Positions 1 to 64,000 of a stretch of DNA of 64,000 nucleotides are shown here, in pieces; positions within the stretch are counted from its first letter, which is position 1, and each line of letters begins with the position of its first letter. This DNA is from an uncultured Lachnospiraceae bacterium (GTDB lineage Bacteria > Bacillota > Clostridia > Lachnospirales > Lachnospiraceae). The DNA is taken from positions 1 through 64,000 of the forward strand of contig CAMOIJ010000006.1 in assembly GCA_946615865.1 (NCBI GenBank). The letters run 5' to 3'. The position numbers were made by a program, and so were the translations under genes. The notes below the pieces were generated by a model. The model was not told where the DNA came from. It ran no database searches and was given only the letters and a program-made list of their open reading frames with translations.

Positions 1-550
1 AGTCGGTCGCATGTACTCTGCCCTTGGTCAGCTTGTAGATCAGCCAGCTGTCTACAGTACCGAATGCAAGCTCGCCCTTCTCTGCTCTTGCGCGGAGTCC
101 CTCAACGTTGTTAAGGATCCAGCGAAGCTTCGTGCCGGAGAAATAAGGGTCAAATACGAGACCGGTTTTGTGATAAGCGCTGTCGGCGATGTCCGGATAT
201 TTCTCCATCAGCTCTGCCTTCATATCAGCAGTTCTGCGGCACTGCCACACGATTGCGTGGTAAACGGGCTGTCCTGTCTGCTTATCCCATACGATAACAG
301 TTTCACGCTGGTTAGTGATACCGATGGCAGCGATGTCTTTATAGGTAGCACCAACATTCTGCATAGCCTTACGAGCAACGGAGAGCTGTGTCTGCCAGAT
401 CTCGCTTGCATCGTGCTCAACCCAGCCCGGCTGAGGATAATACTGTGTAAATTCCTTCTGAGCCATGCTGCAGATCTCGCCCTTCTCGTTGAAGAGGATA
501 CATCTGTTACTGGTTGTGCCTGCATCCAATGCCATTACATACTTTGCCAT
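1..550 (-). CDS. glpK: Glycerol kinase, N-terminal part (runs off window)
   Basis: ATP-dependent glycerol kinase making sn-glycerol 3-phosphate in the cytoplasm. About 183 N-terminal residues are present; the rest lies left of position 1. The start [16 protein letters not shown] carries the FGGY-family phosphate loop (DAGTTSNR), followed by [17 protein letters not shown] and WQCRRT, all characteristic of glycerol kinase rather than other FGGY sugar kinases. The ATG has an ideal AAGGAGG ribosome-binding site 6-7 bases upstream. It follows glpP by 57 bases on the same strand, so the pair is probably co-transcribed from the promoter at about 1.3 kb. The intergenic gap holds a 12-bp palindrome (588-599) of unknown meaning. 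Confidence 0.95.
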
Positions 551-607
551 AAAATACCTCCTTCTAACTTTGCCGTCACGCCCCCAGCATGCCGGCATGT
601 GTCCCCA

Positions 608-1186
608 TTACATGAACCATACGTCAGAGCTTGTCGTCGAGATCGCCGCCGCACCGCTTGCCAGCGCGTGCATGACGTCCTCCTTCTCCTGGATCAGTCC
701 CCCGCAGATCACAGGCACCCTGCTCATCGAGCAGATCTTCCTGATCATCTTCGGAACAATGATGCCGGGCAGGATCTCGATCATGTCGGGCTGAGTTTCC
801 CGGTTCTGGTGCGACTGCCTCTCGATATTGATGAGAGCCATGCTGTCCAGTACAAAATACCGCAGCACTGTCGCCAGGCCGATCTCCTTAGCGTGCGTGA
901 TCAGATTCCCCTTCGTAGTGATGATGCCGTCTGCCCTCGTATACTTGCGGATAAAATCCGTAGATATATCCTTGGGGCTAAGTCCCGTGATCAGATCCAT
1001 GTGAACCATGGCGATCTTGCCGGCGTCCTTAATTTTTGAAACGATTTCGGCGATGGTGCATATATCCCCATATAATATAAACACAGCATCGACATCAGAT
1101 TTCAGACACATCTCCAGTCCGGAGTCATCCTTCACAGCCGCCACAATAGGCGCCGCTTCGATCACTTCAACAAATTCTCTACCCAT
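608..1186 (-). CDS. glpP: Glycerol-3-phosphate responsive antiterminator GlpP
   Basis: A 192-residue GlpP-family protein; in Bacillus the family binds leader mRNA in response to glycerol 3-phosphate and prevents termination. Recognisable family segments are IEAAPIVAAVKDD near the N-terminus, VFILYGD, VHMDLITGLS, ADGIITTK, and the C-terminal VPVICGGLIQEKEDV and AISTTS. I chose the start MGREF because AGGAA lies just upstream; an upstream ATG (MRNCM, 12 bases earlier) is possible. The start sits 9 bases after the stop of a 22-codon leader ORF, suggesting coupling. Its position directly upstream of glpK fits control of glycerol catabolism. Function is by family recognition. Confidence 0.9.
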   Translation of the reverse strand: MGREFVEVIEAAPIVAAVKDDSGLEMCLKSDVDAVFILYGDICTIAEIVSKIKDAGKIAMVHMDLITGLSPKDISTDFIRKYTRADGIITTKGNLITHAKEIGLATVLRYFVLDSMALINIERQSHQNRETQPDMIEILPGIIVPKMIRKICSMSRVPVICGGLIQEKEDVMHALASGAAAISTTSSDVWFM

Positions 1187-1194
1187 ACAATTCC

Positions 1195-1263
1195 TCATTT
1201 TGCATAAAAAAAAGAAAACACGACAATAGTAACAGGATCCCCAATAATCCTCATCACTGCCAT
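1195..1263 (-). CDS. Putative 22-residue hydrophobic leader peptide upstream of glpP
   Basis: A short reading frame beginning ATG GCA GTG ATG, preceded by GAGGAG at ideal spacing, and ending in TGA nine bases before the glpP ATG. The peptide starts MAVMRIIGDPVT and ends FSFFYAK. Near its 3' end the coding strand has eight T in a row. It lies between the predicted promoter (1306-1334) and glpP, with a predicted untranslated leader of about 36 bases. I do not recognise the peptide. It could couple translation to glpP, act as a regulatory leader, or be a chance ORF; the strong ribosome-binding site argues that it is translated. Confidence 0.5.
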   Translation of the reverse strand: MAVMRIIGDPVTIVVFSFFYAK

Positions 1264-1305
1264 ATTCTCTCCTCTCTAGGCAAAACACATATTTAACTTG
1301 CCTAT

Positions 1306-1334
1306 ATAATACCACTATGTTAGTTAATATGCAA
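1306..1334 (-). promoter_or_regulatory. Predicted sigma-70 promoter for glpP-glpK
   Basis: Read on the minus strand: -35 TTGCAT (1329-1334), 17-base spacer, -10 TATTAT (1306-1311). It is about 45 bases upstream of the leader ORF start. The surrounding sequence is AT-rich, unlike the flanking genes. Confidence 0.65.
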
Positions 1335-1470
1335 CATATAACATAAAACAATTTTCTATTTTTGGTTAATTTTACCACACCAAAGTGCTAAACCCCCGGA
1401 GCCTTTTGTAATCGTTTTCAGTCTTTTGAATGTAGTGATTTGATTTTCAGTGCTTCATGATTGAAAGGAA

Positions 1471-1548
1471 GGGAGCACATAGTCCTGATGAAATACTCTG
1501 AAAGAATGTCAAGCTTTCACCGTATTTCAGCAGGATCTATGTGCTCCC
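1471..1548. repeat. 78-base foldback (long imperfect inverted repeat)
   Basis: Arms 1471-1496 and 1522-1548 are complementary except for a one-base bulge and one mismatch; both ends read GGGAGCACATAG/CTATGTGCTCCC. The loop itself contains a GAAAG/CTTTC pair, so almost the whole element can fold. It lies between the end of the ThrH-like gene and the glpP promoter. It could be a terminator for the minus-strand operon, although the downstream T-run is weak, or a small MITE-like element. Confidence 0.7.
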
Positions 1549-1555
1549 GTACTAC

Positions 1556-2167
1556 TCAATCACAGATCCCCATTTCTTTTTTGATCGCCGCCATAAGCTC
1601 ACTGAACTCCTCGAAGGCCGGCAGCTGCGGATAATCCTGCTTGATCTTTTCGGTGGTCCTGAACAGGAAACCTGCCTGGCTGGCCAGGATCATATCGAGA
1701 TCGTTATAGCTGTCTCCGCTGGCAATGGTGTCAAAGCCGATGGACTGCAGTGCCTTTACAGTGCTGAGTTTGGACTGCTGAATGCGCATCTTGTAGCCGG
1801 TGATCTCACCGTAAGGCGCCACTTCCAGAGAATTGCAGAACAGTGTGGGCCAGCCGAGTTTCTCCATAAGAGGCATCGCGAATTCCGTAAAGGTGTCGCT
1901 GATGATGATCACCTGGGTGAAGGATCTGAGTTCATCCAGAAATTCGCGCGCGCCGGGGAGAGGCTCTATTTTGGCAATGACGTCCTGGATCTCTTTGAGG
2001 CCGAGGCCGTGCTCTTTGAGGATGCCGATCCTCCACTTCATGAGTTTGTCGTAATCAGGCTCGTCTCTAGTCGTCCTCCTAAGCTCCGGGATCCCGCTCA
2101 CTTCCGAGAATGCGATCCAGATTTCAGGTACCAGTACTCCTTCCATATCAAGACAGGTAATATACAT
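1556..2167 (-). CDS. thrH: ThrH-type phosphoserine phosphatase / homoserine phosphotransferase
   Basis: A 203-residue HAD-superfamily enzyme. The first HAD motif is CLDMEGVLVPEIW, with the ThrH-specific spelling DxEGVLVPEIW; motif II is IIISDTF, and motif III/IV is GDSYNDLDM. Length and motif spelling match ThrH of Pseudomonas, which dephosphorylates phosphoserine and can pass the phosphate to homoserine. The start has AAGGAAG upstream. It is the last gene of a four-gene run (membrane protein, Hsp70-like, VanY, this gene), 22 bases after vanY. No serine or threonine pathway gene is nearby, so the physiological substrate is open. Confidence 0.85.
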   Translation of the reverse strand: MYITCLDMEGVLVPEIWIAFSEVSGIPELRRTTRDEPDYDKLMKWRIGILKEHGLGLKEIQDVIAKIEPLPGAREFLDELRSFTQVIIISDTFTEFAMPLMEKLGWPTLFCNSLEVAPYGEITGYKMRIQQSKLSTVKALQSIGFDTIASGDSYNDLDMILASQAGFLFRTTEKIKQDYPQLPAFEEFSELMAAIKKEMGICD

Positions 2168-2189
2168 CGGGTTCTTCCTTTCTTATTTA

Positions 2190-2948
2190 TTATTGATAGA
2201 GCTCCAGAAATTCTTCCAGAGTCAGATCATGCTCCATGATATAGGCCGCAGCTTCCTTTCCCACGTACCGAAAATGCCACGGCTCGTAGATGATTCCGGT
2301 GATGTCTTCTCTTCCCTTTGGAAAGCGCACGATGAAACCGTATTCATCGCAGTGCTGACTCATCCACTGATACATTTCTGTATTCTCGAGGCTTGCATCC
2401 TTCATCTCGTAATAGTGATCCGTGATGTCGCAGCACAGTCCGGTCTGGTGCTCGCTGGTCCCGGGCTTTGCGACGATCGTCGCCGCTACAGTCTCTCCGT
2501 ATTCCGCGGCTTTCCTGTTAAAGAGCCAGGTCTGCGTCGCGTAGCTGCGGTAGCCCGAGGAAAGCAGGACGCTGAGTCCCTCGGCTCTCGCCGCTTCCAC
2601 CATCTCTTCCATGGGCTCTATAATGCGGACGTCGAACTGCTGCCCCTCCAGGTACTCCAGTTCCGGAGTATAGTCTCCGATGTCATTCCAGGGGTTTGCA
2701 AGAATGAACATCCAGTCGCCGGTGTCGATGTCCGGTCTGTCCCTGTAGGGATCCGAGGCATCCTCTGCTATTTCGGTTTCCATCTCAGAGACCTCAAGCG
2801 CCAGCTGCTCGCCGACAGAGATCAGTACCTCGCGAGAAGAGCATTCAGCGTTTCCTCCCGCAGAGGCGATCCCGCTGATCCCCATGAGGATCCAGACTGC
2901 TGCGGTGATCCCTGCGGCAGACGCCGCTCTTTTGTCAAATAGTTTCAT
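2190..2948 (-). CDS. VanY-family D-alanyl-D-alanine carboxypeptidase
   Basis: A 252-residue metallopeptidase of the VanY/M15B family, expected to trim the terminal D-Ala from peptidoglycan stem peptides outside the membrane. An N-terminal hydrophobic stretch (about residues 12-30) is a signal peptide or anchor. Zinc-site motifs are SSGYRSYATQ (about 132), GTSEHQTGLCCDI (His and Asp ligands, about 165) and EPWHFRYVG (His ligand, about 226). It starts 13 bases after the Hsp70-like gene and 22 bases before thrH, so it is operonic. No vanRS or vanHAX genes are near, so this is a housekeeping-type carboxypeptidase and gives no evidence of glycopeptide resistance. Confidence 0.9.
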   Translation of the reverse strand: MKLFDKRAASAAGITAAVWILMGISGIASAGGNAECSSREVLISVGEQLALEVSEMETEIAEDASDPYRDRPDIDTGDWMFILANPWNDIGDYTPELEYLEGQQFDVRIIEPMEEMVEAARAEGLSVLLSSGYRSYATQTWLFNRKAAEYGETVAATIVAKPGTSEHQTGLCCDITDHYYEMKDASLENTEMYQWMSQHCDEYGFIVRFPKGREDITGIIYEPWHFRYVGKEAAAYIMEHDLTLEEFLELYQ

Positions 2949-2961
2949 TTATCATTTCCTT

Positions 2962-4872
2962 TTAGCCGAGGGGAATCTCCACGACTTCGGCCATCTTTGT
3001 GAGGCACTGCTCGATCTGCTCGGAGATCTCGCCCACGAGACGCTCGGTGATCTCGAGATTCTTTTCCTTTTCCAGCGTCTGGTAGAATGAGTTCTTTACC
3101 TCATCGCTGATCTTCTCGATCCGGGACATAAAGTAGCCCCTGGGCACGAGCTTTCTGATAGGACGGGGGATCACCATGTTCATCACGACCTCCTCCATCT
3201 TGTCCTTGCCGAGAGCGAGGACCATAAGCGAGATCATGGCTCCTGCTATTACGCCGGATATTCCTCCCGAGATCAGCGCGACGCCGCTTCCGCCGCATAG
3301 AAGGCCGATCAGAATGGAAATAATGGTGTCGATCATCCAGGTGAGTTCTTCCACCGCGAAAACATCCTTGGCGTCCACCTTGATCTCAAGGTCTGAAATG
3401 GAGAGGAAAGAGCTCAGGCTCAGCGCTCTGTATGGCACGCCGTGTCTGATACAGATCGGCATCGTCATCTCCTCCAGTTCGTAGGAAACGGGCTTGAGCC
3501 ACTGTGTGATGGGCTTTATCAGCATCTCCTGCACTTCTTCCGTGTGCAGGTATTTCTCGATCTCCTTCTCCATCTCCGCGTTGATGTCCGAGAGGCGCTC
3601 GATCTCGCCGTCTCTCCATCTGTCGAACACAGGCATGGCCGCGTTTTCCAGGATCGGTTTCACGAGCATGTCCACAGTGCTGTGATACAGTTCGTCAATA
3701 TGGTTCGCGACGATACGCTCCACAGTGCTCGAACCCACCAGATCCTGGATCTCCGCCCGGAATTGCCGCAATTCTTCGTCGATCCTGCCGCTCCAGGCAA
3801 GGCCGCGGCTGACCGAGAATTCCGGTTCCGTTCCGGTGATCACCACAGCTTCAGGGAAGGCCTCCCTGCACCACTCCCTGATCGCGGGAAGCTTTGAGAC
3901 ACCGCCCGTAAGGAATAGGAGTTCCGGGAGGTCTCCCTGGATCCTCTCCCGCACCTGTTTGAGGCTGTGCATGAACACATCCTTGAAGCTTCGTCCCTCC
4001 AGCTGGGGGATCCCGTCGTACAGGATGTGATCCGCTGTTTTGGCATCCATCACAAGCTGGAGCCGGATCGGCTTTTCGTAGCTGATGATGACCGACTGCA
4101 TGCACTTGTTCTCTTTCCAGTATTCCTCGTCGGCAAAGTATTTCTCCTTGAGCTTTCTTGCCGCGAATTCGCAGTAGCTCTTCCATGGCGGGCTCTGCTC
4201 GAAGATCTCCCGGATCCTCTCGCCTCTGACGGAAGCGTTCAGCGCGCAGCTCAGCAGCACCTCGTCCATAATGCCGCCTCCCAACGCCACCTCGCCGGCG
4301 GTCTGCATGTCCACTTCCTTGCCTCCCATGATGTAGGCGAAATCCGTTGTCGATGATCCCACATCAACTACCAGCACCGGTTTGGACAAAATATCGTACC
4401 CCACCTGGAAGTGCTTGGACTGGCAGGCGCTCACCAGAGCGGCTCTCGACTCGGAGATGATGCGCACGGGCGGATATCCCGCCTCCTCAAACAGTCCTCT
4501 GTAGCGCTCTCTCGCTGTTTTGTCCCAGCCCGCCGGGCAGCCCACATAGAAGCAGCAGTCCTCTCCCTTTACGAGGTCTCCGCTCATGTACAGTTCCCCA
4601 AGGACTCCTGCCGCGAAGGACTTTACATCCCTGCGGCTGTCCGGATCCCGCAGGAACCTGCTCTTAAACCTGATCTTGCGCTCGACTGCCTCCGGATTAT
4701 AGCAGGCGGCCTCGCCGATCACCAGCGCTCCGTTGCGAAGTCTGGCATAGGCTGTCACAAAACTCCCGGCTTCTCCCACAGTGATGATCCGCGGAACTCC
4801 CGCGTCATTTTTATTAAGACAGGAGACGGCGCTCTCGGCGTCTCCAAGGTCAAATCCATAATAGCGGTCCAT
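2962..4872 (-). CDS. Membrane-associated Hsp70-like ATPase
   Basis: A 636-residue protein with an actin/Hsp70-fold nucleotide-binding domain in about residues 1-370: phosphate-1-like FDLGDAESAVS at the N-terminus, phosphate-2 VVDVGSSTTDF (about 167) and adenosine motif LFLTGGVSKLPAIR (about 318). The usual beta-sandwich substrate-binding domain of DnaK is not evident. Instead the C-terminal half is helical with a glycine-rich hydrophobic segment at about 510-556 that looks like a membrane hairpin, then a charged helical tail. Phosphate-1 is atypical because the usual GTTN is replaced. The preceding gene also encodes a membrane protein. Role unknown; membrane remodelling or envelope quality control is a guess. 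Confidence 0.8.
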   Translation of the reverse strand: MDRYYGFDLGDAESAVSCLNKNDAGVPRIITVGEAGSFVTAYARLRNGALVIGEAACYNPEAVERKIRFKSRFLRDPDSRRDVKSFAAGVLGELYMSGDLVKGEDCCFYVGCPAGWDKTARERYRGLFEEAGYPPVRIISESRAALVSACQSKHFQVGYDILSKPVLVVDVGSSTTDFAYIMGGKEVDMQTAGEVALGGGIMDEVLLSCALNASVRGERIREIFEQSPPWKSYCEFAARKLKEKYFADEEYWKENKCMQSVIISYEKPIRLQLVMDAKTADHILYDGIPQLEGRSFKDVFMHSLKQVRERIQGDLPELLFLTGGVSKLPAIREWCREAFPEAVVITGTEPEFSVSRGLAWSGRIDEELRQFRAEIQDLVGSSTVERIVANHIDELYHSTVDMLVKPILENAAMPVFDRWRDGEIERLSDINAEMEKEIEKYLHTEEVQEMLIKPITQWLKPVSYELEEMTMPICIRHGVPYRALSLSSFLSISDLEIKVDAKDVFAVEELTWMIDTIISILIGLLCGGSGVALISGGISGVIAGAMISLMVLALGKDKMEEVVMNMVIPRPIRKLVPRGYFMSRIEKISDEVKNSFYQTLEKEKNLEITERLVGEISEQIEQCLTKMAEVVEIPLG

Positions 4873-4905
4873 CTGGTATCTCCTTCACCTTCTGTAACTG
4901 CCGCA

Positions 4906-5808
4906 TTACATTGCAGCAACCGCAAGTCCCTTTCGGATCAGTACTCCGTCCCTCACAAGAGCGGGGCGCAGCGTCGCGTCTCTCTTGCCGGGCAGCAGTT
5001 CAAACCACTCTCTCTTGCCTCCGCCGAAATCCACTGTCTCCACCTGCTTGCGGTGCAGGTAATAGCGGACTGTGGAGATCGTTTCCAGAGCCGTTGTGTC
5101 GCCCGGCTCCTCTTCTCTGCGGCTGTACGCGTTCTCTAAAATGACAGAGAACAGTTCCGCCTCCTCAGGGCTGACTCCGTTTCCGGACGATGGAGGAAGA
5201 AGGCTCTTCTCGTAATTGACGGCTTCCTCGGCCTCTTTCAGGCTCTTGTCCACCGACAGGATCACCGCTCTCATGCTGCTCCAGATCCTTCCGGGATCCA
5301 CGCGGATCTCTACCTGGTACTCATCCCCTCCGGAAGCCTTACCTGACGCCTTGCGGCTCAGTGACATCCTGCCTGCCCAGAAAAGAAGGATCCCTGCTAG
5401 GATCGCCGCCGGGATCGAGCCCAGAAGCGCCGACATCGACAGCCCGTTTCCGGCTGACACCGCAAGCCCAAGAATCGCGCCCGCAAGGAACAGCGCCCCT
5501 CCTGCCAGGCACGCGATGACCTGCCAGGTTATCTGTGTTCCTCCCTCGCCGCCGGAGCCGCCGGCGCTCTTCGACCAGACTTTGGTCTCCCCTGCGGCGC
5601 TCAGCATAGGGATCATCATTTTCGCGGCCTGCAGCATATATCTCGCCGCGTCCCTGACTCTCTCCAGCGTGCACTCCTCGTTGTAGCGAAGAAGAAGTCT
5701 GTCAAATTCCTTTTCCAGCACGCGCTCGGCCTGTTCCGGTGTTCCGGCTGCAGCCAGCCCGCTCATAAGCTGCTCTTTGTCAGCTTCCAGAAACTGCATC
5801 ATATCCAT
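4906..5808 (-). CDS. Membrane protein of unknown function, partner of the Hsp70-like ATPase
   Basis: A 300-residue protein I cannot assign to a family. Residues 1-75 are helical and charged. Residues 92-150 form two hydrophobic segments, with a Gly/Ser-rich run just before them. Residues 160-300 are soluble and end in TLRPALVRDG followed by a hydrophobic tail. The LRPALV phrase resembles the C-terminal beta domain of GrpE nucleotide-exchange factors, which would suit a partner of the Hsp70-like protein encoded 33 bases downstream, but this is weak. It is the first gene of the operon, preceded by a near-perfect AT-rich palindrome at 5850-5871. Confidence 0.75.
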   Translation of the reverse strand: MDMMQFLEADKEQLMSGLAAAGTPEQAERVLEKEFDRLLLRYNEECTLERVRDAARYMLQAAKMMIPMLSAAGETKVWSKSAGGSGGEGGTQITWQVIACLAGGALFLAGAILGLAVSAGNGLSMSALLGSIPAAILAGILLFWAGRMSLSRKASGKASGGDEYQVEIRVDPGRIWSSMRAVILSVDKSLKEAEEAVNYEKSLLPPSSGNGVSPEEAELFSVILENAYSRREEEPGDTTALETISTVRYYLHRKQVETVDFGGGKREWFELLPGKRDATLRPALVRDGVLIRKGLAVAAM

Positions 5809-5849
5809 ATCGGATCCCTCCGCGTCGTCTGTGTCAAAATATAGGCTTA

Positions 5850-5871
5850 CCTTGTATTATATAATATAAGG
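5850..5871. promoter_or_regulatory. 22-bp AT-rich palindrome upstream of the Hsp70-like operon
   Basis: Two 11-base arms, CCTTGTATTAT and ATAATATAAGG, are complementary except at one position. The element lies 42-63 bases upstream of the first gene and contains TATAAT/TATTAT strings that could serve as a -10 box, so a repressor bound here would block the promoter. It has the general look of Fur/PerR-type boxes but does not match a consensus I can verify. Confidence 0.45.
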
Positions 5872-5893
5872 GGCATTTCGGTACAGCCAAAAG

Positions 5894-5924
5894 AAAAGCC
5901 GCGCGGATCCGCGCGGCTTTTTTT
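5894..5924 (-). terminator. Rho-independent terminator after the LysR gene
   Basis: A 20-base perfect hairpin (5898-5917, GCCGCGCGGA/TCCGCGCGGC) flanked by A-runs on the left and T-runs on the right, so it can work in both directions. It is ten bases past the LysR stop codon and closes the por operon. Confidence 0.85.
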
Positions 5925-5933
5925 GTGTTTGAA

Positions 5934-6812
5934 TCAGTCCAGGTTGGTATATTTTGACAGGATATGTCCGTACAGAGTGCGCACCGCGGGCGCCATCAGC
6001 TGCGGATTGAGCGCCGCTAGGCCGATGATCCTCGCCGCGTCGGGCTCCATCCGGTACTGCCGCACGTCATAGGGGATATCGTTCATGACAAGTTCCGGCA
6101 TAATGCAGATGCCAAATCCTGCAGCTACCATTACAACGGTGGCAAGATCGTCCACCACGTGGTATCTGGTCTGGATGTCCAGATGGTTCTGCTTCATATA
6201 ATTCTGTATATCCGCGTCTGTGGACTCTCGCTGAACGACGAAACGAAGTTTGGCCATCTCGGAGATGGTCATTTCCTCGCCGGGAAGCTCCTTTACAAAG
6301 TCCTTAGGTACGATGCACAGGAGCGGGTCCCTGTAGAAGGGCTCTATATGCAGGTCTCCCGCGCTGGAAGTGGACAGGAATCCGAAATCCACTATCCCGT
6401 TGCGGATCCAGTAACTCACGTCATCGTAAGTCCCCTGAAACACTTCGATCTCGATCGCGGGATACAGCTCGCTGAAGGATTTGATGATGTCGGGCATCCA
6501 GCTCGTGCAGACACTGGAGAAAACGCCCACTTTCACTGTGCCCTGCTTGAGGCCGTTGAACTCGGCCACGGCCTGCTGCAGGCTCTCCTCGCTGTTGAGG
6601 ACCGCGTTGACATAGGGCATCAGGTGCTCGCCGTAACTTGTCAGCGTCACTCCCGCTTTCTTTCTTGTAAAAATAGAGAAGCCCAGTTCCTTCTCCATGG
6701 AAGAAACAGCGTGGCTTATCGCGGAAGGTGTCAGGCCGATCAAATCCGCGGCCTTGTGAAAACTGCCGGCTTCCGCGACTGTCTTAAAAATCTGATAACT
6801 GAGAAGCGTCAT
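5934..6812 (-). CDS. LysR-family transcriptional regulator
   Basis: A 292-residue LysR protein. The N-terminal winged helix-turn-helix is clear (SYQIFKTVAEAGSFHKAA, then LTPSAISHAVSSMEKELG, residues 4-40), followed by a two-lobed effector domain (about 90-290). A GGAGGTGACAC ribosome-binding site precedes the ATG. It starts 28 bases after the beta subunit of the 2-oxoacid:ferredoxin oxidoreductase and shares its strand, so it is likely the last gene of that operon and may regulate it. The co-inducer is unknown. A 7-3-7 inverted repeat at 10128-10144, in the operon leader, is a possible binding site. Confidence 0.88.
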   Translation of the reverse strand: MTLLSYQIFKTVAEAGSFHKAADLIGLTPSAISHAVSSMEKELGFSIFTRKKAGVTLTSYGEHLMPYVNAVLNSEESLQQAVAEFNGLKQGTVKVGVFSSVCTSWMPDIIKSFSELYPAIEIEVFQGTYDDVSYWIRNGIVDFGFLSTSSAGDLHIEPFYRDPLLCIVPKDFVKELPGEEMTISEMAKLRFVVQRESTDADIQNYMKQNHLDIQTRYHVVDDLATVVMVAAGFGICIMPELVMNDIPYDVRQYRMEPDAARIIGLAALNPQLMAPAVRTLYGHILSKYTNLD

Positions 6813-6840
6813 GTGTCACCTCCGTATTCCTGCCATATCC

Positions 6841-7788
6841 TTATCTGGCGCAGCGGTACTGAAGATCCTCCCACCTCTTATCAACTTCCTGCTGGAAGAG
6901 CTCGATCAGATGCTCATTGCCGGGTTTAAAGAGATGTTTGAATCTCCCCTGGGGCTTTAAGAAGTCTTCGATCGGAAGTTTCTTCTTCGGTTCGTAGTTG
7001 AGGATCCACTTTCCGTCCACCACTTCAAAAAGCGGCCAGTAGCATGTCTCCACAGCCAGCCTGCAGATCTCCATGATCTCGCTCATCTCATAGCGCCAGC
7101 CTCTGGGGCAGGGCGTCATCATATTGAGGAAAGCAGCGCCCTTAGTGTAGATCGCGGTCTCTGCCTTTCTGTGAAGGTCCTTGAAATCCCTGGTCAGGGT
7201 CGTCTGTGCCACGTAGGGCACATAGTGCTCCGCGATGATGGAGCTGAGATCCTTGCGGTACTGGATCTTGCCGTTGGACACTTTGCCCGCAGGCGTTGTA
7301 GTCGTGTCCGCGAACATCGGCGTCGCTGAAGATCTCTGGATTCCGGTGTTCATATAGGCACCATTATCATAACACACATAGACCATATCGTGTCCTCGTT
7401 CCATCGCGCCGGAAAGGGATTGGAAGCCGATATCATAGGTTCCGCCGTCTCCTCCGAAAGTAATGAACTTAAAATTATCCTTCTCTCCGAGCTTTCCCTT
7501 CTTTTTCAGTACCTTGTAAGCTGTCTCCACGCCGCTCAGGGTCGCCCCCGCGTTCTCAAACGCGTTGTGGATATAACTGTCCTCCCACGCGCTGTAGGGA
7601 TACATATAGGAAGAAACTTCGAGGCATCCGGTGGCATTTCCGATCACCGCGTGATCTTCTTCGTGCAGCGCGCGCAGAACCGCCCTGACGCCGATCGTCG
7701 CTCCGCAGCCCGCGCACATGCGGTGCCCCGGAGAGAGTCTCTCGGGTTTCTCCATCATTGTCTTAAGACTGTAATCTTTTCCCATCAT
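6841..7788 (-). CDS. porB: 2-oxoacid:ferredoxin oxidoreductase, beta (TPP-binding) subunit
   Basis: About 315 residues. The TPP/Mg site GGDGGTYDIGFQSLSGA and the downstream CYDNGAYMNTGIQ are typical of PorB. HRMCAGCGA and a later Cys supply ligands for the subunit's 4Fe-4S cluster. The complex oxidatively decarboxylates a 2-oxoacid with CoA, passing electrons to ferredoxin. Two adjacent ATGs are possible at the start; an in-frame extension upstream overlaps porA and was not used. It is fourth in the gamma-delta-alpha-beta order, 10 bases after porA. Pyruvate is the likeliest substrate from motif spelling, but branched-chain 2-oxoacids cannot be excluded by eye. Confidence 0.88.
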   Translation of the reverse strand: MMGKDYSLKTMMEKPERLSPGHRMCAGCGATIGVRAVLRALHEEDHAVIGNATGCLEVSSYMYPYSAWEDSYIHNAFENAGATLSGVETAYKVLKKKGKLGEKDNFKFITFGGDGGTYDIGFQSLSGAMERGHDMVYVCYDNGAYMNTGIQRSSATPMFADTTTTPAGKVSNGKIQYRKDLSSIIAEHYVPYVAQTTLTRDFKDLHRKAETAIYTKGAAFLNMMTPCPRGWRYEMSEIMEICRLAVETCYWPLFEVVDGKWILNYEPKKKLPIEDFLKPQGRFKHLFKPGNEHLIELFQQEVDKRWEDLQYRCAR

Positions 7789-7798
7789 AATATATATT

Positions 7799-9019
7799 TC
7801 ACTCTCTGAGTCCAATGTATTTGTGGTTCGGCGCTTCTTTCTTACCCTGCGCCACTTCCTCAAGTTCGGCAAAAACGCTCTGAACGTGCTCCACGGTGAA
7901 ATCTCTTCCCGCAAGCCCATAGATGTAATTGACCGTCTCTACCATGACTTTATTTCTGAACAGAGCCGCCGGGATCTCGCTTCCCAGAGGTCCGCTGCAG
8001 CCGTTATAACTCTCGCAGCGGTCCATGATCGCCACTGCCTTACAGCCGCTTCTGCGGATCGCCTCGGCGATCTCTTTCTCAGGAAATGGTCTGAATACCC
8101 GGAGCTTGAGGATTCCGACCTTATGGCCTTCTTCCCTGAGCATATCCACTGCCGCCTTTGCAGTCCCGGCCGCGGATCCCATGATCACCATCAGATACTT
8201 CGCGTCTTCCGTCCTGTACTCCTCGAAGAATCCGTAACTTCTTCCGGACATCTCCCGGAAGCGCTCCGCGACCTCGAGGATCACCTCTCCGGCGCGCTCC
8301 ATCGCCGCTTCCTGCGCTCTTTTGGCTTCCATGGAGTATGCGGAGACTGCGTAAGGTCCCACAGAGACCGGTTTCCCGGGATTTAAGAGGAACTCCTCCG
8401 GGTTATACTCCCCTACGAAAGCCTTTACAGGCGCGTCCTCAAGCAGTTCGATATTCTCCACAGCGTGACTTGTGATGAAACCGTCCTGGCAGATCATCAC
8501 CGGCAGGTGCACCCTGGGATCCTCCGCGATCGGGAAAGCCTGAATGTAGTTGTCATAGGCCTCCTGATTGTTCTCTGAATAGATCTGGATCCATCCCGTG
8601 TCCCTTGCGCCCATTCCGTCGGAGTGGTCGCAGTTGATATTGATGGGACCGGACAGCGTGCGGTTGACCAGTGTCAGCACGATGGGCAGCCTGTTGGAAG
8701 CCGCCAGGAGCAGTTCTTCCCACATAAGCGCAAGGCCTGCGGAAGAAGTTGCTGTCATCGTCCTCGCACCCGCCGCCTCGGCTCCGATCGCCGCGGACAT
8801 CGCGGAGTGTTCGCTCTCAACGGGAATGAATTCCGTATCGATCTCTCCGTTCGCAATATAAGAGGACACCATCTGAGGGATTTCCGTGGAAGGTGTGATG
8901 GGAAAGGCCGGCATCACATCCGGATTCACCTGGCGGACCGCGTAGGAGACCGCCTCATTTCCCGACATTCTCTCCGGGATCGACTTGCTGCATACCACTT
9001 CGTCTCTGCTTCTGCTCAT
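7799..9019 (-). CDS. porA: 2-oxoacid:ferredoxin oxidoreductase, alpha subunit
   Basis: A 406-residue PorA-type subunit. The N-terminal pyrimidine-binding domain shows SGNEAVSYAVRQVNPDVMPAFPITPSTEI (written here only as a landmark: SGNEAVSYA then FPITPSTEI) and the catalytic-region ESEHSAMSAAIGAEAAGAR; the C-terminal part is the transketolase-like domain. I chose the ATG at 9019 because AAGGAGGG lies upstream and the ATG overlaps the delta-subunit stop as ATGA, indicating translational coupling. It pairs with PorB to form the catalytic heterodimer. Confidence 0.88.
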   Translation of the reverse strand: MSRSRDEVVCSKSIPERMSGNEAVSYAVRQVNPDVMPAFPITPSTEIPQMVSSYIANGEIDTEFIPVESEHSAMSAAIGAEAAGARTMTATSSAGLALMWEELLLAASNRLPIVLTLVNRTLSGPININCDHSDGMGARDTGWIQIYSENNQEAYDNYIQAFPIAEDPRVHLPVMICQDGFITSHAVENIELLEDAPVKAFVGEYNPEEFLLNPGKPVSVGPYAVSAYSMEAKRAQEAAMERAGEVILEVAERFREMSGRSYGFFEEYRTEDAKYLMVIMGSAAGTAKAAVDMLREEGHKVGILKLRVFRPFPEKEIAEAIRRSGCKAVAIMDRCESYNGCSGPLGSEIPAALFRNKVMVETVNYIYGLAGRDFTVEHVQSVFAELEEVAQGKKEAPNHKYIGLRE

Positions 9020-9324
9020 GCCTCGATTCCCTCCTTCATTGTGATGGCGCCGAAGGGACAAGCCTTGGCACAGATCCCGCATCCCTTGCAGTGATCGTAG
9101 TCAAAATCCAGCCGTTTGCCGTTCTTCACCGGAATACTTGAATCCGGACAGACAGGCGCGCACAGCAGGCACTGCCTGCACTTGTCCGGATCCAGCACCG
9201 GTGTATTCGTTCTCCATTCCCCCGTTTTGAACAGGCGGGAGGTGCCTCCTGCATAGAGCTGAAGCCCTTCAGTCAGGTCTGTATAGGGCGAGTTCTCGTT
9301 AATTCTTGTGATATCGGTACGCAT
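9016..9324 (-). CDS. porD: 2-oxoacid:ferredoxin oxidoreductase, delta (ferredoxin) subunit
   Basis: A 102-residue polyferredoxin. Two clusters are visible: CRQCLLCAPVCP and CKGCGICAKACP, each CxxCxxCxxxCP, binding two 4Fe-4S centres that carry electrons from the TPP site to soluble ferredoxin. The N-terminal 45 residues are a family-typical extension with TGEWRTNTPVLD. I chose the start MRTDITRI, with a weak GAAGAGAA ribosome-binding site; an earlier ATG gives a 23-residue extension overlapping the upstream hairpin and is less likely. The stop overlaps the porA start. Confidence 0.88.
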   Translation of the reverse strand: MRTDITRINENSPYTDLTEGLQLYAGGTSRLFKTGEWRTNTPVLDPDKCRQCLLCAPVCPDSSIPVKNGKRLDFDYDHCKGCGICAKACPFGAITMKEGIEA

Positions 9325-9397
9325 AAGTATAATTCTCTTCCTAAATTCTTTATTATCTGTCACAGAGTCCTGCCGGACACTGTTTTGCCGCAAAAGA

Positions 9398-9423
9398 AAC
9401 TCCCCGCCTGAAGACGGGGGTTT
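9398..9423 (-). terminator. Hairpin between porG and porD (attenuator or processing site)
   Basis: CCCCG/CGGGG stem with flanking AAA/TTT pairs, lying in the 130-base gap between the gamma and delta subunits. Read on the minus strand it is followed by AGTTTCTTTT, a weak terminator tail. A full terminator inside this operon would be odd, so partial attenuation or an mRNA-stability hairpin is more likely. Confidence 0.4.
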
Positions 9424-9454
9424 CGCGCACTCTCGTATTCATTCTCTGCCGTGA

Positions 9455-10099
9455 TCAGGCGCTCTGCTTCATCCTCCTGCCGGATGCGTTTGCATCGGCC
9501 ACATTGGCGGAGGCCTTCTTCATTTCCTTCTCTGCCTTATCATACGCCATTTCCAGAGCAGCCATATTTCCCTTTATCACTTCGGGCTTCTTCGCGAACT
9601 TGTGGGCAAAGGAAGCCTGCATCTCGGTGAGGAAATCTTCTCTCGACATGATACCTGTCACTGCTGCAGTTGCTGCCAGCATAGGAGTGTTGGGGAAATT
9701 CCTGCCAAGTGTCGTCTCGGAAATGTGTCTTGCATCCACCGTAAGGACTCTTCCCTTGTAACCGCGCAGAAGACTCCTGATTTCCCTGGCAGACTTGGGT
9801 GTATTGACGATGATCGCGCCTTCCCTCTTAAGCCCGTTCGTAACGTCTACTGAATGAAGGAGTGTCTCATCTACAACAACTACATAGTCGGGATCGTAAA
9901 TGTTGGAGTGGACGCGGATCTTATCCTCACTGATCCTGTTGAACGCCGTAATGGGAGCACCCATGCGCTCCGGACCGTATTCCGGAAATCCCTGCACGCA
10001 GCATCCTGTCTTGAACGCCACATCTGCCAGAAGCAGTGCCGCTGTCTTGGCGCCCTGGCCGCCTCTTCCATGCCATCTGATCTCTACTGTGTTTTTCAT
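9455..10099 (-). CDS. porG: 2-oxoacid:ferredoxin oxidoreductase, gamma subunit
   Basis: A 214-residue gamma subunit. The family signature IRWHGRGGQGAKTAALLLA is at the N-terminus, followed by VQGFPEYGPERMGAPI and the later VDETLL and NTPMLAA segments; this subunit binds CoA in the complex. The ATG at 10099 is preceded by AGAGGGATA. It is the first gene of porGDAB, 78 bases downstream of a good promoter. The C-terminal 25 residues are Ala/Ser/Lys-rich and unconserved. Many Clostridia use single-chain PFOR instead; the four-subunit form here may be additional. Confidence 0.88.
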   Translation of the reverse strand: MKNTVEIRWHGRGGQGAKTAALLLADVAFKTGCCVQGFPEYGPERMGAPITAFNRISEDKIRVHSNIYDPDYVVVVDETLLHSVDVTNGLKREGAIIVNTPKSAREIRSLLRGYKGRVLTVDARHISETTLGRNFPNTPMLAATAAVTGIMSREDFLTEMQASFAHKFAKKPEVIKGNMAALEMAYDKAEKEMKKASANVADANASGRRMKQSA

Positions 10100-10127
10100 C
10101 GAATATCCCTCTGTATAATGAATTATT

Positions 10128-10144
10128 TTCATCTCTTAGATGAA
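10128..10144. promoter_or_regulatory. 7-3-7 inverted repeat in the porGDAB leader
   Basis: TTCATCT and AGATGAA separated by CTT, located 29-45 bases upstream of the porG ATG and downstream of the predicted transcription start. A candidate operator for the LysR regulator encoded at the end of the operon, or an mRNA hairpin. Confidence 0.35.
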
Positions 10145-10176
10145 TTTCTTTGACTATCAAGTCACCGACATTCGTT

Positions 10177-10204
10177 ATTATACGCTCTTTTCGATGAATG
10201 TAAA
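10177..10204 (-). promoter_or_regulatory. Predicted sigma-70 promoter for porGDAB
   Basis: Minus strand: -35 TTTACA (10199-10204), 16-base spacer, perfect -10 TATAAT (10177-10182). It lies directly after the nth stop codon, so the por operon has its own start and is not dependent on nth transcription. Confidence 0.65.
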
Positions 10205-10210
10205 TATCTT

Positions 10211-10861
10211 TTATAATGAATAATTTTCACCATCCTTGCCATATCGGCAAATATCCTTCAGACAACACTCCGCGCATCTGGGCCTCCTCGCCACGCAGAC
10301 CGCCCGTCCATGCAGTACGAAGCGGTGGCACAGGTCATTTCCTTCCTCCGGAGGCACGATCTTCCAGAGCTCCCGCTCTACTTTGGCAGGCTCTTTGATG
10401 CCGTCCACCAGGCCGATCAGGTTGCACAGGCGGATGCAGTGAGTATCTGTAACTATGGCCGGTTTCCCGAAAACATCGCCCATGATCAGGTTCGCGCTCT
10501 TTCTGCCCACGCCGGGAAGAGCCAGCAGTTCCTCGAATGTCTCAGGGACATTATCGTTGTATTTTTCGTGCAGGACCTTCATACAGGCGGAGATGTCCCG
10601 CGCTTTGCTGGGTCCAAGCCCGCAGGGCCGCACGATCTTCTCGATCTCCTTCGTCTCCGCTTCTGCCAGCGCCGCGACAGAAGGAAACTTTTCATATAAG
10701 AGCGGGGTGATCTGGTCCACCCGCGCGTCGGTGCACTGGGCTGCCAGCCTGACGCTCACCAGAAGCTGCCACGCCTTGTCATAGTCCAGCGTGCACTTTG
10801 CCTCCGGGTATTCCTTTTTCAGCCTCTCAATGACCTGCAGGGTCAACTCTTTTTTGTCCAC
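10211..10861 (-). CDS. nth: Endonuclease III
   Basis: A 216-residue bifunctional DNA glycosylase/AP lyase for oxidised pyrimidines. The helix-hairpin-helix LPGVGRKSANLIMG contains the catalytic Lys (about residue 121), and IVTDTH holds the catalytic Asp. The C-terminus has the complete 4Fe-4S ligand pattern C-x6-C-x2-C-x5-C (CVARRPRCAECCLKDIC). The start is GTG with AGAGGTGG upstream. It is transcribed divergently from nhaC, with 184 bases between them. Confidence 0.96.
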   Translation of the reverse strand: MDKKELTLQVIERLKKEYPEAKCTLDYDKAWQLLVSVRLAAQCTDARVDQITPLLYEKFPSVAALAEAETKEIEKIVRPCGLGPSKARDISACMKVLHEKYNDNVPETFEELLALPGVGRKSANLIMGDVFGKPAIVTDTHCIRLCNLIGLVDGIKEPAKVERELWKIVPPEEGNDLCHRFVLHGRAVCVARRPRCAECCLKDICRYGKDGENYSL

Positions 10862-10977
10862 TTAATCCACCTCTTTGCTGCTTTTCAATGTACATGCAGT
10901 ATTCTTGCACGGGTACAGGCTGTTTGTCAAAATATCCCCTGCGCTTATTTTTTTGATCGCAAATCCGTTTCTACTAT

Positions 10978-11006
10978 TTGACTGTAATCCGACACTGTAT
11001 TACTAT
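10978..11006 (+). promoter_or_regulatory. Predicted sigma-70 promoter for nhaC
   Basis: -35 TTGACT (10978-10983), 17-base spacer, -10 TACTAT (11001-11006), with the nhaC start 40 bases further on. Confidence 0.65.
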
Positions 11007-11045
11007 GTTAAAGTATACTTTTTCATATTTTGAGAGGGGAAAAAA

Positions 11046-12653
11046 ATGCAAAAGAAAGAATCGAAAATCTCAGTCTCACTGATCGCCATGTTTGTGGTTG
11101 TCGCTCTCATCATTGCGATGGCGTTTCTGACAAACGCGGAATCCGTTCAGCAGACAGCCTGGTCACTGGTACCTCCGATCATCGCCATCGCGCTGGCACT
11201 GATCACCAAGGAAGTTTACAGTTCCCTGTTCATCGGTATCATTTCCGGCGCTCTCCTGTATTCGGGTTATAACTTCGAGGGGACCCTGAACCATATTTTC
11301 ACAGATGGTGTCATTGCGGTTCTCTCCGACTCCTACAACATGGGCATCCTGGTGTTCCTGGTGATCCTGGGCATCATGGTACAGCTGATGAACCGCACCG
11401 GCGGAAGCGCCGCATTCGGAAACTGGGCTTCTGAGAAGATCACAAGCAGAGAAGGCGCGCAGCTCGCCACCATCGGCCTCGGTTGCCTGATCTTCATCGA
11501 CGACTATTTTAACTGTCTGACAGTCGGCAGCGTAATGCGCCCCGTCACGGACAAGCACAAGATCTCCCGCGCCAAGCTCGCTTACCTGATCGACGCGACC
11601 GCAGCTCCCGTCTGCATCATCGCTCCGATCTCCTCCTGGGCTGCGGCCGTCTCCGGTTTCGTAGAGGGCGAGAACGGCATCGCGCTGTTCATCAAGTCCA
11701 TTCCTTATAACTATTACGCTCTGTTCACGATCGCCATGATGATCCTCATGGTCATAATGAAGATAGAGTACGGCCCCATGTATAAGCACGAGTACAACGC
11801 CCTTCAGAACGGCGACCTGTACACAACAGAAGATCGTCCTTATGCAAACGTAGACAGCTCCAAGGACAAGACTGACGGCAAAGTTGTCGATATGCTCTTT
11901 CCTATCATCTCTCTGGTCATCGGCTGCGTCATCGGCATGATCTACACCGGCGGTTTCTTCGAAGGCACAAGCTTCATCGAGTCCTTCGCGAACTCCGATG
12001 CTTCCGTAGGTCTCGTGCTCGGCTCCTTCTGCGCGCTGATCCTCACAATGGCCTTCTACATGGTTCGCAAATCTCTTGATTTTAGTTCCATCATGGAGTG
12101 CATCCCTGAGGGCTTCAAGCAGATGGTTCCCGCTATCCTGATCCTGACTTTCGCATGGTCCCTCAAGGCTATGACAGACAGCCTCGGCGCCAAGGAATTC
12201 GTCGCTTACGTCATCCAGAACAAGGCTGCAGGCTTTGCAGGACTTCTGCCCTTCATCATCTTCCTGATCGCCGTAGGTCTCTCTTTCGCGACCGGAACAA
12301 GCTGGGGAACCTTCGGTATCCTGATCCCGATCGTCGTCGCCTGCTTCCAGGCCACTGACTATCAGCTGATGATCATCTCCATGTCCGCATGTATGGCAGG
12401 CGCTGTCTGCGGCGACCACTGCTCCCCTATCTCCGATACGACCATCATGTCGTCAGCCGGTGCGCAGTGCAACCACCTCAACCACGTCTCCACGCAGCTC
12501 CCTTACGCGATGACCTGCGCCGCTATCTCAGCGCTGACCTACATCGTTGCAGGACTGACCAAGAACGTCTTCCTGCCTCTGCTGATCGGTCTCGTGATCC
12601 TGATCGCCGTCATGTATATTCTGTCCAGAAGAGCGGCGAAAGAGAACGCCTGA
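11046..12653 (+). CDS. NhaC-family Na+/H+ antiporter
   Basis: A 535-residue integral membrane protein with roughly 11-12 hydrophobic segments. Family landmarks include the early PPIIAIALALITKEVY, FIGIISGALLY, and the C-terminal TGTSWGTFGILIPI and DHCSPISDTTIMSSAG, a signature shared by NhaC-type antiporters. It exchanges sodium, or another cation or amino-acid couple, for protons at the cytoplasmic membrane. A GAGAGGGG ribosome-binding site precedes the ATG. It is monocistronic, with a strong promoter upstream and a strong terminator 18 bases downstream. Related transporters swap malate/lactate or lysine/arginine-type substrates, so ion specificity is by family only. Confidence 0.88.
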   Translation: MQKKESKISVSLIAMFVVVALIIAMAFLTNAESVQQTAWSLVPPIIAIALALITKEVYSSLFIGIISGALLYSGYNFEGTLNHIFTDGVIAVLSDSYNMGILVFLVILGIMVQLMNRTGGSAAFGNWASEKITSREGAQLATIGLGCLIFIDDYFNCLTVGSVMRPVTDKHKISRAKLAYLIDATAAPVCIIAPISSWAAAVSGFVEGENGIALFIKSIPYNYYALFTIAMMILMVIMKIEYGPMYKHEYNALQNGDLYTTEDRPYANVDSSKDKTDGKVVDMLFPIISLVIGCVIGMIYTGGFFEGTSFIESFANSDASVGLVLGSFCALILTMAFYMVRKSLDFSSIMECIPEGFKQMVPAILILTFAWSLKAMTDSLGAKEFVAYVIQNKAAGFAGLLPFIIFLIAVGLSFATGTSWGTFGILIPIVVACFQATDYQLMIISMSACMAGAVCGDHCSPISDTTIMSSAGAQCNHLNHVSTQLPYAMTCAAISALTYIVAGLTKNVFLPLLIGLVILIAVMYILSRRAAKENA

Positions 12654-12671
12654 TTAATTCTTAGATATGAT

Positions 12672-12705
12672 AAGGCCGCTGCAAACTGCAGCGGCCTTTT
12701 TCTGT
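12672..12705 (+). terminator. Rho-independent terminator of nhaC
   Basis: AAGGCCGCTGC / GCAGCGGCCTT hairpin with a five-base loop region, then TTTTTCTG. Textbook form. Confidence 0.92.
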
Positions 12706-12789
12706 CGGAATCATTGGTTTTGATTCCGGATATCAGCATATGCCAGTCATCTGTTTCCCGTTTTCGGTATATAAGCCTCTTTTACTTAC

Positions 12790-12996
12790 GTTCTCGTCCC
12801 TGCAAGGAAGTACTAACCAAAGAATTCTTGTCTGACATTTCCCATTCTTCACACTTTTCGGCACAGAAGCAATGATAACAAAAATCTGCGTCTACAAGCT
12901 TTGCTGGATTTTGGCTTTTCTCTGACATTATTCTGGAAATTCTTCATTCTGATGGACCATTGTTCTGAAAAGCATTCATTCTGAGGGACGAGAACA
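12790..12996. repeat. Gene-free stretch with short inverted and direct repeats
   Basis: The roughly 435 bases between the nhaC terminator and the MATE gene (12706-13139) contain no convincing ORF. A perfect 12-base inverted repeat, GTTCTCGTCCCT (12790-12801) and AGGGACGAGAAC (12985-12996), brackets 207 bases. Inside its right part, TTCATTCTGATGGAC (12943-12957) recurs with one change at 12976-12990, and TCTGACATT occurs twice. This could be a decayed small mobile element or a regulatory leader; nothing codes for a transposase. Confidence 0.5.
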
Positions 12997-13139
12997 TGAG
13001 CGAATTATGCTCCTGTACCGAATTATTTGCCGCCCGATCCAGAGAACGAACAATTTACTTCCTGCTTCGTGGCTCCCAGAGACGATAATCTTCTTAAAAT
13101 GTCCTCCTATACCTAATTCTTCCGGAAGGAAGCAGCCCC

Positions 13140-14507
13140 TTAAAGTCCCAGTTCCTTCCTGAACCTCAGATACAAAACAGCCGCCGTCACCACCGACGTC
13201 ACCTCCGCAAACGGTGTTGCCCAACTGACGCCGTAAAGCCCCATCAACATCTTGAAAACGTACATTGCCGGAATGTCCACAACGCCCTTCCTCATGATCG
13301 ACAGAATAAAGGAATACCGCCGCTTTCCAGCCGCCTGGAAGATCGTGTTGGCCATATAGGACAGAGCGCACAGGGGCGCCGCGAAGGCAAGGACACTCAG
13401 GAACCGGGTTCCGAATTCAACAGAGGCGGGCTCGTTGATAAAGAAGGTGATGAGCTGCCGCGCAAACAGCCTGAAAACGATTGTGCAGCAGATCGTGAAG
13501 CAAAGAGCCACAGATGCTGTAAACCGGATCGTTTTCTGCATGCGCTTATAGTTCTTTGCTCCGTAGTTGTAGGCGATCAGCGGCAGAACACCCTGCGTAA
13601 GACCTAAAGTAGTGTTGAAGGCGATCATATTCACTTTTTTGGCGATGCCCATGCCGGCGACTGCAGCACTTCCGTACTCTGCAACAAGTTTGTTGGCGAA
13701 GATATTGGAAACCATGGCAAGGGAAGTCTGCAGGGCTGCCGCTGAGCCGATGGAAAAGACCTCACCCGGAATTCCCTCATCGATAGTAAAATCGGCCGGA
13801 GAGAAGGTAAATACGGGGTTATCGCGGTGTCTGTAGAGGTAGTTCAGGAAATATAGGAGGGCTATCGTATTGGACAGGCAGGTCGCGATTGCCGCACCCG
13901 TCACTTCCATGCCTCGCGGAAGCAGGACAAACATAAACAGCGGATCCAAAATAATGTTCAGAATGCCGCCCATGGAAAGGCCGAATCCCGCCTCTTTCGC
14001 CGCGCCGATGGAGCGCACCAAATGCCCGCATAAAGCATTTCCCAGCGTCGGAATGGCGCCGACCACCATAGTCCAGAACATGTAGTCATAGATGTATCGA
14101 TAGGAATCCTCGCTTCCGCCGATCAGCGGGATCATCAGAGGCCGCGCAAAGAATACCACAGCTGCATAGATAATCGCTGCCATTAGGCCTCCGTAGAGGC
14201 TGAAAGCGAAGATCTTACGAGCACGCGTCACTTCTTTGCGCCCAAGCGCCCTGGAGATCGCGCTTGCTCCGCCAATTCCGAACAGATTCGCGAGCGCCTG
14301 AATGATGATGAAGATCGGAAGGCTCACAGAAAGCGCCGCCATCATGGCCGCGCTCCCCGTTCTGCCGACATACCAGGAGTCAGCAAAATTATAGACAATA
14401 TTAATCAGCTGCGTGATAATGGTCGGAATGGCCATCGTAAACACAGCCTGCGCGATGGGCGCCTCTTCAAAGATCCAGGTTCTCTTGTTACTGTTCTCTC
14501 TGTTCAT
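13140..14507 (-). CDS. MATE-family multidrug efflux transporter
   Basis: A 455-residue membrane protein with about twelve hydrophobic segments in two MatE repeats. The first repeat starts AVFTMAIPTIITQLINIVYNFADSWYVG-type sequence (landmark NIVYNFADSWYVG), and the second contains LGLTQGVLPLIAYNYGAK, both characteristic of Na+- or H+-coupled MATE exporters. The start at 14507 has AGGA seven bases upstream; an in-frame upstream ATG would overlap the gap without a good site. It follows the ABC exporter by 79 bases on the same strand and may be co-transcribed with it. Substrate unknown. Confidence 0.88.
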   Translation of the reverse strand: MNRENSNKRTWIFEEAPIAQAVFTMAIPTIITQLINIVYNFADSWYVGRTGSAAMMAALSVSLPIFIIIQALANLFGIGGASAISRALGRKEVTRARKIFAFSLYGGLMAAIIYAAVVFFARPLMIPLIGGSEDSYRYIYDYMFWTMVVGAIPTLGNALCGHLVRSIGAAKEAGFGLSMGGILNIILDPLFMFVLLPRGMEVTGAAIATCLSNTIALLYFLNYLYRHRDNPVFTFSPADFTIDEGIPGEVFSIGSAAALQTSLAMVSNIFANKLVAEYGSAAVAGMGIAKKVNMIAFNTTLGLTQGVLPLIAYNYGAKNYKRMQKTIRFTASVALCFTICCTIVFRLFARQLITFFINEPASVEFGTRFLSVLAFAAPLCALSYMANTIFQAAGKRRYSFILSIMRKGVVDIPAMYVFKMLMGLYGVSWATPFAEVTSVVTAAVLYLRFRKELGL

Positions 14508-14586
14508 GTGTTGTCCTGTTCTGTCAAAACATCGCCGTATCTGATCCACTGCAAGGTCCGCCGGTCAGCGGCATGCTCCCAATCGG

Positions 14587-16608
14587 TCAGTATCCTCTCT
14601 CGCTGTCCCTCATCATCTCTTCTCTGAATTCCTCGTAGGAATCTCCGTAGATCCGGAAATCCTCTTCCATATGTACGCGCTTCTCCGCAGCCCTTCTGCG
14701 CACTCTGTGAGGGCCGCTGTAAGAGCCGCCGCCGTCCCATCCGATGGGTTCGTCGGGCTCAGGCTCCTCTTCTGCGGGCTCCATAGCGCCCTTGAACTGC
14801 GTCTCATAGAGTTCAGTGTAGACGCCGCCGGCTTTGACCAGATCCTTGTGCTTGCCGCGCTCGGCGATCTCGCCGTCTTTGATAACGAGGATCTCGTCCG
14901 CCGCCAGAATCGTAGAGAGCCTGTGGGCGATGAGTATACTGGTCCTCGAAGATACCAGAGGATCGATGGCGTCCTGGATCTTGCGCTCGGAGATCGAGTC
15001 AAGAGCCGACGTCGCCTCGTCGAAGATCAGCAGCGCGGGATCCCGCAGCAGCACGCGCGCTATGGAAAGCCTCTGCTTCTCGCCGCCGGATAGCTTAAGT
15101 CCCCGGTTTCCGACCATTGTGTCGAGACCGTTTGGCTGATTAGAGATAAAGTCGTAGATATTGGCCCGCTCACACGCGTCGACAAGCTCTGCTTCAGAAG
15201 CATCGGGCTTGACATAGAGCAGGTTCTCCCTGATCGTTCCGTTGAACAGGTATGTGTCCTGGGTCACGACGCCGATATTGCCGCGCAGGAAGGTCAGATC
15301 AATCTTTTTGACATTGATCCCGTCGAAGAGCACCTCGCCGCTTACCGCGTCGTACAGGCGTGGGATCAGGTTAACCAGCGTGCTCTTGCCTGAACCCGAA
15401 GGACCCACAATAGCAATACTGTGCCCGGTATCCAGCTTGAAAGTCACGTCTTTAAGGATCTGTCTGGACGGCTCGTAGTAGAAATTCACGTGCTTGAACT
15501 CAACGCTTCCCTCTGCGTGATCAGGAGTGATCGCATCCGGAGCGTTCTGAATCTCCACCGGCATGTCAAAATATTCAAAGATCCTCGAGAACATAGCCAT
15601 GGAGCGCATCCAGTCGACCTGAATGTTGAGAAGGGAGTTCACCGGCCCGTACATCCTTCCAAGGAGAGCCACCAGCACCGTTATATCACCGACCGTAAGA
15701 TCTGAGTCATAGCGAAGCATCAAGATGCCGCCCACAAGGTACAGGAGCATCGGTCCGACGCTTGTGATCGTAGTAAGGATGACCCTGAACCAGCGTCCCG
15801 CCATGCTCTCCTTGATGTTGAGCTCTATCATGCGGCGGTTCGCCTTCTCGTAGCGGTCGTATTCATACTCTTCTTTGCAAAAGAGCTTCACCAGCGTCTG
15901 TCCGCTAACGGACATCGTCTCGCCGAGGATTCCGTTGATCTCGTCGTTGCAGGCCTGGGCTTCCTGGGTCAGGCTCCATCGCTTCTGGCCGGCCTTCCTG
16001 GTGGGGATCGTAAAGAGCGGCACGATGATGATGCCCACCGTCGCCAGAATCCAGTTCTTCTGATACATGGCGATCAGCGCCACTACCAGCGTGATCGAAT
16101 TGGACAGGATGCTGGTAAACGTGCCGGAGATCACTGTTTTGACGCCATCGATGTCACTGGTCATGCGCGTGATGATATCGCCCTGGTTGTTGGACGTAAA
16201 GAAGCGCTGGGACATGCTCTGCAGATGGCTGTACATCTGATTGCGCATATCGAAAGTGATGTGCTGGGCTATCCAGGTGTTGAGATAGCTCTCCGCAACG
16301 CCGATCAGGTTCGCGCCGGCTGTCACCGCCAGAGACAGCACAATATACATGATCAACTTATTGAAATCTCTGCCGATCAGGCCCTCGTCGATGATCTTAC
16401 CGGTGAGGACCGAGGGCATCAGCGACATGATCGAGGAGAAGACAATACATAAAAGTGTCAGCGCGAGCTGCTTCCAGTAAGGTGTCAGATAGGAAAAGAC
16501 GCGCCTCAAAAGCTCCGGCGTCACCTGCGGGAGATTCTTCTTTTCTTCCTCGGACATAAAGTTTCTGCTTCCGGGGCCGAAGCCCATTCCATGGCCTCCA
16601 GGGGGCAT
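14587..16608 (-). CDS. ABC exporter, fused permease and ATPase
   Basis: A 673-residue type-IV ABC half-transporter. Residues 1-40 are a Gly/Pro-rich N-terminal tail, about 40-330 carry six membrane helices, and about 365-600 form the ATPase: Walker A GPSGSGKST, Q-loop VTQDTYLFNGTIRENLL, signature LSGGEKQR, Walker B ALLIFDEATSALD and switch HRLS. A charged tail of roughly 60 residues rich in Glu and Arg follows. Lipid A/multidrug (MsbA/LmrA-like) exporters are the nearest type. No second half-transporter gene is adjacent, so a homodimer is likely. It starts 19 bases after the nitroreductase gene. Confidence 0.9.
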   Translation of the reverse strand: MPPGGHGMGFGPGSRNFMSEEEKKNLPQVTPELLRRVFSYLTPYWKQLALTLLCIVFSSIMSLMPSVLTGKIIDEGLIGRDFNKLIMYIVLSLAVTAGANLIGVAESYLNTWIAQHITFDMRNQMYSHLQSMSQRFFTSNNQGDIITRMTSDIDGVKTVISGTFTSILSNSITLVVALIAMYQKNWILATVGIIIVPLFTIPTRKAGQKRWSLTQEAQACNDEINGILGETMSVSGQTLVKLFCKEEYEYDRYEKANRRMIELNIKESMAGRWFRVILTTITSVGPMLLYLVGGILMLRYDSDLTVGDITVLVALLGRMYGPVNSLLNIQVDWMRSMAMFSRIFEYFDMPVEIQNAPDAITPDHAEGSVEFKHVNFYYEPSRQILKDVTFKLDTGHSIAIVGPSGSGKSTLVNLIPRLYDAVSGEVLFDGINVKKIDLTFLRGNIGVVTQDTYLFNGTIRENLLYVKPDASEAELVDACERANIYDFISNQPNGLDTMVGNRGLKLSGGEKQRLSIARVLLRDPALLIFDEATSALDSISERKIQDAIDPLVSSRTSILIAHRLSTILAADEILVIKDGEIAERGKHKDLVKAGGVYTELYETQFKGAMEPAEEEPEPDEPIGWDGGGSYSGPHRVRRRAAEKRVHMEEDFRIYGDSYEEFREEMMRDSERGY

Positions 16609-16627
16609 AGCGCACCTCCTCCTTCAA

Positions 16628-17164
16628 TCAATACTTGTTAATATGGATCTTGCCAAAGGGAAGCGATTCCAGGGGCGTCTCAGGCCAGTCCTCTTCGGGC
16701 ATCCCCAGAGACAGGATCGCCTCCAGTTTGCACTCCGCGGGAAACTGCAAAATAGTGCGGGCATACTCCTCCGCTGTCTCTCCGTCCATTGCCATTCTCT
16801 CCCGGCACTGGATCCAGCAGCTGCCGACGCCCAGGGCGCTGGCCATCAGGTGCATGTTCTCCATGACAACGCAGCAGTCCTCAGTCCAGACGTCGGATTT
16901 TTCCTCGTCACCCACTACTGCGATCGCGAGATCGGCGCCTGCGAGCATTCTCGCGGAGCCGCCCATTCTGCAGCTGGAGAGGCCGATCAGTTTCTGCTTG
17001 TCCCTGATGACGATCAGTTCCCAGGGGCGTATCGCCCTGCCCGACGGGGCCATCATTCCTGCCTGAAGGATCAGGTTCAGTTTCTCCATCGGCACTGCTT
17101 CTCCGGAATAACTGCGCACGCTGCGCCTCTTCTGCATGATCTTCAACAGTTCTTCACCGCTCAT
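16628..17164 (-). CDS. Nitroreductase-family flavoprotein
   Basis: A 178-residue FMN-dependent nitroreductase. The FMN-binding N-terminus reads MQKRRSVRSYSGEAVP; next come QAGMMAPSGRAIRPWELIVI, typical of the family, and a C-terminal LGMPEEDWP. The start has an excellent AGAGGAGGT ribosome-binding site. It is the first gene of a nitroreductase-ABC exporter-MATE run, which suggests a detoxification theme: reduce then expel. That link is inference. Confidence 0.9.
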   Translation of the reverse strand: MSGEELLKIMQKRRSVRSYSGEAVPMEKLNLILQAGMMAPSGRAIRPWELIVIRDKQKLIGLSSCRMGGSARMLAGADLAIAVVGDEEKSDVWTEDCCVVMENMHLMASALGVGSCWIQCRERMAMDGETAEEYARTILQFPAECKLEAILSLGMPEEDWPETPLESLPFGKIHINKY

Positions 17165-17203
17165 ACTGTTTACCTCCTCTTTAAGTATACCCCAAAAATC
17201 CAG

Positions 17204-17236
17204 ATAAGCGCTGCAGATTGTATCCGCAGCGCTTTA
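17204..17236 (-). terminator. Hairpin between the symporter and nitroreductase genes
   Basis: Perfect 9-base arms AAGCGCTGC (17206-17214) and GCAGCGCTT (17226-17234). On the minus strand a T-rich stretch (ATTTTTGGGG) follows a few bases later. Probably terminates the AGCS symporter transcript, but the tail is weak. Confidence 0.5.
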
Positions 17237-17298
17237 TGACTTTGTTCTGAACCCGCGACCCAAGCGCTACACACTTGAGACTTTGGCGTGATTATTAA

Positions 17299-18690
17299 TT
17301 ACAGTACGCCTTTGTTGGCGTTTTTCAGTACAGGAATCTCTGTCTCATCCTTGTCGTTGATATGCTCTCCGCTGTACCTCTTCGTCTCTGCCGCGATGAC
17401 GTTGCTAAGGAGCAGCACTGCGAAGATGTTCGGGATCGCCATCAGGCCGTTGAGCAGATCCGCCAGATCCCAGATCAGGTTCAGTTCCACCAGGGAGCCG
17501 ACAAATATGCCGATTACCCAGAGGATCTTGTAGAGCATGATGACCTTCTCGCCGAACAGATAGACCGCGCATCTCTCGCCATAGTAATACCATCCGAGGA
17601 TCGTGGAGAAGGCGAAAGTGATCAGGCCGACTACCAGGATCGGAACGCCGATGTAAGGGATCATGCCAAAAGCCAGACTCGTCAGTTCACTTCCGTTGCC
17701 GGAAAGTCCGTCAATGCTGGGGTGCTTGATGATACTGGAGACCAGGACAAGACCCGTCATCAGACAGATAACTACTGTATCCCAGAAAGTACCGGTCATG
17801 GAAACCAGCGCCTGCTTCTTGGGGTTTCGGGTCTGAGCAGCGGAAGCCACCAGAGGTGCAGAACCCATACCGGACTCATTGGAGAAAAGTCCGCGCGCGA
17901 AACCGTAGCGGCATGCTGTTGCAATTGTACTTCCCACAAAGCCGCCGCCGACAGCCTTCGCAGTAAAGGCAGAGGATACGATCACGCCGACTGTCTGTCC
18001 CAGTACATCCGCATTCATGATCAGGATGATCAGACATCCGAGCACATAAAATGCTGCCATGAAAGGAACCAGTCTCTCAGAAACCTTTGTGATCGACTGG
18101 ATTCCGCCGATGATGACCAGAGCGACGATAACACTGAGGATTACCGCCACAATGACGGGACTGACTTTGAAGTTTGTCGTAATATTGGCTACGACCGCGT
18201 TTGCCTGTACCGTACATCCGATACCGAAAGCGCACAGCGCCGCGAGACTCGAGAACAGAATGCCCGCCCACTTAGCGCCAAGACCGCGCTCCAGTGCGTA
18301 CATAGCGCCGCCGATCATCGTGCCGTTTTCACTCTTAACTCTGTATTTAACACCGATCAGGGTCTCGGCATACTTAGTCGCAATGCCGAAGATACCTGTC
18401 ATCCACATCCAGAAAACAGATCCCGGTCCGCCCATCGCGATCGCTGTGCCGACGCCGATGATGTTGCCGGTACCGATCGTCGAAGACAACGCTGTCGTCA
18501 GAGCGCCGAACTGGGAGACGTCGCCCTCGGAGCCTTCATCCGCTGTTACAGACATCTTAATAGCCTTAAAGATATCCTTCTGGATAAAACCTGTGCGGAT
18601 CGTCATAAAGATATGCGTTCCGAACAGAAGGATGATCAAGGGCCATCCCCATAAGAAACTGTCAATGGTGCTTACTAATTGTGCAAACAT
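17299..18690 (-). CDS. AGCS-family Na+:amino-acid (alanine/glycine) symporter
   Basis: A 463-residue membrane protein with about eleven hydrophobic segments. The family signature GTGNIIGVGTAIAMGGPGSVFWMW-type region is present (landmark IGTGNIIGVGTAIAMGGPG), plus ANESGMGSAP-like SNESGMGSAPLVA, which lines the substrate site. It imports alanine or glycine with sodium. I chose the ATG at 18690 (MFAQLVSTID) with GGAAGGGG upstream. An in-frame GTG 81 bases earlier would add a Cys-rich 27-residue extension that is not typical of the family. Monocistronic by spacing. Confidence 0.9.
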   Translation of the reverse strand: MFAQLVSTIDSFLWGWPLIILLFGTHIFMTIRTGFIQKDIFKAIKMSVTADEGSEGDVSQFGALTTALSSTIGTGNIIGVGTAIAMGGPGSVFWMWMTGIFGIATKYAETLIGVKYRVKSENGTMIGGAMYALERGLGAKWAGILFSSLAALCAFGIGCTVQANAVVANITTNFKVSPVIVAVILSVIVALVIIGGIQSITKVSERLVPFMAAFYVLGCLIILIMNADVLGQTVGVIVSSAFTAKAVGGGFVGSTIATACRYGFARGLFSNESGMGSAPLVASAAQTRNPKKQALVSMTGTFWDTVVICLMTGLVLVSSIIKHPSIDGLSGNGSELTSLAFGMIPYIGVPILVVGLITFAFSTILGWYYYGERCAVYLFGEKVIMLYKILWVIGIFVGSLVELNLIWDLADLLNGLMAIPNIFAVLLLSNVIAAETKRYSGEHINDKDETEIPVLKNANKGVL

Positions 18691-18869
18691 AGTTTTCCCC
18701 TTCCTTGCCGGAGCCGGCGAATCATTCGGCGGGACCATTTCCCCGCTGCAGCCTTTACAGGTGCAGTTCACCCCGTCGCAGCCGCCTCACTTTAGCACGT
18801 TAAATATCACAAGTACAACTTTACCACATCATAGGAATAAAGTCTAACAGAATATCCGGCAAAAAAAGG

Positions 18870-18905
18870 CATCAAAAAAGGCCGTCACCGAAGTGACAGC
18901 CTTCC
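18870..18905 (-). terminator. Rho-independent terminator after the calcium-loop-like protein gene
   Basis: On the minus strand AAGGCTGTCAC-TTCG-GTGACGGCCTT followed by TTTTTTGATG (18879-18904 for the hairpin). Starts 12 bases after the stop codon. Confidence 0.88.
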
Positions 18906-18916
18906 CCGTTTCAGTT

Positions 18917-19366
18917 TCATGCTTTCTTGCTGGCTGCTCTCGCCTGCAAATCCTTAACTGCATCAACAAGATCACGAAGCGCCTTATCGAGTTCCTCTAA
19001 AGGGGTTTCATCGTCGGTCAGAACAGCAAATATCTCCACCAGCTGCTTGTGAAGCCTGTCTTTTATCTCTTCGCCGATGCTCAGAAGCTGGATATTGCCA
19101 TCCCCCTTCTTGTCAATGTACATAACATCGGGAAATTTGTTTTCATCCGTATCGTCCAGATAAAGGTTAAACTTGTGATCACCGGTCAGATCCACTGCCA
19201 GAAGGTCGGGCGCCCCGGATCCATTCGTATCGATCAGGGCAGCTTCCGGCTCTCCGTCTCCGTTGAGATCGATCGTGATCTTGTCATTGCCGGCTCTGCT
19301 GATATTGATCTTGCCGATATTGGCCGCATCTGTGAGCCTCTTTTTCATTTCTTTCATCGTTGCCAT
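18917..19366 (-). CDS. Cytoplasmic protein with five tandem Asp-rich (calcium-loop-like) repeats
   Basis: A 149-residue protein of unknown function. Residues about 30-95 hold five consecutive 12-14-residue units starting DLNGDGEPE, DTNGSGAPD, DLTGDHKFN, DDTDENKFPD and DKKGDGNIQ, resembling the DxNxDG loops of EF-hands, dockerins and thrombospondin type-3 repeats but without flanking EF helices. Residues 100-149 are helical and charged. There is no signal peptide, unlike most such loops. A good GGAGGGG site precedes the ATG, and gene-own promoter and terminator elements make it monocistronic. Calcium binding is likely from the pattern only. Confidence 0.75.
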   Translation of the reverse strand: MATMKEMKKRLTDAANIGKINISRAGNDKITIDLNGDGEPEAALIDTNGSGAPDLLAVDLTGDHKFNLYLDDTDENKFPDVMYIDKKGDGNIQLLSIGEEIKDRLHKQLVEIFAVLTDDETPLEELDKALRDLVDAVKDLQARAASKKA

Positions 19367-19408
19367 AGTAGTTCCCCTCCGACTAAAGCCATTGTAGTAC
19401 TATATTTT

Positions 19409-19436
19409 AGTATATTCCAAATTGAGTCCAAATCAA
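19409..19436 (-). promoter_or_regulatory. Predicted promoter for the Asp-rich repeat protein
   Basis: Minus strand: -35 TTGATT (19431-19436), 16-base spacer, -10 TATACT (19409-19414), 43 bases upstream of the start codon. Confidence 0.45.
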
Positions 19437-19486
19437 GCGGTCATACAGCCTGAGATTGTACAAAAATGAAACAAAGGTGTCAAAAA

Positions 19487-20263
19487 TCAGACTTCATCTT
19501 TCATGCTGTCTTCAAGCGCGTCAACGATAGTCTCCACCACCTTGGTCGCCTTCTTCTGTACGATCTCCGGAGCATAGGGGAAAGTATAGGATATGTCGGA
19601 AGCCTCAAGGAGGGGCAGATCGTTGATGGAATCGCCGATTCCGTAAAGCTTGATCTCTCCGTAAGTCTCTCTCATATACTCGCGAAGGAACTCCACACCC
19701 TTGCCCTTGGAGCAGCCCTTGGGCGCGATGTCGATCTCAATGACATTCTGGAAAGCATTTACGCTGTCGCCCCAGATCTCATTGATCTCTGCTGCCATTC
19801 TCTCAGCCTCGTCCAGGCTCTCCGTATGGATGCTGACCTGATGGATCAGTCCCTTGGGGCAGTCTGCAACGCTCTTTACCACATAATACTTGCCCGGATA
19901 GTCCATCGGTGCGAACACGCAGATGTCGCCTTCCACATCCAGAGTGAATCTGTAATTCTCAATTCCGTACTTGTCCAGGATCTCCTGAGCCACTTCGGGA
20001 TCGACACCGCGTTTTCTGATTTCCTTAAGATCCTTGTCGACGATGTTCGCACCGCTGCTGGTGATGTAGAAATCAGGCTCCACAAATCCTGTGATGAAGG
20101 GTGTCAGGCCTCCCACCTGTCTGCCGGTGCAAAGGCCGAAAAGGTGACCCGCCTTCTGGTACTCGCGGATCTTCTCCACGTTCTCCGCGGGCAGTTTGCG
20201 GTCATCTTCCGCTTTATAAAAATACAGCGTGCCGTCGAAATCACTTGCGAATACTTTCTTCAT
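19487..20263 (-). CDS. HAD-superfamily (Cof/IIB) hydrolase
   Basis: A 258-residue Cof-type HAD phosphatase. Motif I ASDFDGTLY is at residues 6-14, CTGR(Q) gives motif II near 46, and GIGDSINDLPLLEAS is the C-terminal metal motif. The cap is the C2B type. Such enzymes dephosphorylate sugar phosphates or related metabolites. It starts 23 bases after the GH32 hydrolase on the same strand with GGGGGT upstream, so it probably acts on sugar phosphates from the same pathway. Substrate not determinable from sequence. Confidence 0.88.
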   Translation of the reverse strand: MKKVFASDFDGTLYFYKAEDDRKLPAENVEKIREYQKAGHLFGLCTGRQVGGLTPFITGFVEPDFYITSSGANIVDKDLKEIRKRGVDPEVAQEILDKYGIENYRFTLDVEGDICVFAPMDYPGKYYVVKSVADCPKGLIHQVSIHTESLDEAERMAAEINEIWGDSVNAFQNVIEIDIAPKGCSKGKGVEFLREYMRETYGEIKLYGIGDSINDLPLLEASDISYTFPYAPEIVQKKATKVVETIVDALEDSMKDEV

Positions 20264-20286
20264 TATTATTACCCCCGCTGTCCTGT

Positions 20287-21744
20287 TCAGACCACAAAAT
20301 CATCCTTGACGGACGCCTTGAGCTTCCAGATCTTAACCTGCACATCGCCGCACGCGGTATAGTGGAATTCTTCCGCTGTCGGATAGCTGTGCGCCGTAAA
20401 TGTCGCCTCACCGTCGTTGGCAAAATATTCAACGGAGCTTCTGTCTACGAAGATATCCAGTTTCTTCAGGCCGTTCGCAAGAGGCATATCGAGCACTTCG
20501 CCGACGTGCTCATTGCAGCGGTTGGTCATTCCGGTCTTGTCGAAAGTGCAGACGCCCTTCGCGGCATCGTAGTGCATTGTGAATCCGCCGGTTCCGTCTG
20601 CCTTTGTGAACAGGTTAAAGTCAGCGTCTCCTCCGCCGAAAGCCACTTCGATCTCGCACGCCGCGGGCAGTGTTCCGTCTGCGGGTGCTTCACCGTCACG
20701 AAGTCCGTAAACAGCGCTGACAGGAGTCTGGATGAGCTTTCCGTCCACAATGCGCAGCTCTCTGGGCAGGCTCATACTGCCCTCCCAGTCCTCGGGCTCC
20801 GTGCAGTAGTGGTTGTCAGGAAGGCCGATCCATCCGATCAGGATCGCCTTTTCAGGATCGCCTACATTGGAAGCTCCCTGAGCCGCGTAGAAGTCGAACC
20901 CGAAGTCCAGATACTGATAGTCGCTGTCCGGCGTGAAGGTAAGTGTATCATAGTCCATTGTGCCGATCAGGTATACGTTGTGATTAGTGCTCTCGGCTCT
21001 GCCGGGGAGTTTAGTATACTGAGGAGAGAAGATCAGCAGGTCCTTGCCGCTGATATTGACGATGTAAGGGCACTCCCACATTCCGCCAAAGCTCTCATAA
21101 CCGGGAACGTTAAGCTGTCCTGCGAAACTCCATCCGCTCAGCAGTTCCTTGGACTTGTAGATCAGGATCGTGCCCTTCTTGTCAAGAGTCTGGGCGCCGA
21201 TCAGGATGTAGTACATATCCTTCTCTTCGTTATAGATGACCTTGGGATCTCTCTGGTGCTCGCTATAGTCATCGCGGGGGCCGAATAAAGGCTCAGGAAG
21301 CTTCTCCGGATTGCCGTCCGCTCCGAGGATCGCCGCGCAGGTCCATGGCGTGCGAACCCAGTTCTCATCCCTGTGATTGCCCGTATAGAAGAAATACAGG
21401 TCATCTCCCGCGGAGATCGCGGATCCTGAATGCGTTCCCTTGTTGTCATAATCTCTGTCAGGCTTAAGGCCGACGCCTGCGTTCTTCCAGTGCACAAGGT
21501 CCTCGCTGGTCACATGATACCAGTACTTGAGGCCGTGGACTGCTCCCCAAGGGCACCACTGGTAGAAAAGATGCCATACACCCTTATGATAGGTAAATCC
21601 ATTCGGATCACTGGACAGTCCCGTAACGGGCTGTACATGGTATAACTGCCTGTATACGGACTTTGAAATCTTTTCATGCAGATCTTTTATCTCGTCTGCG
21701 CTCTGAAGCACTCTGTAGCGCTCGTCTCTGCTCCATTCCCTCAT
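20287..21744 (-). CDS. scrB: GH32 sucrose-6-phosphate hydrolase / fructosidase
   Basis: A 485-residue glycoside hydrolase family 32 enzyme. The nucleophile region reads GLSSDPNGF (Asp is the nucleophile; the family usually has WMNDPNG), followed by HLFYQW, the transition-state motif RDPKVI and the acid/base motif MWECPY. The five-bladed propeller is followed by a C-terminal beta-sandwich. No signal peptide, so it cleaves imported sucrose 6-phosphate, sucrose or short fructans in the cytoplasm. GGGAGG precedes the chosen ATG. It is followed by a HAD phosphatase. No PTS or fructokinase gene is adjacent, so the gene symbol is by homology. Confidence 0.85.
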   Translation of the reverse strand: MREWSRDERYRVLQSADEIKDLHEKISKSVYRQLYHVQPVTGLSSDPNGFTYHKGVWHLFYQWCPWGAVHGLKYWYHVTSEDLVHWKNAGVGLKPDRDYDNKGTHSGSAISAGDDLYFFYTGNHRDENWVRTPWTCAAILGADGNPEKLPEPLFGPRDDYSEHQRDPKVIYNEEKDMYYILIGAQTLDKKGTILIYKSKELLSGWSFAGQLNVPGYESFGGMWECPYIVNISGKDLLIFSPQYTKLPGRAESTNHNVYLIGTMDYDTLTFTPDSDYQYLDFGFDFYAAQGASNVGDPEKAILIGWIGLPDNHYCTEPEDWEGSMSLPRELRIVDGKLIQTPVSAVYGLRDGEAPADGTLPAACEIEVAFGGGDADFNLFTKADGTGGFTMHYDAAKGVCTFDKTGMTNRCNEHVGEVLDMPLANGLKKLDIFVDRSSVEYFANDGEATFTAHSYPTAEEFHYTACGDVQVKIWKLKASVKDDFVV

Positions 21745-21800
21745 TTGTAACCTCCCTGGCATAAATATAAAGAGCTGTCAGTAATCTAAATCCATTTTAC

Positions 21801-21826
21801 CATGTCAAAATAGTGATAGTCACCCA
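21801..21826 (-). promoter_or_regulatory. Candidate regulatory motif upstream of scrB
   Basis: On the minus strand GGGTGACTAT followed after four bases by CTATTTTGACA. The same two strings, overlapped into GGGTGACTATTTTGAC, occur upstream of the UgpC-type ATPase gene (46401-46420). The TTGACA part could also be a -35 box. A shared sugar-regulon operator is possible. Confidence 0.3.
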
Positions 21827-21879
21827 TGTTTGTGCATTTTCGCCATTTTTTCATCCTGCATCCGCCTTTGTTTGTACAA

Positions 21880-21918
21880 AAAAAGACGCGCCGGAGAAAT
21901 CATTCTCCGACGCGCCGC
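21880..21918 (-). terminator. Rho-independent terminator of pta
   Basis: GCGCGTCGGAGAA / TTCTCCGGCGCG hairpin with one bulge, then eight T on the minus strand. About 88 bases beyond the pta stop. Confidence 0.85.
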
Positions 21919-22004
21919 TTTTACTATAAACTGGCAGTTTATAAACAGTAATTCAATTGATTCAGACATTTTGCCAAATGGCTGCCATTATTATCTTAGG
22001 TCTA

Positions 22005-22994
22005 TCAGGAAAGCGCAGCTGTGATGATAGCCATGGAATAAACCTCGATCGCGTTGCAGCCGCGGGAGAGGTCGTTGATCTGTGCGTTCAGGCCAAGAAG
22101 GATCGGGCCGTAAGCCTCGAAGTTACCCATGCGCTGAGCGATCTTGTAGCCGATGTTGCCTGCGTTGATGTCAGGGAAGATGAAGGTGTTGGCATAACCT
22201 GCCACCTTGGAACCGGGCTTCTTCTGCTGGCCTACGTTAGGTGCAACTGCGGCGTCAAACTGCATCTCACCGTCGATCGGGAGATCAGGATACTTCGCCT
22301 GAGCCTTCTTGGTTGCGTTCTGGACCTTCGTGACGGAAGGATCCTTAGCAGATCCTGCTGTGGAGAAGGAAAGGAAAGCGACCTTGGGATCGATACCGAA
22401 CACCTTCGCGCACTCAGCGGTCTCGCCTGCGATCTCGACCAGATCATCCTCGGAAGGATTGATGTTGATAGCGCAGTCGCCCATCGCGATAACTTCTCTT
22501 CCGCCGGTCGCTGCTCCGCGGACCAGAATGAAGCAGGAAGATACGATGCTGTTGCCGGGTTTCGTCTTGATGATCTGCAGAGCAGGACGAACAGTATCAG
22601 CTGTGGAATAGGTGGCGCCGCCGAGCAGGCAGTCCGCTACGCCCATCTTAACAAGCATGGTTCCGAAATAGTTGGCCTGGGAAAGGATCGGTCTTGCCTT
22701 CTCAGGAGTCATTCCCTTGCTCTTTCTCAGTTCGCAGAAAAGGTCGACCATCTCTTCAAAGCGGTCATACTTAAGGGGATTGATGATCTGCGCGCCGCGA
22801 ATGTTGTAGCCTTCATTCTCCGCTGCGTCAATGATCTCATCCTCATCACCGATCAGGATAGGTGTAAGGAAATTGCTGGCCAGGAGGCGGGAAGCTGCCT
22901 CAAGGATTCTTGCATCGGTTCCTTCAGTGAAAACAATCGTCTTGGGATTCTCTTTCAGTTTCTTGATCATTCCACCAAAACCATAAGCACTCAT
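22005..22994 (-). CDS. pta: Phosphate acetyltransferase
   Basis: A 329-residue Pta of the short, single-domain type. It interconverts acetyl-CoA and acetyl phosphate, feeding acetate formation and ATP. Recognisable segments are IVFTEGTDARILEAA at the N-terminus, TYSTADTVRPALQIIKTKPG in the middle and the C-terminal LLGLNAQINDLSRGC. The start has an ideal TTAGGAGGT site. It is monocistronic; the acetate kinase partner (ackA), often adjacent, is not in this window. It is transcribed divergently from metF. Confidence 0.93.
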   Translation of the reverse strand: MSAYGFGGMIKKLKENPKTIVFTEGTDARILEAASRLLASNFLTPILIGDEDEIIDAAENEGYNIRGAQIINPLKYDRFEEMVDLFCELRKSKGMTPEKARPILSQANYFGTMLVKMGVADCLLGGATYSTADTVRPALQIIKTKPGNSIVSSCFILVRGAATGGREVIAMGDCAININPSEDDLVEIAGETAECAKVFGIDPKVAFLSFSTAGSAKDPSVTKVQNATKKAQAKYPDLPIDGEMQFDAAVAPNVGQQKKPGSKVAGYANTFIFPDINAGNIGYKIAQRMGNFEAYGPILLGLNAQINDLSRGCNAIEVYSMAIITAALS

Positions 22995-23080
22995 AAGTAA
23001 TACCTCCTAAATAAAGTTTTGTAATCATCCGTAATTCAAATATAACACAAAAAAAGGCCGAATTATCACCCGAATTGTTT

Positions 23081-23096
23081 AATTGTCGGGACAATT
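23081..23096. promoter_or_regulatory. 16-bp palindrome between divergent pta and metF
   Basis: AATTGTC-GG-GACAATT is perfectly symmetrical and lies roughly midway in the 200-base divergent intergenic region. A plausible operator for either gene; regulator unknown. Confidence 0.35.
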
Positions 23097-23194
23097 GAAA
23101 AGTTATTTATTTATCAAATAAGCGCCGCTTGTACTTTTGTGATATACTGCAATGAAGTGTGAAAGCATATATTATCACCCCGGAGGTAATAGTA

Positions 23195-24058
23195 ATGAAG
23201 ATAAGTCAAATCCTCAGGTCAAACCCTGTCACGATTTCCATGGAGGTCTTTCCTCCCAAGTCCGATGTAAAACTCGATTCGGTTCGCGCCACCGTGCGTG
23301 AGATCGCGCAGCTCCATCCCTCATTTGTCAGCTGTACCTACGGCGCCGGGGGAGGAACCAGCCAGTACACTGTAGAGATCGCAAGGGACATCATGGAAGA
23401 AGGCGTCGCCTCCATGGCTCACCTCACCTGTGTCAGTTCTACAAGGGACAGCGTGCGCAGCCAGATTGCGAAGATCCGCAGCGCCGGCATTGAGAACATC
23501 CTTGCCCTCAGAGGAGATATTCCCAAGGACATGGAGTTCCCCAGCCGCAGATACTATGAGCACGCCATTGAACTCGTCGAGCAGATTCGCGCCGAGTATC
23601 CGGACGCCTGCGTCGGAGGAGCCTGTTATCCCGAGAAGCATCCGGAAGCTTTCAACAAGGATGAGGACATCCGCCATATAAAAGAAAAAGTAGACGCGGG
23701 CTGTGACTTTCTGACTACACAGATGTTCTTCAACAACTCGATCTACTACAATTACCTGTATCGCCTCAGAGAGGCAGGGGTCACCGTCCCCATTCTCGCC
23801 GGCATCATGCCTGTCACCAGCCGCCGGCAGATGGAGCGCTCCATCCAGCTCTCAGGATGCGTCATTCCGCCCGAGCTCGCCGCGCTTGTCGACCGCTTCG
23901 GGGACTCCCCTGAAGCCATGCAGAAGGCCGGGATCATTTACGCTTCCCATCAGATCATTGACCTGATCGCAAACGGATGCGGTCATATCCATGTCTATAC
24001 CATGAATAAACCGGAGGTCGCAGAGGGGATCCTCTACAACCTCCGGGGAATCGTATGA
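23195..24058 (+). CDS. metF: Methylenetetrahydrofolate reductase
   Basis: A 287-residue flavoprotein reducing 5,10-methylene- to 5-methyl-tetrahydrofolate. It folds as a TIM barrel; landmarks are SMEVFPPKSD, CTYGAGGGTSQYT, LALRGDIPKD, VGGACYPEKHPE and TTQMFFNN, as expected for MetF. The ATG at 23195 has CGGAGGT upstream; an earlier in-frame ATG lacks one. No methionine-synthase gene is adjacent. The window does not show whether this serves methionine synthesis or one-carbon energy metabolism. Confidence 0.93.
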   Translation: MKISQILRSNPVTISMEVFPPKSDVKLDSVRATVREIAQLHPSFVSCTYGAGGGTSQYTVEIARDIMEEGVASMAHLTCVSSTRDSVRSQIAKIRSAGIENILALRGDIPKDMEFPSRRYYEHAIELVEQIRAEYPDACVGGACYPEKHPEAFNKDEDIRHIKEKVDAGCDFLTTQMFFNNSIYYNYLYRLREAGVTVPILAGIMPVTSRRQMERSIQLSGCVIPPELAALVDRFGDSPEAMQKAGIIYASHQIIDLIANGCGHIHVYTMNKPEVAEGILYNLRGIV

Positions 24059-24110
24059 TCTTACCGGATCAAAATACAGGCCGGTTTAACTCCGGTCTGC
24101 CGCGGCTGAT

Positions 24111-25370
24111 TTATTCGCGCCGCAGCGCGTCAATAGGATTGAGATTGGCTGCCTGAACAGACGGCAGAAATCCGAAGATCACGCCGATCGCCATTGAAAA
24201 CAGCACGCTGAGTATGATTGCCGGTATGCTGATGGCGACCGGCGTTCCTGCTGCCCGGGAAATCACCTCCGCGAGAATGATCCCCGAGATCACTCCGATA
24301 ACGCCGCCCAGACTCGTCAGCACCACTGCCTCTGTCAGGAACTGCGCCAGGATCCTGTTGTCCCTTGCGCCGAGCGCTTTTTTGAGCCCGATCTCATTGG
24401 TCCTCTCCGTCACGGATACAAGCATGATATTCATGACGCCGATTCCGCCAACTAAAAGCGCGATGCTGGCGATCCAGATCAGAAGGCTGTTCGTGCTGTT
24501 GGCGAGTTCCTGCTTGTTGCGGGCTTTCTCCAGGAGATCCTCCGCCTTATAGGTGACCGCGTCGTCGCTTCCGGAACTTCCGGCGACAGATTTCTTCATG
24601 ATCTTTTCCACCGATCTGCCCATCTCGCTCATCTTTTCCGTGGTCACAGCCCTTGCTACGCAATCCTGAGGCTCGTCATAATTGTAAATGATCGGCCAGT
24701 CCGCGTCCGGTATGAGCACCGTTCCGTACTCTTCCCGGTTGTACGTGTCGTAGTCCTGAATGGACTCGATGACGGGCTGGAAATCGTCCGATTTCTGCAC
24801 CAGTCCCACTACGGTAAAGGGTTCCCCCGAAAGTTCAACGATCCGTCCGATCGGATCCTTCTCGGGAAAAAGCAGTTCCGCCGCCTTTTCATCTAAAAGG
24901 GCCACTTTATGAAACTTTGAGTAATCCGTCTCAACAAAGGGTCTGCCCCGGAATACCACAAGTCCCACCGTCGGCAGGTAATGTGAATCTATGCCCAGAA
25001 TACTGCCTCCTGTCAGGCTGTTTACCCCGGCGCTGATCCCGCCTGCGTATTTTCTCCTGACATAGAAGGAGGCGTCCGCCACACTGTCAAGACTTCGGAT
25101 CTCCTCTTTCTGCGGTTCCGTCACCGGGATCACATTGTCCGGAACTCCTCCGTCCATCCAGTAATCCGAATCTCCCTGCCGAAGGGAGATGGTAACGTTA
25201 TTGTTGCCCGCGCCGATCAGGTTCTGCATGATCTGCTCGTTCGTCCCTTTTATGGTAGAGACGATCGCGATGATCGACGCGATACCGATGATCACGCCCA
25301 GCATCGTCAGAAAAGACCGCAGCCTGTGGGACCATATTCCCTTCAGCGCAAGTCTTATGTTTTCACCCAT
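24111..25370 (-). CDS. MacB-like ABC transporter permease
   Basis: A 419-residue FtsX/MacB-type permease. One N-terminal helix (RSFLTMLGVIIGIASIIAIVS, about 18-38) is followed by a large extracytoplasmic MacB-PCD domain (about 45-290), then three C-terminal helices including GGIGVMNIMLVSVTERTNEIGLKKALGA-like FtsX signature (landmark VTERTNEIGLKKALGA). The chosen ATG has GAGGAGAA upstream; an earlier ATG overlapping the previous stop codon would add 21 charged residues. Last gene of a four-gene operon with an ATPase and two membrane-fusion proteins. Exports peptides or toxic lipids by analogy; substrate unknown. Confidence 0.88.
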   Translation of the reverse strand: MGENIRLALKGIWSHRLRSFLTMLGVIIGIASIIAIVSTIKGTNEQIMQNLIGAGNNNVTISLRQGDSDYWMDGGVPDNVIPVTEPQKEEIRSLDSVADASFYVRRKYAGGISAGVNSLTGGSILGIDSHYLPTVGLVVFRGRPFVETDYSKFHKVALLDEKAAELLFPEKDPIGRIVELSGEPFTVVGLVQKSDDFQPVIESIQDYDTYNREEYGTVLIPDADWPIIYNYDEPQDCVARAVTTEKMSEMGRSVEKIMKKSVAGSSGSDDAVTYKAEDLLEKARNKQELANSTNSLLIWIASIALLVGGIGVMNIMLVSVTERTNEIGLKKALGARDNRILAQFLTEAVVLTSLGGVIGVISGIILAEVISRAAGTPVAISIPAIILSVLFSMAIGVIFGFLPSVQAANLNPIDALRRE

Positions 25371-25425
25371 TTGTCGTTCTCCTCGTGTCGTTTCCCGGAT
25401 CCGCTTCGCGGCTCCTTCCCTATGA

Positions 25426-27846
25426 TCACTCATAGAGTTCTCTTATGGAGGCCTCTCTGGTCTTGGCGCCTTCCTTCACGTTCTTTCCGTAAGGGAAAGC
25501 GATCCAGTCGCTTTCACTTAATCCGTCAAGCACCTCATATCCCTCGTCGCTGAGCGTGCCGGTCACTATGTACTGTTTCCTCAGTCTGTTGTTCTCGCCG
25601 CGCACAAAGACGTACTTTTTGCTTCCCTCCTCCCGGACAAAAGCTTTCATCACTGACATTGTGCCGCCGCTCTCCGCGCTGCTGCCGGAAGTCTTATAGG
25701 ATACTCCCACCCACTCTCCGTTCTGGAGCACGGCTTCGCGGTCGAGAATATTAGCCGTAAAGGGGAAATACGTCTCCGTTCCGCTCTCGTCGAACATCCC
25801 GGTACTATCCGGATAAGGGGAGATACTTCTGATCTCCGCTTCATACTGCCCTCCGGTCTGCCATGATGTGACTGTCACAACATCGCCTTCCTTCAGAGTT
25901 CCGAGTTTACTCTCCTTGATCCCGCTTCTGACGAACAGTCCGTCCGAGCCTGCCACTGTTATAAATGCGCTTCCGTCCGTCGGCGGAGACTTCGGATCTC
26001 CCGCCGTCTTGACGACGCCGTTCATGTCGGCTGTGATCACGCCCTTATCCAGCGCCTTCCGCGCTTTCTCGATCTTGATATCGGACTCTCTCAGATTCAG
26101 TTCAAGGTCCCTGAGCTTATCCTTTGCTTCCCGCCTTGCTTTTGCCAGTTCATCGCTGGTATAAGAAGTATCCGAAGACAGGAGCTTGCTGCCGCCGTTT
26201 TTGGAAGTCGTGTCGGTCGCCGTACTCGGTTCCGACCCGCCGGCGCCGCTGTTCTCCTGCTGCGGCTGCTCGGGTTCGGGCTCCTGAGGTACCTCCTCAG
26301 GCTCCGCCGTGGGTTCTTCCTTGGGTTCCTCAACAGGTTCCTCCTTGGGTTCTGCCGCAGGTTCCTCCTTGGGCTCCTCAACCAGTTCTGTGGATTCCGT
26401 TTCAGTTTTTGTATCCGGATCTGCATCCGGATCCGCTGGCGGATTGACGTCTTTGTTTTGGTCTTCCGGTGTCTTATCTTTGTCTGCTTCTTCAGACTGC
26501 TTCTTACTCTGTTCAGTCTTATCCATCAGAGCCTTGATGTCGTCTTCTCTGACTTTAATCAGTTCTTCGAGCTGATCGTTGGTGAGCGTGCCAAAAAAGT
26601 GACTCAGGCTCTTCGGATCCAGTTTTTCCATCTGTACCTTGGTCAGACCTGAAAAGAAAACCGCCAGACTATCCTTACCGAGAGCTTCGACCTGTTTTTC
26701 TGTCAGGTTCGTCAGCATCATCGATATGACCTCCGGATCGATCGCTTTGATCTGTTCCGGTTTAAGGTTTTCCGCAAGGCTCTTAATCATGAAAGAGAGT
26801 GTCTTATCGTCCAGCAAAGAGGCTGCCGCCGCGAACTCTTCGGCAAAATCCGCCTGCTCTTCCTTGCCCAGTTCGTTCAGCATCGCCGCAAAAAGCGCTC
26901 CCCGCTCCGTAAGTTCCTCTTCTTTTTCTGTGAGGACCATGAGCTTGTCAAGCATAGCGGCAAGCCAGGCGCCGCGCTCACTGTCCGGAACATCCAGAAA
27001 GATCTTCCGCAGAAGGATCGCCATCTGCTCCGGATCGTTCATAGCGGCGTAGCTGGTCTTTCCTGTTCTGAGATCGACCTCTATATCGTAGCCGGGATCC
27101 AGCAGCATGATGTCCTGGATCCACGCTTTCTGCAGTTTCTGGGCCTCATCCATGACTGCCAGCTCGATATAGAGCTGTTTAAACTGAAGCTTTTCCGCTT
27201 CTTTCTGCCACTTTTTAATGAAATCCTTGGTAATGATCACGGATTCCCCTTTGCACAGGAAAACATAGGGGGCGAATTCCGTTCCCAGGATCTCGTATTC
27301 CGAGCCCTCGCTGACAGGTTTGGCGTCAGCTCTGAGGTACTTTTCATGAACCGTTGCCTTGGCGAGTACTTCCTCCGGATCTGCCTCGATAAAATCTCCG
27401 ACCAGACCGAAATCACCTCCGTCGGAATCCGCGGAAGCGTTTTCCAGCGTCTTGATATTCTCCTTAGCGACCTCGATGTCCAGCTCAATTTTCTCCCGCT
27501 TTACCTTTTCCTTTTCAAGGCTCAGCCTGGTGCTCTCCGTGTCATAGCGAAGCAGCACATCGCCCTTGCGGACGACCTGTCCTTCCTGTACGGCAACTTC
27601 CTGAACTTTCTCCGTGTCCGAGAGATATATATTCTGCTCCGCTTCCGTGGTGATCATTCCCGTCACGTTGTTCTGCCAGTCCAGATAGTTTCCATAGTTG
27701 AGATCTGACACAGGAATCACAGCCACAGTGGAAGCTGTGGTTGCGCGGACAGCTGCGGCAATACCTGCGACTGCGGCAAATGTAAGCACAATGGCGATCA
27801 GCGCTGCTGTTATTCTCTTTTTACTGCCCGTAAGCTTATCCATCAT
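25426..27846 (-). CDS. Large HlyD/MacA-like membrane-fusion protein with a long insertion
   Basis: An 806-residue protein. An N-terminal membrane anchor (13-33) is followed by the first lipoyl half (VQEGQVVRKGDVLLRYD, about 85-105) and a coiled-coil arm (106-133). Then comes an insertion of over 400 residues: a helical part, three to four roughly 20-residue units with LTxxQ-x2-L (about 349-439), and a Pro/Glu/Lys-rich low-complexity stretch with repeated EEPKEEP (about 469-539). The return arm DELAKARREAKDKLRDLEL (about 565) and the second lipoyl/beta-barrel half close the usual architecture. It lies between the ATPase and permease genes. The insertion may span the cell wall or bind a substrate. 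Confidence 0.82.
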   Translation of the reverse strand: MMDKLTGSKKRITAALIAIVLTFAAVAGIAAAVRATTASTVAVIPVSDLNYGNYLDWQNNVTGMITTEAEQNIYLSDTEKVQEVAVQEGQVVRKGDVLLRYDTESTRLSLEKEKVKREKIELDIEVAKENIKTLENASADSDGGDFGLVGDFIEADPEEVLAKATVHEKYLRADAKPVSEGSEYEILGTEFAPYVFLCKGESVIITKDFIKKWQKEAEKLQFKQLYIELAVMDEAQKLQKAWIQDIMLLDPGYDIEVDLRTGKTSYAAMNDPEQMAILLRKIFLDVPDSERGAWLAAMLDKLMVLTEKEEELTERGALFAAMLNELGKEEQADFAEEFAAAASLLDDKTLSFMIKSLAENLKPEQIKAIDPEVISMMLTNLTEKQVEALGKDSLAVFFSGLTKVQMEKLDPKSLSHFFGTLTNDQLEELIKVREDDIKALMDKTEQSKKQSEEADKDKTPEDQNKDVNPPADPDADPDTKTETESTELVEEPKEEPAAEPKEEPVEEPKEEPTAEPEEVPQEPEPEQPQQENSGAGGSEPSTATDTTSKNGGSKLLSSDTSYTSDELAKARREAKDKLRDLELNLRESDIKIEKARKALDKGVITADMNGVVKTAGDPKSPPTDGSAFITVAGSDGLFVRSGIKESKLGTLKEGDVVTVTSWQTGGQYEAEIRSISPYPDSTGMFDESGTETYFPFTANILDREAVLQNGEWVGVSYKTSGSSAESGGTMSVMKAFVREEGSKKYVFVRGENNRLRKQYIVTGTLSDEGYEVLDGLSESDWIAFPYGKNVKEGAKTREASIRELYE

Positions 27847-27849
27847 TTC

Positions 27850-28533
27850 TCAGTTTTCCTCCAAATGCCCCAGTACGCCGTCTTTGATCTCCACTCTGTT
27901 TGAAGCCCGTTTGGCGATCCCGCTGTCATGGGTGATCATAAGTACCGTGACTCCTTGGGAGTTCAGTTCTTCAAAGAGATCCATGACCTGAGCGCCGGAG
28001 CGTGAATCCAGCGCTCCCGTCGGCTCGTCCGCGAGAACGATCCTGGGATTGTTGACCAGAGCCCTTGCGATGGCGACCCTCTGCTTCTGTCCGCCGGACA
28101 GTTGATTGGGCATAAAATCCATTCTGTCAGCCAGACCGACCCGGCTCAGGGCTTCCTCCGCTCTTTCCCTTCTCAGTTTCCTCGGGATATTCGCGTAAGT
28201 CAGCGGCAGTTCTACATTTTCCAGTGCAGTCTGTCCTCCCAGAAGCTGGAAATTCTGAAACACGAAACCTATCTTTTCGAGCCGCAGGTCCGCCAATTCA
28301 TTCCTTGAAAGACTTCCGACTTCTCTCCCGTCGATCAGAAGGCTTCCGCTCGTGGCCTTATCAAGGCATCCGATCAGGTTCATCAGCGTCGATTTGCCTG
28401 ACCCGGAAGGACCTATGACCGCTGTATAGTCTCCCTCATTCATTACAAAATTGATGTCCTTCAGTACAGGAATCTCTATTTTGCCCTGATAGTAGTTCTT
28501 ATAGATATTTATGCACTCTACTATCTTCTTCAT
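27850..28533 (-). CDS. MacB/LolD-type ABC transporter ATP-binding protein
   Basis: A 227-residue ATPase with Walker A GPSGSGKST, Q-loop FVFQNFQLL, signature LSGGQKQR, Walker B IVLADEPTGALD and the H-switch MITHD. The NFQLLGGQTALENVELPL spelling is typical of the MacB/LolD/FtsE-like group that partners FtsX-type permeases. It overlaps the upstream membrane-fusion gene by 4 bases and sits 3 bases before the next one, so translation is coupled. Confidence 0.93.
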   Translation of the reverse strand: MKKIVECINIYKNYYQGKIEIPVLKDINFVMNEGDYTAVIGPSGSGKSTLMNLIGCLDKATSGSLLIDGREVGSLSRNELADLRLEKIGFVFQNFQLLGGQTALENVELPLTYANIPRKLRRERAEEALSRVGLADRMDFMPNQLSGGQKQRVAIARALVNNPRIVLADEPTGALDSRSGAQVMDLFEELNSQGVTVLMITHDSGIAKRASNRVEIKDGVLGHLEEN

Positions 28534-29813
28534 CCCTGACCTCCGGCCGCCCCGACAGGCTCCGCTCCCACGCCTTCATCAGGCATCGGCTCCGAGCCTT
28601 CCTCAGGCATTGTTTCCATGCTTTCGTTCTCTGCGGGCTTCTCGCTCATAGGCGCGGTCTTCATGCCCGGGGTGAGCGTTCCGTCCGGAATGCAGATGGA
28701 GTCTTCGGTAGAAAGCCCCTCGGTGATCTTAACTTTCCCGAGTTCCTCTCTCACCTCAGAAATCGTGACTTCCTGCTTCTGGAGCCTTCCCCTGACGTCC
28801 TTCCACACAAAAGGATGATCAGGGTCTGTCTGATCCACCATATAGTCGGCCAGCCAGATACCTTCACCGGTATTCTCCTCTCCTTGTTCAAGATCAGGTT
28901 CCATATATACATGCTGGCCCATGATCAGGCCTTCGCTGCTCTCCAGATCCACATAGAATGGATACTTGGAGCTCTTGCTTTCCGAATTGGCGGCTCCAAA
29001 GCCTGCATTTTCGTTTGTGAGCGCGTTTTCCGTATCGATCTTAGTGATCTTTCCCTTCCATACGCTGTCATTGACTCTCGAGTGCACAAGGACAGGCGCG
29101 TCGACATAGATGTCGCCGATGTTCTGCTCATTGACCGTTCCCTTCACCCTGAAAGTTCCTACCTTCATGACAGTGATAAAACTGTTGTCTCCTGATCCCG
29201 AAGAGGATGATCCATTCTCATTGATGCTCTTGACAACTCCCGAAATTCCGCTCTTTACTTCCGAGTTCTCAATGTTGCTCTCCAGCTTCTCGATCTCGGC
29301 TTCTTTCATCTGGATATCCAGATCTTTGTCCTTGAGAGTCAGATTCTGTTCCTTGATCTGCACCGTATAATCGGCCTGTTCGGAAGAGGACGCGCTTTTC
29401 TTCTCCTTCTCCAGCTGCGCGATCGTCTCTACCGTGCTGTCGTATTCGTTGTGAAGACGCTCAAGATCGATCTTCGCCTGCTGCAGGTCCTCCTCATATT
29501 TCGTTGTACTGTAAATAAAGAGAGCCTGGCCTTCCTCGACCTCATCGCCCTCTGATACGTAGATCTCTTCGATCTCCGCGTCAGCATTCTTATTCACTGA
29601 CCAGGTCCCCTGGGGCTCTACGACCCCGGCAAACCGGTTGATCATGCCAAGGGACGCGTTCTGTCCCGTCAGGTTCGCAACAGTTTCAACATATGCTGTT
29701 CCCGCGTCTGTGCTGCCTGCTCCCGCCTGTCTGTAGATCAATAGAGCCGCCGCGATCACAGCGACTGCGGCTGCGGCGATCCACTTTTTATGCTTCTGAA
29801 CAAATTCCATCAT
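28530..29813 (-). CDS. HlyD/MacA-like membrane-fusion protein
   Basis: A 427-residue periplasmic-adaptor-type protein: membrane anchor (about 11-28), lipoyl half (VSEGDEVEEGQALFIYST, about 80-97), coiled-coil arm of about 100 residues rich in Lys/Glu, second lipoyl half (SGISGVVKSIN) and beta-barrel (about 200-330). The C-terminal 40 residues are Glu/Pro/Gly/Met-rich low complexity. First gene of the operon. A second, much larger membrane-fusion protein is encoded two genes downstream, which is unusual for one ABC transporter. Confidence 0.85.
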   Translation of the reverse strand: MMEFVQKHKKWIAAAAVAVIAAALLIYRQAGAGSTDAGTAYVETVANLTGQNASLGMINRFAGVVEPQGTWSVNKNADAEIEEIYVSEGDEVEEGQALFIYSTTKYEEDLQQAKIDLERLHNEYDSTVETIAQLEKEKKSASSSEQADYTVQIKEQNLTLKDKDLDIQMKEAEIEKLESNIENSEVKSGISGVVKSINENGSSSSGSGDNSFITVMKVGTFRVKGTVNEQNIGDIYVDAPVLVHSRVNDSVWKGKITKIDTENALTNENAGFGAANSESKSSKYPFYVDLESSEGLIMGQHVYMEPDLEQGEENTGEGIWLADYMVDQTDPDHPFVWKDVRGRLQKQEVTISEVREELGKVKITEGLSTEDSICIPDGTLTPGMKTAPMSEKPAENESMETMPEEGSEPMPDEGVGAEPVGAAGGQG

Positions 29814-29903
29814 AGTTGTGTTCTCCGTTAACGCAAGAATTCGGTTCTCTTTATAGTTATACTCCGATGCTGTCCGAAATCCATAGAAAATTCCCGCCCT
29901 TCA

Positions 29904-29966
29904 ACAAAAAAAGGAGTCAGCCCGGCCGGAACGCCTTTGCGCTGCCGCCCGAACATGACTCCCCTC
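29904..29966 (-). terminator. Rho-independent terminator after the cyclophilin gene
   Basis: GGAGTCA (29913-29919) pairs with TGACTCC (29956-29962); the loop can form additional pairs. Seven T follow on the minus strand. It separates the cyclophilin transcript from the MFP operon. Confidence 0.8.
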
Positions 29967-29976
29967 AGTTATTTGG

Positions 29977-30456
29977 TTATTCTTCCACAATTCTGATGGT
30001 ATCTATTACCTGGTCCTCATAAGGTCTGTTGTTCCATCTGCTGGTGGGAACTCCGGCAATTTTATCAACGACTTCTATACCCCTGACAACTTTGCCGAAT
30101 GCCGCGTACTGCCCATCCAGATAGGAAGCGTCTCCATGCATGATAAAGAACTGGCTTCCCGCGCTGTTGGGATCCTGGGCCCTTGCCATACTGATCACGC
30201 CCCTCTTGTGAGCGATCGGATTGTCCCAGCCGTTTGCCGCGAACTCTCCTTTGATGTGCCAGCCGGGTCCTCCCATTCCGGTCCCCTCCGGATCACCGCC
30301 CTGGATCATGAATCCGGGAATGACCCTGTGGAAGATCAGGCCGTCGTAGAATTCGTCCTTCACCAGCTTCTCAAAGTTCTCCACCGTGACGGGCGCCGCT
30401 TTTTTGTCAAGCTCAAGGTCGATCACGCCGCCGTCTTTCATAGTTATACGAATCAT
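29977..30456 (-). CDS. Cyclophilin-type peptidyl-prolyl cis-trans isomerase
   Basis: A 159-residue single-domain cyclophilin. FHRVIPGFMIQGGDP contains the catalytic Arg and the FMIQGGD signature; MARAQDPNSAGSQFFI matches the active-site strand, and LDGQYAAFGKVV the rest. No signal peptide, so it is cytoplasmic and assists prolyl isomerisation during folding. It lies 79 bases after the pseudo-C39 gene on the same strand. Confidence 0.94.
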   Translation of the reverse strand: MIRITMKDGGVIDLELDKKAAPVTVENFEKLVKDEFYDGLIFHRVIPGFMIQGGDPEGTGMGGPGWHIKGEFAANGWDNPIAHKRGVISMARAQDPNSAGSQFFIMHGDASYLDGQYAAFGKVVRGIEVVDKIAGVPTSRWNNRPYEDQVIDTIRIVEE

Positions 30457-30535
30457 ATCGATCAGTTTCCTTTCATCGCCGGGCTTTCCCGGTCAAAATA
30501 TAGTCGTCCCGCTGAAAGCCGGCGTTTCCCCGGCT

Positions 30536-31147
30536 TCAGAGCCTTACCATCACGGCGCGCTTATCGAGTTCCGCGTGCCTCTTCACTGCGGTCATACGGG
30601 AATAGTGCACCGCGCCCTCCGGCATCATGGGGTCGTTGAACACGAGCTCGTTGACATCGCTTCCGATCAGGAGCATACACTGGGTTCCCGCAGTCCACCG
30701 GATTATCTTTCCGTCCTTCTTACACACCCAGCTATAGCCGGGGTGGGTCGGTTTCATATCCTCACTTGCCCAGTAGATTACCGGAACACCCTTGCCTATG
30801 CCTTCCGTCAGGAGTTCGTCAGTAGACTTTCCGGTGGCATCTTCCGCCCTGTATGGAACTCCTTTCTGCAGGAAACAGTCATTCATCGCCTTAACAAGCA
30901 CGCCCGGATAGCACCCGAAAGAATTCTTCTCATAAGGGCTTCCCGCGAATTCTTTGTCCGGATCGCACCCTCGCAGCTGCCCTTCCTTGCGGCTCATCTG
31001 GCCCTGGGGCAGGAAGAAATCCACGAATTCGTTCACTGTGATCCTGATCCCCAGATACCTCAGAAGCATTACCGCGCACAGGCACTCGTCACCGGCCGGC
31101 CATTCATCTGTCTGTTCAATATGCGGAACCTTTAATATTGTTCCCAC
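30536..31147 (-). CDS. C39-type peptidase-like protein lacking the catalytic Cys and His (probable pseudoenzyme)
   Basis: A 203-residue protein with the peptidase C39-like (YvpB-type) layout: VPHIEQ, WPAGDECLCAVMLLRYLG, SPYEKNSFGCYPG, a PVIYWAS strand and CMLLIGSD...NDP. In active relatives the second segment reads PTGCE with the nucleophile Cys, and the later strand starts with the catalytic His (HxVLLTGYD). Here those positions are Asp and Gln, so thiol-protease chemistry looks lost. No signal peptide. GTG start with GGAGG upstream; 27 bases after the DtxR-like gene, so operonic. Possible substrate-binding or scaffolding role. Confidence 0.7.
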   Translation of the reverse strand: MGTILKVPHIEQTDEWPAGDECLCAVMLLRYLGIRITVNEFVDFFLPQGQMSRKEGQLRGCDPDKEFAGSPYEKNSFGCYPGVLVKAMNDCFLQKGVPYRAEDATGKSTDELLTEGIGKGVPVIYWASEDMKPTHPGYSWVCKKDGKIIRWTAGTQCMLLIGSDVNELVFNDPMMPEGAVHYSRMTAVKRHAELDKRAVMVRL

Positions 31148-31174
31148 GACTGCCTCCTTGCTTTCGTCTGTCTC

Positions 31175-31558
31175 TCACCTGCTGCCCTGCGCGTGCCTCT
31201 CGTAAAAAGCGTTGATCTTGTCATAAGTGTCGTCGTCGATCACGTGCTCGATCCGGCAGGCTTCCTCCTCTGCTGTTCCGGGATCCACGCCGATCGCGAC
31301 CAGGCATTTCTCCAAAAGCTTGTGCCTGGAATAGATCCTCTTCGCGATCTCTTCTCCCCTGGCAGTTAATGTGATGTACCCGTTCAGGTCCATCTCCACC
31401 ATACCTTCCGACTTCAGTTTCTTCATTGCAATGCTGATGCTCGGTTTGGAATAGTTCATCTTATTGACGATGTCAATAGATCTGACGTTTCCGTTCTGCT
31501 CGCGCAGTATCAGTATCGTCTCAAGATAGTCTTCAGACGACTCATGGCTTTTCTTCAT
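31175..31558 (-). CDS. DtxR/MntR-family metal-dependent repressor
   Basis: A 127-residue regulator with an N-terminal winged helix (SSEDYLETILIL, VRSIDIVNKMNYSKPSISIAMKKL, stated as two landmarks of under 20 residues: SSEDYLETILIL and NYSKPSISIAMKKL) and the dimer/metal domain with SRHKLLEKCLVAIGV and ACRIEHVIDDDT supplying His/Glu ligands. Length matches the short MntR-type form without the SH3 domain. It senses Mn2+ or Fe2+ and represses metal uptake genes. It lies between glgB and the pseudo-C39 gene with short gaps; no metal transporter is adjacent. Confidence 0.9.
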   Translation of the reverse strand: MKKSHESSEDYLETILILREQNGNVRSIDIVNKMNYSKPSISIAMKKLKSEGMVEMDLNGYITLTARGEEIAKRIYSRHKLLEKCLVAIGVDPGTAEEEACRIEHVIDDDTYDKINAFYERHAQGSR

Positions 31559-31590
31559 ATCCTAAATACCTCGTTTAAATGACCGGAGGA

Positions 31591-33627
31591 TCATAATGAA
31601 AACTCAAAGATCACCGCGCCGTATGCCGGGAGATCAAATTCAATGTACTGGTCTCTTCTGTCGCATTCGCCTTTCTGGGCCTTGAGCACTTCGGGCACGC
31701 TTGTCTCGCCGGCGCCGCCGAATACCAGCTCCGTGCTGTTGAGCAGAAGCTTGTACTGCTTGCGTACCGGAACGCCGACTCTGTAGCCTTCTCTCTTCAT
31801 AGGCGTCATGTTCAGTACGAACAGGAGGGCCTTCTTCTGGGAAGGGCACTTGCGGAAGAAGGAATAGATGCTTCTGTCAGCGTCGTCCGCGTTGATCCAC
31901 TCAAATCCGGACCAGTCGTCGTCGATCTCATACAGGCACTTGTGGCTTCTGTAGATCTCAAGAAGTCTCTGCACATAGTACTTCATGCCGATGTTGAGAT
32001 AGTTGTCGTCCTTGCCCTCTTCAAGTCTCCACCACTCGAGCTCCGTCGCCTCGTTCCACTCATGCTCCTGGCCGAATTCCTGGCCCATGAACAGCAGTTT
32101 TTTGCCTTCGTGGCCGAACATGAAAGTATAGCCTACGCGGAGATTGGCGTACTTATCTACCTTGTAACCGGGCATCTTGTTGACCATTGAGCACTTAAGA
32201 TGTACGACCTCGTCGTGGGACAGAGGAAGAATATACTTCTCAGCGCTGTTGTAGCTCATCGCGAAGGTGAGTCCGTTGTGGTCGCCCTTTCTCATGATCG
32301 GATCCAGCTTCATGTATTCGCAGAAGTCGTGCATCCAGCCCATGTTCCACTTGAAGGAGAAGCCGAGTCCGCCGTCCTCGGGTTTCGCCGTGATCTTGGG
32401 CCATGCGGTAGACTCCTCGGCGATCGTCAAAAATCCGGGATAAGCCCCGTGCAGCTCGGAATTGAGGTGCTTGAAGAACTCGATAGCGTCAAGGTTCTCA
32501 TTTCCGCCGTACTTGTTGGCAAGCCACTGTCCTTCCTTCTTGCCGTAGTCCAGATACAGCATGGAAGCAACGGCGTCAACGCGGATTCCGTCGATATGGT
32601 ACTCGTTGATCCAGTAGTTGACGTTGGCGATCAGGAAGTTGGAGACCTCTTTCTTCGCCAGGTTGAAGATCCTGGTGCCCCAGTCGGGATGCTGTCCGCG
32701 GCGCGGATCGGGATCTTCGTAGATGCAGGTACCGTCGAATTCCGCAAGGCCGAACGCGTCGGGGCAGAAGTGCGCGGGAACCCAGTCAAGGATCACGCCG
32801 ATACCATGCTTGTGGAGCGTATCTACCAGGTACATGAAATCCTTGGGATGTCCGTATCTGGATGTGGGAGCATAGTAACCTGTCACCTGATATCCCCAGG
32901 ATCCGTCGAAAGGATGCTCTGAAATGCCCATGAGCTCCACATGTGTGAATTTCATGACACTGAGGTATTCGGCGAGACGGTCAGCAAACTCTCTGTAATT
33001 GTAAAAACCGTCCTCTGTTCCGTCGGGATGTTTCATCCAGGAGCCGATATGGCACTCGTAGATCGCCAAAGGTTCGCGATTGGGATCCTTGCTGGCGCGG
33101 GCCTTCATCCAGCGCGCGTCTCCCCACTTGTAACCGGAAATGTCGACAGTCTTAGAAGCTGTGCCGGGACGCATCTCCGCCCAGTTTGCATAAGGATCTG
33201 CCTTATACTTCTTGGATCCGTCCTGCGTAGTGATGCAGTATTTGTAAAGTTCGCCTTCTCCGATTCCGGGAATGAACAGCGTCCAGATTCCGCCCGCGTT
33301 GTACTTCGTCATCGAATGCTGTTCTTCGTTCCATCCGTTGAAAGTTCCGATCACATGGACTGCCTTGGCATTAGGCGCCCAGACCGCGAAGAAGATTCCC
33401 TTCTCCCCGTTTTCCTCTGACGGATGCGCGCCCAGCTTCTTATAGATCTGGTAATGAGTGCCGTTGCCGAACCAGTAGGCGTCATCATTGGAAATGTACA
33501 CCTTCTTGTCCTCCGGCTTCGCAGCCGCGGCTCTCTTCACTGCCTTGGGAGCAGCCTTCGCAGCTGTCGTTTTCTTTGCAGGCGCTGCGCTGCTCTTCCT
33601 GGTTGTAGCTGTTTTCTTCACTGCCAT
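31591..33627 (-). CDS. glgB: 1,4-alpha-glucan branching enzyme with basic Ala/Lys-rich N-terminal tail
   Basis: A 678-residue GH13 branching enzyme for glycogen. The CBM48 domain (about 70-175) is followed by the catalytic barrel with GIRVDAVASMLYLDYG (nucleophile Asp), TIAEESTAWP (acid/base Glu) and LSHDEVVHLK (third acidic residue), and a C-terminal all-beta domain. Residues 1-42 are an unusual tail made almost only of Ala, Lys, Thr and Pro (start MAVKKTATTRKSSAAPAKK), resembling histone H1 or bacterial histone-like tails and not part of normal GlgB. No other glg gene is in the window. CAGGAGGT precedes the start. Confidence 0.92.
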   Translation of the reverse strand: MAVKKTATTRKSSAAPAKKTTAAKAAPKAVKRAAAAKPEDKKVYISNDDAYWFGNGTHYQIYKKLGAHPSEENGEKGIFFAVWAPNAKAVHVIGTFNGWNEEQHSMTKYNAGGIWTLFIPGIGEGELYKYCITTQDGSKKYKADPYANWAEMRPGTASKTVDISGYKWGDARWMKARASKDPNREPLAIYECHIGSWMKHPDGTEDGFYNYREFADRLAEYLSVMKFTHVELMGISEHPFDGSWGYQVTGYYAPTSRYGHPKDFMYLVDTLHKHGIGVILDWVPAHFCPDAFGLAEFDGTCIYEDPDPRRGQHPDWGTRIFNLAKKEVSNFLIANVNYWINEYHIDGIRVDAVASMLYLDYGKKEGQWLANKYGGNENLDAIEFFKHLNSELHGAYPGFLTIAEESTAWPKITAKPEDGGLGFSFKWNMGWMHDFCEYMKLDPIMRKGDHNGLTFAMSYNSAEKYILPLSHDEVVHLKCSMVNKMPGYKVDKYANLRVGYTFMFGHEGKKLLFMGQEFGQEHEWNEATELEWWRLEEGKDDNYLNIGMKYYVQRLLEIYRSHKCLYEIDDDWSGFEWINADDADRSIYSFFRKCPSQKKALLFVLNMTPMKREGYRVGVPVRKQYKLLLNSTELVFGGAGETSVPEVLKAQKGECDRRDQYIEFDLPAYGAVIFEFSL

Positions 33628-33758
33628 CTTACCGTACCTCCTGATACTTGTTTCTGCAGACGTCTTAGGCGGAAGTGACCGCGTTCGGCCCGGCTGCTGC
33701 TGCCGCGGTGTCCGGAAATCTTATCCCCTGTACCGGTCCTGCGAGCTGTTTATATATC

Positions 33759-36146
33759 TCAATAATGAAGGAAATCCTTATCCCTCAGTATAATTCTCTG
33801 TGCCCCGGCCTTTCTCCTTGAAAAAGAGTCCACAAGGCTCGAGATCGTCTTGCGGCTCGCGTAGTAAAGCGCCTCATCCACGATATCCCTGATATCTTCG
33901 AGAGTCACGCTGTGGTCCACAGTCTGCATAGACATTATCCGGCTCTCAAGAGCGCTGATCCCGTACTCATCGATCTCACACTGCAGTTTCCCTGCGTACT
34001 CTCTTGCATAACCAAGAAGAGTATCTACGCTGAGAGCTGCAATATCGACCCTTGCCGGGAACATCTCTTTCATCCTCGGATGATCGTTTAAAAACGCGTC
34101 CATGACGCCCTTTCTGTCGATCATAATGATCAGGATGCTGCGCTCAGGCACTGCGATCATCTCACACAGCGCCGCCGCTCCTTCCTCGCTCATCATGGAA
34201 GCCTTCTCAATGATCAGAGCTCCGAAGGGCATTCTCGGGATCACGCGAAGGACATTCTCCCTGGTAATATATCTGCCTTCCGATTTCGCGATCTGGCCGA
34301 CGAAATTGGGATTCTTCTGCCGGTACCGCAGTACCAGTTCCCTTGCAAGGCTAAGCGTTCCCGCCCCTTCATCGCCGGTGATCACGACATTGCCTCTTCC
34401 TCCCTCTAAGAAGATCCTGTCGAGCGCGTCTGTAAGCTGCCTGATGGAGTCCTCGGAGTGAAGATACATCTGTCCCTTGCTGCCCTTCCCATCCGTTCTG
34501 GTCAGCGTCATCTGCTCCACAGCAAACTCTTTCGGGAATGCTCCCCCGCCTTCCGTAACGAACAGGCTCGTGTCATATCCGGCACTCTCTTCATCATTGT
34601 CTCTGATCTCAAGCGCCTTGTGCACTTCCCCCGGATCCCAGGATTTGGTCGAGCCGGCGTTCTCCCGCTTCGCGTCTGTGAGCGGAGCCTTCTTCATACC
34701 CGAAGGAACCTTCTGCGGCGGAGCGTCGTCCTCAAGCCCGTTATACTCGTAGAAATCCCGCTTCACCTTCTCCCACTCGTTCATGATCTCTTCGAGATTG
34801 AGCTGTCCGGTGATCTGCTTCTCCGGTTTCGGGTCCTCCTGTATTACCATCGCGTACTGTCCGTCAGTTTCCTGGCGCAGGTAAGGGTCATAATTTTCCA
34901 GATTCCTGAGCCCTTTCGCGATCGTCTCCTGCATTCTCTCCTGTGAAAATATAGACTCTTCCACAGAACTCACTTCAAAGGACCGGTCTTCAAATACAGC
35001 GTGATCCGCTGCAGGCGCCGGCGTTGTCGTTCCGGATTTCGCCGGCTTCTTCTGTATGTCCGGCCTGCCCGCACTGCTGTCTTCCTGTCCGCGCTCACTG
35101 TCTCGGCTCTTCTTCGCCGGCTTCTTCTTCAGTTCCCCGGGACTGATCCTGTAATCCTCATATTCCCAGGGGATCTCCGCCGCCGGCTCCCGGTTGAGCG
35201 CAGGGATCATCTCCTCCTTCTGTGCCGGTTCAGGAGTTTGTCCGCTTACGGAATCGCCGGACTCATCAGTTGCTGCCGCAGAACCTCCCTGCGCCTGCCC
35301 GTCTTCTTTATCCTGTTCCGTTTCCGAAAGATCAGTCCCTTCTTCCGGGGCCCTGACCTGCTCCTTCCCGGTGTCCAGATCCGGTTCTTCGCCGGTATCA
35401 TTGCTATCTTCCCCGCGGGCAGCCTCTTTCTCCGCGTCCGCTTCGGGACTGTCGGAACGCGCGGGTATCCTGATGGTCTCCGCATCCGGTGTGCTGCCGC
35501 TTTCCGCGCCGCTCTCTTCCTCTTCTTCCTCTTCCCCGTTCATCTTCCTGAAAAGAGCTTTCTGTTTCACGGTCAGTTCCGTGAAAGAGGCCTTGAGTTC
35601 CAGAGCCTTGTACACATATCTGCCGTACCCGAAAAAGGCGATGATCTCATCACACTCGGACGCGCACAAAGTCCTCTCTCCGGCTTCCAGATACAGCTTC
35701 GCAAGCTCATAGGCCCATTTATCGCGGAAGTCATGCTTGGCCAGATCCTCCAGGACGGCGATCCTCTCGTTCACGCTTACATTCTGCGCCTTATACAGTT
35801 TGTACTGAAGCACATAACGGTCAGCGTCTCTCGGAGCCACATTGATATACTCGTTGTAGAGCTGCAACGCTCTTACATAATTACCGAGCTTGAGTTCAAG
35901 TTCACAGAGAGAAAAGATGATCTGTCTTCCATATGGGCTCTTGGCGTAAGCCAGTTCCAGCACCCGCTTGCTGTCATGATATCTTCGGTTTAGTTTATAG
36001 ACGTCGCTGATCCTGCAGAGTGTCCTTACATTCTTCACTCTGCGCCAGTCCACAGAGTCGGCGACTTCAGCCGCCTCCCTGAATCGACGCTTAGAGATCA
36101 GCGAATCGATCTCGCTGATCGTAACTTTCAGTTCATATTTATCCAA
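33759..36146 (-). CDS. TPR protein with a C-terminal degenerate AAA domain
   Basis: About 795 residues. The N-terminal 190 residues are tetratricopeptide-like (AAEVADSVDWRRV, SKRVLELAYAKSP, ALQLYNEYINVAPRDAD). A central region (about 200-500) is low-complexity, Glu/Asp/Ser/Pro-rich. The C-terminal 270 residues resemble a CbxX/SpoVK-type AAA module, but Walker A reads GDEGAGTLS without Lys, Walker B reads ALIIEKAS, and the expected arginine finger before MFPARVD is absent. So it looks non-catalytic. I chose a TTG start (MDKYELK) with GAGGT upstream; a GTG 27 bases earlier is the alternative. Function unknown; a scaffold is plausible. Confidence 0.75.
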   Translation of the reverse strand: MDKYELKVTISEIDSLISKRRFREAAEVADSVDWRRVKNVRTLCRISDVYKLNRRYHDSKRVLELAYAKSPYGRQIIFSLCELELKLGNYVRALQLYNEYINVAPRDADRYVLQYKLYKAQNVSVNERIAVLEDLAKHDFRDKWAYELAKLYLEAGERTLCASECDEIIAFFGYGRYVYKALELKASFTELTVKQKALFRKMNGEEEEEEESGAESGSTPDAETIRIPARSDSPEADAEKEAARGEDSNDTGEEPDLDTGKEQVRAPEEGTDLSETEQDKEDGQAQGGSAAATDESGDSVSGQTPEPAQKEEMIPALNREPAAEIPWEYEDYRISPGELKKKPAKKSRDSERGQEDSSAGRPDIQKKPAKSGTTTPAPAADHAVFEDRSFEVSSVEESIFSQERMQETIAKGLRNLENYDPYLRQETDGQYAMVIQEDPKPEKQITGQLNLEEIMNEWEKVKRDFYEYNGLEDDAPPQKVPSGMKKAPLTDAKRENAGSTKSWDPGEVHKALEIRDNDEESAGYDTSLFVTEGGGAFPKEFAVEQMTLTRTDGKGSKGQMYLHSEDSIRQLTDALDRIFLEGGRGNVVITGDEGAGTLSLARELVLRYRQKNPNFVGQIAKSEGRYITRENVLRVIPRMPFGALIIEKASMMSEEGAAALCEMIAVPERSILIIMIDRKGVMDAFLNDHPRMKEMFPARVDIAALSVDTLLGYAREYAGKLQCEIDEYGISALESRIMSMQTVDHSVTLEDIRDIVDEALYYASRKTISSLVDSFSRRKAGAQRIILRDKDFLHY

Positions 36147-36281
36147 CTTTAGACCTCGGCTGTTACTCGTCACAATTTACTACAAACCGGTCCTCACCTG
36201 TGCAAAAACAGGGCAAATTCACTAATTTCAGTTTATCATACGCCTATAGCAATGTCAAAAACCAATGCCTGTAAGGCCGCT

Positions 36282-37178
36282 TCAAATGCCCTGTTCCGAA
36301 CCTTCAGGATCCGGATCCAATATAAGAGAGAGCCGCGCGAACTGCTCCAGCGAAAGAGCTTCTCCTCTCACGGTGGGAGCCAGCCCCATCCCATCCAGCG
36401 CGTCTGTCACTTCTTCCCTTGTATACTGCTTCCCTCCGACACAGTAGCCGTGAGACACCGCGTTGGCAAGGGTCTTGCGCCGCTGGTTGAAAGCCGCCCG
36501 GATCAGCCCGAACATGACCTTCTCATTGCAGTCCACCGGCGGTTCCTCGAAGGCCTTAAGGCACAGGACACTGCTGTCCACGCCCGGCCGCGGGATAAAG
36601 CATGAGGGGCTCACCGTCATCACCGCTTCAGGCTCAGCATAATACTGGACCGCCAGCGACAGGGCTCCGTACTCCTTGCTGCCCGGACCTGAGCGGATCC
36701 TGTCCGCTACTTCTTTCTGGACCATTACAGTTATACTCCTGAACACATTTTTCTGTTCCAGCAGCTGCATGAGGATCGGCGTGGTCACATAATAGGGAAG
36801 ATTGGCCACCACCTTGAGCGGCCTCCCTTCATTATATTCGTCGCATATTGCCCGAAGGTCAGTCTTTAGAATATCCTGCCACAGTATTTTGACATTATCG
36901 CAGTCTTCCAGCGTCTCCTCCAGCACCGGCCGCAGGCTCTCGTCGATCTCGACGCATATCACCTTTCCCGCCGCCCCGGACAAAAGCTGCGTCATGCTCC
37001 CTATCCCGGGCCCGATCTCCAGCACACAGTCGTCCTGCGTGATCTGCGCGGCGTCAATGATCCCCCTGATCACATTCGCGTCGATCAGAAAGTTCTGGCC
37101 ATACTTCTTGCGCGCCCTGATCCCGTATTTTTCCAAAATATACCGGGTAGCTCCCGGTGTCGCTAATACTTCTCTCAT
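36282..37178 (-). CDS. rsmA: 16S rRNA dimethyladenosine transferase
   Basis: A 298-residue KsgA/RsmA enzyme that dimethylates two adjacent adenosines near the 3' end of 16S rRNA. The N-terminus has KKYGQNFLID, followed by the SAM-binding motif VLEIGPGIGSMTQLL, the acidic motif VICVEIDE and the catalytic NLPYYVTTPI. The C-terminal helical domain contains AFNQRRKTLANAV. It starts 14 bases after tatD, an arrangement common in Firmicutes. Confidence 0.96.
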   Translation of the reverse strand: MREVLATPGATRYILEKYGIRARKKYGQNFLIDANVIRGIIDAAQITQDDCVLEIGPGIGSMTQLLSGAAGKVICVEIDESLRPVLEETLEDCDNVKILWQDILKTDLRAICDEYNEGRPLKVVANLPYYVTTPILMQLLEQKNVFRSITVMVQKEVADRIRSGPGSKEYGALSLAVQYYAEPEAVMTVSPSCFIPRPGVDSSVLCLKAFEEPPVDCNEKVMFGLIRAAFNQRRKTLANAVSHGYCVGGKQYTREEVTDALDGMGLAPTVRGEALSLEQFARLSLILDPDPEGSEQGI

Positions 37179-37192
37179 CGGTTCCTCTTTCT

Positions 37193-37957
37193 TTATAAGC
37201 GGTACATCCTGACGGCGTTCTGCTCCGTCACCCGGATTACTTCCTCCTCCGGGATCTCCTTGATCTCCGCAAGTTTCGTCACCACATGCGGAAGGTAAAG
37301 TGAGGAGTTTCTCTTTCCTCTGTACGGCACAGGCGCCAGATACGGACAGTCTGTCTCAAGGATCAGACGTTCCAGCGGGATCTCCTTTGCGACCTCGACA
37401 AGCTTCCTGGCATTCTTAAATGTAAGAACTCCGCCGATGCCGATATAGAATCCCATCTTCACAAATTCTCTCGCCATCTCCACACTGTAGGAAAAGCAGT
37501 GCACCACGCCTCCGGTCTTCTCCGCGTGATTCTCTTTCATGATCCTCATCGTGTCAGCCGCCGCTTCCCTGGAGTGGACTACGACCGGCATATCCACCTC
37601 CCGCGCCAGCTGCAGCTGCCTTGCAAACCAATGTTTCTGAATTTCTCTGTCGGGCTCCGGCCAGTAATAATCAAGTCCGATCTCTCCCACTGCCACAGCC
37701 TTATCATCCGCGAGCTTTCCCCTGATCTCCTCCAGCAGTTCTTCCGTCATCTCCGCGCAGTGCTCCGGATGAATTCCCAGGGCGCAGTAAACATGCGGAA
37801 ACCGGTGAGCCAGATCAAGGCACTCGTCTATACTCCGGGGCGACGCGGCAATATTCACCACGCGTCCGATCCCTGCCGCCGGAAGTCCCGCCAGCAGCTC
37901 ATCCCTGTCGCCGTCAAAAGCTTCGTCGTCATAATGTGCATGTGTATCAAAAATCAT
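37193..37957 (-). CDS. tatD: TatD-family metal-dependent hydrolase
   Basis: A 254-residue TatD-type DNase/hydrolase. Metal-binding motifs are FDTHAHYDDEAF at the N-terminus, VGEIGLDYYW, VVHSREAA, GVVHCFSY and LILETDCPYLAP, spelling out the TIM-barrel binuclear site. Members act as 3'-5' exonucleases or D-aminoacyl-tRNA-related deacylases. First gene of a tatD-rsmA pair. Confidence 0.93.
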   Translation of the reverse strand: MIFDTHAHYDDEAFDGDRDELLAGLPAAGIGRVVNIAASPRSIDECLDLAHRFPHVYCALGIHPEHCAEMTEELLEEIRGKLADDKAVAVGEIGLDYYWPEPDREIQKHWFARQLQLAREVDMPVVVHSREAAADTMRIMKENHAEKTGGVVHCFSYSVEMAREFVKMGFYIGIGGVLTFKNARKLVEVAKEIPLERLILETDCPYLAPVPYRGKRNSSLYLPHVVTKLAEIKEIPEEEVIRVTEQNAVRMYRL

Positions 37958-37992
37958 CTCTGTCCTCTTTTAGAAAAAATAATAAAAAAGTC

Positions 37993-38021
37993 TTGCATTT
38001 CCAAAACTCTTCCCCTATAAT
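37993..38021 (+). promoter_or_regulatory. Predicted promoter of tRNA-Lys
   Basis: -35 TTGCAT (37993-37998), 17-base spacer, perfect -10 TATAAT (38016-38021), about 50 bases before the mature tRNA 5' end. Confidence 0.75.
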
Positions 38022-38071
38022 AACACTTGCGTCACGAATAAGAAAACAATTTCGTCGCACAAATACAATAT

Positions 38072-38144
38072 GCGCTTCTAGCTCAGCTGGTAGAGCACCT
38101 GACTCTTAATCAGGGTGTCCAGGGTTCGAGTCCCTGGAGGCGCA
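38072..38144 (+). tRNA. tRNA-Lys (anticodon CUU)
   Basis: A 73-base cloverleaf: acceptor GCGCTTC pairs with GAGGCGC (discriminator A at 38144), D-arm GCTC...GAGC, anticodon stem CCTGA/TCAGG with loop CTCTTAA (anticodon CTT at 38105-38107), variable loop GTGTC, T-arm CAGGG-TTCGAGT-CCCTG. CCA is not encoded and must be added. A single tRNA gene with its own promoter and terminator. Confidence 0.97.
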
Positions 38145-38150
38145 CTCGCC

Positions 38151-38199
38151 AAACTGTTGTAATTACTGATGTTTCAGTAATCACAGCAGTTTTTTTATT
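38151..38199 (+). terminator. Terminator of tRNA-Lys
   Basis: AAACTG and an adjacent AATTACTGA pair with TCAGTAATC and CAGTTT around a short loop; the second arm runs into seven T. Confidence 0.85.
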
Positions 38200-38260
38200 G
38201 CCTGAATTCACGTCTTCTCCACATTTATTAAGAATTTGTTACAAATTATGAATAATATAT

Positions 38261-38289
38261 TTGCATTATTGTCATTTATTCGTTATAAT
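38261..38289 (+). promoter_or_regulatory. Predicted promoter for the cell-wall-binding glucosaminidase genes
   Basis: -35 TTGCAT (38261-38266), 17-base spacer, perfect -10 TATAAT (38284-38289), 41 bases before the start codon, in an AT-rich gap. Confidence 0.7.
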
Positions 38290-38329
38290 CATCGTAAAAA
38301 GGTTAATAATTTGTGGAAGGAGTTCCATT

Positions 38330-40771
38330 ATGAAACGCAAACTCGCTTTACTTCTTGCAGGATGCTTAGCAATTTCTCCCGCTGCGGCGGGTTATTATCC
38401 CGCTCAGGCTTTGGCGGCTGAGACAGACGCCGGATCTGAGTCCGGCGATCCGGTTCCGGCCAAAATATCAGTATCAGTCAAAGACGAGAATGAGACCGTC
38501 CTGAGCGCGATCAGTAATGACGCCGGGCAGGAAGAAGATACAGCAAAATACAGCATGTCCGTCGGGGAGACCCGGCAGCTCACCGCTCTCATAGAGCAGG
38601 GCGAAGAATTTCCCGCTCTTTCTGTCTGGAACAGCGAAACTCCCGAGATCATTGATATAGATGACGACGGGTTCATAACAGCCAAATCTGCAGGCGCAGG
38701 TCTGATCTCACTTAGCATATCCAGCGATATAAGCCAGAATCCTACGGAGTTTAAATATGAGATCATTGTCTCGGAGCCTGTGATTGAGGTTTCCGAAGAA
38801 ATAACTGAAGTGACAGTAGATACCGCTCCTGTTCCGGCAGAGCCTGCGGCTGAAGCCGCAGATTCCGCAGAAACAACAGTATCCGGTGATCCGGATGCAG
38901 CTCCCGAAGCAGAGCCTGCCGAAGCTGCTGCAGAACCCGAAGCCGCTGAAACAACTGCTAGCGAAGCAGCTCCGGCTCCTGAAGCAGAGCCCGCAGCTGA
39001 AGTCGCAGATCCTGAACCCGCTGAAACAGCTGCGGCTCCCGAAGCACAAGTATCCGGCAATCCGGCTCCGGCTCCCGAAGAAGAGCCCGCCGAAGCTGCC
39101 GCAGAACCCGAAGCAACAGTATCCGGCGATCCGGCTCCGGCTCCTGAAACAGAGCCCGCGGCTGAAGCCGCAGCTTCCGTAGAAGCATCAGTATCCGGCG
39201 ATCCTACCGCAGTTGCCGCCACAGAGCCCACAGAGTCAACTGCAGCCGCCATCGCGATGAACGCGGCGGTAGAGACTGGAAATACTTCTTCCAAAGTCAC
39301 CCCCGCTCAAGGCGCTGTCGTGACGCCCCACTGGGAGGGAAGTTATTCCACCAGCTGGCGCTACATCAAGAACGACGGTACCAAAGCTACCGGAAAGATG
39401 ACGATCGACGGAAAGATCTATATTTTTAATTCTGCCGGAGAAATGTGCACAGGATGGACCTATTACGGGAATGCCTGGTACTATCTCGAGCGCAGCGGAG
39501 AGGCGAAAAAGGGCTGGTACAAAGAAGGCAGAACATGGTATTACCTCACGGGCGACGGCTCCATGAAGACCGGGCGGCTCGATCTCGGCAGTTCCTCCTT
39601 CATCTTTAATAATTCCGGCGCCATGCTGACCGGATGGGCCTGGTACGGCGGCAAATGGTACTACATGGACTCCGACGGCTACATGAAAAAGGGCTGGTAT
39701 AAGGAAGGCAGAACATGGTATTACCTTACGGGCGACGGTTCAATGAAAACCGGACGACTCGATCTCGGCAGTTCCTCCTTCATCTTTAATAATTCCGGCG
39801 CCATGCTGACCGGATGGGCCTGGTACGGCGGCAAATGGTATTACATGGATTCCAATGGCTATATGAAGAGAGGATGGCTTTGGAATGGCGGTCATTGGTA
39901 CTACCTCACAAGCGACGGTTCCATGAAGACCGGCTGGCTCACTGACGGCAAGGCAAAATATTATTTGAACGCAGACGGTTCCATGAAGACCGGCTGGCTG
40001 AAGACCGGCGGGAAATGGTATTTCCTTAACAGCAGCGGAGCCATGAAGACCGGCTGGCTCTGGAACGGCGGTTATTGGTATTACCTCGCAAGCGACGGCG
40101 CCATGAAGACCGGCTGGTTCTGGGACGGCAAAAACTGGTATTACTTCAATAAAGCCGGCGACATGAGATACGGCTGGCTCGAGGAGAACGGCGCCAAGTA
40201 CTATCTTGGTTCCTCCGGAGCCATGCTGACCGGCTCCCAGAAGATCGGCGGCACCTGGTATTACTTTAACGGCGACGGGTCTCTGGCAGTCAGCACGAAT
40301 TCCTACAGTAATACTGAGGAGTTCATACAGTGCATCGCACCGCTGGTCATCAAATACGCGCCCCAGTACAATGTCAAGGTCTACAGCCCCATCATCGCTC
40401 AGGCGATCCTGGAGAGCGCTTCCGGCGAATCGAGCCTCGGCAAACAGTACAACAACTTCTTCGGTCTCAAGTGCGGAACACTCTGGACCGGAAAGAGCGT
40501 AAATCTCCGCACAGGTGAGGAATACACGCCCGGTTCCTATACCACGATCTCCGCGAACTTCCGTGTCTACGACACTATGGAGGAAGGCGTCAGAGGATAT
40601 TTCGAGTTCCTGTTCAGAAACAGGACCCGCTACAACAACCTGATCGGAGAAACTGATCCTTACGAGTATCTGGTAAAGATCAAGGCTGACGGATATGCCA
40701 CCTCCAGCAACTATGTCAGGAACGTATACAACGTGATCAAAAGCTATAACCTGACAAGATTTGACCCGTGA
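38330..40771 (+). CDS. Secreted cell-wall-binding N-acetylglucosaminidase (GH73-type)
   Basis: An 813-residue secreted protein. Signal peptide 1-30 (MKRKLALLLAGCLAISP, ending near QALAAE); Ig-like/Big2-type domain about 40-155; Ala/Glu/Pro-rich repetitive linker about 163-320 with recurring VSGDPAPAPE; about fifteen choline-binding-type repeats (pattern GWxxxxGxWYYLxxxGxMKTG) at about 337-650; and a C-terminal glucosaminidase at about 665-813 with YSPIIAQAILESASGESSLG (catalytic Glu in ILES) and YNNFFGLKCG. It hydrolyses peptidoglycan glycan strands, probably in daughter-cell separation or turnover. GGAAGGAG precedes the ATG. A 180-bp tandem duplication lies inside. Confidence 0.92.
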   Translation: MKRKLALLLAGCLAISPAAAGYYPAQALAAETDAGSESGDPVPAKISVSVKDENETVLSAISNDAGQEEDTAKYSMSVGETRQLTALIEQGEEFPALSVWNSETPEIIDIDDDGFITAKSAGAGLISLSISSDISQNPTEFKYEIIVSEPVIEVSEEITEVTVDTAPVPAEPAAEAADSAETTVSGDPDAAPEAEPAEAAAEPEAAETTASEAAPAPEAEPAAEVADPEPAETAAAPEAQVSGNPAPAPEEEPAEAAAEPEATVSGDPAPAPETEPAAEAAASVEASVSGDPTAVAATEPTESTAAAIAMNAAVETGNTSSKVTPAQGAVVTPHWEGSYSTSWRYIKNDGTKATGKMTIDGKIYIFNSAGEMCTGWTYYGNAWYYLERSGEAKKGWYKEGRTWYYLTGDGSMKTGRLDLGSSSFIFNNSGAMLTGWAWYGGKWYYMDSDGYMKKGWYKEGRTWYYLTGDGSMKTGRLDLGSSSFIFNNSGAMLTGWAWYGGKWYYMDSNGYMKRGWLWNGGHWYYLTSDGSMKTGWLTDGKAKYYLNADGSMKTGWLKTGGKWYFLNSSGAMKTGWLWNGGYWYYLASDGAMKTGWFWDGKNWYYFNKAGDMRYGWLEENGAKYYLGSSGAMLTGSQKIGGTWYYFNGDGSLAVSTNSYSNTEEFIQCIAPLVIKYAPQYNVKVYSPIIAQAILESASGESSLGKQYNNFFGLKCGTLWTGKSVNLRTGEEYTPGSYTTISANFRVYDTMEEGVRGYFEFLFRNRTRYNNLIGETDPYEYLVKIKADGYATSSNYVRNVYNVIKSYNLTRFDP
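39506..39865 (+). repeat. Two tandem 180-bp units within the cell-wall-binding repeats
   Basis: Unit 1 (39506-39685) and unit 2 (39686-39865) encode the same 60-residue block, three wall-binding repeats, apart from a final Asp-to-Asn change. A stretch of about 85 bases starting at CTCGATCTCGG is identical in both; other differences are mostly synonymous. This indicates recent in-frame duplication. Confidence 0.85.
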
Positions 40772-40786
40772 TTATGAGGAGTTTTG

Positions 40787-42112
40787 ATGATTAAGAGATT
40801 ATACACCCGTTTATCACTCATATTGATGCTGGCGGCAGCCGCTCCTATGCTGTCTCCCGCTTTCCCCGTCCGGGCTGCCGCCCGGGTCTCTTCCGCGGAA
40901 ACCTCCCCGGTACGCGCAGATCTTTCCGCCGGAAAGTTCACCGTTGAGAACGGCAGGACCTACTGCAAAAACGCGGATGGATCCAACAGGACCGGATGGG
41001 TGAGTGAATCCGGAAGCTGGTACTATTTTGACCAAAAAGACGGCCACATGCTCACGGGATGGGTCAAAGACGGCGGCAAATGGTACTATCTTAATACCAA
41101 AGACGGAAAAATGGTGACAGGCTGGCTGGTCCTTAATCCCTCCGGCACAAAATACTATCTCAAAAAAGACGGATCCATGATCCAGGGCCCCGCGTGGGCT
41201 ACGATCGGCAGCGGAAGGTACTTCTTTACCTCCGACGGCGACGTTGCAAACGCCTGGGAACTGAAAGAAGGAAAATGGTATTACTATACCACAGAAGGAA
41301 CAGCTGTAAAAAACAGATGGATCCTCTATAAGAACCATTACTACTATATGTCTGCCGACGGTGCCGCAGCAGTCGGCACCGTTAATATCGATGGCAGAGA
41401 ATACAAATTCGGCAGTTCCTGCGATCTGCTCGGCGCTGTCCCCTCTTCCGTTGCGGCTGCCGCGAAAGCGCCTCTGACGACCGAAAAGCTTAAATCCGGC
41501 ACCGCGAATGTCAAAACTGAGAAAGACAGCGCAGCTACCGCGAAAAACGCAGACAAAGACGCGCAAAAAGAGACAGCGGCCGCAAAAGAGGAGGCCTCTA
41601 AAGCAACTGAGGCCGCCGTTACAAAGGTTGTCGGCAAACTTAACGAAACCACCGAATCCAGGAAGCAGTTCGTGATCCAGATCGCGAATTATGTGCGCAA
41701 ATACGCACCTCAGTACGGCATAAAGGTCTACAGCCCCATCATCGCCCAGGCGATCCACGAGAGCGGCTGGGGAGAATCTTCTCTCTCCGCTAAATACCAC
41801 AACTACTTCGGACTCAAGTGCGGTACCCTCTGGACCGGAAAGAGTGTAAATCTCTCCACCAAGGAGGAGTACTCCGCCGGTACGCTGACCACGATCAGGA
41901 GCAACTTCCGCGCCTATGACAGCATGGAAGAAGGCGTCAAGGGATATTTTGAATTCATTCAGCTTAAGCGCTACGCCAACCTCAAAGGCGTCACAAATCC
42001 CAGGCAGTACCTTCAGAATATCAAGAACGACGGCTACTGCACCGGAAGTCAATATGTCGACCACACGATGGCGATCATAAATCTCTATAACCTGACTCAG
42101 TTTGACAAATGA
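40787..42112 (+). CDS. Second secreted cell-wall-binding glucosaminidase
   Basis: A 441-residue paralogue of the preceding protein. Signal peptide 1-30; about seven wall-binding repeats at about 48-205; an Ala/Lys/Thr/Glu-rich linker (about 218-288); and a GH73-type domain (about 291-441) with YSPIIAQAIHESGWGESSLS (catalytic Glu) and HNYFGLKCGTLWTGKSVNL, nearly identical to its neighbour. It lacks the Ig-like domain and the long acidic linker; its linker is basic instead. GAGGAG precedes the ATG, 15 bases after the previous stop, so both are co-transcribed. Confidence 0.92.
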   Translation: MIKRLYTRLSLILMLAAAAPMLSPAFPVRAAARVSSAETSPVRADLSAGKFTVENGRTYCKNADGSNRTGWVSESGSWYYFDQKDGHMLTGWVKDGGKWYYLNTKDGKMVTGWLVLNPSGTKYYLKKDGSMIQGPAWATIGSGRYFFTSDGDVANAWELKEGKWYYYTTEGTAVKNRWILYKNHYYYMSADGAAAVGTVNIDGREYKFGSSCDLLGAVPSSVAAAAKAPLTTEKLKSGTANVKTEKDSAATAKNADKDAQKETAAAKEEASKATEAAVTKVVGKLNETTESRKQFVIQIANYVRKYAPQYGIKVYSPIIAQAIHESGWGESSLSAKYHNYFGLKCGTLWTGKSVNLSTKEEYSAGTLTTIRSNFRAYDSMEEGVKGYFEFIQLKRYANLKGVTNPRQYLQNIKNDGYCTGSQYVDHTMAIINLYNLTQFDK

Positions 42113-42165
42113 CGCCGGATATGAAATGATATCACCCGACAGCCCCGAGATTGGAGATATGGAAA

Positions 42166-42687
42166 GTGACTGACAATACGGAATTTACCCGGGAAGATAT
42201 CAAATACATGAAGGCCGCCCTGAAGCAGGCCGAAAAAGCGCTGGCTATCGGTGAAGTTCCGATCGGCGCCGTCATCGTGGAAAATGGCCGCATCATCGGC
42301 CGCGGTTACAACCGCCGCAACACCGATCACACTACCCTGGCCCACGCCGAGATCACCGCGATCAGAAAGGCCAACAAGAAAGTCGGCGACTGGCGGCTGG
42401 AGGGATGTACGCTGTACGTAACTCTCGAGCCCTGCCAGATGTGCGCCGGCGCCCTTGTTCAGTCAAGGATCGACAGAGTCGTGATCGGAGCCCCCAGTTT
42501 CAAATCCGGCTGCGGCGGAACACTTCTCAACATCCTGCAAAACAGCGAATTCAACCACCAGGTCGTGGTGGATCAGGGACTGATGCAGGAGGAGTGCACG
42601 CAGATCCTGCAGCGTTTCTTCAAGGATCTTCGCCTTCGAAACAAGATGCGCAAAAAGGCCGGCTCAGCAGATCAATCTTTTGATTGA
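42166..42687 (+). CDS. tadA: tRNA-specific adenosine deaminase
   Basis: A 173-residue zinc deaminase converting A34 to inosine in tRNA-Arg. Zinc/catalytic motifs are LAHAEITAI (His ligand and Glu) and LEPCQMCAGAL (Cys ligands). The start is taken as GTG with GGAGA 8 bases upstream; a TTG 15 bases earlier is possible. Its TGA stop lies inside the -35 box of the SRP RNA promoter. The SRP RNA gene follows on the same strand, a neighbour order common in Firmicutes. Confidence 0.93.
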   Translation: MTDNTEFTREDIKYMKAALKQAEKALAIGEVPIGAVIVENGRIIGRGYNRRNTDHTTLAHAEITAIRKANKKVGDWRLEGCTLYVTLEPCQMCAGALVQSRIDRVVIGAPSFKSGCGGTLLNILQNSEFNHQVVVDQGLMQEECTQILQRFFKDLRLRNKMRKKAGSADQSFD

Positions 42688-42712
42688 CTTTGCCGGCTGA
42701 ATCTACTATATT
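42684..42712 (+). promoter_or_regulatory. Strong promoter of the SRP RNA gene, overlapping the tadA stop codon
   Basis: -35 TTGACT (42684-42689), 17-base spacer, -10 TATATT (42707-42712). The TGA at 42685-42687 that ends tadA is inside the -35 box. Predicted start about 42719. Confidence 0.8.
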
Positions 42713-42718
42713 TACACA

Positions 42719-42950
42719 TGTGGGCGCCAAGGCGCCCCCTATTTTACCGTCCTGCTCTTCGGGGCGGAGCCTTAACAGCTGCCTGCCGCTTGCTGTGATG
42801 AAGTTTGGGTCTTACGCAATGATTCCCCGCGAACCGTGTCAGATTGGGAACAAAGCAGCACTAAACGGGCCCTATCATGTGCCGTGAGGGTGCCCGGCGG
42901 AGCAGTAAGCACAGTAACGGGTTAAGGTTCCGCCGCGGAGAGCATTTTTT
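42719..42950 (+). ncRNA. ffs: Signal recognition particle RNA
   Basis: The conserved domain IV is clear: GTTTGGGTCTTACGCAAT, AACCGTGTCAGATTG, a GGAA tetraloop closed by TTG/CAA, AAAGCAGCA, then CATGTGCCGTGAGGGTGCC, as in Bacillus scRNA. The flanks pair as a long helix: 42754-42776 (CTCTTCGGGGCGGAGCCTTAA, written here in part as GGCGGAGCCTTAAC) with 42920-42943 (GTTAAGGTTCCGCC). A T-run at 42945-42950 ends it. The 5' end holds a GGGCGCC-AA-GGCGCCC hairpin (42722-42737). I do not recognise the conserved Alu-domain 5' motif of large Firmicute SRP RNAs. Ends are approximate. Confidence 0.88.
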
Positions 42951-42999
42951 GTCGAAGATGTCATGTGATCGGGATAGTTTATATTCAGAAAGGTTCGTT

Positions 43000-43968
43000 A
43001 TGAGTTTAGACAATATTATGGATATGACTGACTGTACGCTCTGTCCCAGGAGCTGCCGGGCGAACCGCGCCGGAGGTGAAGTGGGTTATTGTAAAGAAGA
43101 CGCTGAGCTGTACGCCGCGAGAGCCGCCCTGTATTTTGACGAGGAGCCTGTGATCTCCGGCCGTCACGGGAGCGGCGCCGTGTTCTTCTCAGGCTGCAAT
43201 ATGGGCTGTGTCTACTGCCAGAATTATGCGATCGCCAAGGCGATGTCCGGAATGAAGATCGAGCCCGAAAGGCTCTCCGAGATTTTTTTGGAGCTGCAGG
43301 ACCAAAATGCCGAGAATATCAATCTGGTCACGCCCTCCCACTATCTCTACCTGATCATTCCCGCTATTGAAAAAGCGAAACGACAGGGGCTTTCGATCCC
43401 TGTCGTCTATAACACCGGCACATATGAGCGTGTAGAGGCCGTCAAGGCCCTGGAAGGTCTTGTGGACATCTGGATGCCCGATTTTAAGTATATATCTCCC
43501 CGCATCTCGCTGGCCTACTCTCACACTCCGGATTACTTCCAGTACGCCTCCAAAGCCCTGGCCGAAATGGTACGTCAGTGCCCCAAGCCGCTGTTCGCGG
43601 ACGGCACGTCCTCCATTGACGCGGCGGATGACGCTGATGATCCGGTCATGGTGCGCGGCGTCATTGTAAGACACCTCGCCCTCCCGGGCTGCGCCGAGGA
43701 CTCCAGAGACATCCTGGATTATCTCCACTCCACCTATGGAGACAGCATTTTCATCAGCCTGATGAATCAGTATACGCCTATGCCCCAGGTCTACGGCGAT
43801 CCCAATCTGGGCCGCAAGCTTACGGCTGAGGAGTACGACGATCTGGTGAACTACGCGATCTCCATCGGCGTCACCAACGGCTTCATCCAGGACGGCGAGA
43901 CCGCTTCCCAGAGCTATATTCCCGCCTTCGACGGAACAGGACTTTCAGGAGAAAAAAACCGCCTATAA
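43000..43968 (+). CDS. PflX-like radical SAM protein
   Basis: A 322-residue radical SAM enzyme. The N-terminal Cys motif CTLCPRSCRANR and the radical SAM cluster motif FSGCNMGCVYCQNY (CxxxCxxC) match the PflX/YjjW-like 'pyruvate formate-lyase activating enzyme-like' family of unproven function. Later landmarks are INLVTPSHYLYLI, DIWMPDFKY and VRHLALPG. The ATG at 43000 has AGAAAGG upstream; in-frame codons further upstream lie in the SRP RNA and were not used. Its stop codon lies in the loop of the terminator that follows. No glycyl-radical enzyme gene is nearby. Confidence 0.88.
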   Translation: MSLDNIMDMTDCTLCPRSCRANRAGGEVGYCKEDAELYAARAALYFDEEPVISGRHGSGAVFFSGCNMGCVYCQNYAIAKAMSGMKIEPERLSEIFLELQDQNAENINLVTPSHYLYLIIPAIEKAKRQGLSIPVVYNTGTYERVEAVKALEGLVDIWMPDFKYISPRISLAYSHTPDYFQYASKALAEMVRQCPKPLFADGTSSIDAADDADDPVMVRGVIVRHLALPGCAEDSRDILDYLHSTYGDSIFISLMNQYTPMPQVYGDPNLGRKLTAEEYDDLVNYAISIGVTNGFIQDGETASQSYIPAFDGTGLSGEKNRL

Positions 43969-43980
43969 GGCGGTTTTTTT
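43952..43980. terminator. Bidirectional terminator containing the PflX-like stop codon
   Basis: AAAAAACCGCC-TATAA-GGCGGTTTTTT. The TAA stop of the radical SAM gene is in the loop, and the reverse complement serves the converging PucR-like gene. Confidence 0.9.
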
Positions 43981-43989
43981 GTCTTCTCT

Positions 43990-45078
43990 TTATCTCCTGC
44001 GCTTCTCAAGCTCTTTCATGTACGCGTTTACCATCAGCGCTATCTTGAGCGTCATGGCGTCGTCAAATGTCCTGATGTCGAGTCCTGTGCTCTTCTGCAG
44101 TTTCTCAATGCGGTAAACCAGCGTATTTCTGTGAACAAAGAGCTGGCGGGCCGTCTCCGACACATTCAGGTTATTGTCAAAGAATGTGTTGATAGTCGTA
44201 AGGATCTCCTGATCGAATTCCACCATCTCACCCGCTTCGAAGATCTCCTGGATGAACATCCTGCACAGGCTCGGCGGCAGCTGATAGATGAGGCGCCCGA
44301 TCCCGAGCTCGTTGTAAGAGATCACTCTCTTCCCCGCATAGAAGATCCTGCCGACGTCCATGGCCATCCTGGCTTCCTTGTAGGAACGGGACAGGTCCTT
44401 GAGTTCCTCAACGATGGTGCCATAGGATCCGCGCACCTTGATCATAGCCTCCATATTCAGCATATCCACAGCCGTCTTCGCGGCGTCTTCGATCTCCTTA
44501 TACCCCTCGTTGTCTTCCAGAGCCTTAATAAGGATCACACTGTTCTCATCCACCTCTGTCAGATAGTCGCCATTCTGAATGGTGAAGAGTCCGGAGAGCA
44601 TCTCCGACGCGATCTGCTCCGATTCCGCCTTAACTTCAAACAAAATGATCGCTCTTCGCACATTTCCCGCGATATGCAGCTTCTTGGAACGGTTGTGGAT
44701 GTCAACGAGCAAAAGATTGTCCAGCAGCAGATTCTGGAAGAAATTGTTGCGGTCAAACTTCTCCTTATACGCGATGATCAGGTTTTCGATCTCGCTGGCA
44801 GCTATCTTCGCGACCATAAACGTGTGCTCAGCGGTTCCCTGCGCCGTCAGTACGAACTGCAGCTCGTCATCGTCCATCACCTTAAGGTAGAAACTGTTCC
44901 CGATGATCTGGCTGTCCGCCGCCGACTGGGCAAAACCTGCGGCCATGCTCTTATCCGGCGCCTCAGCACCCTCTGTCTGGGCTACAACATTGCCTGTAAT
45001 ATCCTGTACGCAGAATTCTACTCTGGTGATGGTCCGCAGCTGTTCCAGACACCCTCTGATGATCTGTGATGATACCAT
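43990..45078 (-). CDS. PucR/CdaR-type transcriptional regulator
   Basis: A 362-residue regulator. The C-terminal helix-turn-helix (SETARQLFVHRNTLVYRIEK, about residues 305-325) followed by KSTGLDIRTFDDAMTLKIAL is the PucR/CdaR (HTH_30) signature. The N-terminal half contains a sugar-diacid-recognition-like region (LRTITRVEFCVQDITGN) and a GGDEF-like middle domain. It is downstream of the UgpC-type ATPase on the same strand but separated by a strong terminator. It may sense a sugar-derived ligand; the target genes are not evident. Confidence 0.85.
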   Translation of the reverse strand: MVSSQIIRGCLEQLRTITRVEFCVQDITGNVVAQTEGAEAPDKSMAAGFAQSAADSQIIGNSFYLKVMDDDELQFVLTAQGTAEHTFMVAKIAASEIENLIIAYKEKFDRNNFFQNLLLDNLLLVDIHNRSKKLHIAGNVRRAIILFEVKAESEQIASEMLSGLFTIQNGDYLTEVDENSVILIKALEDNEGYKEIEDAAKTAVDMLNMEAMIKVRGSYGTIVEELKDLSRSYKEARMAMDVGRIFYAGKRVISYNELGIGRLIYQLPPSLCRMFIQEIFEAGEMVEFDQEILTTINTFFDNNLNVSETARQLFVHRNTLVYRIEKLQKSTGLDIRTFDDAMTLKIALMVNAYMKELEKRRR

Positions 45079-45149
45079 ATGTTTCCTCCTGTATAGGCTC
45101 CTTATGCAGATCCTCCCGCTTCCGGCCTGCCAACAGCGGGCTTTCTATA

Positions 45150-45192
45150 CGAAAAACGGGTGCCGCACTGTTTTTATTAAGTGCGGCACCCT
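45150..45192 (-). terminator. Rho-independent terminator of the UgpC/MsmK gene
   Basis: Perfect 12-base stem GGGTGCCGCACT / AGTGCGGCACCC (45158-45191) with an AT-rich ten-base loop, then GTTTTTC on the minus strand. Confidence 0.9.
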
Positions 45193-45236
45193 CATAATAA
45201 CCGATTATTGTGCCCTCAGGCAATGCCAATCATTTA

Positions 45237-46343
45237 TCAGTTAGCAATTGTCAGCTCGGTCTCCTTATCGAAGACGTGGATCTTCTTGGTATCGAAGGTG
45301 TACTTAACTGTATCGCCGGGGCGAACCTTCGTTGTAGGCTCAACTCTCGCGGTGATGTTAGCGTTGCCCAGATCGAAGTACAGGAATACTTCCGCGCCGA
45401 GAAGCTCGTAAACGTTGACCTTGGACTCGAACTGATAAGGAGCCTTCTTATCGCCCTTGACTTCGATGATGCTCTCAGGACGGATACCGAATACTACGGG
45501 CTTTCCGTTGTAGCCGCCGTCGATCACTTTCTTGGCCTTGTCAGCGGGAAGCTCGATGGACTGTCCCTCGACATCCAGGAATGCCTTGCCGCCTTCTACT
45601 CTTGCGACTGCATCTACGAAGTTCATCTGAGGAGATCCCATGAAGCCTGCTACGAACAGGTTGCAGGGCTTGTCATAGAGGTTCTGAGGGGAATCGATCT
45701 GCTGAACGATACCGTCCTTCATAACGACGATTCTGGAACCAAGGGTCATAGCCTCTGTCTGGTCGTGTGTGACGTAGATGATGGTGGTGCCCAGTCTCTG
45801 GTGGAGCTTGGCGATCTCAGTTCTCATCTGTACACGCAGCTTAGCGTCCAGGTTGGAAAGAGGCTCGTCCATAAGGAAGACCTTAGGATTACGAACGATA
45901 GCACGTCCCATAGCGACACGCTGTCTCTGGCCGCCGGAAAGAGCCTTCGGCTTGCGGTCAAGCAGGTGTGACAGGTCAAGGATCCTTGCGGCTTCTTTAA
46001 CAGCCTTGTCGATCTCATCCTTCGGCACCTTGCGGAGCTTAAGACCGAATGCCATGTTATCATAAACGGTCATATGAGGATACAGAGCGTAGTTCTGGAA
46101 TACCATCGCGATATCTCTGTCCTTGGGCTCAACGTCATTCATGAGCTTGCCGTCGATCCTGAACTCACCGGAAGAAATGTCTTCCAGACCTGCGATCATT
46201 CTCAGAGTGGTGGACTTTCCGCATCCGGAAGGGCCTACGAAAATGATGAATTCCTTATCGGCGATCTCCATGTTGAAATTCTGAACAGCCTTGTAGCCGT
46301 TGGGATAAACCTTGCATACGTCCTTTAATGATAAGCTTGCCAT
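45237..46343 (-). CDS. msmK: Sugar ABC transporter ATPase, UgpC/MsmK type
   Basis: A 368-residue ATPase. Walker A GPSGCGKST, Q-loop VFQNYALYPHMT, signature LSGGQRQR, Walker B VFLMDEPLSNLDA and switch YVTHD are intact, and the C-terminal 130 residues form the TOBE/regulatory domain of the MalK/UgpC group. No permease or solute-binding gene is adjacent, matching the shared 'orphan' MsmK-type ATPase that energises several sugar transporters in Firmicutes. It has its own promoter region and terminator. Confidence 0.9.
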   Translation of the reverse strand: MASLSLKDVCKVYPNGYKAVQNFNMEIADKEFIIFVGPSGCGKSTTLRMIAGLEDISSGEFRIDGKLMNDVEPKDRDIAMVFQNYALYPHMTVYDNMAFGLKLRKVPKDEIDKAVKEAARILDLSHLLDRKPKALSGGQRQRVAMGRAIVRNPKVFLMDEPLSNLDAKLRVQMRTEIAKLHQRLGTTIIYVTHDQTEAMTLGSRIVVMKDGIVQQIDSPQNLYDKPCNLFVAGFMGSPQMNFVDAVARVEGGKAFLDVEGQSIELPADKAKKVIDGGYNGKPVVFGIRPESIIEVKGDKKAPYQFESKVNVYELLGAEVFLYFDLGNANITARVEPTTKVRPGDTVKYTFDTKKIHVFDKETELTIAN

Positions 46344-46360
46344 TGTACAACTCCTTTGTA

Positions 46361-46389
46361 AAAATATAATGCGAGATTGCAGTTTTCAA
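46361..46389 (-). promoter_or_regulatory. Possible promoter for the UgpC/MsmK gene
   Basis: Minus strand: -35 TTGAAA (46384-46389), 17-base spacer, -10 TATTTT (46361-46366), 18 bases before the start codon. Upstream, at 46401-46420, lies GGGTGACTATTTTGAC, which shares two strings with the region upstream of scrB. Confidence 0.4.
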
Positions 46390-46480
46390 ATAACTGAACT
46401 TAGTATAGTCAAAATAGTCACCCCTCGCTATGCCACTAATACACAAAGTTTTTTTGAGGTCTTAGTGAGGATTCGTTATC

Positions 46481-46535
46481 AAAAAAGAGGAAAATTCTGT
46501 TTTTCGTAAACTTGTACAGAATTTTCCTCTTTGTT
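46481..46535. terminator. Bidirectional terminator downstream of the DUF624-like gene
   Basis: A perfect 17-base stem (46484-46500 with 46516-46532; arms begin AAAGAGGAAAATT) with a 15-base loop and T-runs on both strands. Confidence 0.88.
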
Positions 46536-46578
46536 TGTCTGTTTTGACAGGTCCCTTCAGGGAAGACTGACAGATCCG

Positions 46579-47232
46579 TCATTCTTCTTCGTCCGGGTCC
46601 TCCGAGTTCTCCTGCTCCCAGATCTGCTTTTCCACTTTTCTGAAGATCGGGTCATAGATCATAGCGCAGGCATAGCCGGGGACGCTCAGCCCGAACAGGA
46701 TAAGGAGCGGCAGCAGTACGCCCGCGAATATGAAGGCGATCATGGGAACAAGCGTGATCACAGCCATTTCCAGCGAACTGGGAAGTTCCGCGAATGTCAG
46801 TGTCACAGCGTTAATGATCGTATGAATGACGCTGTTGTCGAACCTCGACTGCATCGCAAAGGCGTAGATCATACATATGAGTTCGAGGACAGCCACCACA
46901 AGGATGGAACTGGGAAGCCACAGCGGATAACTTCCTCCTCCCTGCAGGACCATGACCAGGGTGGAGGCCATGAGCGCTGCCAGCGCCATAAACATGACCC
47001 ACATCACAGTGGCCTGCCTGAATTCCCTCTTAAAGGCGCGGAAAAATGATTTTACGATATATCCCTCTTCTCCCCTCACCATCTTCAGAAGTACGTAATG
47101 CATCGCCGTCAGGGCCGCTCCCGCCGTGATGACAGGCAGGCACAGAAGGAGCGTGACCAGATTGAGGATCAAAAGATCCGTCACTTTGTTTAAAAATCCC
47201 TGAAAGGAGCTTCCCTCTTCAAAAATACTCAC
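46579..47232 (-). CDS. DUF624/YesL-like membrane protein
   Basis: A 217-residue protein with about five to six hydrophobic segments. The N-terminal FEEGSSFQGFLNKVTDLL followed by LVTLLLCLPVITAGAALTAMHYV is typical of the YesL (DUF624) family, whose function is unknown but which is often linked to carbohydrate transport genes. The C-terminus is acidic (DPDEEE). A GTG start overlaps the previous stop as GTGA, with GGGAGGAG upstream, so translation is coupled to the preceding secreted protein. Confidence 0.8.
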   Translation of the reverse strand: MSIFEEGSSFQGFLNKVTDLLILNLVTLLLCLPVITAGAALTAMHYVLLKMVRGEEGYIVKSFFRAFKREFRQATVMWVMFMALAALMASTLVMVLQGGGSYPLWLPSSILVVAVLELICMIYAFAMQSRFDNSVIHTIINAVTLTFAELPSSLEMAVITLVPMIAFIFAGVLLPLLILFGLSVPGYACAMIYDPIFRKVEKQIWEQENSEDPDEEE

Positions 47233-47771
47233 TTGGCGGCTCCTCCCTTCGCGACGTTCCCGTCGCCGCTTCCGAACACACTGATCCCGGTAGTGATCAT
47301 CTTCTCGATGGTATCGAGAAATCCGTTCCAAAGTACAGTAAAGAATCCTTCCGTCCTCTTTTGCACCTCGTGCTGCGCATCTCTGATCAGAGTATTCTCG
47401 GGCGCCTTTTCATTGCTTTTATAAGTGGTCCGGATCCCGAGCACGTTCTCCGCAACGGCTGAAGGCGAGATTCCCATCTCGTCCATCTGCTGCAGGGCTT
47501 CTCTTATTGATTTGCGGATCGAATCTTTGTCGACACCGTCAACCGCCTCGTCCATTTTTTTGTACAGGTCTCCACCGATCTCCTCGCCCTGCTCGAGAAG
47601 GCTCTTGTCCGAATTATCTTCGGCCTTTTCTTCAGGAAGGCTCTCTTCCACTTCTTCGGCCACTTCGTTCGTGGCCCCTTCGGAAGCCGCGGCATAACAG
47701 ACAGGTCCTGCAGCGCATGTAGAGGCCAGCACTGCAGTCATCAGGATCGTAAACACTCTTTTCTTTATCAT
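47229..47771 (-). CDS. Small secreted or membrane-tethered protein of unknown function
   Basis: A 180-residue protein with a signal peptide (MIKKRVFTILMTAVLASTCA, cleavage likely after CYAAA). Residues 30-75 are acidic (EEVEESLPEEKAEDNSDK), and 80-160 are predicted helical with an EVQKRTEGFF segment and a short hydrophobic stretch. I do not recognise a domain. It overlaps the DUF624-like gene by 4 bases, implying a joint function at the membrane. CGGAGG precedes the ATG. Confidence 0.7.
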   Translation of the reverse strand: MIKKRVFTILMTAVLASTCAAGPVCYAAASEGATNEVAEEVEESLPEEKAEDNSDKSLLEQGEEIGGDLYKKMDEAVDGVDKDSIRKSIREALQQMDEMGISPSAVAENVLGIRTTYKSNEKAPENTLIRDAQHEVQKRTEGFFTVLWNGFLDTIEKMITTGISVFGSGDGNVAKGGAAK

Positions 47772-47802
47772 AGAAAACCTCCGTGGGGGTTGTCCTTAAT
47801 TT

Positions 47803-47837
47803 CCAAAACGGCTGTATTTTTCGCAAAATACAGCCGC
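47803..47837 (-). terminator. Terminator after metG
   Basis: CGGCTGTATTTT / AAAATACAGCCG (47809-47836) with a four-base loop, then TTTTGG on the minus strand; 18 bases after the metG stop. Confidence 0.8.
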
Positions 47838-47853
47838 ACATTCCATTCTATGA

Positions 47854-49890
47854 TCAGCCGATCTCAGAACCGGCCGGGATATCCTTTCCGCTCTCAGGCG
47901 TCATCAGCGCCAGAGATCCGTCGGGGCCTTCCGCGCACAGGAGCATGCCTTCGGATACGATCCCGGCGAGTTTGGCGGGCTTAAGATTCGTGATCACCAT
48001 CACTTTTTTGCCAACCATCTCTTCCGCTGAGTAGTACTTGCGGATACCGGAAACGATCTGGCGCACTTCGTCACCGATCCTGACCTGGCTGCAAAGAAGC
48101 TTCTTGGACTTCTTCACTTCCTCGCAGGCGATAACTTCGCCGACCTGGAACTGAAGCTTCGCGAAGTCGTCGATGGTGACTTCGGGCTTCTTCTCCACCG
48201 CAGGAGTTTCTGCTTCCTTGGCAGGCTCCGCAGTTTTCTCCTCAGATCCGGCGACCTTCTCCTTGGCCTTCTCCTCGAGCTTAGCCTGCTTCTGGGCCTC
48301 CTTGCGCTGTTTCTCCATGATCTTCTCAACGTCCTTCATGACATCAGCTTCCTTGAGGCGCGCGAAGAGGATCTCGGGCTTGTCTGTAACCTTATTTCCG
48401 GAAGGATACAGGCCGAAAGTACCCAGTGTGTCAAAATCGCGGATCTCAGTGTTCAGCATCTTCACGATCTTGTCCGCGGTTTCAGGCATGAACGGAGCCA
48501 TCAGGGCCGTGCCGATCGTGATACCCTCGATCAGGTTGTAGAGAACTGTGGAGAGACGGTCAGCCTTGGCCTCATCCCTTGCCAGTACCCACGGCTCAGT
48601 CTCGTCGATATACTTGTTGAGTCTCTTGAATACCGCTAAGATCTCGGTCAGGGCGTCAGCCGCGCGCAGCTCGTCCATCTTGGCCTCGACCTTGTTGTAA
48701 GCGGCTGTAACGAAGGCCTTGAGATCGTCGTCAACAGGCTCTGCCGCGCCCTTGTCGGCAACAACGCCGTCAAAATATTTATTGCTCATCGCAATGGTGC
48801 GGTTCACGAGGTTGCCCATTGTGTTGGCGAGGTCGGAATTGATCCTCTCCACCACGAGCTCCCAGGTAATGACGCCGTCGTTCTCATAGGGCATCTCGTG
48901 CACGACAAAATAGCGCACGGCGTCAACGCCGAAGATCTTCACCAGGTCGTCCGCGTAGATAACGTTGCCCTTGGTCTTACTCATCTTCTCCCCGCCCTGC
49001 AGCAGCCAGGGATGGCCGAATACCTGCTTGGGAAGAGGCTCGCCCAGCGCCATCAGGAAGATGGGCCAGTAGATGGTGTGGAAGCGGACGATGTCCTTGC
49101 CGATCAGGTGAAGGTCGGCGGGCCAGTTCTTCTTGTAAAGGTCGCTGCTGTTGCCATCCGCGTCGTAGCCGATGCCGGTGATGTAGTTGCTGAGCGCGTC
49201 GAGCCACACATAGACAACATGGCCGGGCGCGAAATCAACCGGAATGCCCCATGTGAAGGAACTTCTGGAGACGCACAGATCCTGCAGGCCGGGCAGCAGG
49301 AAGTTGTTCATCATCTCGTTCTTGCGGGATACGGGCTGGATGAACTCAGGGTGTGTGTTGATGTGCTCGATCAGGCGGTCGGCGTATTTCTTCATCTTAA
49401 AGAAATAGGCGTCTTCCTTGGCCTGGTGCACTTCGCCGCCGCAGACCGGGCAGTACTTCTCATCCACCACCTGGGAAGATGTGTAGAACGCCTCGCACTC
49501 TCTGCAGTACATTCCCTCGTAATAGCCCAGGTAAATGTCGCCCTGATCGTAGAGCTTCTTGAAGATCTTCTGGACCTGGCGCTCGTGGTCTTCGTCAGTT
49601 GTACGGATAAAGCGGTCATAAGAAGTGTTTACCAGATCCCAGAGTCTCTTGATCTCTCCAGCCACTTCATCGACGAATTCCTTGGGAGTCTTGCCGGCTG
49701 CCGCTGCCCTGGACTCGATCTTCTGTCCGTGCTCGTCGCTTCCCGTCTGGAAATGCACGTCGTAACCGTCGGCTCTCTTATATCTCGCGATACAGTCAGC
49801 CAGAATGATCTCATAGGTGTTTCCGATATGCGGTTTGCCGGAAGTGTATGCGATCGCTGTTGTGATGTAATATTTTCCTTTATTCTGCAT
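47854..49890 (-). CDS. metG: Methionyl-tRNA synthetase
   Basis: A 678-residue class I synthetase. The HIGH-type motif is YTSGKPHIGNTYE, the zinc knuckle is CRECEAFYTSSQ...CPVCGG, and the KMSKS-type motif is GEKMSKTKGN. A long charged linker (about 520-570, rich in Lys, Glu and Ala) connects to a C-terminal tRNA-binding (EMAPII/Arc1p-like) domain from about 575 with FQVGEVIACEEV. It charges initiator and elongator tRNA-Met. It follows map by 27 bases, so MetAP and MetRS are co-transcribed. Confidence 0.96.
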   Translation of the reverse strand: MQNKGKYYITTAIAYTSGKPHIGNTYEIILADCIARYKRADGYDVHFQTGSDEHGQKIESRAAAAGKTPKEFVDEVAGEIKRLWDLVNTSYDRFIRTTDEDHERQVQKIFKKLYDQGDIYLGYYEGMYCRECEAFYTSSQVVDEKYCPVCGGEVHQAKEDAYFFKMKKYADRLIEHINTHPEFIQPVSRKNEMMNNFLLPGLQDLCVSRSSFTWGIPVDFAPGHVVYVWLDALSNYITGIGYDADGNSSDLYKKNWPADLHLIGKDIVRFHTIYWPIFLMALGEPLPKQVFGHPWLLQGGEKMSKTKGNVIYADDLVKIFGVDAVRYFVVHEMPYENDGVITWELVVERINSDLANTMGNLVNRTIAMSNKYFDGVVADKGAAEPVDDDLKAFVTAAYNKVEAKMDELRAADALTEILAVFKRLNKYIDETEPWVLARDEAKADRLSTVLYNLIEGITIGTALMAPFMPETADKIVKMLNTEIRDFDTLGTFGLYPSGNKVTDKPEILFARLKEADVMKDVEKIMEKQRKEAQKQAKLEEKAKEKVAGSEEKTAEPAKEAETPAVEKKPEVTIDDFAKLQFQVGEVIACEEVKKSKKLLCSQVRIGDEVRQIVSGIRKYYSAEEMVGKKVMVITNLKPAKLAGIVSEGMLLCAEGPDGSLALMTPESGKDIPAGSEIG

Positions 49891-49917
49891 AGGTCATTTC
49901 CCCTCTGATAAGTATTT

Positions 49918-50802
49918 TTAGTAACAAAGCACCTCGTGCCCCGTCTCCGTGACCAGCACCTGGATCTCCCACTGCGCGGACGGCTTGCCGTCAGCCGTGT
50001 AGATCGTCCAGCCGTTCTTGTCGTCCTGGTAGATCTCGTCCGTTCCCATGTTGACCATGGGCTCGATGGTGAATACCATACCGGGGACCATCAGCATCTC
50101 TTCGCCGGGCTTGGAGACATAACTGACGAAAGGATCCTCGTGGAACTCCAGTCCGATTCCGTGTCCGCCGATCTCCTTGACTACTGTGTAGCCGTTCTTT
50201 ACGGCGTGCTCGTGGACCTTGCTGCCCATATCGCCGAGGGTCGTCCACGGAATAACATTTTCAAGTCCGATCTCCACGCACTCTTTGGTGACCTGGACCA
50301 GTCTCTTCTTCTCCTCCGACACTTCGCCGATGCAGTACATTCGCGAGGAGTCCGAGAAATACCCCCTGTAAATTGTTGAGCAGTCAACGTTGATGATATC
50401 GCCCTCTTTGAGGATGTGGACTTCATCCGGAATTCCGTGGCAGACTTCCTCGTTGATGGAGGTGCACACGCTCTTGGGGAACCCCTCGTAATGGAGCGGA
50501 GCCGGGATCGCGTTCATGGAGACTGTAGTCTCATAGACGATCTTATCGATCTCCTCTGTGCTCATTCCCGGATGAATGGCCGCCGCGACGGCGTCCAGGC
50601 AGGCTATATTGACCTTCGCGCTCTCTTTGATGCCCTCGATCTGCTCCGGCGTCTTAATGATGCTCCGGTCGGGCACGATATAACCGCCGAGCTGGTATCC
50701 TCTGATCTTCTCGTCAAAGCGCATATGGCAGTTCTTGTATTTTTTGCCGCTGCCGCACCAGCACGGGTCGTTTCTCTCTATTTTTGCTGCAAAATGGATC
50801 AT
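49918..50802 (-). CDS. map: Methionine aminopeptidase with N-terminal SEC-C zinc motif
   Basis: A 294-residue type-I MetAP that removes the initiator methionine. Metal ligands appear in INVDC, FSDSSRMY, GGHGIGLEFHEDPF, FTIEPMVN and QWEIQVLV. The N-terminus has a SEC-C motif NDPCWCGSGKKYKNCH (about 12-27), a zinc element found in many Clostridia MetAPs and probably helping it dock on ribosomes. The ATG used has only a distant AAGGA, so the start is uncertain by a few codons. Followed by metG. Confidence 0.94.
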   Translation of the reverse strand: MIHFAAKIERNDPCWCGSGKKYKNCHMRFDEKIRGYQLGGYIVPDRSIIKTPEQIEGIKESAKVNIACLDAVAAAIHPGMSTEEIDKIVYETTVSMNAIPAPLHYEGFPKSVCTSINEEVCHGIPDEVHILKEGDIINVDCSTIYRGYFSDSSRMYCIGEVSEEKKRLVQVTKECVEIGLENVIPWTTLGDMGSKVHEHAVKNGYTVVKEIGGHGIGLEFHEDPFVSYVSKPGEEMLMVPGMVFTIEPMVNMGTDEIYQDDKNGWTIYTADGKPSAQWEIQVLVTETGHEVLCY

Positions 50803-50902
50803 ATTTATGTGATCATCCTTCCATTTATTACTTTTTACACATTCAAACTTCAGTATGGAATCTTTTCCCCTAAATGTCAAGCAAGCCCATCTGCTCCCGG
50901 GT

Positions 50903-50946
50903 CAAAAAAGAGACTGCCGGAGCGCCTCTCCCTGCAGTCTCTTTCT
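50903..50946 (-). terminator. Terminator between the phosphoesterase and map genes
   Basis: AAAGAGACTGC pairs with GCAGTCTCTTT (50907-50944), followed by six T on the minus strand. It ends the surface-glycan/phosphoesterase transcript directly after the stop codon. Confidence 0.88.
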
Positions 50947-51759
50947 TCATCTCACATAGAATTCCTCCGCGTCCTCAAGCCTCAGGCAGGCCAGCTGGGC
51001 GCGTTCCGCCGCTTTTTTGATCGCGGGACTCTCGTCTTCCCCGCAGGACAAAAGCTTTGCTCCGCAATCCAGATCCACGTATTTCTCTCCGTAGAAGATC
51101 CTGTTGCGCCTGGTCGCTCTTGGCTTTCTGAAGGGCCAGTTCTTCTCCGCCTTCATCCGGGTAAAATAGTAATCCGTGATCGTATGTCCGCAGATCAGGC
51201 AGTGATACTTTTTATCTCCCCTGTATCCGGCGAAGGGGTCCTCCCGCAGAAGAAGCCTTCTCCACACCGCGTCGTTCCGGCGGTAGCGCTCAAGCGTCGG
51301 GCTGGGCACCGCGTCGTAGTAATAAGGATAAGCGTGCGCAAGCATGTAGTGCTTCTCCCCGTCTATGACGTCGAAACTATAGGGCAGATCGCTGATCCAT
51401 CGGCGGATCTCCCGCTGCTTCAAACTGTCCAGGCGGCTGAACTCCGCCCAGGTTCCGGCGCCGCGGTTGTTCACCAGCCAGTTCTGCGCGATGAGATTGT
51501 CCGCGCCTTCCCTGTATCCTGTTTCCATCGTTGCCAGAAACATCTCTTCGTGATTGCCCCTCAGGCAGTGCACGTGGCCGCTGGAGCGGTCAAGGTGCAT
51601 CACGAACAGAAGCGTCTCCAGAGGATAAGCTCCCCAGTCTATGTAGTCTCCCAGAAGATAGAGCTCATCTCCTTTTTCAGGGGCGAACTTTATCTTTTTC
51701 AGGAGCTTCTGAAACTGCGGCAGGGCGCCGTGTATGTCGCTGATCACATAGGTTGACAA
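50947..51759 (-). CDS. Calcineurin-like metallophosphoesterase
   Basis: A 270-residue metallophosphoesterase. The metal-binding motifs are SDIHGALPQF, LLGDYIDWG and LRGNHEE, with later HAYPYYYD and GHTITDYY, matching the serine/threonine protein phosphatase-like group. Substrate could be phosphoproteins or diadenosine tetraphosphate. The start is TTG with GGAGA upstream. It lies 31 bases after the FrhB-like gene, so it belongs to the end of the glycan operon. Confidence 0.88.
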   Translation of the reverse strand: MSTYVISDIHGALPQFQKLLKKIKFAPEKGDELYLLGDYIDWGAYPLETLLFVMHLDRSSGHVHCLRGNHEEMFLATMETGYREGADNLIAQNWLVNNRGAGTWAEFSRLDSLKQREIRRWISDLPYSFDVIDGEKHYMLAHAYPYYYDAVPSPTLERYRRNDAVWRRLLLREDPFAGYRGDKKYHCLICGHTITDYYFTRMKAEKNWPFRKPRATRRNRIFYGEKYVDLDCGAKLLSCGEDESPAIKKAAERAQLACLRLEDAEEFYVR

Positions 51760-51790
51760 TATGTCTGTTCTCCGTTTCTCTTGTTAGCGG

Positions 51791-52729
51791 TCATGGGAGG
51801 ATCTTTTTGATCTTCCTCTCGATCCTGCTCATAAGGGTGACCGATCCGTAGTGCTCCATCACAAAGTCGATCCCGTGTTTATGATAGTCTCTCCAGAACT
51901 TGTGCCTGATCTCAGAGGGCTTTGTGGGCTCCTGCAGGTTCAGCTGCCAGCAGTCCGTCGTATTGCTCTCCCGCAGTTCCAGGTTCTCTTTGATCTCATC
52001 AAAGAGCTCTTTCCCGCGCTCTGTGTGGATCAGGACAAGGCTCGTCCCTATCTCGTCCGCGAAGTCCGGCATGCTCTTCTCTATATGCCAGAAGTCGCCG
52101 ATCGTTATGTCTGTGTCTCTGTCCATCCTGGTGTAAGGGCACAAATGACAGGAAGGGCGGATCGTATAGCGGTCAGTGTAGATCCTTCTGTATTTTGCAA
52201 TAGAGATCTCCTCGCCGTTTCTTTTGACCGTTCCCACAGACTTGCTCCAGCCGGTCTTCTTGTTCCTGAAGTTCAGGTCGCTGAGTTTCCCCTCCTTTTC
52301 CAGGGAGCGGGCATACTCCGCCCAGATCAGGGGACTGGGGGCTCCGTGACAGATGATATCGACAGTAAAGATCCTCCCGCTCATCCCGTTCATCTTCATG
52401 AACTGCATAAAACCCGCGGCCTGACATCCCAGTCCTGCAAACATAAGCTTGCGTTCAGGGTTTTCCTTCAGCCAGTAAAGCGCCTCTTTCCACGAATCAA
52501 GCGCATAGCTCTGCATATACATGGAGCCCGATGACGCGTCCCTCTCTTCCTTTGTCAGGGCGAGCTTAAACTCCGTCCGGTGCTCTTCGTAATTATAGCG
52601 GGCGCACAGGACTGCATCGCCTCTCTCTAAAAAGGCGTCTGAGATCGCGGTAAAAGCGCCGCCGGAAGAGCTTCTCTGCAGTATTTCCCTGTCTTTGACC
52701 CTGCAGGCATAGACCAGTGTGTTCTCCAT
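51791..52729 (-). CDS. FrhB-like (F420 hydrogenase beta-type) protein lacking its own ferredoxin domain
   Basis: A 312-residue protein of the FrhB family found in surface polysaccharide loci. RSSSGGAFTAISDAFL (about 20), FAGLGCQAAGF, VDIICHGAPSPLIW and CHLCPYTRMDRDTDITIGDFW (landmark CHLCPYTRM) are family hallmarks. Relatives usually begin with a two-cluster ferredoxin; here that part is absent and is found as the tail of the upstream flippase. The ATG is in the same frame, separated by TGA and three codons, with TGAGGA serving as ribosome-binding site. Redox role in glycan modification is inferred from context. Confidence 0.85.
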   Translation of the reverse strand: MENTLVYACRVKDREILQRSSSGGAFTAISDAFLERGDAVLCARYNYEEHRTEFKLALTKEERDASSGSMYMQSYALDSWKEALYWLKENPERKLMFAGLGCQAAGFMQFMKMNGMSGRIFTVDIICHGAPSPLIWAEYARSLEKEGKLSDLNFRNKKTGWSKSVGTVKRNGEEISIAKYRRIYTDRYTIRPSCHLCPYTRMDRDTDITIGDFWHIEKSMPDFADEIGTSLVLIHTERGKELFDEIKENLELRESNTTDCWQLNLQEPTKPSEIRHKFWRDYHKHGIDFVMEHYGSVTLMSRIERKIKKILP

Positions 52730-52738
52730 ATTACGTCC

Positions 52739-54391
52739 TCATTTTCCCTGATCCCGCTTGAAGGCGCAAGCCTGCAGACATTTATGGCAGCGCACACACT
52801 TATCGGCGTCGATCACAGGATACAAAAAGCCCTCTTCATCCGCTTTCATTTCGATCGCTCCCACAGGGCAGACCGCATAGCAGGCACTGCATCCGCAGCA
52901 GCTGCTCTTATCATCCGCGAGCGCCGGAAGATCGGAAGCGCCCTTATCCGCCGAAGCGCCCGCTGTCCTTTTGCCGGTCCCTCTCTTTTTATTTAAGTAA
53001 GCCATTCCTTTTTTCATTATGACCCTGACGAAGTCTTTGTTGATCGCCATAAAGACGACGCATCCCACTGCCAGGTTGATAACGTTGAGGATCGGCATCT
53101 GCATAAAGCACATGATACTCTGTGCGGCCATGATCGTGAGAATGACCAGCATATGGGAGACATTGTATCTGACCTTTATGATCCTCTGCACGTCGATACT
53201 CCTGTAGACAAACAGGAAGAGATAGCTGATCAGCGTGGAGCCGGAAGCCGCGTAGAGACCGATCCAGCGGATCGTCGCAACGTCCACGATCAGGTTGATG
53301 GCCGCGGCGGCGGTAGTCGTGATTCCGACGCTCGCCGACTCCTTGTAAGCCACATAGATCCCTCCAAGGAAGGTGGACATACTAAAGAAGAACATGGCCG
53401 CAAAGAGGATGGGGATCTGATTGTAAGCTTCTGAGTAGTCGCCCCGGATCAGGAGCCTGAACAAAATGGGGGTCGCAGCGATCAGAAGGCCGAAAAATCC
53501 GGCCATGAGGTCGAACATGACCCGGAACATGGAGGAATAGTATTCGCCTGCATCCCGGTCTTTGGACACCACCGCTGCATTCTCCTGCCATGCCATGTTA
53601 AATGTGTTCTGAGCGATCGTCAGAAGCCCGGGGATCTTATTGGCGACCGCATAGACCGCGTTGGCCGCTACGCCCATAAAGAAAGTGACTACAAGGCGGT
53701 CCGATACCCTCATGACCCAGGCGGACATACTGTTGGGCACCATTGGCCAGGAATAGCGGAGCATTTCTCTGATCTTGTCCTTGTTATAGTACCGGAAGTC
53801 AAAATAGCGGAAGATCCCCGCTCTGAAGACCAGATAGGCAAAAGAGAATACCGCTGACATCAGAAGTGCCGTCACTGTTCCCTTCAGTCCGGCTCTGAGC
53901 CAGTAGACGCAGATCACGGCAAAGATCATCTTGCCCATAGCTGCCAGGATCGCGCTGATGGAGTACTCCAGGTTCTCATTGAGGCCTCTGCAGATCTGTC
54001 TCGCGACATTGCCCAGCACATCAAACAAAAAGTACAGGCAGATCAGTATCCTGATCGTGCCGCCGGTCCCTCCAAGGCAGAAAAAAAGGATGAGCAAAGA
54101 AAGCAGGGAAGTCGGAATGACGAACACCACAATATTCGTCACGATTTCCTTTACCTTTTCCTCATCGTCTCTTACATCGATCAGAAAGCGGAATGCCGCC
54201 GCCTGGATCTGCAAAGTGACTGTCGGCAGCAGAAGCGATTCCAGGATCGTGATCAGGTCATAGGTTCCCATCTCCTCCTTCGTAAGACATCCGGTGAGAA
54301 TGGGAAGTGTTATAAAAGAGGCCAGCCTGGGCAGAAATGTCCCTATGGACAGTATAAGTGTATTTTTGGCCAGTTTACTCTCTCGACTCAT
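52739..54391 (-). CDS. Wzx-like polysaccharide flippase fused to a two-cluster ferredoxin domain
   Basis: A 550-residue protein. Residues 1-460 are a MATE/MOP-superfamily oligosaccharide flippase with about twelve helices (N-terminus ITLPILTGCLTKEEMGTYDL). After a Lys/Gly/Ala-rich linker, residues about 495-550 hold CCGCSACYAVCPVGAIEM and CVRCHKCLQAC, each a full CxxCxxCxxxC set for 4Fe-4S clusters, the type normally found at the start of FrhB-like proteins. The start has AAGGA upstream and overlaps the preceding gene by 17 bases. The fusion could be real or derived from loss of a stop codon. Confidence 0.85.
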   Translation of the reverse strand: MSRESKLAKNTLILSIGTFLPRLASFITLPILTGCLTKEEMGTYDLITILESLLLPTVTLQIQAAAFRFLIDVRDDEEKVKEIVTNIVVFVIPTSLLSLLILFFCLGGTGGTIRILICLYFLFDVLGNVARQICRGLNENLEYSISAILAAMGKMIFAVICVYWLRAGLKGTVTALLMSAVFSFAYLVFRAGIFRYFDFRYYNKDKIREMLRYSWPMVPNSMSAWVMRVSDRLVVTFFMGVAANAVYAVANKIPGLLTIAQNTFNMAWQENAAVVSKDRDAGEYYSSMFRVMFDLMAGFFGLLIAATPILFRLLIRGDYSEAYNQIPILFAAMFFFSMSTFLGGIYVAYKESASVGITTTAAAAINLIVDVATIRWIGLYAASGSTLISYLFLFVYRSIDVQRIIKVRYNVSHMLVILTIMAAQSIMCFMQMPILNVINLAVGCVVFMAINKDFVRVIMKKGMAYLNKKRGTGKRTAGASADKGASDLPALADDKSSCCGCSACYAVCPVGAIEMKADEEGFLYPVIDADKCVRCHKCLQACAFKRDQGK

Positions 54392-55487
54392 TAAGTACTG
54401 ATTCCTTCTCGATCTGATCCGCCCTTTCGGCGATCAGTTTTATATAGTCCGCAGACCTGCGGCGAAGCAGGCCGAGCCGCCTCTGTGCCTCATTCAGGTC
54501 CGCGCTGAAATTATAATCTTCTTCAGTGTTTTTAAGAACGCAGTCCTGCAGTCCGCAGTTCATTAAAAGGTCCCTGCTCCTTACGTTGAACTTTTTCACG
54601 GTCTCCAGCTCTACTTTGAATTTTTTGCCGAAGATTATGGAAAAAGCGGTCCCGTGGAACGAATTGGTAAGGACATACTCCGCCCCTGCAAACAGCCCCA
54701 CGAATTCCTCCGGTGTGCTGTAGCGGACCCTCGGGATATCCCTGTTTTTCCTGTACTCGTTGTTCAGATACAGTATTTTGACACCGGTCCTTGCCGACAA
54801 CTCTCTCGCTGCGTTCAACAGGTTAATGTCTCCGTCCACTGTGTAGACGAAGATGTAGGGCTCCGGGCGGTTTGCGGACGCCATGAACCGCTCCCACTCC
54901 TCCCTGTCAAGAAGAAGCGTGGGATCGAGATCAGCCCTCGCCTCATAGCCGATCGTCTCCATCAGGTCGACAGATCTGGTCTCGCGCAGAGATATGCACT
55001 GCATTCCTGAGAGCCACTCCCTGTACAGTTCCTTCGTTCCCTCGGGGAACGCGTCAAAACCCAGACTGCAGGCATAGGAGTAGCGCTGCTGCTCTCTCGC
55101 GAACACGAGCATATAGGCTGGATCCATACCGGAGAGCTTATTGTTCCATACCTGGTCAGAGCCCGCGACAAAAAGGGCATAGTCTTCCTGTGCCCCTCTG
55201 AGATCTTCGAACTGCATCGGCTGTGAAAGCTCCAGCTTATCCTTTCTGAAAGCGCCGAAAATGCGGTCCTTCTTCATTGCCACCAGACACCGGAACAGCA
55301 CAATGGGAAATCTGTGCCGCTTGAACAGTCCCCAGGGCCTGTGGCCTTCCTCCACGGTCCGGCAGCGGTAATCCACGATGACCGCCTTTCTCCCAAGGCC
55401 GCTGATGACCTGCTGCAGCGCGTAAGCCTGCAGGACAGCTCCGTAATTAGATGCTCTGTGGAAGGTCAAAATACCGATTGGTTTCAT
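54375..55487 (-). CDS. Polysaccharide pyruvyl transferase family protein
   Basis: A 370-residue WcaK/CsaB-like protein that transfers pyruvyl groups to sugars, or a related reaction, in surface polysaccharides. Landmarks are GILTFHRASNYGAVLQAYAL at the N-terminus (nucleotide-binding start), FVAGSDQVWN and TNSFHGTAFSIIFGK. The start MKPIG at 55487 has GAGAG upstream; an upstream in-frame stretch translates as non-family sequence and was excluded. It overlaps the flippase start. The triad with flippase and FrhB-like genes is common in Firmicutes capsule loci. Confidence 0.9.
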   Translation of the reverse strand: MKPIGILTFHRASNYGAVLQAYALQQVISGLGRKAVIVDYRCRTVEEGHRPWGLFKRHRFPIVLFRCLVAMKKDRIFGAFRKDKLELSQPMQFEDLRGAQEDYALFVAGSDQVWNNKLSGMDPAYMLVFAREQQRYSYACSLGFDAFPEGTKELYREWLSGMQCISLRETRSVDLMETIGYEARADLDPTLLLDREEWERFMASANRPEPYIFVYTVDGDINLLNAARELSARTGVKILYLNNEYRKNRDIPRVRYSTPEEFVGLFAGAEYVLTNSFHGTAFSIIFGKKFKVELETVKKFNVRSRDLLMNCGLQDCVLKNTEEDYNFSADLNEAQRRLGLLRRRSADYIKLIAERADQIEKESVLNESRE

Positions 55488-55536
55488 AAGTCTCTCATCT
55501 GTCTTTTCCGGCTGTATCTGCGCCGGGTCTTTCGGT

Positions 55537-56583
55537 TTATTTCTCGAAAGCGGACTTTTCAGGAAGCAGCCGGTCAAAAGCGTCCAGAAGCCTCTCCTTC
55601 GCCCACTCGAAATCTTCCTCGCTGTCAATTTCATCCGCGTCGTTGAGACACAGCATTGGGTATTTGCCGCCGGTGACATATCCGCACAGTTTTTCCACCA
55701 GTTCCCTGTCGGAACTGATCGTGTAATGCGCGCCCAGATTCTCCGCCTTTTCGGGCACGAAATTGCCGCTGGCCAGCTGCCAGTAGCGGAATACAAACTG
55801 GCTCACGTCCCTGACGTCCCTGAAGCGGTGCCTGCAGGCGGCGTCCAGTCTCTCGCCGTTGAGATTCCAGATCGTATCCATCGTGTTCTTGAGGATCGGA
55901 ACCGGCAGGTGCTCGTTCCTGAAGCCGGGGAACATCACGAACTTGCTGCAGTAGATATTCTCCAGTACAGCGCTCACCCCGTTTTTCCTGACGGAAAACC
56001 ACTTGTCCCGGTCCTTTCTGAGGACCTCGTGCATGTCGAAGTGCTCGTTGATCACTTCCGTGCAGTTCAGGTAAATGTGCGGCATAATGGATCCGATCCT
56101 GCCCGGCCTCACCGCGTGGAGCCTGGCCTGGTGCACGGGCTTGCCGTCCCTGTAAAAGATCTCCTTCGGGATACTCCTGCACAGGAAGGTGTCGTCATTG
56201 AAGTATACGAAATGCTCCGACAGTCCCGGGATCCTGTTGACATTGAGTTCGATGGGATGAGAGCTGAATGTAGGAAGATATTCCTCGGGAATATAATCGG
56301 AGTGCTTAACGTGGACCAGTTTTTCCGCGTCCGTGTTGAGCCAGGAAGGTAAGTGGCCGCAAGTCACAAAATAGATCCTGTTGACCCAGGGCGCGAATTT
56401 CTCCACTCCCCGAAACCAGTAGCGGAGAGTCTCCCAGTCCCGGTATCTCGCTTCCCGGTCGTCTACAAGAAAGTGATCCTTCGGCGCGTAACTGTTCCTC
56501 AGCGCTCTCCACTCCGGGTCGCTGTCATCCACCCACAGTATTACGAAGTCAATGGGGTAATCAGATTGATATGTTTTCGCCAT
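55537..56583 (-). CDS. Stealth-family sugar-phosphate transferase
   Basis: A 348-residue Stealth protein, a family of hexose-1-phosphoryl transferases that build phosphodiester-linked capsules. Conserved region 1 PIDFVILWVDDSDPEW is at the N-terminus, region 2 contains FVYFNDDTFLCR, region 3 NCTEVINEHF, and region 4 the C-terminal KYPMLCLND. No signal peptide. GGGAGA precedes the ATG, 28 bases after the epimerase gene. Confidence 0.9.
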   Translation of the reverse strand: MAKTYQSDYPIDFVILWVDDSDPEWRALRNSYAPKDHFLVDDREARYRDWETLRYWFRGVEKFAPWVNRIYFVTCGHLPSWLNTDAEKLVHVKHSDYIPEEYLPTFSSHPIELNVNRIPGLSEHFVYFNDDTFLCRSIPKEIFYRDGKPVHQARLHAVRPGRIGSIMPHIYLNCTEVINEHFDMHEVLRKDRDKWFSVRKNGVSAVLENIYCSKFVMFPGFRNEHLPVPILKNTMDTIWNLNGERLDAACRHRFRDVRDVSQFVFRYWQLASGNFVPEKAENLGAHYTISSDRELVEKLCGYVTGGKYPMLCLNDADEIDSEEDFEWAKERLLDAFDRLLPEKSAFEK

Positions 56584-56611
56584 GTCTGTCTATTCTCCCG
56601 CAGCGGGGCCT

Positions 56612-57670
56612 TCAGATCTGTCCAAGGATCTGCATCGTTCTGCTGATACCGTCTTTGATATCATAAAAAGGTTTCCATCCCAGTTCCCTGAGCTTTGCGC
56701 CGTCGAGCCTTGCCTTGGTCGCCTTGCTGTAGCCCTGTGCTTCTACGGCGTCAGGGATCTCGAAGATCACTTTTCTTCCCGCGTTCTGAGCGATCAGCTC
56801 AGCGAGGTCCCTGAGTCTTATATCAGAGGCCTCATCCGCGATGTTGTAGGCCTCTCCGCTCTCTCCTTTAAGGAGAACAGTGAGCAGACCGCTCACAGCG
56901 TCCGCCACATATGTATAACTGTAATACTGGGTGCCCGCCGATTTGAGGACGATATCCTCACCGGCGATCCCCTTTCTGATAAACTGGCTGATCGCCTTGG
57001 TATCCGACATCAGCATAGTGGGGCCGTAAGAGCGCGTCAGCCTCGGGATACATACGTCGATCCCCTTCTGCTTTCTGTAAGCCTGGCAGAGCGCCTCTCC
57101 GCACCTCTTGCTCTCCGGATATCCTGCCCTCAAGGTATTGCAGTCGATATAGCCGCAGTACTCCTCATCGAAAAGCTCGGCGTCGCCGCGGTTCTCCCCG
57201 TAGATCTCATTGGAGGAGGCAAAGGCAAACCTCTCCGCGTCGTGCGCGCAGGCAAACTCCAGCATATTCTGAAGGCCTATGATATTGGTAGTGATCGTTC
57301 CGATCGGATCCGTAGAATACTGCATAGGGTGCGTGTTGGACGCCAGATGCAGCACAAAATCCACTTTGCCTATATCATTCCGGACGAAAGGAAGATTGAT
57401 GTCATAAGGAATAAAAGAAAACAGCGGATCGCCGCTTCTCGCGCCGAATCTTGCCTTTGCCTTCTCTTCGCTGCGTCCAAGCGCGTAGATCCTGCAGTTC
57501 ATGCTGAACTGCTCATTTCTTTCCATCAGGACGTCGATCAGAAAACTGCCGACCAGTCCCGTCGCGCCCGAGATCAGGACAGCCTTATCCTTTAAGCGGT
57601 CCCACGGAAGGTCCAGCTGCGCGGTCCTTCTGACATCTTCCATATAGTATTCGTTGTTGTATAGATTCAT
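56612..57670 (-). CDS. NAD-dependent epimerase/dehydratase (extended SDR)
   Basis: A 352-residue nucleotide-sugar SDR. Rossmann motif LISGATGLVGSFLIDVL is at about residue 31, HLASNTHP and FASSNEIYG follow, and the catalytic AGYPESKRCGE (YxxxK) is intact. It probably converts a nucleotide sugar (dehydratase, epimerase or decarboxylase) for the locus. I used the ATG with AGAGGAAG upstream; an earlier in-frame ATG overlaps the cytidylyltransferase end. Exact substrate unknown. Confidence 0.86.
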   Translation of the reverse strand: MNLYNNEYYMEDVRRTAQLDLPWDRLKDKAVLISGATGLVGSFLIDVLMERNEQFSMNCRIYALGRSEEKAKARFGARSGDPLFSFIPYDINLPFVRNDIGKVDFVLHLASNTHPMQYSTDPIGTITTNIIGLQNMLEFACAHDAERFAFASSNEIYGENRGDAELFDEEYCGYIDCNTLRAGYPESKRCGEALCQAYRKQKGIDVCIPRLTRSYGPTMLMSDTKAISQFIRKGIAGEDIVLKSAGTQYYSYTYVADAVSGLLTVLLKGESGEAYNIADEASDIRLRDLAELIAQNAGRKVIFEIPDAVEAQGYSKATKARLDGAKLRELGWKPFYDIKDGISRTMQILGQI

Positions 57671-57681
57671 CCGCTCTTCCT

Positions 57682-58398
57682 CTATTTTGCCCAATTGTCC
57701 CTGTCGGCTTTGAGATAAGCCTTGAACATCTCCAGGTCGTCCTTGGTCGTGAGCTTAATATTCTTGTCGGAACCCGCGGCAAAATAGAGCCTCTCGCCGA
57801 GCTCCACCATCATCGTGTTGGTGTAAGAAGAGCCGTAGATCCCGATCTCCTCCTCAAAAGCTTTGTGATAAGCCCAGTCCAGTTTGCCGAAGCGATAAGC
57901 CTGCGGAGTTGAAACTCTCCTGAGCGTCTCGCGCGGAATATATTTGACCGTGCTGATCTCATCGTCGACCACAAAGATCTGCTCATTATAGGGGAGAGAT
58001 GTCACCGCGTTCCCGTATTTCCTGCACTTGATGATGACGTCTGAGAGGACTGTCGCGTCCACCAGAGGCCTGATCCCGTCATGAATGATGACGATATCGT
58101 CGTCGCCGCACTTGCCTTCAAGGTTGTATACGCCGTTGCGGATCGACTCCTGCCCGGTCTCTCCGCCGGACACGATCCACTTGAGCTTGTCGATGCCGAA
58201 CTGTTTGGCGTAAGCCCGAACGATATCGTGCCACCCGTCAATACAGACCACCTCAATGGCGTCGATCTCCGGATGCCTCTGAAAGCCCTCCAGCGTGTAG
58301 ATCAGAATAGGCTTGTCATATACATTTATAAACTGTTTGGGGATATCATAGCCCATTCTGTGGCCCGATCCTCCAGCGATGATGATCGCGACATTCAT
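57682..58398 (-). CDS. IspD/TarI-like CTP-dependent cytidylyltransferase
   Basis: A 238-residue nucleotidyltransferase. The CTP-binding N-terminus AGGSGHRMGYDIPKQF, VIIHDGIRPLV and the later STPQAYRF are the IspD/TarI pattern. Because it sits between a CDP-alcohol phosphatidyltransferase and an SDR inside a glycan locus rather than among isoprenoid genes, a TarI-like role, making CDP-ribitol or another CDP-polyol, is more likely than MEP-pathway IspD. This is inference. AAAGGAGG precedes the ATG, which starts one base after the previous stop. Confidence 0.85.
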   Translation of the reverse strand: MNVAIIIAGGSGHRMGYDIPKQFINVYDKPILIYTLEGFQRHPEIDAIEVVCIDGWHDIVRAYAKQFGIDKLKWIVSGGETGQESIRNGVYNLEGKCGDDDIVIIHDGIRPLVDATVLSDVIIKCRKYGNAVTSLPYNEQIFVVDDEISTVKYIPRETLRRVSTPQAYRFGKLDWAYHKAFEEEIGIYGSSYTNTMMVELGERLYFAAGSDKNIKLTTKDDLEMFKAYLKADRDNWAK

Positions 58399-58399
58399 A

Positions 58400-59131
58400 T
58401 TAGTCCTCCTTTAGTACAGACCGAAGAGACACTATCATTACTGCCGTATTGAACAGCAGATAGCAAACTGTGTAAAGATCCGTGATATTGAAAAGTATCG
58501 CCACGAGCAGCAGGGCTTGGGCGCCTCCCGCGCAGGAGCGCAGGTTAAGCGCGATCGTCTTGACAAGCCCGTAATCCGCTTTATCCATGACATCCTTTAC
58601 GGACTCTTTGTCCATAGTGGTCGTGACCGCCTTGTGCATGACCAGCCTCGGAAGCAGGTCAACGATCGCCGTCAGTCCTCCGCAGATCACAAGCGCCTCC
58701 GCCGTTATAAGTCCTCCCCTTATGAGAGGCCCCGCGCTGTGCGCCGCCATGATCCCGCCGGCGTAGAACATAAGAGCCGACGCGATATATCCGGCCATTG
58801 CGTCGTAGACGCTCCCCATCTTAGAGAACTGCCTCCTGTATCTGGCGACATTTCCGTCCACGCCGTCCAGAAGGTTCCACATAAAAAAGAGGATCCAGCT
58901 TAGGATCATTCCGGCCTTAGAACTTGTAAAGCACGCGGTTATAAATCCGAGCACTGCCGGTATGATCGAGATCATTGAGATCGTGTTCGGCGTGAGGTTT
59001 GTGTACAGAAACGGGATCGTAAGCACATAGGAAAGCGGTCTGCCGATATAAAAGGCAAACATATCGTTTTTGGCCATCGCCTTCTTTTCAGGCGTCATTG
59101 ATTTTTCTTCTATTTCTTTGACAGTTATCAT
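58400..59131 (-). CDS. CDP-alcohol phosphatidyltransferase-like membrane protein
   Basis: A 243-residue membrane protein with about six helices. The family motif reads DGVDGNVAR-x8-GSVYDAMAG. The consensus is DxxDGxxARx8GxxxDxxxD; the last Asp, the proposed catalytic base, is Gly here. The enzyme would attach an alcohol or polyol phosphate from a CDP-linked donor to an acceptor in the membrane, presumably using the product of the cytidylyltransferase encoded next to it. The ribosome-binding site is weak, so the start may be a few codons later. Confidence 0.8.
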   Translation of the reverse strand: MITVKEIEEKSMTPEKKAMAKNDMFAFYIGRPLSYVLTIPFLYTNLTPNTISMISIIPAVLGFITACFTSSKAGMILSWILFFMWNLLDGVDGNVARYRRQFSKMGSVYDAMAGYIASALMFYAGGIMAAHSAGPLIRGGLITAEALVICGGLTAIVDLLPRLVMHKAVTTTMDKESVKDVMDKADYGLVKTIALNLRSCAGGAQALLLVAILFNITDLYTVCYLLFNTAVMIVSLRSVLKED

Positions 59132-59348
59132 ATTATTCTTTCGTTTTAAGTCGTATCGGCTGCCATACCGAGTTAAGTGTATAAGATTTCAGGCAAATAA
59201 TCAAATTATTCTTGTTTACAGCATAAAAAGCCGGCGGAACGCCCGCTGCCAGAAGAGGATGGATCATCTCTCCCGTTCCGCGTTTAAATTCCGCCGAGAT
59301 CATTTGTAAATATTAATGTGATGCGGGTCTTAGGCCTGGACCTTAGTC

Positions 59349-60524
59349 TTATTTCCCGCTCTCTTTTTCCCTTCCGGTCAGCTTCATGAACAGGTCCCTG
59401 TGCTCCCTGGCTGTTCTCTCCACATTGAACCGGTCCTTCACGATCTTTTCCTCATTCTTCACAAGGTACTCCCTCAGTTCAGGATCATCGTGAAGTCTCG
59501 CCACCGCTTCCGCGGCTCCGTAGTAGTCCTCTCTCTCCACGAGGAGGCCGTTGACGCCGTCCTGGATAATCTCCGGGATCGCGTCGACATTTGACGCGAC
59601 GATCGGCTTCTTGATCAGCATATACTCAGGAAGAACAAGGCCGAAGCCCTCCCATCTGCTCATCAGCATTGCCACGTCGAAGTTGCAGATATAGTTGAAT
59701 GGGTCGTTTACCCATCCCGTGATCAGGAAGCAGTCCCTGAGATCGTACTCGTTGACAAGTTTCTCTGTCTCTTTCCTGTTGAGGCCGTCTCCGACGATAA
59801 CGAAGAACGCCTCGGGAATCCGTTTTTTAATAATGGAAGCGGCTTTGACAAAGATATCGGGCGCTTTCTGCGTCGCGAGACGGCCGACCGTTCCGACGAC
59901 AAACGCGTTTTCCGGGATGACGTTCATATCCCGCGGCTTTGTATGCACCACGCACTCCTCGTCAAAATCAATGCCGTTGTAGATGACGTGAAGCTTTGAA
60001 GGCTCGCAGATCTCATGAGCCAGCGCCGTGTTCTTCTCAAACTCGGATATACAGACAATGCTGTCAGTGACAGGGGCCAGCATCTTCTCGATCATGACAT
60101 AGGACCCGATCAGTTTTTTGTCGGAGCCCTTCATATTAAAGGCCCAGCCGTGCGCGTTATAGACTGTAATATTCCGCTTTCCTTCCCTGTTCTTAAGGCC
60201 TATATTGGCAAGACGTCCGATCGCCCCGGCCTTCGAACTGTGACAGTAAACAATATCAGGCTTGTACTTGCTGATCAGCTTCCTGACTTCCACGACGCTT
60301 CGCAGGTCCGCGCTTGCGCTGATCGGATGATGCATATCCGCGACATGTTCCACTTTGGAGACAATGTTGGTAAACTTTCTCGCGTCAATGGAATCCGAAC
60401 ACACGAGGACATGCTCAAGCTCGTCACTGTAATTCTGTTTTAGCTTAGTCAACAAGGCGACCAAGTATCGTTCCACGCCGCCCGGCGCTTCAGCGATATG
60501 TAAAACACGTACTTTCTTAGCCAC
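59349..60524 (-). CDS. Family 4-type (GT-B) glycosyltransferase
   Basis: A 391-residue retaining GT-B glycosyltransferase. N-terminal VLHIAEAPGGVERYLVALL binds the acceptor side; the C-terminal donor domain has VGTVGRLATQKAPD, and SRWEGFGLVLPE contains the EX7E motif (Glu-x7-Glu). GTG start with GGAGAG upstream. It is followed by a 217-base gap before the CDP-alcohol transferase. Sugar specificity unknown. Confidence 0.9.
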   Translation of the reverse strand: MAKKVRVLHIAEAPGGVERYLVALLTKLKQNYSDELEHVLVCSDSIDARKFTNIVSKVEHVADMHHPISASADLRSVVEVRKLISKYKPDIVYCHSSKAGAIGRLANIGLKNREGKRNITVYNAHGWAFNMKGSDKKLIGSYVMIEKMLAPVTDSIVCISEFEKNTALAHEICEPSKLHVIYNGIDFDEECVVHTKPRDMNVIPENAFVVGTVGRLATQKAPDIFVKAASIIKKRIPEAFFVIVGDGLNRKETEKLVNEYDLRDCFLITGWVNDPFNYICNFDVAMLMSRWEGFGLVLPEYMLIKKPIVASNVDAIPEIIQDGVNGLLVEREDYYGAAEAVARLHDDPELREYLVKNEEKIVKDRFNVERTAREHRDLFMKLTGREKESGK

Positions 60525-60678
60525 TCACTCTCTCCTGTGTTCCTCAAAGATTCTCACGCTTATAAAAAAGCTACATTTCCAGTATATCACAAAAACACTG
60601 ATATCTCTGTAACTGTATTATTATAATACATCCGTCGCTATTTTGCTATTCCCCAGTATGCACACATTCCCGGCCTGA

Positions 60679-61623
60679 TTACCGGTTTTTTAAAAGAAAA
60701 TGATAGATATTCTCTATGACAGTGAGCCGGAATTCGAATTCCTGCCTGTCCTTCTCCGCCAGCGTCGACAGGATCAGCCCCGTGAACAGCGACAGGACGC
60801 CGCCCAGACCGATAAATCCCGAGACTATGAGTGTAGGGAACCTCGGCACAAGGCCTGTCTGCGTGTATTCTATGAATACAGGTACAAACATGATAACTGT
60901 CAGGGCGAACAGGATCGCGCTCAGCCAGCCGAAGAAATACATCGGCTTGTAATTCTTGTAGAGCCGGAAAATTGTCGAGAGGACCCTCATGCCGTCCGAA
61001 TAGGTGTTGAGCTTGGATTCGCTCCCCTCGGGCCTGTCCCTGTACTCGATGATCACATTCTCGATCCTCATATTCTTATCGACGGCGTGAATGCTCATCT
61101 CCGTCTCTATCTCAAATCCCTTGGAGAGGACCGGAAAGCTCTTTACAAACAGAAAACTGAAGGCCCTGTAGCCCGTCATGATATCTCTGATATTGGTCTT
61201 GAACAGGCGGTTGATACTGCCTCTCACAAGGCTGTTGCCGAAATTATGGAAAGGCCTCTTGTTCTCTTCAAAATAAGTGGAAGATAGCCGGTCTCCTACT
61301 ACCATATCCGCATTCTTTAAGAGAACCAGGTCTGCCATCTGCCTGCCGTATTCAGCAGGATAAGTGTCGTCGCCGTCTACCATGATATAGCACATGGCGT
61401 CGATCTCCCTGAACATCCTGCGGATCACATTGCCCTTTCCCTGCTGGTACTCGTGCCTGACCACCGCGCCGGCCTCCCGGGCGATGTCTGCCGTCCTGTC
61501 GGTGGAATTATTATCATATACATAAACCACAGCCTCCGAAAGAGACTCACGCCAGTCCAGGACTACCTTTTCGATCGTCTTCTCTTCGTTATAGCATGGT
61601 ATCAAAACCGCTATCTTATCCAC
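60679..61623 (-). CDS. Family 2 glycosyltransferase with C-terminal membrane helices
   Basis: A 314-residue polyisoprenyl-phosphate-sugar synthase-like GT2 (DPM1/ArnC-like). The N-terminal VLIPCYNEEKTI, catalytic MVDGDDTYPAEYG (DxD-type) and TGYRAFSFLF are family features; two to three hydrophobic helices lie at about 225-290. Such enzymes load a sugar on undecaprenyl phosphate for export. The start is taken as GTG (VDKIAVL) with AGGAG six bases upstream. First gene of the glycan locus. Confidence 0.88.
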   Translation of the reverse strand: MDKIAVLIPCYNEEKTIEKVVLDWRESLSEAVVYVYDNNSTDRTADIAREAGAVVRHEYQQGKGNVIRRMFREIDAMCYIMVDGDDTYPAEYGRQMADLVLLKNADMVVGDRLSSTYFEENKRPFHNFGNSLVRGSINRLFKTNIRDIMTGYRAFSFLFVKSFPVLSKGFEIETEMSIHAVDKNMRIENVIIEYRDRPEGSESKLNTYSDGMRVLSTIFRLYKNYKPMYFFGWLSAILFALTVIMFVPVFIEYTQTGLVPRFPTLIVSGFIGLGGVLSLFTGLILSTLAEKDRQEFEFRLTVIENIYHFLLKNR

Positions 61624-61783
61624 TCTTATCTCCTGTGTCACATACTTGGGCTCCTGACATCCCCGGATCTGTCTTTCCGGAAAAGGCGTCAGTTAAGAAT
61701 ATATTATAAATAATCATAATTCAATAGGCAAGAGAGGTATATATCCGTGGCACTTTATAGACCACCTTCTCCCCGGCCTTTAA

Positions 61784-61828
61784 AAAACGGCTGCCGCACC
61801 AGAACCTTTCTTAGTGCGACAGCCGTTT
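61784..61828 (-). terminator. Terminator of lactate permease
   Basis: AAACGGCTGTCGCAC pairs with GTGCGGCAGCCGTTT with one mismatch; six T follow on the minus strand. Lies 10 bases after the lctP stop. Confidence 0.85.
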
Positions 61829-61837
61829 ATTAAGCAT

Positions 61838-63469
61838 TTATCCGAAGATACAATAGACTGCCAATACCAGGATCACATACACCGCGCATGGCAAAATATT
61901 CATGGAAATGATCTTTCCTTCATTACCCGTCGCTTCCGTGGTTGAGGAGACCGCGACGACATTGTGGATGCAGATCATATTGCCGATCGCGCCGCCCGCC
62001 ATCTGCAGGGCGATCATGGATGCTGCGGGGAATCCCAGGATCTGTGCGGTCTGGAATTCCAGTGGGCCGAACATAACGCCGGAGACTGTGCAGGAGCCGG
62101 ATACGAACGCGCCGAAGACGCCCAGCGGCGGAACGATGAAGGGGAAGGCCCTTCCGATATTCGCGACGATCGTTGTGCTGATCTGGGTGATCATGCTGTC
62201 AAGACCGGAGTTGTTGAGGCCGGAGCCGAGCATGATCTGCACCATCGCGATGCCGCTCACAAGAGCCATGGCAATGGTCAGTACCTGTTTTCCTGTCGCG
62301 CTGAAGACATGATCAACGTCTTCTTTGCTCAGATTCTTACGGTTGGCCAGCATTGTGCCGATCGCGACCAGAATGAAAGGCGTAAGGCCCGGATTGTAGA
62401 TCAGCGCGAAGTCATAGTTGAGGCCCTCTACGCCGAGTATGTTCTTCACATGGATGGCTATAGAGTTGAGCAGCGCGCGAAGCCCGAACTGGGGAACGCG
62501 GGTGAGAAGCAGGATGATCGCGATGATCAGGTAAGGCGTCCAGGCCTTGAGAAGCTTCCTGCGGCTGACTGTTCCGAAGATCTCCTTGGGCATGATAACT
62601 TCGTCGTGCTCGATATCGTAGAAGTACCACACATGCTTAGGAACGAAAATCTTGGCTCGCGCTGCCAGCACTGTCACCACAAGTCCGATGCAGGCGCTGA
62701 TAATGGACGCGAACTCAGGTCCAAGGTAAGTTCCCAGGAAGTAGTACGGGATCACAAAAGAGCAGGACGCCATCAGGCAGAAGGGGATCATTTCGACGAT
62801 ACTCTTCATCCGTCTGCCCGTTGAATAGAACATTACCAGAGTCACAACCAGCAGGATCGGTACGATGAAGCCCGCAAGTCCCAGATAAAGGACCGTTTTG
62901 TGTGTGGCTTCCGCTGTGAACTGATCCAGCGGGATTCCGAGCTGCTCGGTCACAGCGCTGGAAAGATTCGTCATGTTGGTCAGCATCGGGGTGCCTACCG
63001 CAGCAAAGGGAACCGGCGTGCTGTTGGAGATCAGCGCGACTGCGCAGGCTGCCACGGGAGGGAATCCCAGTCCTACCAGAAGAGGGGCTGCCAGCGCTGC
63101 AGGCGTGCCGTAACCGGCCGCGCCTTCAATGAAAGCTCCGAACATATACGCGATGATGATCGCCTGAATGCGGGGATCCGGCGTGATCTTCTGAAATCCT
63201 TCGTTGATGACCTGCATGATGCCGGTCTGCTTGAGCGTGTTGAGCAGCAGGATCGCGCCGCTTATGATCAGCAGCAGATCCAGAGACTTGAGCGCGCCGT
63301 AGACAAAATATGCCAGGACCGCCGGCACTTCCATCTTCCAGACCGCGACTGCCAGTACGATCGTCACGATCAGCGAGATGATCAGGGACTTGCCCGATGA
63401 GAACTTAAAGCCTACCATCAGCACAAGCGCTGTCAGAAAAGGAATTGTTGCAAGTAATGCGTATGACAT
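61838..63469 (-). CDS. lctP: L-lactate permease
   Basis: A 543-residue LctP-family transporter importing L-lactate (and glycolate) with protons. About 13 hydrophobic segments; landmarks are [20 protein letters not shown] at the N-terminus, [30 protein letters not shown] (landmark [14 protein letters not shown]), [14 protein letters not shown], and the C-terminal [15 protein letters not shown] chose the MSYALL start with GGAG upstream; an in-frame ATG six codons earlier follows a GCCGCC/GGCGGC hairpin. Monocistronic with own promoter and terminator; no lactate dehydrogenase gene is adjacent. Confidence 0.92.
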
Positions 63470-63552
63470 AACTCTGATACTCTCCATTCCGCCGCCTTCT
63501 TCGGCGGCAAATTTTCATAATTACCATTTAATGATTATTCCACATATGGGGT

Positions 63553-63581
63553 ATTATGGAGCAATCTCCTCCCGAACTCAA
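63553..63581 (-). promoter_or_regulatory. Predicted promoter for lctP
   Basis: Minus strand: -35 TTGAGT (63576-63581), 17-base spacer, -10 CATAAT (63553-63558). Near-symmetrical CACA/TGTG elements at 63612-63628 upstream could be an operator. Confidence 0.5.
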
Positions 63582-63637
63582 TTGCCAGATTTCACGCCGT
63601 TGAGGAGAATTCCACATTTCGGTGTGAATTGGGGAAT

Positions 63638-63676
63638 AAAAAAGCCCCCCGCGCGGTATTTTGCACGGGGAGCTCC
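63638..63676 (-). terminator. Terminator of the right-end gene
   Basis: On the minus strand GCTCCCCGTGC pairs fully, with G-U pairs, to GCGCGGGGGGC, then six T (63645-63674 for the stem). Confidence 0.85.
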
Positions 63677-63732
63677 CTTGTTTTCCATGTTCTGATCATC
63701 CGGTGCTGTCGTTTGCAGCGTGTTTTAAAGGA

Positions 63733-64000
63733 TCACTTCATCTCTCCTGCTTTTCTTCTCCTGTAGTTGCTGAAGAACTTGGAGAGCAGCGCAAGGCAGA
63801 GCAGCGTGATGACCGCGTCCGCCGCGTACATGATGATCTTCCACTTCGGTATGCCTGTGTTGAGGTTTTCAGGGTCGTATTGGCGGCTGTTGGCGACGAC
63901 ATAAAGGATGTTCTTCGCCGACTCGCGCATAGCCTGCTGCGCGCCGGCTGTCTCACGGAATTGTACATCATTGGTCGCTGTCGGATAGTTGACCAGCATC
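63733..64000 (-). CDS. C-terminal end of a membrane-anchored protein, probably GH3 family (runs off window)
   Basis: Only the last 89 residues are present; the gene extends beyond the right edge. A soluble part (QAMRESAKNILYVVANS) is followed by KWKIIMYAADAVITLLCLALL, a single C-terminal transmembrane helix, and a basic tail (RRRKAGEMK). The layout with a C-terminal anchor after RxSAKNILYVVANS matches Lachnospiraceae beta-glucosidase-like GH3 proteins I have seen, but the catalytic part is missing, so this is tentative. Confidence 0.5.
   Translation of the reverse strand, partial: MLVNYPTATNDVQFRETAGAQQAMRESAKNILYVVANSRQYDPENLNTGIPKWKIIMYAADAVITLLCLALLSKFFSNYRRRKAGEMK

Follow-up and report, generated by a model that had tools for sequence, protein, structure and literature searches.

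A ferredoxin domain on a Wzx-type flippase and its FrhB-like neighbour in Lachnospiraceae polysaccharide gene clusters

Introduction

Why should a flippase for lipid-linked sugars end in a ferredoxin when the reductase encoded right behind it has none? The question is raised by two adjacent genes in the window, the 64,000-nucleotide stretch of DNA from an uncultured Lachnospiraceae bacterium that was analysed here. An earlier note had proposed that a shifted gene boundary moved a ferredoxin (Fd) from an FrhB-like protein onto the flippase, and that the result might be a redox-active flippase or an electron-transfer partner for the FrhB-like protein at the membrane. Our analysis supports this interpretation in part. 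The flippase-Fd protein is a real and conserved arrangement of domains from known families, and we found no literature description of a flippase with a ferredoxin, as judged by titles and the openings of abstracts. The broader module of a pyruvyltransferase-family protein (PT), Fd, FrhB and flippase is a more important finding than the flippase fusion.

The flippase-ferredoxin locus

The 550-aa protein is a Wzx-type flippase of the MOP superfamily. PF01943 matched its residues 7-267 with 83.2 bits against a cut-off of 28.2, and its helices and fold agree with the assignment (see below). Judging from its family and the surrounding gene cluster, it would flip undecaprenyl-linked oligosaccharides. 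Fer4_7 (PF12838) matched residues 498-544 with 37.1 bits, and the protein does end in two complete CxxCxxCxxxC clusters as claimed, which read CCGCSACYAVCP and CVRCHKCLQAC. These conserved motifs mark a predicted 2[4Fe-4S] ferredoxin with putative cluster binding. The next gene encodes a member of the FrhB/FdhB family, in which PF04422 (41.5 bits) and PF04432 (81.9 bits) both matched above cut-off; the family suggests that the protein binds FAD and an iron-sulphur cluster. The absence of an N-terminal Fd from this protein was confirmed, as no Fer4 family matched its 312 residues at 0.001.

The two genes are joined by TGA-GGA-CGT-AAT-ATG in a single frame, and this junction, the open reading frames and their coordinates were exactly as first described. 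The stop codon overlaps a GAGGA located six bases upstream of the FrhB ATG (52729), an overlap that fits coupled translation of flippase-Fd and FrhB. The 3' end of the PT gene likewise overlaps the start of the flippase (54375 versus 54391).

Table 1. Features of the flippase-Fd locus, in positions of the window.
Feature	Position	Strand	Basis
Wzx-type flippase with C-terminal 2[4Fe-4S] ferredoxin (predicted), 550 aa	52739-54391	-	ORF, Pfam
Flippase part (MOP superfamily), aa 1-460	53012..54391	-	PF01943, L035 model, Foldseek WzxE
Variable linker, about aa 461-489, opening with a Lys/Arg-rich stretch	52925..53011	-	Alignment A1, dN/dS
Predicted 2[4Fe-4S] ferredoxin domain, about aa 490-547, eight cluster Cys	52751..52924	-	Fer4_7, invariant Cys, dN/dS
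TGA stop of the flippase-Fd gene	52739..52741	-	Sequence
GAGGA overlapping the TGA, likely Shine-Dalgarno for FrhB	52736..52740	-	Consensus match only
FrhB-like reductase, 312 aa, without its own N-terminal Fd	51791..52729	-	PF04422 and PF04432
PS_pyruv_trans-family transferase (PT), 370 aa from ATG 55487	54375..55487	-	PF04230

Conservation and history of the fusion

Related genomes were searched for the same arrangement (n = 146, including that of the window). A scan of named genome contigs yielded 20 loci encoding relatives, and removal of duplicates left eight distinct flippase-Fd loci, each with FrhB: the window, L033, L037, L034, L036, L038, L050 and L044, the last from an Oribacterium MAG. 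The fusion is thus kept in seven distinct loci besides the window, with 62-99% identity to the window protein. In a ninth locus, L035, flippase, Fd and FrhB form a single frame of 910 aa. Apart from the window, which comes from a draft genome, all nine are from MAGs. FrhB lies directly downstream in 8/8 flippase-Fd loci, with a gap of 9-25 bp or an overlap of 10 bp when measured to the first possible FrhB start, and it lacks an Fd of its own in all eight. Neither a frameshift nor a sense codon in place of the stop, which had been named as findings that would overturn the proposal, was seen in any of the eight.

Alignment A1 comprises seven of the eight fused loci and the triple fusion L035, and all of its 8 rows share the eight cluster cysteines. 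L033, which lies outside A1, likewise retains all eight. The L044 protein gave no Fer4 match in Pfam at 1e-4, yet its eight cluster cysteines align. The linker between flippase and Fd differs in both length and sequence among the fused homologues in A1. Pairwise dN/dS over seven pairs was 0.07-0.17 for the flippase, 0.10-0.25 for FrhB, 0.15-0.58 for the linker and 0-0.22 for Fd, where single values are rough because the domain has only 58 codons. In the closest pair, the window and L033, dN/dS was higher for FrhB than for the linker. Overall, Fd is under purifying selection and the linker is less constrained.

The fusion is rare. Besides the window's own genome, the flippase was found at E 1e-60 or better in 20 of 397 genomes of the family (20 places) and 15 of 391 of the class (16 places), and among the best three candidates per genome in these two samples there was no flippase frame longer than 493 aa. 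Since unfused close relatives of the flippase are common, the tether is not essential.

In a flippase tree of 38 rows, the fused loci, L044 excepted, formed a starred group of seven (99/97), and the triple fusion L035 was its sister in a larger group (100/99). L044 stood apart on weak branches, so that the fused copies make up one clade and one outlier amid unfused relatives. A single clade of all nine was not rejected (AU p 0.21); a clade of the eight fused loci without L035 was (p 0.003). A tree of FrhB with 53 rows, built by a quick method and showing many long branches, placed the same seven with L035, and L044 just outside near L161. A single origin of the fusion is possible, and two origins are also compatible with the trees. 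The one-frame lineage of L035 is compatible with a phase of joined Fd and FrhB.

PT, Fd and FrhB travel together

We surveyed gene arrangements by local profile searches in 40 larger regions picked for holding FrhB, PT or this flippase. PT, Fd and FrhB share one frame, in this order, in eight of them (L148, L149, L150, L151, L152, L155, L156 and L159), and the order is Fd-FrhB-PT in L158. Elsewhere a PT-Fd gene is followed by separate FrhB and flippase genes (L161), flippase, Fd and FrhB are three genes (L160), or an FrhB-Fd gene adjoins a flippase (L172). Pfam confirmed the make-up of L035, L148, L150, L158 and L161. An N-terminal Fd had been taken as normal for FrhB-like proteins; it is indeed common, but it is not universal, and Fd also occurs as a separate gene or on PT. 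The proposed shift of the gene boundary is supported by relatives with the order PT, flippase, Fd-FrhB (for example L177, L178, L180, L183 and L186).

The same company is found on a plasmid of Ruminococcus albus 7. pRUMAL02 carries consecutive genes for PT, whose annotation is in two pieces, a polysaccharide biosynthesis protein, here taken as the flippase, FrhB and a 4Fe-4S protein. The FrhB search of plasmids returned 9 records. A plasmid of Pseudobutyrivibrio xylanivorans MA3014 has PT, a hypothetical protein and FrhB side by side.

Across 62 genomes of the window's genus there are 38 FrhB places in 28 genomes and 73 PT (PF04230) places in 50. A PT lies within 5 kb of FrhB in 32 of the 38 places and shares its open frame in 10. 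Four of the six remaining places are less than 1 kb from a contig end; of the other two, one lies 9.4 kb from a PT and the other is on a contig without any PT. Linkage in the phylum sample was compared for 16 FrhB places of 65-96 bits and 20 of more than 108 bits, with 32 weaker places outside the comparison. Among the matches listed, PT was within 5 kb in at least 12 of the 16 and in 0 of the 20.

The FrhB-linked PTs also differ in a residue. In CsaB, mutation identified Arg148 and His308 as critical, and PEP was docked also at Arg306 and Lys328, according to an excerpt of PMC10435577. We placed these positions by the R-x-H motif and with five high-scoring PF04230 proteins standing in for CsaB, and scored Arg306 in all 73 PF04230 places of the genus. 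The window PT reads TNSFHG, with Ser at the Arg306 position, and for this reason we did not file it as a ketal pyruvyltransferase. The 39 PTs within 5 kb of FrhB have Ser (35), Thr (1) or Arg (2), with one unscorable fragment, and the 34 unlinked ones have Arg (31) or Ser (3). Ser or Thr is therefore present in 36/38 scorable linked PTs versus 3/34 unlinked (Fisher p 1.4e-14, for sequences that are related and not independent trials). Both linked PTs with Arg are second PTs beside a Ser-type PT (G035, G024), and two of the three unlinked Ser-type PTs (G013, G052) come from genomes in which an FrhB lies at the end of a contig. In E. coli WcaK, which is annotated as a pyruvyl transferase, the residue is Arg. 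Exceptions to the rule are L175 and L176, two single PT-FrhB frames that belong to other families in the phylum and keep Arg.

All 31 FrhB-linked PTs compared keep the His308 position and an invariant Arg that probably corresponds to Arg148; this set was collected by a model seeded with the window PT and so favours the subfamily of that PT. A loop Arg, maybe Arg207, is missing in 29 of these 31. Unlinked PTs lack it as well, with Ser in 17/20, and its loss thus does not set the linked PTs apart. FrhB genes in the genus travel with one recognisable PT subfamily and Fd, and the Ser/Thr signature may be plain ancestry of that subfamily.

Structural models

The natural one-frame protein of L035 was modelled with AlphaFold2 (mean pLDDT 82.5, pTM 0.51). 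By our count the model has 14 membrane helices. A confident Fd is flanked by low-confidence stretches at 482-496 and 572-595, and with these disordered linkers and a pTM of 0.51 the model gives the mutual placement of flippase, Fd and FrhB without confidence. The even number of helices puts both ends of the flippase on one side, and the Lys/Arg-rich stretch following the final helix points to a cytoplasmic tail. A hydropathy scan of the window protein returned 13 segments and loop charges (19 versus 30 Lys/Arg) that do not favour a cytoplasmic N-terminus; it was set aside because one helix seems to have been missed.

In Foldseek, the flippase part of L035 matched WzxE 9g9n, the best flippase structure (TM-score 0.82 by target), as well as MurJ and MATE proteins. 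The remaining part matched FrhB/FdhB types and HCAR (7-hydroxymethyl chlorophyll a reductase), a ferredoxin-dependent reductase. FrhB modelled alone gave a pLDDT of 76.5 and a pTM of 0.73, and the solved relatives of the FrhB-like protein are FrhB/FdhB types by sequence and by fold.

Proposed mechanism and its alternatives

We propose, with a probability of roughly two in three, that these proteins constitute a membrane-docked module for glycan modification. PT would act at the membrane's inner face and decorate one of the sugars in the lipid-linked repeat unit, and FrhB, as a flavin and iron-sulphur reductase, would then reduce the group added by PT or a neighbouring one. The 2[4Fe-4S] Fd would be the electron feeder of FrhB, and the Wzx-type flippase would export the modified product. 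Where the gene boundary has moved, Fd would be a cytoplasmic tail of the flippase that holds FrhB beside the gate and the substrate. That Fd most likely feeds FrhB is indicated by its changing place, since such an Fd can be on PT, on FrhB, on the flippase or free while FrhB stays close. Co-conservation and fusions thus support, by inference, the electron-transfer partnership with FrhB at the membrane that the earlier note had raised; electron flow from Fd to FrhB, a complex between them, the cytoplasmic side of the tail and the reduction itself are all probable on the same kind of evidence. Given the linkage to PT, the target of FrhB may be a PEP-derived group, and the module as a whole suggests that a group of rumen bacteria reduce their sugar chains directly at the point of export.

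Coenzyme F420 is an unlikely donor for FrhB. CofH (TIGR03551) was above cut-off in 0 of the 62 genus genomes, with weak matches far below cut-off in 42, although the F420-ligase family PF01996 was above cut-off in 35. The lack of CofH above cut-off makes a ferredoxin-fed route sensible.

What the product might be is suggested by analogy. MurA and MurB form a lactyl ether by enolpyruvyl transfer from PEP followed by flavin reduction, and by the same logic the product here may perhaps be a lactyl (1-carboxyethyl) ether. Rumen Butyrivibrio exopolysaccharides contain 1-carboxyethyl sugars. Passages of PMC4616057 report that Klebsiella capsule types K8, K22, K37 and K66 have a pyruvyltransferase gene without pyruvylation, and that two nitroreductase genes and a single coenzyme F420 hydrogenase gene, in capsule types left unnamed there, are present among 78 annotated Klebsiella clusters. 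A title cited in PMC3857182 assigns 4-O-[(S)-1-carboxyethyl]-glucuronic acid to the K22 capsule, and an excerpt of PMC3857182 itself states that the K37 capsule differs from K22 only in acetylation. A 2006 title cited in PMC5643014 refers to two genes for glucolactilic acid in Shigella boydii 17. Together, the Klebsiella, Shigella and Butyrivibrio facts make a lactyl ether plausible. We tentatively sketch a Fd-driven route to it in anaerobes, which we consider somewhat doubtful: a PT with Ser for Arg would leave the lipid-linked glycan with an open enolpyruvyl-type intermediate, and the Fd-fed FrhB, docked on the flippase, would reduce it, such that reduction and export are coupled. Our literature searches found no work linking Butyrivibrio exopolysaccharide with carboxyethyl groups and none joining the flippase, ferredoxin, FrhB and PT parts. 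The retrieved portion of PMC6801904, which also treats MurA, has no mention of F420, lactyl or Butyrivibrio, and PMC11989651 yielded no useful information.

The alternative that fares best, although we consider it unlikely, is a neutral shift of the boundary. Fd would serve FrhB as it does in relatives, and its place on the flippase would be a harmless and useless accident of stop-codon loss between adjacent genes. Fusion of the pieces in many orders would be expected where neighbouring genes readily fuse and split, and the weakly constrained linker and the common unfused relatives point the same way. On the other hand, an accident does not readily account for a flippase fusion kept in eight loci over 62-99% identity, seven of which are the starred clade with the triple fusion as sister, or for an FrhB devoid of its own Fd in all eight.

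A flippase gated by redox state, in which the clusters sense or drive transport, is very unlikely. It is in keeping with a Fd domain attached covalently to a transporter, but that domain hangs on a fast-evolving linker (25-52 aligned codons) that is variable and, in the L035 model, partly disordered. In addition, Fd is free or on PT or FrhB in relatives, and FrhB adjoins in 8/8 fused loci. These observations argue against the redox-active flippase of the earlier note.

Readthrough of the TGA or its use for selenocysteine, which would yield a flippase-Fd-FrhB protein from the window genes, is more improbable still. The window, L033, L037 and L044 have FrhB in frame with the flippase, and L035 is a natural one-frame version. 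In L034, L036, L038 and L050 the frames of flippase and FrhB differ, the stop is TGA in seven of the eight loci and TAA in L038, and the window FrhB has its own ATG and likely Shine-Dalgarno. The loci thus do not share a TGA with an open frame continuing in register behind it, and on frames and stop codons the suggested selenoprotein or readthrough fusion was rejected. The window TGA is an ordinary stop, because FrhB is out of frame in half of the loci.

Lastly, a join of two genes by assembly or sequencing error has next to no probability and is in effect refuted by independent homologues: the window does belong to a draft assembly of 106 contigs, but the same join is present in seven other assemblies at 62-99% identity, with codon-level purifying selection over its homologues.

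If the proposed module is correct, an Fd on a flippase for lipid-linked sugars would couple the export of polysaccharide physically to redox chemistry. The company of PT and Fd provides a handle on the FrhB-like genes in bacterial polysaccharide clusters, and the reduction of a PEP-derived group is a concrete reaction worth testing.

Comparison with known systems

The window protein resembles the Wzx/WzxE flippases (MOP, PF01943) in its family match and, by the model of its close homologue L035, in the 14 helices and the fold of WzxE 9g9n, and it differs from them by the addition of a C-terminal domain predicted to be a 2[4Fe-4S] ferredoxin. Its neighbour shares PF04422, PF04432 and the fold with the FrhB/FdhB family, which includes the beta subunits of F420-reducing hydrogenases and HCAR (5DQR), and its conserved cysteines could hold a cluster of its own. 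Unlike these relatives, it is encoded in a polysaccharide cluster beside PT and a flippase, has no Fd of its own and belongs to a genus with CofH above cut-off in 0/62 genomes. The linked PTs share the His308 position and the putative Arg148 with the ketal pyruvyltransferases CsaB, Pvg1p and WcaK (PF04230), and depart from them at the Arg306 position, which is Ser or Thr in 36/38 scorable FrhB-linked places. With MurA and MurB the likeness would be one of logic only, a PEP-type transferase followed by a flavin reductase, as these enzymes and the PT/FrhB pair are from different protein families.

Gene cluster and related loci

The pyruvyltransferase (PT) gene of the window likely starts at the ATG at 55487. 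The Stealth-type, epimerase, IspD-like and CDP-alcohol phosphotransferase genes of the same cluster hint that a component of the glycan may be phosphate-linked or CDP-activated.

Coordinates of features in the window and in loci of relatives
Locus	Feature	Position	Strand	Remark
Window	PT, mechanical ORF	54375-55796	-	start ~100 codons too early
Window	Stealth-type protein (PF11380), NAD-dependent epimerase, IspD-like cytidylyltransferase, CDP-alcohol phosphotransferase	55537-59131	-	same cluster as flippase-ferredoxin/FrhB
L148 (G007:C158)	PT-ferredoxin-FrhB	1200-3638		single frame
L148 (G007:C158)	flippase-ferredoxin-FrhB	9679-12411		single frame
L161 (G031:C1)	PT with ferredoxin as tail, FrhB	4920-7321		FrhB separate

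The F420-ligase family PF01996 is common in the genus, being present in 35 of the 62 genomes (e.g. G000:C15, 9556-10692); despite this, CofH scored over its cut-off in none of the 62.

On pRUMAL02 of Ruminococcus albus 7, typed as a conjugative plasmid, genes for a PT (annotated as two pieces), a polysaccharide biosynthesis protein, FrhB and a 4Fe-4S protein are consecutive, with rhamnose genes and integrases nearby. Locus L148 carries two modules on one contig, about 6 kb apart. The locus L161 presents the mirror case of the window: its ferredoxin is the tail of PT, whereas that of the window is the tail of the flippase.
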